NCBI GenBank assembly: GCA_019310525.1
Contig: JAFDEE010000039.1
Coordinates: forward strand, 1-39,119
Source of the DNA: Deltaproteobacteria bacterium
GTDB lineage: Bacteria > Desulfobacterota > DSM-4660 > Desulfatiglandales > HGW-15
Reading direction: 5' to 3'
DNA: 39,119 nt
This document shows, piece after piece, positions 1 through 39,119 of the stretch; the stretch's first letter is position 1; each line of letters opens with the position of its first letter. Under the pieces are notes generated by a model. It worked only from the letters and a program-made list of their open reading frames with translations, searched no databases and was not told where the DNA came from. The position numbers and the translations under genes are program-made.

Positions 1-1
1 T

Positions 2-187
2 CAAAATCATCATAAGGACTGGCTGACCAGGAAGGGGATCACGGTGGTGGACAACCAGAAAGGTGTGGCAAGGGAGATTGTCCAGCGACTCTTGAAAGAT
101 TGGGGAAAGAGGATCCCGGCTAGTAAAGACCTTGCCATGGAATTTGGGTCAAAAACGCCAGTGAAGACAAAAAACAGGCCAATATGA
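2..187 (+). CDS. C-terminal end of an unidentified protein (partial)
   Basis: An open frame enters from the left edge and ends at TGA 185-187, giving the last 61 residues of a protein. The segment contains TVVDNQKGVAREIVQRLL followed by a basic tail (KTPVKTKNRPI). The frame is free of stops and reads like real protein: a beta strand, then an amphipathic helix, then a disordered end. I do not recognise the family. It lies on the same strand as the ArsR repressor and permease that follow, with a 54-nt gap before the next good ribosome binding site, so it could belong to the same metalloid or sulfur-anion locus. That is only an inference from position. Confidence 0.5.
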   Translation, partial: QNHHKDWLTRKGITVVDNQKGVAREIVQRLLKDWGKRIPASKDLAMEFGSKTPVKTKNRPI

Positions 188-241
188 CATCGTGAGTCTT
201 ATCCGGGGACTGTAAACGAAAAATGAGGGAGGCGGATAGAA

Positions 242-427
242 ATGGAACAGCTGGATACATTTAACCATATGCTGGCTTCTATGGCATCCCAGGCGGGCGT
301 ATTGCTTTCACGGAGCCGAAAGGCAAGAGATTTTTTTATGAGAAGGGCTGAACGTGCGGCCTATGAGTACATTATTTCGGATCAAGATCGTCAAGATACT
401 TCAGCATGGCGAGCTGTGTGTCTGTGA
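242..427 (+). CDS. Possible out-of-frame 5' part of the arsR gene or short leader ORF
   Basis: A 61-codon frame starts at ATG 242, preceded by a strong Shine-Dalgarno sequence (GGGAGGCGG, about 8 nt upstream). It overlaps the ArsR frame by 74 nt. Its first 40 or so residues (MEQLDTFNHMLASM..., then ARDFFMRRAERAAYEY) are helical and charged. It could be the true N-terminal region of the repressor, lost by a frameshift between about 341 and 400, or a leader peptide coupled to arsR translation. A seven-T run at 331-337 is a plausible slip site, but a simple shift there does not join the frames because of a TGA at 339-341. I cannot decide between these options. Confidence 0.35.
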   Translation: MEQLDTFNHMLASMASQAGVLLSRSRKARDFFMRRAERAAYEYIISDQDRQDTSAWRAVCL

Positions 428-677
428 GATTCAGAAGGCTCTGGGGATTTCCCAGCCCACGGCTTCCAAGCATCTTAAAATTCTGGAGGAGGCAGACCTT
501 TTGAATTCCAGAAAAAAGGGCCTGTGGGTCTACTATCGGCTGGATCATGGGAGCGGCAGCCCCTATGCAGCCGCGATGTTGGGCAACCTCAAACACTGGC
601 TGGATGAAACCCCGGAGATCACTGAGGTTGTGAAACGGCTCCATGATCTTCGAAGGGCGAACCCATGCAGGACATAA
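354..677 (+). CDS. ArsR/SmtB-family transcriptional repressor with CVC metalloid motif
   Basis: Winged-helix repressor of the ArsR family, 107 aa. The motif ELCVCEIQ is the Cys-x-Cys trivalent arsenic/antimony site of ArsR proteins. It is followed by the recognition helix region (SQPTASKHLKILEEADLL) and the beta-wing (RKKGLWVYYRL). Such repressors leave their operator when As(III) binds the thiols, so the permease 51 nt downstream is the likely regulated gene. The start is uncertain: GTG 354 has a weak AAGGG site, and ATG 363 has none. Both leave out most of helix 1, including the usual ALxDPTR stretch before RIKI. The best ribosome site nearby (GGGAGGCGG) serves ATG 242 in another frame, which runs to 427 and overlaps this gene. 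This suggests a frameshift or a split gene. Confidence 0.8.
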   Translation: MRPMSTLFRIKIVKILQHGELCVCEIQKALGISQPTASKHLKILEEADLLNSRKKGLWVYYRLDHGSGSPYAAAMLGNLKHWLDETPEITEVVKRLHDLRRANPCRT

Positions 678-728
678 TTCGCAGGATTTACCTGTAAATC
701 TGAAGAATCGAAACGGGAGGAAACAAAA

Positions 729-1559
729 ATGGAGATGCATGTTGCTCAAATTATTGCATTACTGATTACGGGTCTGGGCGTTGGTTTTGCTTCAGGGCTT
801 TTGGGTGTCGGAGGATGTTTCATCATGATCCCGGTGCAATTCTGGGTCCTGAAATCGATTGGCGTAGATCCTACCATTGCCATCCGGATTGCTTTCGGAA
901 CAAATTTGCTGGTGGTTCTTCCCACGGCCTTTAGCGGGGCCATGACCCACCATAAAAAAGGAGCTGTCGTCTGGAAGGCGGGTATCACCCTGGGAATTAC
1001 CGGAGCTATCGGTGCATTTTTCGGGGGCTTCATCGCTGCACACTTGCCAGGGAAAATCTTAAATATTGCTTTCGGAATAGCTGTGGTCTTAGGCGCGCTT
1101 CGGATGCTCACGGCCAGGCCGCCGCAAATCACGGAGGAACCATCCGACAGTCTGGCCGCCTTTATCCTCTGGGGAATCCCCCTGGGTATTGTTTCCGGCA
1201 TCATAGGTATCGGCGGTGGCGTGCTCATGATCCCTATCATGGTCTATTTTTTGAGGTTCAAGATGCACCAGGCCGTGGGCACCTCTACGGCCCTGATGAT
1301 CTTCACGGCCGTCGGCGGATCACTTTCCTTCCTGATCAATGGATTAGGGGTTCAGGGCCTCCCGCCTTACTCAACGGGGTACCTGAACTGGCTTCAGTGG
1401 ATACTGCTGGCCGGTTGCAGCATTCCTATGGCCATCGTTGGGGCGAAAACCGCACACCTTCTTCCGGCCAAGCAGCTCAAGTACATCTTTATCGCGGTGA
1501 TGTTTTACATGGGGCTCAAGATGATCGGGGTGTTTGCGTGGTTTCACCTACCCATATGA
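729..1559 (+). CDS. TauE/SafE family anion permease
   Basis: Integral inner-membrane protein of the TauE/SafE (DUF81) family, 276 aa, about eight membrane segments. The two halves repeat the family signature: GLGVGFASGLLGVGGCFIMIP near residue 20 and GIVSGIIGIGGGVLMIPIM near residue 160, each followed by a helix and an AxGTS/IAFGTN motif. Members export sulfite, sulfonates or related anions. ATG 729 has a strong ribosome site (GGGAGGA). It follows the ArsR-type repressor by 51 nt, so metalloid- or thiol-responsive control is likely. The substrate cannot be read from sequence. Confidence 0.9.
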   Translation: MEMHVAQIIALLITGLGVGFASGLLGVGGCFIMIPVQFWVLKSIGVDPTIAIRIAFGTNLLVVLPTAFSGAMTHHKKGAVVWKAGITLGITGAIGAFFGGFIAAHLPGKILNIAFGIAVVLGALRMLTARPPQITEEPSDSLAAFILWGIPLGIVSGIIGIGGGVLMIPIMVYFLRFKMHQAVGTSTALMIFTAVGGSLSFLINGLGVQGLPPYSTGYLNWLQWILLAGCSIPMAIVGAKTAHLLPAKQLKYIFIAVMFYMGLKMIGVFAWFHLPI

Positions 1560-1598
1560 AACCTTCTTTGCCTCGGGCTTGGAAGGAAAAAGGACATC

Positions 1599-1715
1599 AT
1601 GTCAGAAGAAGATTTTACAAGAAATTTTTCACCGGCGTGGTTCGCATCCGTCATGGGCACCGGGATACTGGTCCTCGGCTCTTCGACGTTTCATGTGGAT
1701 TTGATCCTTCTATAA
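1599..1715 (+). pseudogene. Truncated TDT-family (TehA-like) transporter stump
   Basis: The 38-codon frame from ATG 1599 reads MSEEDFTRNFSPAWFASV then MGTGILVLGSS. This is the typical N terminus and first membrane helix of TDT-family tellurite-resistance/dicarboxylate/sulfite exporters (FSPAWFASVMGTG). Full members are about 300-400 aa. Here the frame stops at TAA 1713, inside a near-perfect palindrome (1680-1740), and no continuation appears in any frame downstream. It begins 39 nt after the TauE/SafE permease, so the intact gene was probably its operon partner. The break coincides with the start of the palindrome, suggesting deletion, insertion or fold-back rearrangement. Confidence 0.7.
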
Positions 1716-1740
1716 TCAAATCCACACAAAACGTCGAGGA
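1680..1740. repeat. Long near-perfect palindrome (26-nt arms, 9-nt loop)
   Basis: Arms at 1680-1705 and 1715-1740 are reverse complements except for two adjacent mismatches (1692-1693 against 1727-1728) and one T-G pair. The loop is CCTTCTATA. As RNA this is a very stable hairpin. It is followed by a pyrimidine tract (ACCTTTCTTTCTCTTTT), so it may end transcription from the permease operon. It also contains the stop codon of the truncated TDT gene. The arm length and identity exceed an ordinary terminator. Confidence 0.8.
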
Positions 1741-1870
1741 ACCTTTCTTTCTCTTTTCATGCCACTCACAAGCTCCATCTCTCATCCATTCCGGGCTTTT
1801 TTTGTAAGCTTATTCCTTTGAGGAAAGGCATGCCCTCCCTCAGCCCACCCTTTAGGTCCAGGCGCCGGGG

Positions 1871-2743
1871 CTAGTGGGAGATCCAAAGGGCCGGTTCCTT
1901 GAGTTCATTGAACAACCGATCGCAAACCGACCCGTAAAAAAGCATGTCCATCATTCCTCTTCCCAGCCCGGCCCTGCCCACGGCCACAGCGGCGTATTTC
2001 CCTTCCTCGCTCTCTTTCATGATGGCCTTGGCTATATTGGTCTCTTCTAAAACCTTACGATCCGTTTGATCAGGGGGAAATCCATTCTCCTTGAGGAGTT
2101 CTTCAGCCCTTTGAAAAATGGATTCCTCCTCTTTCTGTGCCTTTCTCGTTTTTTCCACCTGCAACAGGGTGACCCTGTGATGAAGCTGATCCGCCAGTAT
2201 GAATCCCACATGGTCGGCAGCCCGGTAGGCCAGTTCGGAGCCGTCCAGACAGAGGAGGATGTTCTTTCGTCCCTTTCCTCCCCCCCGGCAAATCCAAAGG
2301 GGAAAGGACATCTTTTTTTGCAAGAGGTCCCTGCTGACGCTTTGGCCGAAAACCCCTTCGAACCAGGAAAGCCCCCGGGGGCCCAGGGCAACGGCGTCAT
2401 ATTGGCCCCTTTCCCCTTCATGAACGATATCCGTCACTTTGGAAACCATACCCTTTTTGAGTTTCATTTCCAGCCCTTCTTCCGTAAAACCCAGGGCCAA
2501 TGCCTCTTCTCTGGCTGCCTCAAGTGCCCCTTTACCCGTTTCGGACCACTGTCTTTCCTGGACCTTGGCTGCCCTGAGGCTTTCGCGGACCCCTTCCCCC
2601 TGAAGGACGGAAGGAGGCTTCGGTGTTACGTAAAAAAGGGTCAATTTCACGTCCTTCTTTTGGGGAAAAAGCTGCGCGATACATTGAATGCTGTTAAGAG
2701 ATCTCGGATCTTCACTGATGGTGACAAGAAGACTCTTTTGCAT
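1871..2743 (-). CDS. Tandem-domain universal stress protein (UspA family)
   Basis: Cytoplasmic nucleotide-binding stress protein of 290 aa made of two UspA domains (about 1-150 and 155-290). Domain 1 begins KSLLVTISEDPRSLNSI and ends with a G-x2-G-x9-G type ATP motif (GPRGLSWFEGVFGQSVSRDL). Domain 2 begins KNILLCLDGSELAYRAADHV and carries the equivalent GRAGLGRGMMDMLFYGS. Two-domain members commonly act as homodimers in starvation or redox stress. The neighbouring genes give no specific partner. The next gene on this strand (YitT) ends 100 nt upstream of its start, so co-transcription is possible. Confidence 0.92.
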   Translation of the reverse strand: MQKSLLVTISEDPRSLNSIQCIAQLFPQKKDVKLTLFYVTPKPPSVLQGEGVRESLRAAKVQERQWSETGKGALEAAREEALALGFTEEGLEMKLKKGMVSKVTDIVHEGERGQYDAVALGPRGLSWFEGVFGQSVSRDLLQKKMSFPLWICRGGGKGRKNILLCLDGSELAYRAADHVGFILADQLHHRVTLLQVEKTRKAQKEEESIFQRAEELLKENGFPPDQTDRKVLEETNIAKAIMKESEEGKYAAVAVGRAGLGRGMMDMLFYGSVCDRLFNELKEPALWISH

Positions 2744-2842
2744 GGTATTTCTCCTGTTGGATCAAAACAATAGACAATAGAGTGAACCACTCAGATTTTT
2801 GCCGATTTTCGACCATCACCTTACCCTTCTCCGGAAATCCAA

Positions 2843-3727
2843 TCACCAGTGGGGCTGGTTACCGATCCGGCGGCCCATGACCTCCAGGGTGTCATGCGCA
2901 ACCATGAAGGCATCGGGATCCCGGCGCCGGATCAGGGCCTTCAGGCGGGGCAGTTCCTTGAAGGCCACCACCGTATACAGAATATGTTCTTCCTTTCCAG
3001 TGAAACCGCCTTCACCCCTGAGAACGGTATAGCCCCGGTCGATCTCGCTCATGATACCCTCTCCTATCTCCTTCCAGTAGGGGGAAATGATGAAGACCGC
3101 CTTCCGCTGGCTCAATCCCGTAACCACCAGGTTGAGCATATAAGAGGTCACGTAGATGAAGATCAGGGTATAAAGAGCGCTTTCAAGGGAGAAGATCACG
3201 CCGGTAAAGAACAGCAGGCAAGCATTAAAGGCGAGATTGGTGCTGCCCAGCCTTATGGAGAAACGGGAGAGCATGATGACAGCCAGAATATCCAGTCCAC
3301 CGGAAGACCCGGCGGACCTGAGAATAATCCCGGCCCCGGTTCCTGTAAGGATCCCTGCAAAAAGGGCGCTGAGGACCTTGTCCTGAAGGGGGATGGAGAC
3401 CTGTACGAACTGAAGGGCAAGAGAAAACATGACCATCCCCAGGATGCTGTACAGGAAAAACCGCTTCCCGACGTATTTCCATCCAAGGAAAAACACGGGT
3501 ACGTTTATGATGAAGTAGAGAAGACCCAAGGGAAGAAAAGGGAGAAAATAGTGAATAATGAGTACCAGGCCTGAGAACCCGGCGCTCACAAACTTGTGGG
3601 GTATCAATATGCCGTTCAGGGCCAATGCGCAAAGGGAGCTTCCCGCGGATATGAGAACAAGGTTGCGGAGGATGTCTTTTAAGAGAAGAAGACTTGATTT
3701 CTTTTTTTTCAAAAAAACCATGGCCAT
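2843..3727 (-). CDS. YitT family membrane protein (DUF161 + DUF2179)
   Basis: Membrane protein of 294 aa. After a basic N terminus (FLKKKKSS) come five to six hydrophobic segments (about residues 20-200) with YitT-family features such as GILIPHKFVSAGFSGL, FAGILTGTGAGIILR and GSSGGLDILA. The soluble C-terminal DUF2179 domain (about 205-290) contains RGYTVLRGEGGFTGKEEHILYTVV and DPDAFMVAHDTLEVMGR. The molecular function of the family is not settled. The C-terminal domain has a ferredoxin-like fold thought to bind a small ligand. Length and domain order are normal. Confidence 0.9.
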   Translation of the reverse strand: MAMVFLKKKKSSLLLLKDILRNLVLISAGSSLCALALNGILIPHKFVSAGFSGLVLIIHYFLPFLPLGLLYFIINVPVFFLGWKYVGKRFFLYSILGMVMFSLALQFVQVSIPLQDKVLSALFAGILTGTGAGIILRSAGSSGGLDILAVIMLSRFSIRLGSTNLAFNACLLFFTGVIFSLESALYTLIFIYVTSYMLNLVVTGLSQRKAVFIISPYWKEIGEGIMSEIDRGYTVLRGEGGFTGKEEHILYTVVAFKELPRLKALIRRRDPDAFMVAHDTLEVMGRRIGNQPHW

Positions 3728-3922
3728 TGTCTCTTTTTCCGGGATTCATAAGTTATTTTACGCGATTCCGTTCCGTTTCCAAACAAAATTCATCTTCTGG
3801 GTGTAACAGGGCAGGCGCGGAAATCAGGCGAAATGAGGCTTTCAAGGGTTTCATGGAGATAGGATAATCGATTCTGAAGGCTTTGCGGATCAAAGGAGTA
3901 CCAATAAGCCAAGAACAAAACA

Positions 3923-3942
3923 CCCCCAGAAAAAGACTGGGG
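3923..3942 (-). terminator. Intrinsic terminator of the caspase-like gene
   Basis: A six-pair GC-rich stem (CCCCAG 3924-3929 with CTGGGG 3937-3942) closes a 7-nt loop. Read on the minus strand it is followed by TGTTTTGTTCTT (plus positions 3911-3922). It lies about 45 nt past the stop of the minus-strand caspase-like gene. The rest of 3728-3985 shows no gene. Confidence 0.6.
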
Positions 3943-3985
3943 CATGAATCCCCGTTTTTCCGCCGGTCGGGTATGTTTAGCCCCC

Positions 3986-6022
3986 CTATCTCAGGGAGCG
4001 AACCAGGCGGACGGAATTCATGGAGGACTTCGGGAAGAAAATGACAAAACCCATGTGATAATTTGCCTTCCAGGCCGTGTTCAAATCCCTGGTATCGGCG
4101 CTCCAGATATATCGCTGGGCCTTGTCGAAGATGGGATCGATGAAAAGGTCGCTGTTCCGCCAGGATCTTTCCATCAGGGACAAGAGCTCCTCAAGGGTCG
4201 GAAGTCGCCAGTCGGTATATCCCGCAAAGGCCTCCCTGTTGGCAGCCTCCGCATAGGCCCGGGCCTCTTCCCAGGTCATGGGGTCAGGCGACCCACTCTT
4301 TTGCCACATGAGCCCGGTGGCCTTATCGGTCACAGTGCCGTCCCCGTTGTCCACAAAGGCATTGTCAAAGTCCCCTTCCGGGTTACAGAAATCCCCGTTG
4401 TAATTCCAGCAGGTTGAATAGAAATGGAGTTTCTCGAGCATTTCCCTGACGTTCATAGGGGAAAGGCTCTTGGGCCTGTCCCTCAGGACTATGGGTTTTA
4501 AGGGTTTTGGAGGAGGAAGGGAGGCGACCTCCAAGGCTTCCTTCTCCGGTGGGGGTGCTTCTTCAACCGTGGGAGGGGGCGTCTGTTTGGGGGTCTCCTT
4601 TTCCGGCTCTTCGGTCACCTTCGGTCCAGGGGTCTCGACTTCCTGGGGTGCCGGTGCAACCTCCGGTGAAAGGGCTTCCTCCTCGGTCCCTTCCTTTCCG
4701 GGCTCGGGAGGGGCGGGAGTTATCTCCTCCCTCTCCTTTACGCTTTCCTCCGGAAATGAGATTTCGGGCCCTTCAGGGATTGCTGCGATAGTGGGAGGTG
4801 GTGCGACTTTTTTCTCAGGCTCCTCTTCGGCGGGTTCTCGGGTTGTAAGTGCCGGGATCTTGTCACCCGGGCCCTTGGTCTCCTTTTCGGCCATCATTTC
4901 TTTTACGCTCGGGGCGGGGGCCGATATCATGATTTCTTCTTGTCCTCCCTTGGCGGAAAGGGCAAGGCTCTCCTCACGGTCAACTTCCACCTTGGGTGTT
5001 ACGGTCTCTTTTGCACGGGCCTCTTTCTGACCAGGAGGGGTCACCGCCTCCTCCTTTCTCTCTGATCCAACAGGCATTTTTTCCGCAGTTTCAACCTGAA
5101 CTGCAGAGGCCACGGCAGGCACGGCTTCCCCCTCTCCCCCCCGGGCCGCCGTTTGCACCAGAGGCATCTCCATCATCCCTCCGGCCAGGATCTTGATATA
5201 TGGAGCCTGTTTCTCCGGATTCTCAACTGACCACATGCCCATGCCTTCCTTCACAAAGGCGGAGAGTTCAGCCAGGGAAACGATCCCGTCCCCGTTGCCG
5301 GCAGAAGTCATATCCGCCTCTCCTTTCAGCCCCCTCATTAAAAAGGTAGCGAAAACACCGTGTCCCGTATCCGGGTCCGTATGGGAAAAGAACCCTTTCC
5401 TCGCTCCGTAGAAAAGGGCCGTCACCCCCCGTTTGAAATATCTGTCAGGATAAAGCCCCCTAAAGTCCCGATATCCTTGAACGGTGATTTCCTCCCTGGA
5501 AGCGTCCAGCATGAGCAGACTCCTCTTAACCCCCGTCTTCTTGAAGAAATCCAACACCTCCTGCATGGGCAAAGCGGTGGTCCGAAGCCGGGCGAGTCTT
5601 GTATCCTGGAGGGCCAGGAAGGACCCGCCTGAAGGGCTCATGATTCCCTGTCCAGAGAAAAAAAACAGGACGAGGTCCCGGGGCTTGATGATCTCCCTGT
5701 AACGTCGGAAGAGGGCGAGAATATTCTTGCGGGAAGGGAAGAGGGGATCCCGGCGGTCCAATTCATCGCTCAAAAGAAACACCTTCCGAAATCCTCCCTT
5801 TTCCCGAAGGACCTCGGCAATTCCCCGGGCATCGCCACCACTCCCCGGTGAATCAACGATTCGGGGATCCTCGTAATTGCTGATGCCAATGCAAAAGGCC
5901 CATCTGTCACCTTCACCGGCGCCAAGAGGAGTCCCGGGATCGGCCGAAGCGCGGGAAAAAAGGCAGGAGAAGAACAAAACCTCCAGGAAAAAAATGGTCA
6001 GAAAGAACGGGATCTTTTTCAT
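3986..6022 (-). CDS. Secreted catalytically dead caspase-like protein with C-terminal Lcl/DUF1566 domain
   Basis: 678 aa, exported: signal peptide at residues 1-27 (hydrophobic core FFLTIFFLEVLFF, likely cut after SRASA). Residues 38-275 are a caspase/peptidase C14 fold: WAFCIGISNYEDPRI, the GGDARGIAEVL helix, strand LVLFFFSGQG, strand LLMLDASREE, and an EF-hand-like GNGDGIVSLAEL. The catalytic His of the usual SGHG motif is Gln125, and the catalytic Cys of LLDAC is Ser175, so proteolysis is not expected. Residues 290-540 are a low-complexity Pro/Glu/Lys/Val linker. Residues 545-678 form an Lcl-type DUF1566 domain (DNGDGTVTDKATGLMWQKS, YTDWRLPTLEELLSL, SVRLVRSLR). The role is probably scaffolding or binding in the periplasm or at the surface. 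It appears monocistronic, with its own terminator. Confidence 0.88.
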   Translation of the reverse strand: MKKIPFFLTIFFLEVLFFSCLFSRASADPGTPLGAGEGDRWAFCIGISNYEDPRIVDSPGSGGDARGIAEVLREKGGFRKVFLLSDELDRRDPLFPSRKNILALFRRYREIIKPRDLVLFFFSGQGIMSPSGGSFLALQDTRLARLRTTALPMQEVLDFFKKTGVKRSLLMLDASREEITVQGYRDFRGLYPDRYFKRGVTALFYGARKGFFSHTDPDTGHGVFATFLMRGLKGEADMTSAGNGDGIVSLAELSAFVKEGMGMWSVENPEKQAPYIKILAGGMMEMPLVQTAARGGEGEAVPAVASAVQVETAEKMPVGSERKEEAVTPPGQKEARAKETVTPKVEVDREESLALSAKGGQEEIMISAPAPSVKEMMAEKETKGPGDKIPALTTREPAEEEPEKKVAPPPTIAAIPEGPEISFPEESVKEREEITPAPPEPGKEGTEEEALSPEVAPAPQEVETPGPKVTEEPEKETPKQTPPPTVEEAPPPEKEALEVASLPPPKPLKPIVLRDRPKSLSPMNVREMLEKLHFYSTCWNYNGDFCNPEGDFDNAFVDNGDGTVTDKATGLMWQKSGSPDPMTWEEARAYAEAANREAFAGYTDWRLPTLEELLSLMERSWRNSDLFIDPIFDKAQRYIWSADTRDLNTAWKANYHMGFVIFFPKSSMNSVRLVRSLR

Positions 6023-6120
6023 CCATGACTCCGGGAGCTATGGGTTTTTCAGAAATTACTTTTTAATTGGGGGGGCTGTCAAGCAGCATGTTTCTCTCAT
6101 TCCCCACTCGAAGGTTTTCA

Positions 6121-6149
6121 TTGACACCCTTTTTCAAATAGGATAGACG
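6121..6149 (+). promoter_or_regulatory. Candidate sigma70 promoter for panB-panE
   Basis: A consensus -35 box TTGACA (6121-6126) is followed after 17 nt by a weak -10 (TAGACG, 6144-6149). It sits just upstream of the structured leader of panB. The -35 is perfect but the -10 matches only three consensus positions, so this is tentative. Confidence 0.4.
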
Positions 6150-6160
6150 ACATCCATAAT

Positions 6161-6220
6161 CCGTCCGCGAACAACCGGCTTCCGGTTTTTCTTCGATGGA
6201 ATGCGAAGTTCGCGGAACGG
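6161..6220 (+). promoter_or_regulatory. Structured 5' leader of panB with terminator-like inner hairpin
   Basis: The 339-nt gap 6023-6361 holds no convincing gene but has nested inverted repeats. The outer arms are CCGTCCGCGAAC (6161-6172) and GTTCGCGGAACGG (6208-6220). The inner perfect hairpin is AACCGG-CTT-CCGGTT (6173-6187), followed by a short T run (to 6190). The arrangement could act as an attenuator or a protein-binding leader. I see no match to a known riboswitch. Confidence 0.4.
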
Positions 6221-6361
6221 CAGGAGGCTTTGCTTGAGTCCAACTGGGAGGGGATACAACTCCGGAATGGATACCGGATCGATATCGCCCCATTGGAGGT
6301 GCTCCGAGGAGTTCGGGGTGCCTCTTTTTGTTTTTCCCCACCGGAGGGGAAGGAGGAGAAA

Positions 6362-7198
6362 ATGGACAGAAAAAAAGTGACCATCGCGGAATTGCACCAA
6401 AAAAAGGTCTCGGGACAAAAAATCACCATGATGACGGCCTACGATTACCCCACTGCAGCCCTCGTGGACGAGGCCGGCATCGACACCATTCTCGTTGGAG
6501 ACTCACTGGGGATGGTCGTGTTGGGTTATGAATCCACCGTCCCCGTGACCATGGATGAGATGATTCACCACTGCAAGGCGGTCACCCGGGCCGTAAAGGG
6601 GGCTTTCGTGGTGGGTGACATGCCCTTTATGTCCTATCATGCCAGCGTGGAAAAAGCCATCGAGAACGCCGGCCGGTTTATCAAGGAGGCGGCCTGCGAT
6701 TGCGTCAAGCTTGAGGGTGGAAGCGAGATGGCACCCGTGGTCCAGGCCATTGTACGCGCAGGCATTCCGGTCTGCGCCCATATCGGTTTGACCCCCCAAA
6801 CGGCCACCATGCTCAGCGGCTTCAAGGTCCAGGGAAAGGACGCGGAGAGCGCCAAGGCGCTGGTCCAATCGGCCGAAGACCTCGAAGAGGCAGGGGCCTT
6901 CATGATCGTGATGGAATGCATCCCGGATCTCCTGGCCTCCAAAATCACCCGGAAACTCCGCATTCCCACCATCGGGATCGGGGCCGGAAAGGACTGTGAT
7001 GGGCAGGTCCTGGTGTACCATGATCTTGTGGGACTCTTTGAACGCTTCACCCCCAAGTTCGTGAAGCAGTATATCAACCTCGCCCCTAAGATCAGGGAAG
7101 CCCTGGCAAAGTTTAAGGCCGAAGTGGAGGAGGGGAGTTTCCCGGGCCCCGAACACACCTTCGCCATGCAACCCGAGGAGGCGAAGAAAATCGAGTAA
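6362..7198 (+). CDS. panB: 3-methyl-2-oxobutanoate hydroxymethyltransferase
   Basis: Cytoplasmic TIM-barrel enzyme that transfers a hydroxymethyl group from methylene-tetrahydrofolate to 2-oxoisovalerate, making ketopantoate, the first committed step to pantothenate and CoA. 278 aa from ATG 6362, which has the ribosome site GGAAGGAGG; the frame runs further upstream but without conserved sequence. Family motifs are present in order: MMTAYDYPTAALVDEAGID, LVGDSLGMVVLGY (Mg ligand Asp), VVGDMPFMSY (second Asp), VKLEGG, PVCAHIGLTPQ, FMIVMECIP (catalytic Glu) and PTIGIGAGKDCDGQVLVYHD. The next gene is panE, 90 nt downstream, so the two sequential pathway steps are probably co-transcribed. Confidence 0.97.
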   Translation: MDRKKVTIAELHQKKVSGQKITMMTAYDYPTAALVDEAGIDTILVGDSLGMVVLGYESTVPVTMDEMIHHCKAVTRAVKGAFVVGDMPFMSYHASVEKAIENAGRFIKEAACDCVKLEGGSEMAPVVQAIVRAGIPVCAHIGLTPQTATMLSGFKVQGKDAESAKALVQSAEDLEEAGAFMIVMECIPDLLASKITRKLRIPTIGIGAGKDCDGQVLVYHDLVGLFERFTPKFVKQYINLAPKIREALAKFKAEVEEGSFPGPEHTFAMQPEEAKKIE

Positions 7199-7288
7199 AG
7201 GAAGACGCCGGGACCCGGGTCGTTTCGGCAATTGGGGGATTTCCGGCAAGACAACGGGCTTTGAGGAGCCCTTTCAGGGAGGAGCAGC

Positions 7289-8212
7289 ATGAATTTTCTC
7301 GTAGTTGGGGCCGGTGCTATGGGTTGTCTCTTTTCCGCGAGGCTCAAGGGAGCCGGGTATGAGGTGGCGCTGCTGGAAAAGGTTCCGGAACGGGCCCGTC
7401 GGATCAACGAGCAAGGGATCCGGGTGGAAGGGATCAGCGGCGAATACACGGCCCACGTCCAAGCCTTCATCGAAGTGCCCTCCTTTTCGCCCGATGTCGT
7501 CCTTATCTGCGTAAAGTCAACCGACACCCGCAAAGCGGCTGAAGGGGTAAGGGCCTGTGTCGGTCCCGAATCCCGGATTCTGACCCTTCAAAACGGCCTC
7601 GGGAACGTGGAGATCCTGGAGGAAATTTTCGGAAAGGACAGGGTTCTCGGGGGGGTTACGGCCGAGGGAGCGACGGTCCTGGCTCCCGGCCATATTCGCC
7701 ATGCTGGGCGCGGGGAAACCCTGATCGGACCCCGGAGTGGAGAAGGGAACCCGGTGGAGGAAATCGTTTCCGCTTTCAACCGCGCCGGCTTCAAGTCCCG
7801 CTCCATCGAAAACGTCCAGGACCTTATCTGGGGAAAGCTCATCATCAACGTGGGGATCAACGCCCTTACCGCCCTGACGGGCCTCAAAAACGGCCGGCTG
7901 GTCAAGTTTGAAGGCACCCTGGCCATTATGGAAAAAGCAGTGGAGGAGGCAGACGCCGTGGCCCGGGCCAAGGGAATTCACCTCCCTTACCCGGACCCCC
8001 TAGCCCGGGTAAAGGAGGTGTGCGAGGCCACGGCCGAAAATGTGGCCAGCATGCTGCAAGATATCCTGAATAAAAAAACCACGGAAATTGATTTCATCAA
8101 CGGGGCGATCGTGCGGGAAGGTGAGGCCCTGGGGATACCCACACCGGTTAATTTCACCCTGACGGCACTGGTCCGCACGATCCAGAAGAGTTACGATGAG
8201 CGGATATTTTAG
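7289..8212 (+). CDS. panE: 2-dehydropantoate 2-reductase
   Basis: NADPH-dependent reductase converting ketopantoate to pantoate, acting directly after PanB. 307 aa, ATG 7289 preceded by a strong GGGAGGAG site. The N-terminal Rossmann domain starts MNFLVVGAGAMGCLFSARL (GxGxxG). VLICVKSTDT and LTLQNGLGNVE follow as in the family. The catalytic Lys lies in DLIWGKLIINVGINALTALTG (about residue 180). The C-terminal helical domain carries TEIDFINGAIVREGEALGIP, with the Asn/Glu substrate residues. It converges on the minus-strand DUF342 gene only 23 nt away. Confidence 0.95.
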   Translation: MNFLVVGAGAMGCLFSARLKGAGYEVALLEKVPERARRINEQGIRVEGISGEYTAHVQAFIEVPSFSPDVVLICVKSTDTRKAAEGVRACVGPESRILTLQNGLGNVEILEEIFGKDRVLGGVTAEGATVLAPGHIRHAGRGETLIGPRSGEGNPVEEIVSAFNRAGFKSRSIENVQDLIWGKLIINVGINALTALTGLKNGRLVKFEGTLAIMEKAVEEADAVARAKGIHLPYPDPLARVKEVCEATAENVASMLQDILNKKTTEIDFINGAIVREGEALGIPTPVNFTLTALVRTIQKSYDERIF

Positions 8213-8235
8213 GGGTGCCCCTCTATTAAAACGAA

Positions 8236-10452
8236 TCAGATAGGCCGGGTGAGCCGGATTTTCCATTCAATTTTGTCCCCCACCCCCCGGGTCTTGACCT
8301 CCTTGATCAGTACATTTTCGTGTCGGTCAGGGAGGGTCAGGGAAGCGTTGATGCCCTTTACAGTGGTATCACGGAAAATACTCCCCGTGACCCGAACTTC
8401 CGGAACCCCTTTCTCTGCCTGGCGCCTGGCGTTCAGCTCCGCGATTTTATCCTGAATCCCCCTGATCTCCTCCTCAACTGGTACGGCCTTCTTTTCAAGG
8501 TCCGACTTCTCACCGGAGAGCCGGTCCTGCTCTTCAAACAGCCCCTCAAGATCCTTTTCCCTCCCCTCTATCCGTTCTTGAAGGGCCTTCATAGTGGCCT
8601 CAATCCGTAAGCGCTGCTCTTCGTCTCCGGCTGCCTCCGGTTCCTGCATCTTTTCCTGGAGTTGCTTCAAGGTCATTCTATCCCTGTCCTGTTCCTGGGC
8701 CAGGTTGCCGAGTTCTTCTTGGGCCTTGTCGGATTCCTTCTTGATCTTTTCAAGACGGAGCCTGATTTCCCGTATTTTCTCTTCCTTGGCCGCCAATTCC
8801 TCCCTTAAAGACTCGATCGCCTTTCGGATTCTCATGTCTTCGCCCACGATCAGGGTGCAGGGTTTGGTTTTCTCCGAACCGATCTGGCCGGCCCGGATTC
8901 CTTTCTTGGCTGAGATCATGGAAGAGAAAACCACGCCCTCAGGGATACTCAAAGAACCGCTCGTCTCAATCCGGGAGTCAATGATCTCCTTTTCGATCAC
9001 CACGTCACCCCCGGCCTCGATCTGAGCATCCCGAACGAATGTGGAACTCACCAGCCCTCCGGCCTTCATGCGGGTACCGATAATTCCCCCGGAAACCACC
9101 ACGTCCTCCTGGGATTCAATCTCGGCCCGTAGGATTTCTCCCGCGAAAATCTTGACCCCTTTGACCTGGAGACCGTTCTGTACCGATCCGGAAACCCGGA
9201 TATCCCCCTCGAATTCGATGTTCCCCCTCTTGATGTCCACGTCCCCGTCGATTTCCAGGAGAGGAAGGACGGAGATACATCCGTCCGCCTGGATGACCGG
9301 CCTCCCATCGACCTCCGCGATCACTTTGAGAGCTTCCCTGGAAAGGCTCACTCCCGGTCCCGCCCGGAAAGGAGGACTTTCAGGCATCGGTGGGGGAATA
9401 GGATTTCCAAAAACATCCATCCCCACCTCCCCCTCCTCCGGGAAGTATTCAGCCAGGACATCTCCACGTTTTACCCGGGAAAAATCGGGGCGCCCCTCCG
9501 AACCCTTTGTGTCGTCCCCGGGCTGGGGTCGGTCGAAGTAAAATCTTATTCCTCGCTCTCCCGCTTCCTCCGGGGGAGTGCCTTGAGCGACCAGGAGGTG
9601 TTTCCCCTCCCCGAACTGGCTCTCCAGGTATCTCTGGATAAGAAAATCCTCGATAATCCCATGAACGATCCCGTGGGACCGGAGAAAGGCCTTGACATCG
9701 GCGAGGGTCACAGGTATCGGAGGAAGCCCTTCATCCTCCCGGGGTACAAGAAGCGCGGTCAGCCTGTCTTCGGAGACCTCCAGTCGGAAGGGTGGGCCCT
9801 CTCTGGATACCCGGGGTGGTGCAACCGCCTCCGACTCTCCCTCCGCTTGTTCCTGGTGAAGGGCCTCCTGTCGCCTGAGGATTGAATCTCGTTGTTGCGG
9901 GGTCATTGTACCGGATCGAACCAGAAGTTCACCAATGGAGACCACAACCTTTTTTTTCTTGAAGATCCTTTTTTGCTGTTCCAGGGCATGATTCACGTCA
10001 TCCTGGGTGGCGAACTGGTTCTCCACCGCGAGGCGGCCGAATCTCAAGTCCGCCTGCCTGGTCTGGATCAAGGACTGAACAGAGAGGAGAAAATTCAACT
10101 GGTTTTCATTAATCACCCCGCGATGGAGGAGAAGCTGGCCCAGGGGCACGGATTGCCCCTCCTTCACCATCTTTGCCTGCTCAAGGACCACTTCCATCAC
10201 CTGTTCCCTGGAGGCGAACATATATTTAACCGTCAGCTTTCCGATCAGGAGGGTACCGTCATTACAATCGATCCCCTGGGCCTCGGCCGGCTCGCAGGGA
10301 TGTTCTTTCTCATCCGCACCCTTCACCGGGGCCAGGGGGAAGACCGCCCCGCATTGCTTACAGGGAAGGTCCCTGCCCAAAAGGGCCTTGGGGACCCTGT
10401 AAGAAAAGTTGCAAACAGGGCAATATACGATCTGATGCTCTTTTTCGGTCAT
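8236..10452 (-). CDS. FapA-like DUF342 protein with zinc-ribbon and MshEN-like N-terminal domains
   Basis: Large cytoplasmic protein, 738 aa. Residues 9-36 form a zinc ribbon (C11-x2-C14 and C31-x2-C34). Residues 65-200 contain two MshEN/GspE-N-like modules (IGKLTVKYMFASREQVMEV...PLGQLLLHRGVI and FGRLAVENQFATQDDV...SIGELLVRSGTM), a fold that in other proteins can bind cyclic di-GMP. Residues 220-540 are the DUF342/FapA region: an N-terminal alpha/beta part, then a right-handed beta-helix rich in VSGSVQNG, VKIFAGEILRAEIESQ and VVVSGGIIGTRMKAGG. Residues 550-680 are a long coiled coil. FapA proteins (such as Vibrio YvvD/FapA) regulate kinases or flagellar and membrane functions. The gene stands alone with its own promoter (10504-10532). 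Confidence 0.88.
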   Translation of the reverse strand: MTEKEHQIVYCPVCNFSYRVPKALLGRDLPCKQCGAVFPLAPVKGADEKEHPCEPAEAQGIDCNDGTLLIGKLTVKYMFASREQVMEVVLEQAKMVKEGQSVPLGQLLLHRGVINENQLNFLLSVQSLIQTRQADLRFGRLAVENQFATQDDVNHALEQQKRIFKKKKVVVSIGELLVRSGTMTPQQRDSILRRQEALHQEQAEGESEAVAPPRVSREGPPFRLEVSEDRLTALLVPREDEGLPPIPVTLADVKAFLRSHGIVHGIIEDFLIQRYLESQFGEGKHLLVAQGTPPEEAGERGIRFYFDRPQPGDDTKGSEGRPDFSRVKRGDVLAEYFPEEGEVGMDVFGNPIPPPMPESPPFRAGPGVSLSREALKVIAEVDGRPVIQADGCISVLPLLEIDGDVDIKRGNIEFEGDIRVSGSVQNGLQVKGVKIFAGEILRAEIESQEDVVVSGGIIGTRMKAGGLVSSTFVRDAQIEAGGDVVIEKEIIDSRIETSGSLSIPEGVVFSSMISAKKGIRAGQIGSEKTKPCTLIVGEDMRIRKAIESLREELAAKEEKIREIRLRLEKIKKESDKAQEELGNLAQEQDRDRMTLKQLQEKMQEPEAAGDEEQRLRIEATMKALQERIEGREKDLEGLFEEQDRLSGEKSDLEKKAVPVEEEIRGIQDKIAELNARRQAEKGVPEVRVTGSIFRDTTVKGINASLTLPDRHENVLIKEVKTRGVGDKIEWKIRLTRPI

Positions 10453-10503
10453 TCAACCCTCACTTTTGAAGGGCACAACAAAGAACTAAAAATTTGTGAA
10501 GGT

Positions 10504-10532
10504 ACTATAAAACAAAATCATCCTTTTGTAAA
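10504..10532 (-). promoter_or_regulatory. Sigma70-type promoter of the DUF342 gene
   Basis: Read on the minus strand: TTTACA (plus 10527-10532), a 17-nt spacer, then TATAGT (plus 10504-10509). Both boxes match the consensus at five of six positions and the spacing is ideal. It lies about 50 nt before the ATG at 10452. The AT-rich gap 10453-10668 also must hold the promoter of nfnA; a TTGACA at 10599-10604 is present, without a clear -10 partner. Confidence 0.6.
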
Positions 10533-10668
10533 GTATATTATTTTGGTCAAAGTTGGGGATTATACTCCTGGAAAAGGACTTTTGATGCTCATTTTGTTTT
10601 GACATCATAAGGCCTATATGGTAGGCGATATACGCTTGGGAGAAAACTTATCAGGCCGGAGGTTGGCG

Positions 10669-11505
10669 ATGTTTGAAATTCTTAAGAGACAGGAAATGGC
10701 GGATGGGACGGTGGTCATGAACGAGATCAGCGCGCCCCTGATCGCCCAAAAGGCCAAACCGGGGCAGTTTGTCATCCTGAAGGCCAACGAAACGGGAGAG
10801 CGGATACCCCTTACCATGGCGGATACGGATCCCAAGAAGGGGACCATCACGATCATTTACCAGGTGGTGGGCAAGTCGACCGCTCTTTTCAAGACCCTTC
10901 AAGCCGGGGACAAGTTTCAAGATGTGATCGGCCCTTTAGGCAGACCCACGGACCTGGAGAAGGTGGGCACTGTGGTTTGCGTGGGGGGAGGAACGGGAAT
11001 CGCTGTTCTCCATCCCATCACCCGAGGACTCAAGGAAATCGGAAATCACGTGATCGCCATCATCGGGGCCAGGAGCAAAGACCTCCTCATTCTGGAAGAC
11101 AAGATGAAGGCTGCCTCCCATGAACTTCATGTATGCACGGACGATGGTTCTTACGGGCACCATGGATTTGTAACCGAGGTCCTGAAGGAGGTGCTCGAAA
11201 AGGACAAGGTGGGCCTGGTGGTCGGCATCGGGCCTGTGCCTATGATGAAATTCGTTTCCAAGATGACGGCCGAATACAAGGTCAAGACCCTTGTCAGCTT
11301 GAATGCCATCATGGTGGATGGAACGGGAATGTGCGGCTGCTGCAGGGTCAGTATCGGGGGAAAGACGAAATTCGCTTGCGTGGACGGCCCCGAGTTTGAC
11401 GGACATCAAGTAGACTTCGAAGAGTTGGCCCAGCGCCTCGAAGCTTATAAGGATGAAGAACGACAGGCCTACGAGAGATTCATGGCCGAATGCCGGGCCG
11501 ATTAG
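10669..11505 (+). CDS. nfnA: NADH-dependent ferredoxin:NADP+ oxidoreductase small subunit / sulfide dehydrogenase beta subunit
   Basis: FAD- and NAD(H)-binding subunit of the electron-bifurcating transhydrogenase NfnAB (also described as sulfide dehydrogenase SudBA). 278 aa from ATG 10669, with GGAGG six nt before it. The frame extends to 10618 without a better start. The FAD domain (1-95) includes RIPLTMADTD. The NAD domain begins VGTVVCVGGGTGIAVLHPI. The C-terminal [2Fe-2S] site has the family's Asp plus Cys pattern: D217, C222, C225 (with C224) and C237 in VDGTGMCGCC and KFACVDGP. It is followed by the large subunit gene 178 nt downstream. The complex couples NADH, NADPH and reduced ferredoxin pools, as expected in an anaerobe. 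Confidence 0.93.
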   Translation: MFEILKRQEMADGTVVMNEISAPLIAQKAKPGQFVILKANETGERIPLTMADTDPKKGTITIIYQVVGKSTALFKTLQAGDKFQDVIGPLGRPTDLEKVGTVVCVGGGTGIAVLHPITRGLKEIGNHVIAIIGARSKDLLILEDKMKAASHELHVCTDDGSYGHHGFVTEVLKEVLEKDKVGLVVGIGPVPMMKFVSKMTAEYKVKTLVSLNAIMVDGTGMCGCCRVSIGGKTKFACVDGPEFDGHQVDFEELAQRLEAYKDEERQAYERFMAECRAD

Positions 11506-11683
11506 ACGGTTGTTTTTCCATTGCACCCCCGGCCCCAAACCTTCGACAGGTACCGCCTGCCGGTAGATTTCAAGATTGAGTATGATTTCCCCCCTGGAAT
11601 CGGGGACCCCGGAGGGGTGAAGGAAAGACGCTCGAGTGCATGGTCGATAGGGTGGAGGAAATCCAGGCCAAGGGAGGAGAAAG

Positions 11684-13096
11684 ATGCCAGAGAAAGCGCA
11701 AAAAAAGGAAAAAATCCCCCGGCAACCCATGCCGGAACAAGAACCCGAGGTAAGACGCAGGAATTTCAAGGAAGTTCCCCTCGGGTATACCCCGGAATTG
11801 GCGATGAAAGAGGCCGAAAGGTGCCTGCAATGCAAGAAACCCAGTTGTATGGAAGGATGTCCCGTGTCGGTGAACATTCCCGAGTTCATCAAGTTCATAA
11901 AGGAAGGGGATTTCACCAAGGCTATTCGAAAAATATGGGAACGAAACGCCCTTCCTGCGGTGTGCGGCAGGGTCTGCCCCCAGGAAATCCAGTGTGAAGG
12001 CAAATGCATCCTCGGGAAGAAAGGGGAACCTGTTGCCATCGGAAACCTGGAACGCTTTGTGGCCGACTGGGAAAGGGTCAACGGCAAGGGAGAGCTGCCC
12101 CCCAAGGCCTCCCCCACCGGGAAAAAAGTGGCCGTGGTGGGTTCCGGTCCTGCGGGGCTTACGGTTGCGGGTGACTTGATCCTCAAGGGTCATGAAGTAA
12201 CCATATTCGAAGCCTTCCACAAACCAGGAGGAGTCTTGACTTACGGCATCCCCGAATTCAGGCTCCCCAAGGAGATTGTTTTCTCAGAGGTCCATTTTCT
12301 TGAAAGGCTGGGATGCCGGGTGGAATGTAACGTGGTGGTCGGCCGGACCATCACCCTGGATGAAATCTTCGCCCAAGGGTTCGACGCGATCTTTGTGGCC
12401 GTTGGTGCGGGGCTGCCGAGCTTCCTGAACATCCCTGGCGAAAATCTGATCGGTATTTACTCGGCCAACGAATATCTCACCCGGTCCAATCTCATGAAGG
12501 CATATCTCTTTCCTGAATATGACACGCCCATCGCCCATGGAAAAAACGTGGTGGTCATCGGGGCGGGAAACGTGGCCATGGATTCCGCAAGGACCGCAAT
12601 GCGGCTTGGCGCGGAAAAGGTGCGCATCGTATACCGGCGATCCAGGGCCGAGATGCCTGCCCGGGCCGCGGAAATACACCACGCTGAAGAAGAAGGGATC
12701 GAGTTCTTCCTCCTCACCGCCCCCACGCGGTTCATAGGGGATGAAAAGGGGAGGGTGACAGGGATGGAATGCCTCAAGATGGAACTCGGGGAACCGGACG
12801 ATTCAGGCCGCCGTCGACCGGTGCCTGTGGAAGGCTCGGAGTTCGTCCTGGACTGCGACCTGGCCGTGATCTCCGTCGGGGCCGGGGCAAATCCTCTCTT
12901 GACCCAGTCCACTCCGGATTTGAAACTAAACAAATGGGGATATATCCTGGCTGACCCCAAGACCGGAAAAACGACCAAAAAGGCTGTCTGGGCGGGCGGC
13001 GATATTGTGACGGGTCAGGCAACGGTCATCCTGGCCGCCGGGGCAGGGAGAATCGCCTCTGATTCCATTCACGATTATCTGACTTGGGGCTGGTAA
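11684..13096 (+). CDS. nfnB: NADH-dependent ferredoxin:NADP+ oxidoreductase large subunit (GltD-like)
   Basis: 470-aa flavoprotein subunit with two [4Fe-4S] clusters, homologous to the glutamate synthase small subunit. Cluster cysteines are at C47, C50, C55, C59, C94, C98, C104 and C108 (CLQCKKPSCMEGCP and CGRVCPQEIQCEGKC). The FAD Rossmann motif is VAVVGSGPAGLTVAGDL. The NADPH motif is VVVIGAGNVAMDSARTAMRLGA. The C-terminal FAD contact is VWAGGDIVTGQATVILAAGAGR. ATG 11684 has a strong GGAGGAG site. The pairing with the upstream 2Fe-2S subunit marks it as NfnB/SudA, not a true glutamate synthase subunit: no gltB large subunit is adjacent. Confidence 0.93.
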   Translation: MPEKAQKKEKIPRQPMPEQEPEVRRRNFKEVPLGYTPELAMKEAERCLQCKKPSCMEGCPVSVNIPEFIKFIKEGDFTKAIRKIWERNALPAVCGRVCPQEIQCEGKCILGKKGEPVAIGNLERFVADWERVNGKGELPPKASPTGKKVAVVGSGPAGLTVAGDLILKGHEVTIFEAFHKPGGVLTYGIPEFRLPKEIVFSEVHFLERLGCRVECNVVVGRTITLDEIFAQGFDAIFVAVGAGLPSFLNIPGENLIGIYSANEYLTRSNLMKAYLFPEYDTPIAHGKNVVVIGAGNVAMDSARTAMRLGAEKVRIVYRRSRAEMPARAAEIHHAEEEGIEFFLLTAPTRFIGDEKGRVTGMECLKMELGEPDDSGRRRPVPVEGSEFVLDCDLAVISVGAGANPLLTQSTPDLKLNKWGYILADPKTGKTTKKAVWAGGDIVTGQATVILAAGAGRIASDSIHDYLTWGW

Positions 13097-13110
13097 TCAA
13101 AATTCCCTGA

Positions 13111-13160
13111 CAGGCTGTTGAAAAACGTAGCGAGCGCAGTAGTTGTTTTTCAACAGCCTG
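13111..13160. repeat. Inverted-repeat hairpin CAGGCTGTTGAAAAAC
   Basis: Perfect 16-nt arms, CAGGCTGTTGAAAAAC (13111-13126) and GTTTTTCAACAGCCTG (13145-13160), flank an 18-nt loop. It lies 14 nt after the nfnB stop and past the end of the minus-strand orn gene. The T-run in the right arm allows a terminator role for nfnAB, but the perfect symmetry also suits a dispersed palindromic (REP-like) element. Confidence 0.8.
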
Positions 13161-13300
13161 CTAAAAGGGGGGCAGGATTCTTTTGTGAGCCCTTTTTAAT
13201 CACCGGAACAAACTTCTTTGCACTATCCGAAACGGTCCCCCCGCCTCTATTTCCCCCCGGCAACAACCGATCCGAGACCTTTGAAAAACGTTCAATTTTG

Positions 13301-13375
13301 TTCAAGGTCAAGGAAGGCGAAAATTTCAACCGCAGGAATACATTTAGTATTTTGAGGATTGAAATTTGAGCCTGA
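13301..13375. repeat. Intergenic repeat, copy A
   Basis: This stretch shares an ordered series of blocks with 14303-14392: TTCAAGGTCAAG at the left end, then GAAAA, AGGAATA, TAG(AG)TATTT, AGGA, AAAT and GCCTGA at the right end. Copy A contains an inverted repeat, AAATTTCAA ... TTGAAATTT, that would form a hairpin with the AGGAATAC region in the loop. It lies in the 300-nt gap between nfnB and orn, which otherwise holds only the hairpin at 13111-13160. Confidence 0.6.
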
Positions 13376-13396
13376 CGCCGCAATTGCTCCGATCCC

Positions 13397-13978
13397 TTAC
13401 GTGGGATCAATGGTTCCGTATTTTTCGGTGTCCCGGAGAGATGAGAGAGAGACAAAGACTTTTTCCCGGTAATACGCCAACTCCTTGATGGATTCGAGGA
13501 TGTCACTCATGGCAAGGTGGGCTTTATTCTTCTTGTAGGGAGGAAGGGTGGGATACCACCGAGAAACAAGTTCCTTGATGGAACTGACATCGATGTTTCG
13601 GTAATGGAGGAAAGACTCCAACTTGGGCATATGGCGAATCAAGAACCTGCGGTCCTGCCATACCGAATTCCCGCAAAGGGGGGACTCCCCTGTCTTGCAA
13701 TGAGATGAGAGAAACTTGAGCGTTTCCTCCTCAGCCTGTTCACAGGTGAAGGAGGAGGCTCGTACCCGGTCCAGAAGCCCGGATTCTTCGTGCTGGGTTT
13801 TGCTCCAGGGGTCCATGCCGCCGAGGGAAGCCTCCGGGTAGTGAATGGCGATATTCGGCCCACGGGCCAGGATGTGGAGGTCGCCGTCGGTCACCAATGA
13901 AGCGATTTCAAGGATGACTTGTTTTTCAGGGTCCAGGCCGCTCATCTCCAGATCGATCCAAATCAAAGGCCTGCTCAT
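13397..13978 (-). CDS. orn: Oligoribonuclease
   Basis: DEDDh 3'-5' exoribonuclease that degrades two- to five-nucleotide RNAs, including pGpG from cyclic di-GMP turnover. 193 aa, slightly longer than the usual 180. All five active-site residues are visible: D9 and E11 (WIDLEMSGLDP), D109 (CGNSVWQDRRFL), H154 and D159 (KAHLAMSDILESI). ATG 13978 follows a GGAGGGGAAAG-like site on the minus strand. It stands alone between converging nfnB and diverging purB, and is flanked by the two intergenic repeat copies. Confidence 0.95.
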   Translation of the reverse strand: MSRPLIWIDLEMSGLDPEKQVILEIASLVTDGDLHILARGPNIAIHYPEASLGGMDPWSKTQHEESGLLDRVRASSFTCEQAEEETLKFLSSHCKTGESPLCGNSVWQDRRFLIRHMPKLESFLHYRNIDVSSIKELVSRWYPTLPPYKKNKAHLAMSDILESIKELAYYREKVFVSLSSLRDTEKYGTIDPT

Positions 13979-14302
13979 TCTTTCCCCTCCAGGCTCATGT
14001 ACGGCAACATGCTGATTTCAGTGACTATAGGAGAAAACCACCCCACTGTCAAAGCAAATCAGGCCCACCACCTCCGGGTAGAAACCGCAAAAACAAAGCG
14101 GCGACCGGGGGAATCGCCCTTACACCCATTGACACCGAGGAGCCCCGACTCTTTTCCGGCAACTACCATGGGGGCCCGAGGGCCGGGACCTAAATCGCGT
14201 TGATTTTTAAACAGGATTTGGTAAAGTACTTGATCTAATCGAGAGATGGCGGTAAATCCGGGGGATCTCGGGTTAGCGCCCATTCATAATCAGGCTGTTT
14301 TA

Positions 14303-14392
14303 TTCAAGGTCAAGCCTCCGGCCTAAGGGAGGGTGAAAACCTTAATCCTAGGAATATGCTAGAGTATTTCAAGGACAAAAATATGCGCCTGA
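14303..14392. repeat. Intergenic repeat, copy B
   Basis: Diverged partner of 13301-13375, in the same orientation. It has an extra insertion that forms a small hairpin (CCTCC ... GGAGG, about 14315-14333). It is preceded by CAGGCTGTT (14291-14299), the same start as the hairpin element at 13111. The remaining part of the 485-nt gap 13979-14463 between orn and purB shows no gene. A loose promoter-like pair (TTGATT 14200, TAAAGT 14222) is present but unconvincing. Confidence 0.55.
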
Positions 14393-14463
14393 TCCAAAAA
14401 CTGAGGGGAAGGGGCCATTTATGGATGGGCGCGGATTAATCTCCAAAGAAAAACGGTGCAGGC

Positions 14464-15756
14464 ATGATCAAACGTTATACACGCCCTGAGATGGGCCGCA
14501 TATGGGGGGATGAAAACCGGTTCGCAAAATGGCTCGAAGTGGAAATTGCGACTTGCGAGGCCATGGCCGAGCAAGGCCTGATTCCCAGGGAATCCCTCGA
14601 AAATATCAAGAACCGGGCCAGCTTCTCGGTTGAGCGGATACTGGAAATCGAAGAGGAAACCAAGCACGATGTAATCGCCTTCCTGACTAACCTGGAAGAA
14701 TCCATCGGCCCGGATTCCCGTTTCATCCACTTGGGTCTGACCTCTTCCGACGTACTGGACACCAGTTTCGCCTTACTCCTCAAGGAGGCCATGCAGCTGA
14801 TCCTGAGGGATCTTGAGGAATTCATGACCGTGGTCCGCGAAAGGGCCCTTGAGCACAAGTACACCGTTATGATCGGTCGGTCCCATGGTATTCATGCCGA
14901 ACCCATCACCTTCGGCCTGAAGCTCGCCAACTGGTACACGGAGTTGAAACGGGACAAGAAAAGGCTGGAGGAGGCCCTGGAAGTCATCGCTTACGGCAAG
15001 ATATCCGGCGCGGTGGGAACCTTTGCCAACGTCTCTCCCGAAATCGAGGCCAGAGTATGCCTAAAGCTGGGCCTGAAACCCGCCGAAGTATCCACCCAAA
15101 TCCTCCAGCGCGACCGCCATGCCCAGTACTTTGCGGCCTTGGCCATCCTTGCGGGGACCATGGAACGAATAGCCGTAGAAATCCGTCATCTTCAACGCAC
15201 CGAGGTCCTGGAGGCCGAAGAGCCCTTTGGAAAAGGACAGAAGGGTTCCTCAGCCATGCCCCACAAAAAAAACCCCATAGGATCGGAGAATATCTCTGGT
15301 CTCGCCCGGCTGGTCCGATCCAATTCCCTGGCCGCCATGGAAAATATCGCCCTCTGGCATGAACGAGATATCAGTCATTCTTCCGTTGAAAGGGTGATTG
15401 GCCCTGACAGCACCATCCTTGTGGATTTCATGCTCACCCGTCTTACCGGCATCGTCCGAAACCTAGTGGTTCATCCTGAAAAGATGCAGGAAAATCTCCA
15501 GATGTTGAAAGGTCTCATCTTTTCCCAGCAACTCCTGATGAAACTTGCCGCATTGGGCCTCAAACGGCAGGAGGCCTATGAACTGATCCAGAAAAATGCC
15601 CTGCAGGTATGGGAAACCGGCCGGGATTTCAAATCCCTGCTTCTGGAAGATGCTGAAATCACGAAGCACCTTTCCAAAGAGGATATCGAAGAGGTTTTCA
15701 GCATCGATTACCATCTCAAGCACGTGGACGACATCTTTAAACGGGTCTTTGGTTGA
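14464..15756 (+). CDS. purB: Adenylosuccinate lyase
   Basis: Fumarase/aspartase-superfamily enzyme of purine synthesis. It cleaves SAICAR to AICAR and adenylosuccinate to AMP, releasing fumarate, and acts as a cytoplasmic homotetramer. 430 aa, typical of the short bacterial form. Key segments: RYTRPEMGRIWGDENRFAKW at the N terminus, IHLGLTSSDVLDT, GRSHGIHAEPITFGLK (catalytic His region), and the superfamily signature GSSAMPHKKNPIGSEN with the catalytic Ser. ATG 14464 is the first codon matching the family N terminus. No other purine gene is nearby. Confidence 0.96.
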   Translation: MIKRYTRPEMGRIWGDENRFAKWLEVEIATCEAMAEQGLIPRESLENIKNRASFSVERILEIEEETKHDVIAFLTNLEESIGPDSRFIHLGLTSSDVLDTSFALLLKEAMQLILRDLEEFMTVVRERALEHKYTVMIGRSHGIHAEPITFGLKLANWYTELKRDKKRLEEALEVIAYGKISGAVGTFANVSPEIEARVCLKLGLKPAEVSTQILQRDRHAQYFAALAILAGTMERIAVEIRHLQRTEVLEAEEPFGKGQKGSSAMPHKKNPIGSENISGLARLVRSNSLAAMENIALWHERDISHSSVERVIGPDSTILVDFMLTRLTGIVRNLVVHPEKMQENLQMLKGLIFSQQLLMKLAALGLKRQEAYELIQKNALQVWETGRDFKSLLLEDAEITKHLSKEDIEEVFSIDYHLKHVDDIFKRVFG

Positions 15757-15934
15757 CCACCCGGTTCCTTTCAAGAAATTTGGGGCCATGGGTGGTTGCC
15801 GAAGTTTCCGAGTACTTTCCGGGAACCGAGATCAACCGTCCCCATTCCAGAGGGACGATGTATGTTGAAAAATCTGCGGTCAAAAGGAGTATGGCCCCAA
15901 GTAAGCGGCCGCCCACGACCATTACCACAACCAC

Positions 15935-17308
15935 ATGAAACCGATGATGAAAGGGATGACGAGAAGACGGCATAATTTCCTGCGATCAAAGCCAATTTTA
16001 TTTCACTGTTATTTCCTGTTCCTGACATTCGTTCTCCTCCTCCAACCCCTTCCTTTCCTGGCCGACGCCTCCATGCCCCCCGGCGAGGGAAGGAGGAAAG
16101 TGCCCGCGGCCCTTTTGAAATGGCCGGAAGGGGGTTCGCCTTACGCCGTCCTGGTCGACAAGTCCAGGCAAAAGGTATACCTTTATCATAGAGATTCTCC
16201 TTTCAGGCCCAAAAGGGTGTATGATTGTTCCACCGGGGAGATGCCGGGTCCAAAGACCAGGACCAACGACCGAAGGACTCCGGAAGGGATCTACTTTTTC
16301 ACTAAAAGCTTCACAGACCGGGAGCTTTCGCCCATTTACGGAATACGGGCCTTCCCCATCGATTATCCCAACCCGATCGACACGCGGATGGGGCGCGACG
16401 GGTACGGGATATGGTTCCATGGAACAAACAAACCTTTGAAACCCCGGGACACGAACGGCTGTATCGCACTCAGGAACGAAAGCATTGATGAGTTGGCGTC
16501 TTTTATCAAGCTCTACGACACCCCGGTTATCATCAGCCGGGAAATTAAGCTGGCCGATCCCATGGAGGTAACCAAAGAGGCCGCGGCCCTGGAGAAAATC
16601 ATCGAGGGATGGAGAAAGGCTTGGGAATCAAAAAATATTCCCACTTATATGTCCTATTACAGCCGATGGTTCCACGCCGGGGACAAGGACTGGAAGGCAT
16701 GGAAGGCTTACAAGAGCCGATTGGCCAAAAAGTATCGGAAGATCCGGGTTGAAATCGAGAATCTCCGACTGATCGAGAGCGACGGCGTTGTGGTAGCCTC
16801 CTTTAACCAGCGGTACCGAACCGAAATGCTTCGAAGCGAAGGGGTAAAAAAACTATACCTCCAACAAAACAGCAAAGAGTGGAAGATTGTCGGTGAACAC
16901 TTTTACGGAAAGGACCGGGGTATCGTCCTGGCTGCCCGAAAAAAGACCAAGGCCCTTTCGCCCGTCCAGGAGATCCGCGCCTTCCTTAATAAATGGGAAA
17001 AATCTTGGGAAACCAAAGACTTGAAAACCTATATCTCCTGCTATGACCGCTCATTCAGATCGCGGGGAATGAACCTTACGGAATGGAAACGGTATAAAGA
17101 AAGGTTAAACAGGAAATACCGAACCCTCAGCGTGGAGCTTGGCGAGCTGAATATTTCCTTTCTTTCGAAACGAAGGGCAAGGGTGAGTTTCCGACAGGAA
17201 TACCGTGCCGACGAATACCGGGATGTCGGTATCAAGAAAATCCTGCTTGTCAAAAAGGGCGGGCATTGGAAGATAAGGGAAGAGAAATGGCGTCCCCTGA
17301 AGAGATAA
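15935..17308 (+). CDS. Csd6/Pgp2-like L,D-transpeptidase-fold protein with two NTF2-like domains
   Basis: Exported murein enzyme candidate, 457 aa. A hydrophobic segment (about 20-45) is a signal peptide or anchor. The YkuD domain (about 68-205) has VDKSRQKVYLYH, the TPEGIYFFTK strand, and the active site H162 (IWFHGT) with T173-N-G-C176 (DTNGCIALRNESI). Two homologous NTF2-like domains follow: about 218-325 (WRKAWESKNIPTYMSYYSRWF) and about 345-457 (WEKSWETKDLKTYISCYDRSF). H. pylori Csd6 and C. jejuni Pgp2 share the YkuD plus NTF2 layout and trim tetrapeptides to tripeptides. Here the NTF2 part is duplicated. The start is uncertain: several ATGs between 15935 and 15956, none with a good ribosome site. 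It overlaps the next gene by 22 nt. Confidence 0.85.
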   Translation: MKPMMKGMTRRRHNFLRSKPILFHCYFLFLTFVLLLQPLPFLADASMPPGEGRRKVPAALLKWPEGGSPYAVLVDKSRQKVYLYHRDSPFRPKRVYDCSTGEMPGPKTRTNDRRTPEGIYFFTKSFTDRELSPIYGIRAFPIDYPNPIDTRMGRDGYGIWFHGTNKPLKPRDTNGCIALRNESIDELASFIKLYDTPVIISREIKLADPMEVTKEAAALEKIIEGWRKAWESKNIPTYMSYYSRWFHAGDKDWKAWKAYKSRLAKKYRKIRVEIENLRLIESDGVVVASFNQRYRTEMLRSEGVKKLYLQQNSKEWKIVGEHFYGKDRGIVLAARKKTKALSPVQEIRAFLNKWEKSWETKDLKTYISCYDRSFRSRGMNLTEWKRYKERLNRKYRTLSVELGELNISFLSKRRARVSFRQEYRADEYRDVGIKKILLVKKGGHWKIREEKWRPLKR

Positions 17309-18090
17309 CCCCTTCGTCTAAGAAAAAGGACCGAAAGGCCCGCCGTCTCACAGTCATGGTCATGCGGGATGTGGGTGGCGTGCGGTCCTTCAAAATCTCT
17401 TCCCGTTTTTTCGTATGTGTCAGCCTGTTTTTCATCGCCTTTATTGTCTTATCCATTTTCGCTATCAACGCCTATCTTGATCTGCGCCTCCGGTACGACG
17501 ATCAATCCGAAAGCCTGGCCGCATGTGTGGAGGCCAATAACCGCCGGGATCGCGAACTCAAGAGGGCCATGGGGCGCATCGCCCTGCTGGAAGATTACGC
17601 CAGAGATCTCGAGGGGCGTTTGAAGGAAAAGGTCCAGGTGGCCCGGGAAAACGTTTCCAGGCCGAAGGCAGAACCCAAGGAACAAAAAAAAGATACGTCC
17701 TCTCCACCCCCCCCGAAACCAGCCCCAAAGCTGGTGGATGTCAGGGATGTCTCCGTAAAAAGGGAAAACAGCCAAATCACCGTGGAGTTCAAACTGGTAA
17801 ATCTCAGGCCTGGCCAGGCCCCGGTGGGAGGTTATGTTTATGTGCTGGCCGTCGCCAAGGGAATCGACCCTCCCCTCTATTCGATCCACCCGGAGGTAAA
17901 GCTTAAGGACGGAATACCAGCCAACTACAAAAAGGGGCAGCCATTTTTCATTCAAAGGTTCAAGCCCATGAAAGCCCGATTTAACCTGTCACGGTTCCCG
18001 ACAACCCAGGCCGCCATCCAGGTGCTGGTCTATGATCAAAAAGGAAAAATCCTTTTGAAGAAGGACTTCGAGGCCGATAATGCAACCTAG
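17287..18090 (+). CDS. Single-pass membrane coiled-coil protein of unknown family
   Basis: 267 aa from ATG 17287, which has an AAGGGA site; an earlier TTG is less likely. A basic cytoplasmic N terminus (SKKKDRKARRLTVMVMRD) precedes one membrane helix (about 42-63, FFVCVSLFFIAFIVLSIFA). A coiled coil of about 60 residues follows (SESLAACVEANNRRDRELK... to LEGRLKEKVQ), then a Pro/Lys-rich linker, then a C-terminal beta-rich domain of about 115 residues (LVDVRDVSVKRENSQITVEF ... IQVLVYDQKGKILLKKDF). I do not recognise the family. It overlaps the Csd6-like gene by 22 nt and the Csd4-like gene by 11 nt, so its product very likely works with both, perhaps as a membrane anchor holding the two murein enzymes together. 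Confidence 0.85.
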   Translation: MASPEEITPSSKKKDRKARRLTVMVMRDVGGVRSFKISSRFFVCVSLFFIAFIVLSIFAINAYLDLRLRYDDQSESLAACVEANNRRDRELKRAMGRIALLEDYARDLEGRLKEKVQVARENVSRPKAEPKEQKKDTSSPPPPKPAPKLVDVRDVSVKRENSQITVEFKLVNLRPGQAPVGGYVYVLAVAKGIDPPLYSIHPEVKLKDGIPANYKKGQPFFIQRFKPMKARFNLSRFPTTQAAIQVLVYDQKGKILLKKDFEADNAT

Positions 18091-19870
18091 ATCCAAGGTA
18101 TCTCGTTTCATCTTATCCCTTGTCCTTGCGGTCCTTTTCACCGCAGGGGTGTTCCTTTTCCCCTCTCGGGCCCTTTGCAAGCGTGATCATATCGTATATT
18201 TCCCCAATACCGCGTATGAACTAAACATCTACAAGATTTACGGTAAAAAACCCGGGAAGACCCTCATGCTCATCGGCGGGATCCAGGGCAACGAACCGGG
18301 GGGTTTCCTTTCCGCAGACCTCTATGCGGATATGAGCCTGGAGAGGGGCAACCTCATCGTGGTCCCCCGGGCCAACTTTTACTCTATTATTCTCAATCAA
18401 AGGGGCCCCAACGGGGACATGAACCGAAAGTTCACCCACGAAGAGATCTCATCCAGCATGGAGGACCGAATCGTAACGATCCTGAAGCGGTTGATCAGTG
18501 AAAGCGATTATCTCCTCAATCTTCATGACGGTGCCGGGTATTATTACCCCAAGTACATCAACAAATGGCGCAACCCCATGCGCTTCGGACAGGCCATAAT
18601 CGCTGACTGCGCGGAGTATCGGGTCCCGGGGACCGGGAAAGTGATCAAGCTCCGGGAAATGGCCGAAAGGGTGATCCGGGAAGTGAATCCTCACATTTCA
18701 AATGAACTTTATAAATTTCACTTCATGAATACCCGAACAGGTGATCCTGACAGCCCCCACGGGGAGCAACGAAGGTCCGCCACCTATTACGCCCTCACAA
18801 GACACCATATTCCAGCCTTCGGCGTGGAAACCTCTAAATTCCTGCCTTCCATAGATCTGAAAGTGCGGTATCACAACCTGGTCATCAACGCCTTTAAGAA
18901 AATCTTCGGGATCATTCCCGAGTCCCCCGGGCTCAAACTGGACCCCCCTGCGCTCAAGTACCTTGTGGTTTCCATCAATGGACAGACCCCCATCGTGGTC
19001 AAAAAGGGGGAGACCATACGGCTTCACAGAGGAGACATCATCGATGTCACCCACATCGAGTCAAATTACGAGAGGGGCTTGAGCCTGGATATCCTTGGAT
19101 ACGGCGGATTAAACGATTACAGGAAGGCTTTCGGGATCTTCCGGAATACCAGCCTCCTTGTAAGAAAAGACAATCAGAAATTCGCCGAGATTCCAATCAA
19201 GATCGTGAAGCGGGATGCCCGCCCCAGAGGCCCCGAGTCAGGGATGCCGAGAAAAGTGGATTACTTTATCATAGAATCCCGGGGGAAGCGGCTTCTCTTG
19301 AAAAATGGAGAAACCCTCGAGGTAGTCAAAGGGGATAAGATAAAGATCCTGGATGTCATTCCCCGGCTTCCCATTTCTCCCGAAGTGAATGTCAATTTCA
19401 AGGGATTCGTGGGCGACAAGAAAAACAACACGGGAGAAGACCGGGGATACATCATCGATACGGCCCGGGACCTCATGAGGCGTTATTCCCTGAACAAACA
19501 GGGTAATATTTACGAAATCATTGTTTCAAAAGGGAAGGTAGTCATAGGTAGGCTGAAGGTGTCCCTGATTCCTCCAAGGCTGGATTTCATGGTTCTCAAG
19601 GTCAACAACACTTCCCATTGTCTCATAAGGCCCGGGGAAACCGTGAGTTTGAAGGGTCGGGACCGGATCTGCCTGGAAGAGATCCGGACCAACCTCCACG
19701 ATGATGGAGATGTTCACTTGAACATCAATGGACGCAGGCTCTATCCCGGTGAGGTGGAGGAACTGGGCCGATTATGCCCGGAGGGAGACGGAAAGCCCTG
19801 TCTGGTCCGGGTGACCAAAGGATCCGACCTGCTTGGAAAGGCATATATTCTCCCTAAAGAGGGAACATAA
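18080..19870 (+). CDS. Csd4/Pgp1-like D,L-carboxypeptidase (peptidase M99 family)
   Basis: Exported zinc carboxypeptidase, 596 aa. The signal peptide spans about residues 8-33. The M14-fold catalytic domain (about 36-285) shows the unusual zinc ligands of the Csd4/Pgp1 group: Q69 and E72 (GGIQGNEPGGF) and H149 (NLHDGAGYYYP). It also has the substrate-binding N115-R116 (GDMNRKF) and catalytic Glu250 (FGVETSKF). Three consecutive beta domains follow (about 320-400, 415-510, 520-595). Each starts with a strand and a pattern like VKKGETIRLHRGD / LKNGETLEVVKGD / IRPGETVSLKGRD. Csd4 cuts the DL bond in muropeptide tripeptides and is needed for helical shape in Helicobacter. ATG 18080 overlaps the preceding gene, implying coupled translation. 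Confidence 0.9.
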   Translation: MQPRSKVSRFILSLVLAVLFTAGVFLFPSRALCKRDHIVYFPNTAYELNIYKIYGKKPGKTLMLIGGIQGNEPGGFLSADLYADMSLERGNLIVVPRANFYSIILNQRGPNGDMNRKFTHEEISSSMEDRIVTILKRLISESDYLLNLHDGAGYYYPKYINKWRNPMRFGQAIIADCAEYRVPGTGKVIKLREMAERVIREVNPHISNELYKFHFMNTRTGDPDSPHGEQRRSATYYALTRHHIPAFGVETSKFLPSIDLKVRYHNLVINAFKKIFGIIPESPGLKLDPPALKYLVVSINGQTPIVVKKGETIRLHRGDIIDVTHIESNYERGLSLDILGYGGLNDYRKAFGIFRNTSLLVRKDNQKFAEIPIKIVKRDARPRGPESGMPRKVDYFIIESRGKRLLLKNGETLEVVKGDKIKILDVIPRLPISPEVNVNFKGFVGDKKNNTGEDRGYIIDTARDLMRRYSLNKQGNIYEIIVSKGKVVIGRLKVSLIPPRLDFMVLKVNNTSHCLIRPGETVSLKGRDRICLEEIRTNLHDDGDVHLNINGRRLYPGEVEELGRLCPEGDGKPCLVRVTKGSDLLGKAYILPKEGT

Positions 19871-19884
19871 GAGGCCCTTATTCC

Positions 19885-21873
19885 TTAAGGCCCCGCGTAT
19901 TCGATTTTCAACACATCATTCCAGGGGTCGGACTTCTGGATCCTGACCGTGATATGTTGCCCCTCCTGTAACATTTGTCCCTCCTGGCGCTTCATTTCAG
20001 CCACAAGAAGGAAATCCAGCAGGACCACGCGGTATCTATTTCTCATCTCATCCAGGACGAGGGCAGGAAAGGTCTCGCCCGTGTGTTGTAGAAGGAATTT
20101 CAACAACCAGTATCGAGACCGATTTCTTTTCACCGTTCCGAGGTCCCTCAGCGCGACCGAGAGAAGCATCTGGATTTTTTCCAGGTCCTCGGCCGAGTAA
20201 ACAGGCTTCTTGCCGAGCAGGACATTTCTCAACTGGCGCTGAACCACCAGATCAGCATATCTCCGGATGGGGGAACTGGCATTGGTATAGGCATCCAGGC
20301 CGAGACCGGCGTGGGACTTGGCCTCTGTTTCCACCTTGAGGGGGCTCAGTTTGCGGCGCTGCTTGAATACGTAAAAAACATAATTATCCTCGTTCACCGG
20401 CAAGCGTTCCCCTGGTTCTTCTTGAGTCCTGTACAGGATGGGAATCCCGTGATCCCTGCAATAGCGGGCGACGAGCCAATTATAGAGAATCATGCACTCG
20501 GCGACCATGGTTCGGGCAGGCGTATTTTGATCCAGTGTCTGGAGGACAATCTCTCCTCCCGGATCAACGCGGATGGAAATTTCGGGCAAGGAGAGGACCA
20601 GGGCCCCCTGCTCAATCCGCCTGTGTTGAAGAATCTGCGTGAGGCGGTGGAGTGCTGAAAGGGCCTTATCCTCTAAGAAAGTCGCATCCACCTTATCATA
20701 ATCCAGGCGCTTGTTGACCCTGATTATGCTCCTAATGAACCGGTAATCTAAAAGGTTCCCCTCTCCGTCAAATCTGCAAAGAAGGGAAAGGGCCGCCCTA
20801 TCCGAGCCTTTGGTCAGGCTGAGGATGCCCTGGGAAAGCTCGGGGGGTAACATGGGGATCTGGGTACGCGGCAAATACAGGGAAGAAGCCCGGTGAAAGG
20901 CCTCCTTGTCGAGAACACCGCCTTCCGGAACCGTACCGGCCACGTCCGTGATATGAATCCCGAGGGTAATCTCGCCATCATGAATCTCCACGCTCAGGGC
21001 GTCATCAAAATCCTCTGTCATCGGCCCATCTATGGTGAAAACGGAAAGGTCCCGGAGGTCTTCCCCTCCTTCCGCCGCACCAGGGTCCGTCTCCGCCAAT
21101 AGCCGGGAGGCCCTGAGCACCTCCGGACCGAAGGATCTCCGGATATCATACCGGATAAAATCCAAATTTTCGTCTTCCTCCCAGACTCCGATTTTGCAAA
21201 GGATCTTCCGCGCCTCCCCGGTATCCGTAACCCCGGCCCTCTTGAGAAGTTCTTTCCCCTGTTTGAAATCGGGGGATTCCTTCCCAAAGACCGCAAGCTC
21301 CACCAAAAGCCTTACGACCTCGTCCCTGCAGGCCGGCTCCTGGACATCCTTGCCATCAAGCACGTCCTGGAGCCACTTGCCTCCCCGACCGAGGAGTTCC
21401 TCCCTGGCGGCTTCCTCTTCCCTTTGTTTCAGCATCTGCTCTATCCGCTCCTCGGAGTTCGGGAAAAAGCGCCCGTCTTTCATCTTGAAATAGAGCTTAT
21501 CTTCGAAAAGGGCCCGGACCAGGGCGGAAACATGTTGATCGCCGACCGCTTCCCCAAAGCAGAGTTCGGCCAGGTACCGGCCCTCGAAGGATCCGGTCTC
21601 CTCCTTGAGGAGTTCCCAGAGCGCAGGTACGTCGATCTTTTCCTTGAGCCTTATACGGGCTTCCTCCGCCTGTTTCAATTTTCCCAGGAGTCCTTCCCGC
21701 GAATGATCCACTCCCAGGATTTCACTGGAGACCAGCATGGCCCGCTTGGGAGGGAGATTGACCTCTCGATTGGTGGGGGTCAAAAGGTGAAGTCTGTTTC
21801 CCTTGTCCTGAAGACACAGGGCGCAGATGAAATTTCCCTGATCTATGTATTCTATGATTCTGCCCTCATACAT
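19885..21873 (-). CDS. RNase II/RNase R family exoribonuclease
   Basis: Cytoplasmic 3'-5' exoribonuclease of the RNB family, 662 aa. The N-terminal part (1-250) resembles OB/winged-helix RNA-binding modules. The RNB catalytic domain begins about residue 270 with VFTIDGPMTEDFDDALSVE, supplying the clustered aspartates that bind Mg. It continues with LGIHITDVAGTVPEGGVLDKEA, LYLPRTQIPMLPPELSQGILSL and SPIRRYADLVVQRQL, the family's RNA-end-binding signature. The C-terminal 60 residues look like an S1-type OB fold. It converges on the Csd4-like gene (14-nt gap) and diverges from the YidD-like gene. Confidence 0.9.
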   Translation of the reverse strand: MYEGRIIEYIDQGNFICALCLQDKGNRLHLLTPTNREVNLPPKRAMLVSSEILGVDHSREGLLGKLKQAEEARIRLKEKIDVPALWELLKEETGSFEGRYLAELCFGEAVGDQHVSALVRALFEDKLYFKMKDGRFFPNSEERIEQMLKQREEEAAREELLGRGGKWLQDVLDGKDVQEPACRDEVVRLLVELAVFGKESPDFKQGKELLKRAGVTDTGEARKILCKIGVWEEDENLDFIRYDIRRSFGPEVLRASRLLAETDPGAAEGGEDLRDLSVFTIDGPMTEDFDDALSVEIHDGEITLGIHITDVAGTVPEGGVLDKEAFHRASSLYLPRTQIPMLPPELSQGILSLTKGSDRAALSLLCRFDGEGNLLDYRFIRSIIRVNKRLDYDKVDATFLEDKALSALHRLTQILQHRRIEQGALVLSLPEISIRVDPGGEIVLQTLDQNTPARTMVAECMILYNWLVARYCRDHGIPILYRTQEEPGERLPVNEDNYVFYVFKQRRKLSPLKVETEAKSHAGLGLDAYTNASSPIRRYADLVVQRQLRNVLLGKKPVYSAEDLEKIQMLLSVALRDLGTVKRNRSRYWLLKFLLQHTGETFPALVLDEMRNRYRVVLLDFLLVAEMKRQEGQMLQEGQHITVRIQKSDPWNDVLKIEYAGP

Positions 21874-21942
21874 GGCTTATAGACATTGTGTTTTATTTTC
21901 TGGGAGAAATTCTCAAGGCCCATACCATCCTTTAATGCGGAC

Positions 21943-21969
21943 CCGTCAGGGGACGCACCCCCCGGACGG
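21943..21969 (-). promoter_or_regulatory. GC-rich hairpin in the leader of the RNase II-family gene
   Basis: Nested arms CCGTC (21943-21947) with GACGG (21965-21969), and GGGG (21949-21952) with CCCC (21958-21961), close a 5-nt loop. They lie about 70 nt before the RNase start on the minus strand. The 453-nt gap 21874-22326 otherwise shows only a weak 63-codon frame (22031-22222, plus strand) that I cannot support as a gene, and no clear promoter. Confidence 0.35.
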
Positions 21970-22326
21970 CTACGCCCGCAACCCGCCCTTGTATCACGAA
22001 AGCGAATGAAATCCTTGGGAAAGTTCCTGGATGAAAATTGAAGTGAAACCCTTCCCGGGCGGCACACGGTCCAAGGAAACCGGAAAACGAATGAAGCTGG
22101 ACGATGAGGAACCGTTACCGGAACAAAGCGATACCTTGATTTCCAAGATTAGTAACAGGACACTCCGGCGGTTGTCAACTTCATGGGCCGACAATCTTGA
22201 CTTATTCGGTGGGCTCCGGTAAGGTTTTTAAAATAAACGGGATTTCCGCGGATCTCCCTGTTTTTCAGATGGAGCCTCAGGGAAAAACAAAAAGTGCTCC
22301 ATCTTCCCTTACAAGGTCATGATTTC

Positions 22327-22737
22327 ATGAGAATCTTCAGACTTGCGGCATTTTGCATCCTTTTTTCCCTCCTGACCCTCATCCATACAGCAGCATGGGG
22401 CGGGGAAAACCGGTCAGCAGGGTCCCATGAAAGCAACTTGACAGGGACGCTTAACCCCGGAGTCTGGCTCGTCTCCTTCATCTGGAAACATATCTCGGCT
22501 GTTGACGGAGATCGATGCCCCAGCTATCCTTCTTGCTCTGCGTACAGCCGGAAGGCCTTTAAAAAACATGGATTCTTCATTGGATGGATCATGACTGTCG
22601 ACCGTCTTATCCACGAGGGACAGGAGGAATACGCCACCTCACCCGCGATCCTTTCTGATGGAAAATGGAAAATCTATGACCCAGTGGAAAACAATGATTT
22701 CTGGTGGTACGATCGGAAAAAGAAAGATTCCAAGTAG
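22327..22737 (+). CDS. YidD-like protein with signal peptide
   Basis: 136 aa from ATG 22327; an upstream GTG at 22294 is less likely. Residues 45-100 match the YidD (membrane protein insertion efficiency factor) signature: VWLVSFIWKHISAVDGDRCPSYPSCSAYSRKAFKKHG, where classic YidD has KHISP..G..CRFYPTCS.YA..A...HG. The cysteines of CPSYPSC are kept. It departs from the family in having a cleavable-looking signal (about 1-26, core LAAFCILFSLLTLI), a 40-residue tail ending DFWWYDRKKKDSK, and no rnpA or yidC next to it. It overlaps the following TPR gene by 44 nt, so the two probably act together in the envelope. Confidence 0.82.
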   Translation: MRIFRLAAFCILFSLLTLIHTAAWGGENRSAGSHESNLTGTLNPGVWLVSFIWKHISAVDGDRCPSYPSCSAYSRKAFKKHGFFIGWIMTVDRLIHEGQEEYATSPAILSDGKWKIYDPVENNDFWWYDRKKKDSK

Positions 22738-23659
22738 CCGCCTCTACTTATACCTTTTGGTGGCGGCCACATTTCTGAATCTTCTTTTCCCTTCCTTTCT
22801 TCTTTCCTCCCAGATCACCATTGACAGCAAGGATCAGTTCGCCTTTGCCCGCCATCTCATGGAGAAGAAGGATTATGTCCGGGCGATCCTGGAGTTCGAG
22901 AGGCTCCTCTATTTTTTCCCTGGAGACGAGAAGGTCCCGGAGGCACGTTACCTGATCGGTGTCTGTCATTTCAGGGGAGGGGACTATGAATCGGCGAGGG
23001 AAACGGCCTTTGGACTTTACAGGGATTATCCTGACCATTCGATCGGAGGGAAGGCCCTACTCCTGATCGGGGAATCCTATTATGCCCAGGGAGCCTTTGA
23101 GGAGGCGGAGCGCTATTTCAGGATGGTAACCGAAAGATTCAAAGATCCGGATCTAAGAAACAGGGCCCTCTACCGTCTAGGATGGAGCAGGATGAAGGAG
23201 AACCGTTGGGATGAAGCTTCTTCCCTCTTCGATCGGGTGGAACCGGAAAGTCCCCTGTACCCAAGCGCCCGGGAACTCGCATCGAAGAGCATCCAAGGAG
23301 AAGAACTGCCGGTAAAAAATCCGGTCGCTGCAGGGCTAATGGCAGGTTTGCTTCCAGGCCTCGGACATGCTTACTGCGGGAGATATAAGGATGGGACCGT
23401 CGCCTTCCTCCTGAACGGTCTCTTCGTGTGGGCGGCTTACCAGGCCTTTGAAAAGGATCAGGAAATCCTTGGAGGAATCCTGTCCTTTCTAGAAGCCGGG
23501 TGGTACTCCGGAAACATTTACAGTGCCGTCAATTGCGCCCACAAGCACAATCGCGCTGTTCGGGACAAGTTCCGCAACCGGCTGAAAGACCGTTTTGATC
23601 TTTCCCTTTTCACCTCGGGTGACAAAAACTTAGGTATCGCCCTCACGTTCGATTTCTGA
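22694..23659 (+). CDS. TPR-repeat envelope protein with C-terminal membrane segments
   Basis: About 321 aa from ATG 22694; the frame also has ATG 22658, which would overlap the YidD-like gene further. An N-terminal hydrophobic segment (LYLYLLVAATFLNLLFPSFLL) suits a signal peptide. Residues 35-185 hold about four tetratricopeptide repeats (FARHLMEKKDYVRAILEFERL, GVCHFRGGDYESARETAFGLY, GESYYAQGAFEEAERYFRMV, GWSRMKENRWDEASSLFDRV). The C-terminal part has two hydrophobic helices around AAGLMAGLLPGLGHAYCGRYKDG, a DUF5683/TM2-like glycine-rich hairpin, and ends LGIALTFDF, like an outer-membrane or periplasmic terminus. Function unknown; pairing with YidD suggests a role in membrane protein assembly. 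Confidence 0.8.
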   Translation: MISGGTIGKRKIPSSRLYLYLLVAATFLNLLFPSFLLSSQITIDSKDQFAFARHLMEKKDYVRAILEFERLLYFFPGDEKVPEARYLIGVCHFRGGDYESARETAFGLYRDYPDHSIGGKALLLIGESYYAQGAFEEAERYFRMVTERFKDPDLRNRALYRLGWSRMKENRWDEASSLFDRVEPESPLYPSARELASKSIQGEELPVKNPVAAGLMAGLLPGLGHAYCGRYKDGTVAFLLNGLFVWAAYQAFEKDQEILGGILSFLEAGWYSGNIYSAVNCAHKHNRAVRDKFRNRLKDRFDLSLFTSGDKNLGIALTFDF

Positions 23660-23773
23660 TCCCGAAAGAGGCCTTTTTTCCTCTGAAGCACTCCCGCCCC
23701 TTTTCTTCAAGGCGGGACTCTGCTACATTTTAAGAACACGATGTGCCCCCTGCCTTCACATGGAGAAGCAAAT

Positions 23774-24886
23774 ATGAAGAACACCGTCCATCTTAGGCGT
23801 ATCGAGACGTTGAAAAAGAAACTCCATGACATGGCAGTGGACGGGGCCTGGATTATCCGGCCTGAAAACAGGCGCTATCTTTCCGGTTTCAAGGCGGAGG
23901 ACTTTCAGCTCAATGAGTCCTCTGGTTCCCTCCTGATCAGCCGGAAGGCCTGTCTGCTGATCACCGATTCTCGTTACACGGCCGAGGCCGCAAAAGAAGC
24001 CCGGGATTTCGAGATTTACACCCTGAAAAAGGATCTTGCTGAAGAATTTCCATCCTTGGTTGACGGTTTGGGCATAAAGGTTCTGGGATTCGAAGAGGAT
24101 TTTTTGGTTTGGGGTCTCCACCAAAAACTCAACAAAGGTTTGAAGAAACTCCCCGGCAAGGTCCGGCTCACTCCTCTGAAAGGATTGGTGGAGGGCATGA
24201 GGGAGGTCAAGGACCAATCCGAAATCAAGGCCCTGGCCGCCTCGGCCCGCCTGATGGACAGTATCCTGGCAAAGGTGATCGATGAACTCGAACCGGGACT
24301 TACTGAAAAACAGGTTGCATGGCGGATCGAGGAGCTTGCCCGAGAGGCCGGAGCGGATGGAATGGCCTTTCCGAGCATCGTTGCCTCTGGACCCAACAGC
24401 GCCCTTCCCCATGCAGTGCCCACGAAACGTAGACTCCGGAGAAAAGAACCTATAGTGTTCGATGTGGGGATCAATCTGAAAGGATACCGGAGCGACATGA
24501 CCCGGACCGTGTTCCTGGATACCCCTGGACCCAGCTTTCGGAAAATTTATCGAACCGTGAGGGAGGCACAGCTTGCCGCGCTGGAGGTTATCAAGCCGGG
24601 GATTAATACCGCGGAGGTGGATGCGGCGGCCAGAAACCTGATACGGGAATCCGGATTCGGAGAATATTTCGGCCATGCTCTTGGACACGGAGTGGGCCTT
24701 GCCACCCACGAAGGTCCAAGACTCTCCCCCAGAAACCCCGTTGTACTGAAGGAGAACATGGTAGTCACCGTGGAGCCTGGAATCTATATTCCGGGCAAGG
24801 GGGGTGTGAGGCTGGAAGAAATGGTCGTCCTCCGAAAGAACGGGCCCCGTATCCTGACCGGGGATCCCCATTTTTATGATTTCTAA
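23774..24886 (+). CDS. M24 family Xaa-Pro aminopeptidase
   Basis: Cytoplasmic dinuclear-metal aminopeptidase that releases N-terminal residues before proline. 370 aa from ATG 23774, which has GGAGAAG eight nt upstream; the longer frame from 23741 lacks a site. The N-terminal creatinase-like domain (1-125) includes MAVDGAWIIRPENRRYLSGF. The pita-bread domain holds the five metal ligands: Asp in VFDVGINLKGYRSDMTRTVF (two), His in GHALGHGVGLATHE, Glu in VTVEPGIYIPG and Glu in VRLEEMVVL. It precedes xerD by 51 nt. Confidence 0.93.
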   Translation: MKNTVHLRRIETLKKKLHDMAVDGAWIIRPENRRYLSGFKAEDFQLNESSGSLLISRKACLLITDSRYTAEAAKEARDFEIYTLKKDLAEEFPSLVDGLGIKVLGFEEDFLVWGLHQKLNKGLKKLPGKVRLTPLKGLVEGMREVKDQSEIKALAASARLMDSILAKVIDELEPGLTEKQVAWRIEELAREAGADGMAFPSIVASGPNSALPHAVPTKRRLRRKEPIVFDVGINLKGYRSDMTRTVFLDTPGPSFRKIYRTVREAQLAALEVIKPGINTAEVDAAARNLIRESGFGEYFGHALGHGVGLATHEGPRLSPRNPVVLKENMVVTVEPGIYIPGKGGVRLEEMVVLRKNGPRILTGDPHFYDF

Positions 24887-24937
24887 GGTCTTTCCTTTGT
24901 CACGGAAAATCGATTCATACGAGAGGATGGAGATCCC

Positions 24938-25834
24938 ATGAAAAGATTCGAAAAGGATCTCCTGTTGGATAGTTTCATCAGCCACTTGAGGGTGGAACGG
25001 GGTCTGTCCGAAAACACCATTCGGGCTTACAGCGGGGACCTGGGGAGGCTCCTGAGCTTTCTGGAGAAAAAGCGTCTTTCACCCGCATCTGTAACCCGGG
25101 AAAATTTGGAGACTTATGTGGCAACCATTAAACGATCTCTTTCTCCCAGGAGCACCGCACGCAACCTCTCCGCCGTTCGGATGTTTTTCCGATTCCTGGT
25201 CACGGAAGGGATTATTGATCAAAGCCCTGCCAGGTTCCTGGATACACCGAAACTGCCCCGGCGGCTTCCGGACATCCTGAGTCCGAAGGAGGTGGACCTA
25301 TTGCTCTCCCAACCGGACCCCAGGGACCCCCTCGGTTTACGGGACAAGGCCATGCTGGAGCTGCTCTATGCGACGGGCCTGCGGGTTTCGGAACTGGTCG
25401 GTCTCCAGGTGCATCAGGCCAACTTGGAAGCAGGTTACGTGCGCACCATGGGAAAAGGGTCCAAAGAGCGAATGGTTCCCATGGGAACCAAGGCTGCTGA
25501 GAGCCTCCGGGAATACCTCAAGGACGGACGGGGGAAACTCTTGAAAGGGAAAAGGTCCCGCAAACTTTTTCTTAACTCCCGAGGCAAACCCCTGTCGCGT
25601 CAAGGTCTCTGGAAAATCATCAAAAAGTACGGGCGAATGGCCGGCATCAGAAAGGAGATCCGTCCCCACCTGTTGAGGCATTCCTTTGCGAGTCATCTAC
25701 TGGAAGGAGGAGCGGACCTGAGGGCCGTTCAACTTATGCTGGGGCATGCGGACATCACCACAACCCAGATCTACACCCATGTAACCCGAGAGCACCTGAG
25801 AAGAATTCATGAAAGGCATCATCCCAGACCGTGA
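24938..25834 (+). CDS. xerD: Site-specific tyrosine recombinase (XerC/XerD family)
   Basis: 298-aa chromosome-dimer recombinase of standard length. The N-terminal SAM-like core-binding domain (8-90) has HLRVERGLSENTIRAYSGDL. The catalytic domain has all expected residues: Arg in YATGLRVSELVGL, Lys in GKGSKERMVPM, His-x-x-Arg in HLLRHSFASHLLEGGADL, His in LGHADITTTQIY and the nucleophile Tyr in the same motif. XerD acts with XerC at dif to resolve dimers. No mobile-element features surround it, so a housekeeping role is preferred over an integrase. ATG 24938 has a GGAGAT site. Confidence 0.9.
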   Translation: MKRFEKDLLLDSFISHLRVERGLSENTIRAYSGDLGRLLSFLEKKRLSPASVTRENLETYVATIKRSLSPRSTARNLSAVRMFFRFLVTEGIIDQSPARFLDTPKLPRRLPDILSPKEVDLLLSQPDPRDPLGLRDKAMLELLYATGLRVSELVGLQVHQANLEAGYVRTMGKGSKERMVPMGTKAAESLREYLKDGRGKLLKGKRSRKLFLNSRGKPLSRQGLWKIIKKYGRMAGIRKEIRPHLLRHSFASHLLEGGADLRAVQLMLGHADITTTQIYTHVTREHLRRIHERHHPRP

Positions 25835-25942
25835 CGAAGTTTCGTGAAAGCATCACCGAAACGGGGGCTTCCCTCAGACAGCAAGGGAATGGATGGCAGG
25901 GTGTCGGCCCTGGGGAAAACCGGATAAGAAGGCGGGAACTCC

Positions 25943-26536
25943 ATGGCCAAAGTCATTGAACTCAGAGTACGGGGAACGAATGCTCCCGGAAAACTCATAA
26001 CCTCCAGGCCCTGGGAATTCAGATGCTCTCCCTGGATCTCGAAATATTTTCTTCAAGTGCCCAAGGGCCTTTATAAAGAAAAGGGACCGGCGGATTCCCC
26101 GGAGCCCACGCCCAGACACCTGGAAGTGAGGGGAAGCGCGGCTTACACCGTCCAGGCCGCTTTCGCCTATCGACACAACGAGGAAAAGATGCGGGAGGTC
26201 TATTATCTGGCCGGACTTGTGGACTGCATGATCAACCGGGTAAATCCATTGTTGAGAACGAAATTCATAGAGCACCTCTACGAGAAAATCCTGACCATGA
26301 AAGGACTCCTGAATGTCAACTGGTTCGGTACCATGGACCGGGTTCTCCTGCCCCTGGACGGCAGGCTCTTCAACGACCGGGAGTACAGGGAATCCCTTAG
26401 CCGGGCGGGTTCGATGCAAGCCCTGTACCGTGTCATCAGGGAAGGGACGGAAAGCATGTTCGATATTCTTTCACAGGAGTATGTTTTCTTTGTGCCCGAC
26501 AGGGGGAACGGGAATGGAAAAACAATCAGTCGATGA
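25943..26536 (+). CDS. Unknown protein coupled to the adjacent histidine kinase
   Basis: 197 aa, ATG 25943 preceded by GGCGGGA. No signal peptide or membrane segment. The N terminus (MAKVIELRVRGTNAPGKL) looks like a beta strand region. The middle (AAYTVQAAFAYRHNEEKMREVYYLAGLVDCMINRVNPLLR) and the end (MQALYRVIREGTESMFDILSQEYVFFVPDRG) look helical. I do not recognise the family. It overlaps the start of the PAS histidine kinase by 23 nt, so the two are translated together. It may be a ligand- or kinase-modulating partner. No response regulator is adjacent. Confidence 0.75.
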   Translation: MAKVIELRVRGTNAPGKLITSRPWEFRCSPWISKYFLQVPKGLYKEKGPADSPEPTPRHLEVRGSAAYTVQAAFAYRHNEEKMREVYYLAGLVDCMINRVNPLLRTKFIEHLYEKILTMKGLLNVNWFGTMDRVLLPLDGRLFNDREYRESLSRAGSMQALYRVIREGTESMFDILSQEYVFFVPDRGNGNGKTISR

Positions 26537-28037
26537 TCTCCGGAAAGAAGTAAAGCGATTGAAACAGCATCTGGAGGAAAAGACACGTGAAATCGAATCG
26601 CTGAAATGGTCACGCCTCTTTCTTGAATCGATCTTTGACGGTATCAGTGATGAGATCTTGATTTTGGATGATGACTATACCATCCTGAATGCCAACAAGA
26701 CCTTCCTGGAGAACTACGGGCTGGAAAAAGACAGGGCCGTAGGGAAGAAATGTTATGAGATCAAGCAACATTCGGGAGGCCCATGTGCCTGGGAAAACAC
26801 CACCTGTCCTCTGGACGAGGCCAGGAACACCGCCAAACGGGTGAAGATGACCCATGAACATACTCCTGACGGGGAGAATGCAAAGAAGTTCCTGATCGAC
26901 ATGTTTCCCATCGTCCTGGAGAACGGGCGCATTTCCTGCTTTGCAGAGATCGCCCGAGAGTTGACGGATTACAAGGCCTTGGCGAGGAGGCTCCAGGCCT
27001 CGGAAAAGCGTTTCCGGGCTATCCTGGACACAGCCACCAACGCCATCCTCAGTATCGACGAAAGCCATCGGATCATCCTTTTTAACAAGGCCGCACAAAG
27101 AATTTTCGGCTATTCTCCTCTGGAGATCCTTGGAAAGGACCTAGGCATCCTCATTCCTGAGCGTTACGGAGACCACCATGTCTTTGTGAAGCGATTCCTG
27201 GAGCGCAGGGAATCTGAGATCATGGGGAAAACTTTGTCTCTTGCCGCCCTTCATAAGGAAGGATGGGAATTCCCTGTCGAACTCAGTCTTTCCCATATAG
27301 AATTGGACGGAAGAACCACTTTCACCGCCATCATCAGGGACGTTTCGGAAAGACGGCATCTCGAGAAGAAACTCCTCCAATCCGAACGGTTGGCGGCCGT
27401 GGGACAGGCCGTGGCCCATGTGGCCCACGAAATCAAAAACCCCCTCATGATCATAGGTGGATTCACCAGCCAGTTGAAAAAGAGTCTGACCGGCGAAAAG
27501 GATCTTCACAAGCTGAACATGATCCTGGACGAGGTGGGCAGGCTGGAGAGGCTTGTGGCCGGGCTGGGCGATTTTACAAAAACCTATCGCCTTACAAAAA
27601 AAATGGCGAACGTAAACGATATCCTGCGAGACGTCATGAAGATCATGGCCGAGGTCTATCCTCCCAATCGTTACGGTTTCAGGGAGGAACTCTCTGACCA
27701 AATCCAGGAGATCCACTGCGATCCTGATAAGCTGAAACAGGTCTTTATTAACATTGTCTCGAACGGCTTCCAGGCCATGAACGAGGGTGGAAAGATCGCC
27801 GTTTCAACAGAGAGTATCCCGGAGGGAGTGGAGATCCGGATCAGCGACGAGGGGGTTGGAATCCCGGAAGAAGACCTCCATCACATCTTCGAGCCTTTTT
27901 ACACCACACGGGAAAGAGGCTCAGGGCTGGGTCTCCCAATCTCATATAAAATCGTGGAAGCCCATGAAGGGGACATATCGGCCGTCAGTCGACCTGGAAA
28001 AGGAACCACCTTCATTATAAGACTGCCTGCCTGCTGA
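26514..28037 (+). CDS. Soluble PAS-PAS sensor histidine kinase
   Basis: 507 aa from ATG 26514, which follows AGGGGGAAC; an upstream in-frame start at 26313 lies wholly in the previous gene. Order of domains: short coiled coil (1-32), PAS1 (33-155) with C80, C91 and C98 in a GKKCYEIK...GGPCAWENTTCPL pattern, PAS2 (165-285) with FNKAAQRIFGYSPLEILGKDL, HisKA with phospho-acceptor H305 (AHVAHEIKNPL), and HATPase (N box FINIVSNGFQAM, DEGVGIPEE, GSGLGLPISYKIVEAHEG). No membrane helix, so it senses a cytoplasmic signal. The three cysteines in PAS1 suggest redox or metal sensing. Its response regulator is encoded elsewhere. Confidence 0.92.
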   Translation: MEKQSVDDLRKEVKRLKQHLEEKTREIESLKWSRLFLESIFDGISDEILILDDDYTILNANKTFLENYGLEKDRAVGKKCYEIKQHSGGPCAWENTTCPLDEARNTAKRVKMTHEHTPDGENAKKFLIDMFPIVLENGRISCFAEIARELTDYKALARRLQASEKRFRAILDTATNAILSIDESHRIILFNKAAQRIFGYSPLEILGKDLGILIPERYGDHHVFVKRFLERRESEIMGKTLSLAALHKEGWEFPVELSLSHIELDGRTTFTAIIRDVSERRHLEKKLLQSERLAAVGQAVAHVAHEIKNPLMIIGGFTSQLKKSLTGEKDLHKLNMILDEVGRLERLVAGLGDFTKTYRLTKKMANVNDILRDVMKIMAEVYPPNRYGFREELSDQIQEIHCDPDKLKQVFINIVSNGFQAMNEGGKIAVSTESIPEGVEIRISDEGVGIPEEDLHHIFEPFYTTRERGSGLGLPISYKIVEAHEGDISAVSRPGKGTTFIIRLPAC

Positions 28038-28147
28038 TCCATCCCCCCATTAATCCCGCACAACCCTTCCATATTAAACGATAATTTGACTTAAAAATCA
28101 GAATGTTAGAGCGAAACAAAAGGGAAGCTTTTTTTCGACATTTTTAT

Positions 28148-28176
28148 TTGACTTGTTCTGACAATATTGATAAAAA
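28148..28176 (+). promoter_or_regulatory. Promoter of the initiator tRNA gene
   Basis: TTGACT (28148-28153), a 17-nt spacer, then TAAAAA (28171-28176) lie 12 nt before the first base of the tRNA, the right distance for a short 5' leader. The surroundings are AT-rich. Confidence 0.5.
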
Positions 28177-28187
28177 TGATTTCTTAT

Positions 28188-28264
<77 letters not shown>

Positions 28265-28272
28265 GCAAAATC

Positions 28273-28303
28273 AAGGGTCGACCTTTTTGGTTGACCCTTT
28301 TTT
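28273..28303 (+). terminator. Intrinsic terminator after tRNA-fMet
   Basis: Stem AAGGGTCGACC with GGTTGACCCTT, a five-T loop, then a run of T. It begins nine nt after the CCA end. It should end transcription of the tRNA, which appears to be a single-gene unit. The following stretch to 28590 contains no gene I can support. Confidence 0.8.
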
Positions 28304-28573
28304 CGTCTCTGGTTGCACAAGGTTAGGTTGCGGAGTGCCAATGTCGCCGTTTCCATCGGCTGATAACCCATGGCCGATGCCCAGATCCCATTCAGCTTTT
28401 GCAGCTGTGTTGCCCGGCTCGGTCGCCGGCCGCACAGGTTCAATTTAAACCCCCTATCGTTTTTAACCATTCGACACCCCTCCCTATCTGGTCAATAAAG
28501 ATTCGTTGTTCGGTGTGTACACATTTTTTGGGAAAGACCACTCGCCCTTCTCACAAGGCCGGAACCTCCCTCC

Positions 28574-28618
28574 TTGACTGGGTCGCAAGAAGCTGATATT
28601 TATTATAATTGGTATGAT
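28574..28618 (+). promoter_or_regulatory. Promoter/operator region of the small-protein pair
   Basis: TTGACT (28574-28579) with a 17-nt spacer reaches TATTTA (28597-28602). A perfect TATAAT (28604-28609) and a TATGAT (28613-28618) follow closely. TTAT ... ATAA half-sites are symmetric across 28603-28620. Autoregulatory RHH proteins often bind such overlapping boxes, which is an inference here. Confidence 0.4.
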
Positions 28619-28647
28619 AATGTTAATAGCACATTAAGGAGGAACTA

Positions 28648-28920
28648 ATGCCTACAAAGACAGAACGGATTACCATTCTTGGAACGCCGGAGTTTAAGGC
28701 ATTCTTGGTTACCCAGGCAAAAAAACAAGGAATCAGCCTTTCGGAGTTTGTGCGTCGGCGTTGCATGAGAGAATCAGAGGACGATGAGCAGGAGATTCTT
28801 TCCCAACTGCTCAAAGAGCTCAAGGCGGCCACGAAAAAGGCAAAAAGCTCACTGGAAAAAGGCATAGCGGATGCAAAGAAAATTCTTTCAGAAATGAGGG
28901 TGAAGCATGAGTGCGATTAA
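28648..28920 (+). CDS. Ribbon-helix-helix-like small protein
   Basis: 90 aa, ATG 28648 with an excellent AAGGAGGAA site. Residues 6-42 (ERITILGTPEFKAFLVTQ then QGISLSEFVRRRC) have the strand-helix-helix pattern of CopG/Arc-type DNA-binding proteins. The remaining half is a charged helix (EILSQLLKELKAATKKAKSS...) likely to form a coiled coil. It overlaps the next small gene by 14 nt. The layout (tiny DNA-binding protein plus tiny partner, AT-rich operator) resembles a toxin-antitoxin or partition-like module, but neither product matches a toxin I recognise. Confidence 0.75.
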   Translation: MPTKTERITILGTPEFKAFLVTQAKKQGISLSEFVRRRCMRESEDDEQEILSQLLKELKAATKKAKSSLEKGIADAKKILSEMRVKHECD

Positions 28921-29086
28921 AGAGGCCATATCCGCGATGAGAGAGGTCCTGCTTCTGACGGGTAAGGTAGACCGGGTCGGGTCATTGCTCAGCCAGATAT
29001 CCGATGAATTGCGGGACCACGATAGGAGGTTGGTTCGGCTGGAAACATTAGTGGAGGCTGCCCAAAAGCGGCAGTCGCATGATTGA
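28907..29086 (+). CDS. 59-residue coiled-coil partner protein
   Basis: A short frame from ATG 28907 to TGA 29084-29086. The start overlaps the upstream gene, with GAGGGTGAAG as its ribosome site. The product (MSAIKEAISAMREVLLLTGK, then VDRVGSLLSQISDELRDHDR, then RLVRLETLVEAAQKRQSHD) is a nearly continuous amphipathic helix with heptad leucines and valines. It has no membrane segment. Similar tiny coiled-coil proteins occur beside RHH proteins, and I treat the two as one functional unit. Function unknown. Confidence 0.7.
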   Translation: MSAIKEAISAMREVLLLTGKVDRVGSLLSQISDELRDHDRRLVRLETLVEAAQKRQSHD

Positions 29087-29235
29087 CGGGTGAGGCATTT
29101 TCCCAATAAAAAACCCATATTGGGTCAGTGGTAGTTTTACGCAGAGAGGTTCCGCCAATCATTTTCCGGATTTTTTAATGGCTATGGGCGGTGTTTTAGT
29201 AATCTTATATTGGTAGCTAACTGGAGGGACGCACC

Positions 29236-29766
29236 ATGGACAAACGCATACAGATCGTCGAGGGAGACATCACCCGGCAGGAGGTGGACGCCATTGTTAA
29301 CGCGGCGAACAATTCCCTGCTGGGCGGTGGCGGAGTCGATGGGGCCATTCATAGGGCGGCTGGGCCGGAACTCCTGGAGGAAACCCGCAAGATCGGTGGA
29401 TGCCCGACCGGTGAGGCACGTGTCAGCAAGGGCTACCGGCTCCCTGCCAAGTGGGTCATTCATACCGTGGGTCCCGTCTGGACCGGGGGGCAAAGAAACG
29501 AAGAGGCCCTCCTGGCCGGTTGCTACCGCAGCAGTCTAAAGGCCGCCGTTGACCTGGGTGTGAAATCCATCGCTTTTCCGTCCATCAGTACGGGGGCCTA
29601 CGGGTTCCCCCTGGAAAGGGCCACGGAAATCGCCCTTGAGGAGACCCGAAAATTCCTTCAAGAAGACCAAACCCTGGAAAAGGTGGTCTTCGTCTGCTTC
29701 GGAGAAAAGGTCTATCGGACTTACCGGGAGATCGCCTCCAGGATCTTCGGGGAACAGCCTGGATAA
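29236..29766 (+). CDS. Macro-domain protein (O-acetyl-ADP-ribose deacetylase-like)
   Basis: 176-aa single macro domain. It binds ADP-ribose and probably hydrolyses O-acetyl-ADP-ribose or ADP-ribosyl esters, as YmdB does. Motifs: IQIVEGDITRQEVDAIVNAAN (adenine and ribose contacts), NNSLLGGGGVDGAIHRAAG (glycine loop with catalytic Asp), CPTGEARVSKGYRLPAKWVIH, and AFPSISTGAYGFPLERATEIA (phosphate loop). The length is normal. ATG 29236 follows GGAGGGACGC. It has no sirtuin or ADP-ribosyltransferase neighbour, so it is probably a stand-alone housekeeping hydrolase. Confidence 0.93.
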   Translation: MDKRIQIVEGDITRQEVDAIVNAANNSLLGGGGVDGAIHRAAGPELLEETRKIGGCPTGEARVSKGYRLPAKWVIHTVGPVWTGGQRNEEALLAGCYRSSLKAAVDLGVKSIAFPSISTGAYGFPLERATEIALEETRKFLQEDQTLEKVVFVCFGEKVYRTYREIASRIFGEQPG

Positions 29767-29775
29767 AACAGGGGC

Positions 29776-30027
29776 CTAGTCCTCATCCTTCAGGAAATAG
29801 CGGTGGTACTCCTTTTCGGTAAGATAGGTCTTGAGCAACCGTCCCAGGAGGTTGAAGAGGCCCTCCAAGTCCTCGTCGGACATCCGCCTTCGGATCAGGG
29901 ACATGTGATCATCGTCTGAAAATTTCTGCAGGTAATAGGTCAGGGTGTACTCGTTCACCTCCCTGCTGAGGCCGAACCCGACAAGGCCATCGTATTTCTC
30001 GACGAAGCGGTGGTGGTGTTTGGGCAT
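29776..30027 (-). CDS. Small uncharacterised cytoplasmic protein
   Basis: 83 aa, no signal or membrane segment. It starts with a His-rich stretch (MPKHHHRFVEKYDGLVGFGL) and continues as predicted helices (EVNEYTLTYYLQKFSDDDHM, RRRMSDEDLEGLFNLLGRLL), ending YHRYFLKDED. The sequence is compositionally normal for a real protein, and a GGAG-type site (GGAGCCCAG in the antisense reading) precedes the ATG. It ends 9 nt from the converging macro-domain gene and begins 24 nt after the glycosyltransferase stop, so it is probably co-transcribed with it. Function unknown. Confidence 0.65.
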   Translation of the reverse strand: MPKHHHRFVEKYDGLVGFGLSREVNEYTLTYYLQKFSDDDHMSLIRRRMSDEDLEGLFNLLGRLLKTYLTEKEYHRYFLKDED

Positions 30028-30051
30028 GGACTGGGCTCCTTTGCGTTCTGA

Positions 30052-31317
30052 TCATTCCAGGAATTCCGTTGCCTTGGGAAATGGGGCCTGGAATGCAAGG
30101 GTTCGGTATAGAGAGGCGATATCCCCCAGGAGCCTTTCCCGGCCATAGGTATCCACGGCAAAACGGCGGGAGGATTCCAGGAGCCGCCCCTTTTCCGGAT
30201 CTTTCAGGTTTAGGAGATATTTCAACCCTTCAGTCAGGCCCCGCGCATCGTTCTTGCGGCAAAGCACTCCCCGCTCGCCGATCAGAAAATTCCCTTTGAG
30301 GGGGGCACCCCTTTCCTTTCCAAGGAGCAGGTCCCTTACACCCCCCGCATCCGTCGCCGCGACCGGTACGGAGGCGGCCATGGCCTCGATAATGGAAACC
30401 GGCGTTCCTTCGTTATCGGAAGTGAGAACCAGAACGTCCAGGTCAGCGTAAACGGGGCCCAGATCCTTGATCCATCCGCAAAACCTCACATGCCCTTCCA
30501 GGCCCTTTTCCCTGCAATAGGCCTCCAGTTCTCTTCTCAGCTCACCGTCCCCCACCACCACGAACACGACAGAAAGGCCGGGATTCTGTTCTAGAAACAG
30601 CCCCGCGGCATCAATGAACATCCTGTGGTTTTTGATCGGGACCAAGCGGCCCACGATACCCACCAACAGGGGCTCTCCATCCAGCCCGAGGTCTTTCCTG
30701 AACCGCCCCTTCCACTTGGAGACTCCCAGGAACGGGCCGAGATCAAAACCCAGACCAATGGTCCGAACCTTCTCCGGGGGTGCGATTCGGTACTTCCTGC
30801 ACAATTCCTGTTTTTGAGTCTCACTGATGGCGATGATGAAATCCGTTTTCCAGGCGAGAAACCGCTCAATCAGGATGAAAAGGGATGACATCAGTGGTCT
30901 GAAATAGCCTTCGAACACATTCCCATGGAATGTATGGACAATTCTGATCTTTCTTGAAAAGCGCAACAAACTGCAAAGAATCGCCGCTGCCCGGCCCAGA
31001 GTGCCTGCCTTGGCCGTGTGGGTGTGCACGATATCCGGCCGTTCCCGCCAAAGGATGCGGAGGAGTTTCCAAAAGGCCTTCAAATCCAGGAGCGGGCGGA
31101 TTTCCCTTTGAAGTTCCGGGATGACGATAGGCTTTACCGATGCAGATTCGAACAGATATCCCATGTCTCCTTCATCGGGCGAAATGCGGCCCGTGACCAG
31201 CCTGGATCGGAATCCGTATTCATCCAGTCCCTCCGTCAACAAATGCACATGGATGGCCGGCCCGCCGATATTCAGCCGCGCGATCACCCGCATTATCTTT
31301 ATCGGTCTCAGTCTCAT
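30052..31317 (-). CDS. Family 4 glycosyltransferase
   Basis: 421-aa GT-B enzyme using an activated sugar donor, probably for a surface polysaccharide or glycolipid. The N-terminal acceptor domain has MRVIARLNIGGPAIHVHLL and DIVHTHTAKAGTLGRAAA. The C-terminal donor domain has LLVGIVGRLVPIKNHRMFIDAA, VVFVVVGDGELRRELEAYCR and the GT4 signature VLTSDNEGTPVSIIEAMAASVPVAATDAGGVRDLL, with the E-x7-E pair. The true start may be Met9 (MRVIARLN), since the first eight residues are not conserved-looking. No other polysaccharide gene is nearby, so the product cannot be named. Confidence 0.92.
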   Translation of the reverse strand: MRLRPIKIMRVIARLNIGGPAIHVHLLTEGLDEYGFRSRLVTGRISPDEGDMGYLFESASVKPIVIPELQREIRPLLDLKAFWKLLRILWRERPDIVHTHTAKAGTLGRAAAILCSLLRFSRKIRIVHTFHGNVFEGYFRPLMSSLFILIERFLAWKTDFIIAISETQKQELCRKYRIAPPEKVRTIGLGFDLGPFLGVSKWKGRFRKDLGLDGEPLLVGIVGRLVPIKNHRMFIDAAGLFLEQNPGLSVVFVVVGDGELRRELEAYCREKGLEGHVRFCGWIKDLGPVYADLDVLVLTSDNEGTPVSIIEAMAASVPVAATDAGGVRDLLLGKERGAPLKGNFLIGERGVLCRKNDARGLTEGLKYLLNLKDPEKGRLLESSRRFAVDTYGRERLLGDIASLYRTLAFQAPFPKATEFLE

Positions 31318-31536
31318 CTCCGGATCTTCTATAGAGCGCTCTGAAAAGGCTCCAGTGCTTGATGACAGGCGGTCCCGGGGTCCCTGACCGGGCGACTCGG
31401 CACGGTAAAAGGGGAAAAACCGTCCCCACCCTTTGAAGACCGTCTCTTTTCACTCTTAGGGCGTCAAATATCGTAAGAAGTCATCATACGGGAAAGGGGC
31501 CACTGTTTCAATCCTTTCCCTTCCCGGGGCACAAAA

Positions 31537-32034
31537 CTATCGTGATGGCATACCTTCCGGGTTCAAGCAGGAGAGAAAGACTTCACCACCGGCAGCCAGG
31601 GAGAAAATCGCGTCATCCACCTTGAAACGGCACTCCAGGATTTCGTCTTCCGTTCCGAGGAAGCCTTCTGTACGGGTTTCCGGCAATCCGAGCCTGAAGG
31701 AAGTCTCCGGAGGGATTACCCGGTTCATGACCCTGCCGGCGATGGTGTTCAAGAGTTCCGCCAGGAGATCGAGCAAGGTCTGCTCGGGGATCTCTTCCTC
31801 ATCCGTATTGAAGAGCATCCTGGCCATGTCGGCTACCGACGACCTAGGGGCCTCGAGGCACATTTCCCCGGGAAAAGGATCGTTTATCAGCAGGCTGGTC
31901 TTCAAAACTTCCGGCTCCGGCCCTGGTGCCTCGGGGAACTCTACCTGGAGCACCTCCAGGAAAAACATTTCTTCGAATGTCTCCGCCACCGCCGAAGCCA
32001 TGACCTCTCGCAATCTGTTCATACTGTCGATCAT
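31537..32034 (-). CDS. CheX-like chemotaxis phosphatase
   Basis: 165 aa from ATG 32034, which overlaps the stop of the CheY-like gene (ATGA) and has a GGGAGG site. The frame extends upstream, but only through sequence that encodes CheY in another phase. The CheC/CheX phosphatase motif is present once: LLAELLNTIAGRVMNRVIPPE, with the E-x2-N pair needed for hydrolysis of CheY-phosphate. A single copy fits CheX better than CheC. The neighbouring receiver is its obvious substrate. It is the last gene of the chemosensory operon. Confidence 0.82.
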   Translation of the reverse strand: MIDSMNRLREVMASAVAETFEEMFFLEVLQVEFPEAPGPEPEVLKTSLLINDPFPGEMCLEAPRSSVADMARMLFNTDEEEIPEQTLLDLLAELLNTIAGRVMNRVIPPETSFRLGLPETRTEGFLGTEDEILECRFKVDDAIFSLAAGGEVFLSCLNPEGMPSR

Positions 32035-32465
32035 TCGGATCCCTCCCATACCTCTGGAGAAGCGGGTGTTCCTGCACCCCACTGCCCCATCCCCTCCACC
32101 AAGTCGCTGATCGACCGGCTCAGTTCCCCGGGGGATACCGGCTTCCCGATCACGGCCCGTGCCCCAAGGGCGAGGACTTCCTTTTCCTTGGCGGGATTTC
32201 CCGCACTTGAAACCATTATAACCGGAATATCATGGGTCTTAGGGCTCCCCTTTAACCACCGCAAGAAGGTCTCTCCGTCCATGACAGGCATGTTCAGATC
32301 CGTAACCACGAGGTCCACTGGTTCCTTCTTGAGAAGCGAGAGGGCCTCCCTCCCGTTCCCTGCTTCGAAAAAGGCCGCGTCCGGCAGACCGGCGATCTGG
32401 AGACATCGCTTGATCACCATCCTCGCGGTATTGGAGTCATCTACGATGAGGACCTTTTTCATCAC
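32031..32465 (-). CDS. CheY-like single-domain response regulator
   Basis: 144 aa: one receiver domain plus a short tail. Acid pocket and phospho-acceptor are visible: VLIVDDSNTARMVIKRCL (D9, D10), VTDLNMPVMDGETFLRWL (phospho-Asp in VTDLN), switch residue Ser in VIMVSSAGNPAKEKE, and Lys in ARAVIGKPVSPGEL. There is no output domain, so it works by protein contact. Its start overlaps the HDOD gene stop by 4 nt, and its stop overlaps the CheX-like start by 4 nt. Confidence 0.92.
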   Translation of the reverse strand: MMKKVLIVDDSNTARMVIKRCLQIAGLPDAAFFEAGNGREALSLLKKEPVDLVVTDLNMPVMDGETFLRWLKGSPKTHDIPVIMVSSAGNPAKEKEVLALGARAVIGKPVSPGELSRSISDLVEGMGQWGAGTPASPEVWEGSE

Positions 32466-33325
32466 TTAACCTCCCCGCTCCCAAAGATAGAAAACATTGT
32501 CTGCCTGAACTCCTCTTCCACGCGGAGCATGATTCTTTCGAGTCCATCGGGGGATATTCGAAAATGGTCGGAGAATCCCCCGTCCATGCGGTACTGGAGG
32601 TCGTCACACCCTGTTCCCGTACCCCCCAGCATGGCCATGATGTCCCCCAGGTGAACCGCGTACACCAGAGGCCGGATTGCCTCTGTCGCGCCGGAGGGAC
32701 GATGGTGATGACGGATGATCTCGGGCAAGGGATAGGGCAGACCCCAGGACTTGGCGAGTCGGTAACCGGCCACGGAGTGATCCGATCCCAGCCTGTCTCT
32801 CTCCGCTGCCGGGTAGTCCCCCGTGTCCCCCGCATCAATCTCTTCGAGGATCCCAGGGCCCGAATCCTTTAGAAACCCGGAAACCACAGCTTTTCCGATA
32901 TCGTGAAGGATCCCGCCCGTAAAAGCCAGGTCGGGGCTGATCTTCCCCCGGGCATCCCTTGAGACCAGCCTCGAGGCGATGGCCGCCCTCAGGCTGTGAG
33001 CCCAAAGCGCTCCCCTTTCACATTCATAGCCTTCCAGGGAACGGTTAAAAACATCCGTGGCGCACGACTCCAAAGCGATCCCCAGGACAATCTTGTCTCC
33101 CAGGAAGGAGACGGCGCGGGCGATGGAGAGAGCAGGATTTACCAGGGAGAACCTCGCGGAATTGACCACCCTGAGGACCCTAGCGGTGAGGGCCGGATCG
33201 CACTCTACGATTTTGGTGACCTGCATTACGTCATGATCCGGGTCCCCCATAAGATTGAGGAGCTGCGTGGCGCTTTGTGATAAGGGGGGTATCTCGTCGA
33301 TTTTTTGAAGGATCTCCTCTTTCAC
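32462..33325 (-). CDS. HDOD-domain signalling protein
   Basis: 287 aa, one HDOD domain (a divergent, usually non-catalytic relative of HD-GYP phosphodiesterases) covering about 10-215. It keeps IPPLSQSATQLLNLM, VVNSARFSLVNPALSIARAVSFLG and FTGGILHDIGKAVVSGFL, with the HD pair HD-x-G present, and EIIRHHHRP. The last 60 residues are extra. HDOD proteins link chemosensory or two-component signals to motility and cyclic di-GMP. It sits between cheD and the CheY-like gene and overlaps the latter by 4 nt, so it is a built-in part of this pathway. Confidence 0.9.
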   Translation of the reverse strand: MKEEILQKIDEIPPLSQSATQLLNLMGDPDHDVMQVTKIVECDPALTARVLRVVNSARFSLVNPALSIARAVSFLGDKIVLGIALESCATDVFNRSLEGYECERGALWAHSLRAAIASRLVSRDARGKISPDLAFTGGILHDIGKAVVSGFLKDSGPGILEEIDAGDTGDYPAAERDRLGSDHSVAGYRLAKSWGLPYPLPEIIRHHHRPSGATEAIRPLVYAVHLGDIMAMLGGTGTGCDDLQYRMDGGFSDHFRISPDGLERIMLRVEEEFRQTMFSIFGSGEVK

Positions 33326-33370
33326 GGCGATGTACCCCGTACGGGATGAAAATATTCGAACGTCCGTGGA

Positions 33371-33847
33371 TCAGATATACCAATCATTTCGCCCCGTGGA
33401 TGAAATGACAATGCTGCCGGTATTGACATCGACTGCTACGTTCCGGCTGATACTACCTCCCACGTCTTCGCCCACGGTGCCCATACCAAGGGACCAAAGG
33501 GCCTTTTTGATGGCAAGAACGTTTCGCTTGCCGATGTTGAAGGTGTTCCCCGGATCCATGATCTTTGCCCCACCCGCAAGTTTTACTATCATCCCCTTGC
33601 CGTTTCCCCTGTAACCCCTTTTTCTCATTTCATCCAGCAGGGCCGGGACCCCTGTGTCCGCAAAATACCCGGGCTTTTCCCTGGCCTTTTGGTCGTTCAC
33701 TTCTGAGTGGGGGAGTGCGACGTGGACCATTCCAACGCTCCTCGTCACGGGATCCAACATCATTACGGCTACGCAGGAGCCTAGAGCCAGGGTCTTGATT
33801 ACGTCACCGGGACTGTTCGTTGCCGCCAAGTCCCCCACCCCCAGCAT
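33371..33847 (-). CDS. cheD: Chemoreceptor glutamine deamidase CheD
   Basis: 158 aa from ATG 33847, with AGGTGG eight nt before it; an in-frame GTG at 33859 is the alternative. It deamidates receptor glutamines and can stimulate CheC/CheX-type phosphatases. The catalytic Cys-His pair is seen in LALGSCVAVMMLDP and GMVHVALPHSE. The Thr/Ser-rich core follows (GMIVKLAGGAKIMD, NIGKRNVLAIKKAL). It starts 15 nt after the cheB stop. The open frame continues upstream into cheB in another phase, but that part is not CheD. Confidence 0.93.
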   Translation of the reverse strand: MLGVGDLAATNSPGDVIKTLALGSCVAVMMLDPVTRSVGMVHVALPHSEVNDQKAREKPGYFADTGVPALLDEMRKRGYRGNGKGMIVKLAGGAKIMDPGNTFNIGKRNVLAIKKALWSLGMGTVGEDVGGSISRNVAVDVNTGSIVISSTGRNDWYI

Positions 33848-33861
33848 GATGGTTTCCACCT

Positions 33862-34914
33862 CTAATGCTCCTGGACCAGGTTCAACACTTCCCTGGCCAT
33901 ATCCTTCAACGGAACAAGTCTTTCCGCACCACCCTGTTCGTAAGCAACCTTGGGCATACCGAAAACAACGGAGGAGGCCTCGTCCTGGGCCAGGGTCCTG
34001 GCTCCCGCCTCCCGCATGGCCGAAAGACCACCCGCCCCGTCGCCGCCCATGCCGGTGAGCACCACCCCCACCGCGTTCGCCCCCACGTTTTTTGCAACCG
34101 AGTGCATTAAAACGTCCACGGACGGCCTGTGGCCGTTCACCTTTTCCCCTTGCCGGCACTCCACGTGATAGTATCCGCCGGAGCGCAAAACCTTCATATG
34201 GTAATCTCCGGGTGCGATCAGCACCCTGCCCGGCATAACCCTGTCCCCGCTTTCCGCCTCCTTCACCTCCATGGCGCAAAGGGTATTGAGACGCTCGGCA
34301 TACATTCTGGTAAACCCTGCGGGCATGTGCTGTACTATCACCACCCCCGGCGCGGCGGCCGGCAGAGGGACCACTACATCCTTGATAGCCTCGGTCCCCC
34401 CGGTTGACGCCCCGATGGCGATGACTTTATCGGTGGATTCGGCCAGGGCCCCTGCACTGGGAGAGAGCCTTGCTGGGGTTCCGTTCCTCTTGCTTTTCCA
34501 GGGGGAAACATTGGCCGTGGAGGCGATTTTGACCTTGGTGCGCAACTCCAGGAGCAAATCGTTCAACCCTCGTTCCACGTCAGTGCTGGGCTTGCTCACA
34601 AAATCCACCGCCCCCGCCTCCAAGGCGTCTATGGTGATCTGCTTCCCCCTCTGGGTAAGGGCGCTCACCATCACCACAGGGAGGGGGTATTGTGGCATGA
34701 GGCGCCGCAGGAACTCCACCCCGTCCATCCGAGGCATCTCTACGTCCAGGGTAAGGACATCCGGGCGGTGCTTGATGATTTCGTCCCTGGCGATGTAAGG
34801 ATCACCGGCCGTAGCAACTACTTCGATAGCCGGATCCATTCCCAGTCCTTGGGCCAGAATGTTACGCACGAGGGCGGAATCATCCACGATGATTACCCGA
34901 ATCGTCCGAGACAT
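33862..34914 (-). CDS. cheB: Protein-glutamate methylesterase/deamidase CheB
   Basis: 350 aa, standard length. The receiver domain (1-125) has VIIVDDSALVRNIL and the phospho-Asp in VLTLDVEMPRMDGVEFL. The methylesterase domain (about 160-350) has the catalytic triad context IAIGASTGGTEAIKDVV (Ser), VIVQHMPAGFTRMYAERL (His) and VLTGMGGDGAGGLSAM (Asp). Its start overlaps the end of cheR by 22 nt. CheA-dependent phosphorylation should activate it to demethylate the receptor encoded just upstream. Confidence 0.96.
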   Translation of the reverse strand: MSRTIRVIIVDDSALVRNILAQGLGMDPAIEVVATAGDPYIARDEIIKHRPDVLTLDVEMPRMDGVEFLRRLMPQYPLPVVMVSALTQRGKQITIDALEAGAVDFVSKPSTDVERGLNDLLLELRTKVKIASTANVSPWKSKRNGTPARLSPSAGALAESTDKVIAIGASTGGTEAIKDVVVPLPAAAPGVVIVQHMPAGFTRMYAERLNTLCAMEVKEAESGDRVMPGRVLIAPGDYHMKVLRSGGYYHVECRQGEKVNGHRPSVDVLMHSVAKNVGANAVGVVLTGMGGDGAGGLSAMREAGARTLAQDEASSVVFGMPKVAYEQGGAERLVPLKDMAREVLNLVQEH

Positions 34915-35843
34915 TCCATGACCTCCTCTCTATGTTCCTTTCTGCGGTAAATGGCCGGCCTCACGTAGTCGAACCCGAGTTGGTCCCTTCCCAGGGTCTC
35001 CGAATGTCCGATGAAGAGATATCCTCCGGGCACCATGCTCCTGTAAAAGCGCCTGACGAGGGCGTTACGAGTGGGTTGATCGAAGTAGATCATCACATTC
35101 CTGCAAAAAATCACATGGAAGGACTTCCTGAATGGGAACTTCTCATTCATCAGGTTGAAACGGCGGAAGGTGACTTCCTTCTTGATCTCCCCCTTTACTT
35201 TCTGTTCTCCTGACGCGGTCCTCTTGAAATACCGCGATCTCCATCCGGCTGGAAGGCGTTCCAGAGCCTCTTCCGGATAGATACCCGAGACAGCCTTTTG
35301 GAGTGCCCGTGCCGAGATGTCGGTGGCTAGAAGACCTGCCTCCCATTGCACATATTCCCAGCCGAAATATTCCATCATGATCATAGTCAAGGTGTAAGGT
35401 TCTTCCCCGGTGGAACACCCTGCGCACCAGACCCGCAAATCCTTCTTCTCTTCTTTCCGGATCCTTTCAGTCATCTCAGGGAGAACTTTGTCGCGGAAAA
35501 ATTCGAAGTGGTCACTTTCCCGGTAGAAAAAAGTGTAATTGGTGGATATACGGTTGGCCAATTCATCCAGTTCCCGGCCTGAACCGTCCGCCTGGAGATG
35601 TTCAATGTAGGCCTCAAAGGAACCAAAACCTCTGGTGCGGATCAATTTCCCGAGCCGTCCGATCACCAGGGCCTTTTTTTCTTCCGTAAGGTTGATGCCG
35701 AACTTCTCATAGACCAAGTCTCGCAGCCGCCTGAATTCCTCCTCCGTTATACTTACACCGGAACCGTGCTTGCCCTCCTGGAGAGGCCCCAAACTCTGAA
35801 CCGCACTCGCATCAAGATATTGCGTTCCTGCCATCGCCGCCAT
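34893..35843 (-). CDS. cheR: Chemotaxis protein methyltransferase CheR
   Basis: 316 aa. After a 35-residue non-conserved N terminus comes the all-alpha CheR-N domain (FRRLRDLVYEKFGINLTEEKKALVIGRL). Then comes the SAM domain with NYTFFYRESDHFEFF, VWCAGCSTGEEPYTLTMI (SAM loop), LATDISARALQKAVSGIYPEE and VIFCRNVMIYFDQPTRNALVRRFY. It methylates receptor glutamates. It lies between the receptor and cheB. The start is uncertain because ATG 35843 has only a distant AAGG; a shorter N terminus is possible. Confidence 0.94.
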   Translation of the reverse strand: MAAMAGTQYLDASAVQSLGPLQEGKHGSGVSITEEEFRRLRDLVYEKFGINLTEEKKALVIGRLGKLIRTRGFGSFEAYIEHLQADGSGRELDELANRISTNYTFFYRESDHFEFFRDKVLPEMTERIRKEEKKDLRVWCAGCSTGEEPYTLTMIMMEYFGWEYVQWEAGLLATDISARALQKAVSGIYPEEALERLPAGWRSRYFKRTASGEQKVKGEIKKEVTFRRFNLMNEKFPFRKSFHVIFCRNVMIYFDQPTRNALVRRFYRSMVPGGYLFIGHSETLGRDQLGFDYVRPAIYRRKEHREEVMECLGRFG

Positions 35844-35917
35844 GCTTGTGAACGAACCTTGGATGAACCAGGGATCGAATCCCAGGAATCCGGATCCACA
35901 AAGTGGTCCCCATCTCT

Positions 35918-37957
35918 CTAGTATCTTCCGAATTCTTTGTCATCCAGTACGATGACGGGATCGGGTTGTACTTGTTCAATACTTTCTCCTGCCACCCCCG
36001 GAATCTTTGCCGGATCAACACCGCCCCAGTGGGTCTTGCCGTTTCCACCCTTTTCCTTCTCTTCGGTTTCGGCCGAAGCCCCATGTATTGACAAGCCCGA
36101 AGATTTCATTCCCTGTTGCTGCATTAACTTGTGGAGCATCTCGATCATCTCGGGGGTGATCTGATCCATGGCGGGCACGCCGCTCCTCGCTTTCCGATTC
36201 GCCAGCTTGAACCTGCCCACCATCTCCCGCAACTGTGCAGCCTGGCCAGAGAGTTCTTCCGACGCCGAGGCGCTTTCTTCGGCAGTGGCGGTATTCTGCT
36301 GGGTCACCTGGTCGATCTGTCCCAGGCCCTGATTGATCTGGGAGACTCCTTGGGCCTGTTCATTGGAAGCCGCAGCGATCTCCCCTACCAGATCCGTAAC
36401 CTTTGTGACTCCAGTTACGATCTCATCCAGTGCTTCAGCCGTTTTTTGGGCCGCCTCCGTCCCCATTCCAACCTTTTGTACCGACCCTTCGATCAGCTCC
36501 GCCGTCTCTTTGGCAGCCTTGGCACTCCTGGCTGCCAGATTTCGGACCTCCTCTGCCACCACGGCGAAACCCTTTCCATGCTTACCGGCACGTGCCGCCT
36601 CCACGGCTGCATTCAAGGCCAGAAGGTTTGTCTGAAAAGCTATCTCATCGATCACCTTGATGATCTTGGAAATGTTCTGGCTCGAGTCATTGATCTCGTT
36701 CATGGCCTCGACCATCTCCTTCATCTGAGCGTTTCCCCTTTCGGCACCGTTTCGGGCCTCTGCGGCAAGTTTGTTCGCTTGAGATGCATTCTCCGCGTTC
36801 TGTTTGATCTGGGATGCAATCTGGCTCATGGAGCTGGTGATTTCCTCCAGGGAACTGGCCTGTTCGGTTGCGCCCTGTGAGAGAGCCTGGCTCGAATCGG
36901 AGACTTGCTGAGAACCCGCTGCGATCTGCTCAACGGCTATATTCACTTGTCCCAGAGAATCATTCAGATTGGCGACCATCTTTGCCAGGCTCTTCAACAG
37001 GAGATCCTGCTCAGAACGCGGCTTGATCTCCACTCTCAGATCCCCGTCAGCCATCTTTTCACCTATCTCGGCGATGAGGTTGAGGGAGTCGATCAAGCCA
37101 TTGAGGTTGTTCTTTATCTCGTTGAAATCCCCCTTATACTCGTCCGTGATCTTCTCAGGGATGTCCCCCCTCGAGATCCTCTCCACATACTCCGCAGTGA
37201 CATTCAAAGGCCCGATTACCGCCTCCAGCACATCGTTGAGACCTGTGACCATTCCTGCGATCTCCCCCTTGAAGCGGGAGGCATCCCCGCGTACGTCCAG
37301 CTCGCCCTTTACAAAGGCCGTCTTAACCTCCTCCAGCACTTCTTGGACGCCTTGGAGTTGATCGCCCAAACCGTTACAGGCCTTTTTAAGCACTTCATAA
37401 TCTCCCTTGTAATCGTTGGTAACCCGGGCCTTCAGGTCGCCCGCGGCCATCCGGTCCAGAACATCTCCAATGTCCTTCATGGGAACCGCGATTCCTTCCG
37501 CCGTGTCGTTCAGACCCTGCACGATAGTTGCCCAGGCCCCATTATACTTAGATACATCAGCCCTGACATCCAACTCACCCCGGGCCGCCGCTTTCTCCAT
37601 CCTCGCCGCCTCGTCGATAAGGCCCTGCAAGGCATCGATCAGGCCGTTGAGGTTGTTTCTGACCTCGTTGAAATCCCCCTTATACTGGTCCGTGATCTTC
37701 TCAGGGATGTCCCCCCTCGAGATCCTCTCCACATACTCCGCCGTCACGTTAAACGGCGCCATGAAGGCGTCGATCAAACGGTTGACTCCCTCTAAAACTG
37801 GCCGAAAGGCGGGATCCACCTTTTCTACGTCCGCTCTGGCATCAAGCCTTCCATCCACGATCGAGTCAACGAGGTGCTTCACGCCCTCAGCCAGCTCCGT
37901 CACATCGAGCCGGGCCGAACCGGCTCTCTTGTAAGTTGATGTTTGTTTTCCTGACAT
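35918..37957 (-). CDS. Cytoplasmic poly-HAMP methyl-accepting chemotaxis protein
   Basis: 679 aa with no membrane helix, so a cytosolic receptor. Residues 20-325 hold about seven HAMP-like units of 40-46 residues (for example [18 protein letters not shown] and [20 protein letters not shown]). Units 2 and 6 are almost identical, also at DNA level. The signalling domain (about 330-600) contains adaptation helices with Gln/Glu pairs and the hairpin tip [39 protein letters not shown] 70-residue flexible tail ends in EFGRY, like the CheR-tethering pentapeptide of E. coli receptors (NWETF). ATG 37957 has a strong GGGAGGAAA site. cheR, cheB and cheD follow directly. Confidence 0.95.
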
Positions 37958-38110
37958 TTTAATTTCCTCCCTTATTTTAGATTCTTTTCCTGATCACCGG
38001 TTTTATGCACTCCCCCAAACACAGTTTCCCTGTGTCATGGGGTCCGCTGCCGACTGCTTCTTCCTGCGGCCCTTATCATCTCTATCCTGCATATTCCTTT
38101 CAGGCCGATC

Positions 38111-38713
38111 TCACCCGATTTTCCGGAAAACCCGGGCGTTCGGCACCACTTGCAGAAACAACCCGCCAGCCCCAGCGGGCATCTCCTGGGTCTGTTCGGT
38201 CACGAAAAAACCCTCCTTCCCCAGGGCCTCGTGAAACATCCGTATAACCGAAATCCGCTCTTCTTCCGAAAAATGAAGGAGAACATTTTTGCAAAGAATG
38301 AGGTCCAAATCCTCCCGGATCGGTTCAAGGCTCAGCAGGTCGTGTCTCCGATACCGGACTCGTTCTTTGATTTCTTCTGCTATTTCAAAGTGTCCCGGAT
38401 TTCCATTCTCCCTGAAGTATCTTTCGAATACCTCCCGGGGGATCCGCTTGACCTGTTCCTGCGGGTAAACTCCACGACGGATAATCTCCCCAAAACGACC
38501 ACTCTCGTCCACGTCTGTCGCGAATATCGTGACGTTCCTGAACGTCGCACCCATATTCTCTCTAAAGATGATGGCCAGGGAATAGGGTTCCGGGCCCATA
38601 GCGCAGCCCGCATCCCAAATCCGAATGTACCTCCTTGATCGGAGGAAAGGGAGCACATAATCCCGTATACACTCGAGAGTCTGGAGATCTCTGAAGAAAT
38701 AGGTGAAAGCCAT
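38111..38713 (-). CDS. CheR-like methyltransferase lacking the N-terminal domain
   Basis: 200 aa from ATG 38713 (GAGAGG upstream); the frame extends only to a TTG at 38731. It begins at the CheR motif FTYFFRDLQTLECIRDYVLPFL, so the all-alpha substrate-binding domain of about 70 residues is missing. The SAM domain is otherwise complete: IWDAGCAMGPEPYSLAII (normally GCSTGEEPYS, so the second acidic residue is Pro), IFATDVDESGRFGEIIRRGVYP, and LDLILCKNVLLHFSEEERISVIRMFHEAL. It lies between cheW and the receptor, 24 nt after the cheW stop. Specificity may differ from that of the full CheR encoded downstream, or it may act as a regulator. Confidence 0.88.
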   Translation of the reverse strand: MAFTYFFRDLQTLECIRDYVLPFLRSRRYIRIWDAGCAMGPEPYSLAIIFRENMGATFRNVTIFATDVDESGRFGEIIRRGVYPQEQVKRIPREVFERYFRENGNPGHFEIAEEIKERVRYRRHDLLSLEPIREDLDLILCKNVLLHFSEEERISVIRMFHEALGKEGFFVTEQTQEMPAGAGGLFLQVVPNARVFRKIG

Positions 38714-38737
38714 CGTCCTGTGCCCTCTCAAATCCTA

Positions 38738-39119
38738 TTACGCAGCCATGGCAGACTCATGGATCAGCCTGTCGACATCGAGAAGAATTTTTACTTCCTC
38801 GCCTACTTTACCTAGGCCCTGGACCATCAAGTTCTTATTCTCTTCATTTATTTCAGGGGCCGGTTCGATCTGCTCCTGCGGAATATCAGCCACCTCGTTG
38901 ACCGAATCCACTACCAGTCCTACCGCCCCCCCGCTCACATTCACAACCACGATGCAGGTTCGCTCATCGTACTCACGTTCTTCCAGGACAAAACGTTTTC
39001 TCATATCCAGGACAGGAATCACTTTTCCCCTGAGGTTGATCACTCCCTTTACGAACTCGGGCATGTCCGGGACTGCGGTGATCTTTTGGATGCCTATGAT
39101 CTCAGTCACATGGCGGATC
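38738..39119 (-). CDS. cheW: CheW coupling protein (partial at right edge)
   Basis: C-terminal 127 or so residues of CheW; the start lies beyond the window. An ATG is not seen: the codon at 39109 is GTG, and the frame stays open through 39119 (IRHVTEIIGIQKITAV). CheW features are MPEFVKGVINLRGKVIPVLDMRKRF, CIVVVNVSGGAVGLVVDSVNEVADIP and VKILLDVDRLI. It bridges receptors and the CheA kinase in the array. It heads the visible part of the operon; cheA is not in view. Confidence 0.95.
   Translation of the reverse strand, partial: IRHVTEIIGIQKITAVPDMPEFVKGVINLRGKVIPVLDMRKRFVLEEREYDERTCIVVVNVSGGAVGLVVDSVNEVADIPQEQIEPAPEINEENKNLMVQGLGKVGEEVKILLDVDRLIHESAMAA

Follow-up and report, generated by a model that had tools for sequence, protein, structure and literature searches.

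The window, the whole 39,119-nucleotide stretch of DNA that was analysed, carries three overlapping open reading frames on the plus strand at positions 15935-19870, which encode a YkuD-NTF2-NTF2 protein, a middle protein that we refer to as MID, and an M99 peptidase:

15935-17308, plus strand: gene 1, YkuD-NTF2-NTF2 L,D-carboxypeptidase-like protein of the Csd6/Pgp2/Bd1075 type, 457 aa (Pfam and PDB sequence matches)
16142-16534, plus strand: YkuD domain of gene 1 (Pfam YkuD)
about 16595-16900 and 16973-17287, plus strand: NTF2-like repeats of gene 1 (Pfam PF24125, Cds6_C, two stretches)
17266-18090, plus strand: open reading frame of MID, bitopic (single-pass) coiled-coil protein, 274 aa from TTG
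17344-17400, plus strand: juxtamembrane beta-hairpin of MID, residues 27-45, predicted to be cytoplasmic (AlphaFold; M23-hairpin model)
17401-17655, plus strand: transmembrane segment of MID running into a long coiled-coil helix, residues 46-130 (AlphaFold)
17728-18081, plus strand: periplasmic Ig-like beta-sandwich of MID, residues 155-272 (AlphaFold, VIA-align, fusions in relatives)
18080-19870, plus strand: gene 3, M99 (Csd4/Pgp1-type) zinc carboxypeptidase, 596 aa (Pfam PF17033, PDB 4q6m)
18254-18913, plus strand: M99 catalytic domain, with repeated beta domains C-terminal to it

The gene 1 product has an N-terminal signal peptide and, as the initial annotation had claimed, is a YkuD protein with NTF2-like domains, matching Pfam YkuD at 5.8e-22 and the NTF2-like Cds6_C at 3.3e-40. 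Searched by sequence against the PDB, it matched Bd1075 (7o21, 2e-49), Csd6 (4xzz, 2e-19) and Pgp2 (6xj6, 8e-19), and the same three proteins were the best PDB fold matches of a fused relative (Foldseek E 5e-25, 1e-19 and 8e-19, respectively). The catalytic His and Cys of the YkuD domain are invariant among the aligned relatives. Moreover, the C+2 residue is Ala in the window protein and, among 91 relatives, is V, A, S, T or E but in no case Arg; a residue other than Arg at this position is the rule for the carboxypeptidases Csd6 and Pgp2 (Ala) and Bd1075 (Val) (PMC8938487). We infer that gene 1 encodes an L,D-carboxypeptidase-type enzyme, with a predicted activity of trimming tetrapeptide to tripeptide.

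Gene 3 had been annotated as an M99-type carboxypeptidase with Q69, E72, H149, N115-R116 and E250, and this identification is borne out. Peptidase_M99 (PF17033) was matched at 3e-36 (125.7 bits, against a gathering cut-off of 27) and Peptidase_M99_C weakly, so that each of the Pfam profiles proposed for search with that annotation (Peptidase_M99, YkuD and NTF2) found its match. Against the PDB, the best sequence agreement was with Helicobacter Csd4 (4q6m/4wck, E 2e-33). All six residues are invariant in 21 diverse relatives, and Q69, E72, H149 and E250 align to identical residues in the Csd4 chain, where we take these positions to be the Gln-Glu-His zinc ligands (Q69, E72, H149) and the catalytic Glu (E250). 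The predicted activity of the gene 3 product, judged from its sequence, is the trimming of tripeptide to dipeptide.

The likelier start of MID is the ATG at 17287, which is preceded by GGGAAG. The description of MID as a single-pass coiled-coil protein of no known family also held up: AlphaFold places hairpin strands at residues 27-33 and 39-45 (block pLDDT 68-87), followed by a helix at 46-130 (block pLDDT 79-98), and MID has no match in Pfam and no meaningful match in NCBIfam. Its Ig-like domain superposes on the Ig-like domains of GH2 enzymes with Z up to 11.7 and an rmsd of 1.7 over 96 residues (VIA-align); a functional hint from these matches was dropped, the Ig-like sandwich being a common fold. 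DUF6776 (PF20567) was considered as a possible relative of the periplasmic domain; its profile matched nothing in the window's own genome at E<=1, and the family is absent among the 25 families listed for MID members. MID is, on present profile evidence, an undescribed protein family.

The three genes stay together in relatives, whereas their separation in related genomes would have spoken against the initial annotation by its own refutation test. The order LDT-MID-M99 is found in 83 of 122 distinct M99 loci, and MID adjoins M99 in about 90 of the 122, a count that includes one locus (L044) whose apparent MID is low-complexity and non-adjacent and was discounted by eye. In most of the 122 loci, spread over many families, MID lies between both enzyme genes, with 16-35% identity to the window MID. 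Chance adjacency of the three genes is ruled out, since gene order is kept phylum-wide over many families. MID is cleanly missing, with both enzymes kept, at L032, L128, L132, L138, L142 and L172, and therefore is not strictly required. Some relatives carry the periplasmic domain of MID on the YkuD enzyme itself, as a natural fusion in which it takes the place of the second NTF2 domain. At two such fusions (L145 and L165) bactofilin is still adjacent, but a freestanding MID with its transmembrane hairpin was not found; thus the MID anchor is dispensable there.

A bactofilin gene joins the operon in 47 of the 83 three-gene loci, usually directly after M99 (3′ of M99 in 41 of the 47, almost always overlapping it or no more than 130 nt away). 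These four-gene operons are spread over many well-separated M99 subclades, and one of them (L041/L139) belongs to the cultured Desulfocarbo indianensis, which is vibrio-shaped (PMC4559730). In an even phylum draw, bactofilin adjoins M99 at 13/32 loci with MID versus 1/19 without (Fisher p 0.008); over all loci the figures are 43/76 and 2/26. A tree-based test of whether MID and bactofilin are gained or lost together gave a median p of 0.5, with few phylogenetically independent pairs and low power. Bactofilin is present somewhere in 191 of 297 genomes, and therefore its genome-wide presence is uninformative. Beside the enzyme genes, bactofilin is absent at the window copy and in the window's clade. 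The window's genome carries two bactofilins elsewhere, one of which shares its domain type with the bactofilin that sits beside the two enzyme genes in a genome with the same gene order.

An LmdC-type M23 gene accompanies MID-M99 within one operon in three lineages. The cytoplasmic region of LmdC binds bactofilin, and a beta-hairpin is critical for this binding (PMC10945521). The predicted MID hairpin occupies the position of that hairpin and is kept across the MID family. A hairpin model built from the LmdC clade of M23 proteins tells MID from control segments with an AUC of 0.82-0.85, a clear but modest signal; the similarity spans only about 22 residues, the window's own MID scores modestly, and in the reverse search a hairpin HMM built from MID matched no M23 protein. 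The juxtamembrane segment of MID, with its predicted cytoplasmic hairpin, thus seems to resemble that of LmdC. Pfam finds no M23 peptidase domain in MID, which is therefore not LmdC and is similar to it in the membrane part only.

Taken together, we lean slightly towards reading the locus as the form that a bactofilin-directed shape module takes in the window, with MID linking a cytoplasmic filament to both trimming enzymes. The computations provide the enzyme identities, the conserved operon, the bactofilin in relatives, the domain fusion and the predicted hairpin; from these we infer the catalytic activities, docking, localisation and effect on shape. In the periplasm, the YkuD-NTF2 enzyme would convert peptidoglycan tetrapeptide to tripeptide and the M99 enzyme tripeptide to dipeptide. 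MID would span the inner membrane once. On the cytoplasmic side, its short beta-hairpin would dock on a bactofilin polymer in the manner of the similar LmdC hairpin; on the periplasmic side, its coiled coil and its Ig-like domain would hold or recruit the YkuD enzyme and, through it, M99. Trimming would then be confined to the bactofilin-bearing flank of the cell, which would lower local cross-linking and make the cell curved or helical. The window's clade would have lost bactofilin from the operon, and its role would fall to one of the genome's two bactofilins elsewhere. The initial annotation had proposed that the bacterium is curved or helical and that the middle protein holds the enzymes as a complex, both of which stand here as predictions. 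The natural fusions uphold its link to the YkuD enzyme; the bactofilin partner had been missed, and with bactofilin as a fourth partner the likely meaning of MID becomes that of a cytoskeletal adaptor, in place of a general scaffold for the complex.

MID may instead be a mere inner-membrane anchor, or a folding or stability partner, of both enzymes, as Csd7 and Csd2 are for Csd1, and make no contact with bactofilin, the latter simply belonging to the same shape regulon. The YkuD fusions that carry the periplasmic domain of MID show a partnership in the periplasm that does not depend on the membrane part, and MID without an adjacent bactofilin is common (33/83, window included). However, a hairpin is predicted family-wide at the position where LmdC binds bactofilin, and bactofilin adjoins M99 far more often with MID than without it; we consider the anchor explanation unlikely, but one to be taken seriously. 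The loci without MID would also fit a plain pairing of Csd6 and Csd4 genes that an unrelated membrane protein has joined as a hitch-hiker. Conservation of MID between the enzyme genes across many families, together with the domain fusions, largely refutes this, and we regard it as very improbable.

A further explanation concerns the YkuD enzyme, which might work as a transpeptidase or DpaA-like amidase in the attachment or release of an outer-membrane protein, so that the locus would serve envelope remodelling or wall-fragment recycling and not curvature. Its best NCBIfam match, below threshold, is indeed to the DpaA/YafK family, and Ala after the catalytic Cys is common to YafK-like enzymes. 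However, the NTF2-like C-terminal domains and the best PDB matches favour Csd6, Pgp2 and Bd1075, the gene is tightly paired with that of an M99 enzyme using the tripeptide product, and known M99 carriers are mostly curved or helical. We judge this explanation to be improbable.

Extending the shape-module interpretation beyond the window, we tentatively propose, with somewhat less than even confidence, that a family of transmembrane adaptors ties cytoplasmic bactofilin filaments physically to the Csd6-Csd4 stem-trimming pair in a four-protein shape machine ancestral in Desulfobacterota, with relatives in Nitrospirota, whereas in Helicobacter and Campylobacter the genes of the corresponding enzymes are scattered. 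Bactofilins are known to direct M23 endopeptidases as well as a wall synthase, and trimming of the Csd6/Csd4 type is known to bend cells. The authors of the Bd1075 study knew of no mechanism for such asymmetric targeting of trimming enzymes (PMC8938487). An operon conserved in sulfate reducers that combines a bactofilin, a bitopic adaptor candidate whose hairpin is LmdC-like, and the two trimming enzymes is a concrete and testable candidate for one-sided enzyme placement, and suggests that an internal filament tells trimming enzymes where to bend the cell; Desulfocarbo indianensis is a cultured, vibrio-shaped carrier.

The occurrence of adjacent Csd6- and Csd4-type genes outside Epsilonproteobacteria, pointed out in the initial annotation, is real and had already been published (PMC3310789, PMC3310797, PMC3961634). 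M99/Pgp1 was reported in Deltaproteobacteria in 2012 (PMC3310789, PMC3310797), pgp1 and pgp2 no more than 300 bp apart in Nitratiruptor, Nautilia, a Desulfococcus and Persephonella in 2014 (PMC3961634), and Bd1075 was previously known as a YkuD-NTF2 curvature enzyme outside Epsilonproteobacteria (PMC8938487). What is new is the MID family, the bactofilin in the operon, the fusion of the MID domain to YkuD, and the co-occurrence in one operon with LmdC, which has a similar juxtamembrane segment.

Like Csd6, Pgp2 and Bd1075, the gene 1 protein has a YkuD catalytic domain, with catalytic His and Cys, followed by an NTF2-like domain. Bd1075 is its nearest solved structure, and Csd6 and Pgp2 share its Ala at C+2. 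However, it has two NTF2-like domains where these enzymes have one, and its gene lies in an operon with MID and M99, whereas Bd1075 is monocistronic (PMC8938487). The gene 3 protein shares with Csd4/Pgp1 the catalytic domain, the Q-E-H zinc site, the catalytic Glu and an M99_C-like domain; it differs in a longer C-terminal part with one extra beta-domain repeat, as read by eye, and in being encoded in an operon with the enzyme that would supply its substrate, a neighbourhood noted earlier in a few species (PMC3961634). The H. pylori proteins Csd7 and Csd5, the latter confined to H. pylori and H. acinonychis (PMC3310797), are, as proposed for MID, non-enzymatic and linked with the bactofilin CcmA as well as with wall enzymes, a likeness of description. 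Close parallels to MID, with its predicted hairpin, are the LmdC-bactofilin module of Hyphomonas and Rhodospirillum and Csd1-CcmA of Helicobacter, which are likewise bitopic, with a short cytoplasmic hairpin, a transmembrane helix, a coiled coil and a bactofilin-adjacent gene. Compared with LmdC, MID bears an Ig-like domain in place of the M23 peptidase, and its enzymes are separate proteins.

Three overlapping genes on the plus strand of the window (15935-19870), which the initial annotation had read as a cell-shape operon, are real: LDT overlaps MID and MID overlaps M99 in the ORF listing of the window. The genes and their neighbours are as follows.

14464-15756, +, adenylosuccinate lyase, upstream neighbour of the operon (Pfam)
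15935-17308, +, LDT gene, YkuD protein (ORF listing)
17266-18090, +, MID gene, bitopic coiled-coil protein, as listed from a TTG (ORF listing)
18080-19870, +, M99 gene, Csd4/Pgp1-type peptidase (ORF listing)
19885-21873, -, RNase II-type gene, convergent, downstream neighbour of the operon (Pfam)

The likelier MID start is the ATG at 17287, behind GGGAAG, rather than the listed TTG. From there MID still shares 22 bases with LDT, and M99 starts 11 bases upstream of the MID end. Promoter-like matches in the operon region did not rise above chance level. Elsewhere in the window, one protein (3986-6022, -) unusually pairs a caspase-like peptidase C14 domain with Lcl_C, and a stand-alone macro-domain protein is encoded at 29236-29766 (+).

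The enzyme names first proposed were right, and we are highly confident in the identities of both enzymes. The HMM search suggested at the outset gave YkuD (5.8e-22) and Cds6_C (3.3e-40) for LDT, the latter in two stretches corresponding to two NTF2-like domains, and peptidase M99 (3e-36) for the third gene product. The best solved structure for LDT is Bd1075 of Bdellovibrio (7o21, 2e-49), followed by Csd6 and Pgp2, and M99 matches Csd4 structures (2e-33, PDB sequence search). The LDT catalytic motif is HGTNKPLKPRDTNGCIA, with Ala two positions past the catalytic Cys, a residue shared with Csd6 and Pgp2. Among 91 LDT relatives this position holds V, A, S, T or E and never Arg, which is typical of L,D-transpeptidases (PMC8938487). 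These residues favour, without proving, a carboxypeptidase over a transpeptidase. In M99, the residues singled out initially (Q69, E72, N115, R116, H149 and E250) are unchanged across 21 relatives, and a genome search found this to be the only M99 gene. The C-terminal part of M99 (residues about 290-596) seemingly holds one beta module more than that of Csd4, and it differs in length among relatives.

MID has no match in Pfam and no meaningful one in NCBIfam. An AlphaFold model (alignment of 32 relatives, mean pLDDT 85.7) predicts a beta-hairpin (residues 27-45), one long helix with the transmembrane segment at its start (46-130) and, beyond a disordered linker, a beta-sandwich (155-272). As the N-terminus is basic, we infer that the hairpin is cytoplasmic. 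VIA-align superposes 96 residues of the sandwich on Ig-like domains of GH2 enzymes with a Z of 11.7 and an rmsd of 1.7; this is a common Ig-like fold, and therefore the likeness carries no functional information. In some relatives (L042/L145, L045, L151, L054/L165) the YkuD protein ends in the MID periplasmic domain, fused to it in the place held elsewhere by the second NTF2 domain.

L145:2991-4532, fusion, MID Ig-like domain replacing the second NTF2 domain
L151:3540-5258, fusion of the same kind
L165:4318-5946, fusion of the same kind

The L145 fusion model (pLDDT 83) best matches Bd1075, Csd6 and Pgp2. Such domain fusions argue that MID and the YkuD enzyme act together in the periplasm, and MID is probably a functional partner of that enzyme. 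Neither L145 nor L165 showed a stand-alone MID bearing a membrane portion, which suggests that the anchor can be lost.

An M99 relative occurs in 54 of 297 genomes drawn evenly from the Desulfobacterota. About 10 kb was read around each of these and around 80 named loci that a genome-wide scan had supplied, for a total of 122 distinct M99 loci. Selection of the named ones was by query similarity, so the even draw is the sole unbiased sample. In this neighbourhood survey, also proposed initially, 83 of the 122 loci have LDT, MID and M99 side by side on the same strand. MID adjoins M99 in 92, one of which (L044) is discounted. Across the 80 loci that have a single MID and a single LDT, the median gaps between the three genes are -37 and -4 nt, with ORFs taken from the first start codon. 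M99 genes of distant clades, including families f42, f36, f64, f40 and f61, mostly lack LDT and MID. At six loci (L032, L128, L132, L138, L142, L172) a YkuD gene lies directly beside M99 and MID is absent, and these are natural tests of the purpose that MID serves. Syntrophus relatives have neither MID nor an adjacent bactofilin.

When the same 122 loci were scanned with a bactofilin profile, 47 of the 83 with three genes proved to have a bactofilin gene alongside. It lies downstream of M99 in 41 and upstream in 6, with an M99-bactofilin gap of ≤130 nt or an overlap at all but two. Adjacent bactofilins accompany MID, in the even draw at 13/32 loci with MID versus 1/19 without (Fisher p 0.008) and over all loci at 43/76 versus 2/26; the rows are related, so p values are no more than indicative. 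A tree-based paired test, of low power, averaged 2.4 pairs in the same direction and 0.3 in the opposite one. Mapped onto the M99 tree, the operon with all four genes recurs across many supported subclades (Desulfarculaceae, Desulfobacterales, f41, f53/f19, Nitrospirota) and nowhere in the window's 17-row clade. This would be explained most simply by a four-gene operon that arose early and whose bactofilin gene was lost in the window's clade. Of two bactofilins elsewhere in the genome, one (L089) lies behind penicillin-binding-protein and RodA genes and the other (L090:7076-7762) has a carboxypeptidase-regulatory-like tail. The latter is a candidate partner because a genome of the same order has a bactofilin of matching domain make-up adjoining its YkuD-M99 pair (L059; 39% identity, full length); the L089 protein, 49% identical over the shared core alone, may also be one. 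The C-terminal carboxypeptidase-regulatory-like (Ig-type) domain of the L090:7076-7762 and L059:6204-6902 proteins is odd for a cytoskeletal protein.

The claim of a Csd6-Csd4-type operon outside Epsilonproteobacteria thus holds for the genes but was for the most part known already, from 2012 and 2014. Two 2012 papers place M99/Pgp1 in Delta- and Epsilonproteobacteria, chiefly curved or helical (PMC3310789, PMC3310797), and a 2014 paper places pgp1 and pgp2 ≤300 bp apart in four species, one a Desulfococcus (PMC3961634). The passages of these papers that were consulted make no mention of MID or a bactofilin link, and no description of bactofilin with Csd4 or with Desulfobacter was found in the mostly open-access literature searched. 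The new and interesting part is the putative MID adaptor family, of no described kind, and its bactofilin tie, a testable model for the placement of trimming enzymes. Desulfocarbo indianensis, which is vibrio-shaped (PMC4559730), has the four-gene operon (L041/L139); for the window's bacterium, a curved shape is an even call. A chemotaxis cluster at 31537-38731 (-; CheX, HDOD, CheB, CheR, an MCP with HAMP repeats, a second CheR), FapA at 8236-10452 and flagellar genes around an M23 gene (L091) point to a motile bacterium.

A known bactofilin module is that of LmdC, an M23 peptidase that binds bactofilin via its cytoplasmic region, in which a beta-hairpin before the transmembrane helix is critical, and that modulates curvature in Rhodospirillum (PMC10945521). 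LmdC-type M23, bactofilin, MID and M99 genes share one operon in three lineages (L036/L037/L114, L168, L177), two loci being as follows.

L168:3543-7824, Nitrospirota, LmdC-type M23, two tandem bactofilins, MID, M99
L177:2352-7767, Nitrospirota, LmdC-type M23, two tandem bactofilins, MID, M99, YkuD gene

For the M23 juxtamembrane segment, a model built from 30-31 relatives told MID from other juxtamembrane segments (AUC 0.82-0.85) and also from MID segments that had been shuffled (0.78). Its top three 'controls' were training M23 proteins and the following 22 segments were all MID; the window's own MID scored modestly (rank 36/156). On balance, we lean slightly towards MID being a bactofilin adaptor. 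The juxtamembrane segments of MID and LmdC-type M23 proteins are genuinely alike over a short stretch and, because the similarity is short, it may reflect either common descent or convergence.
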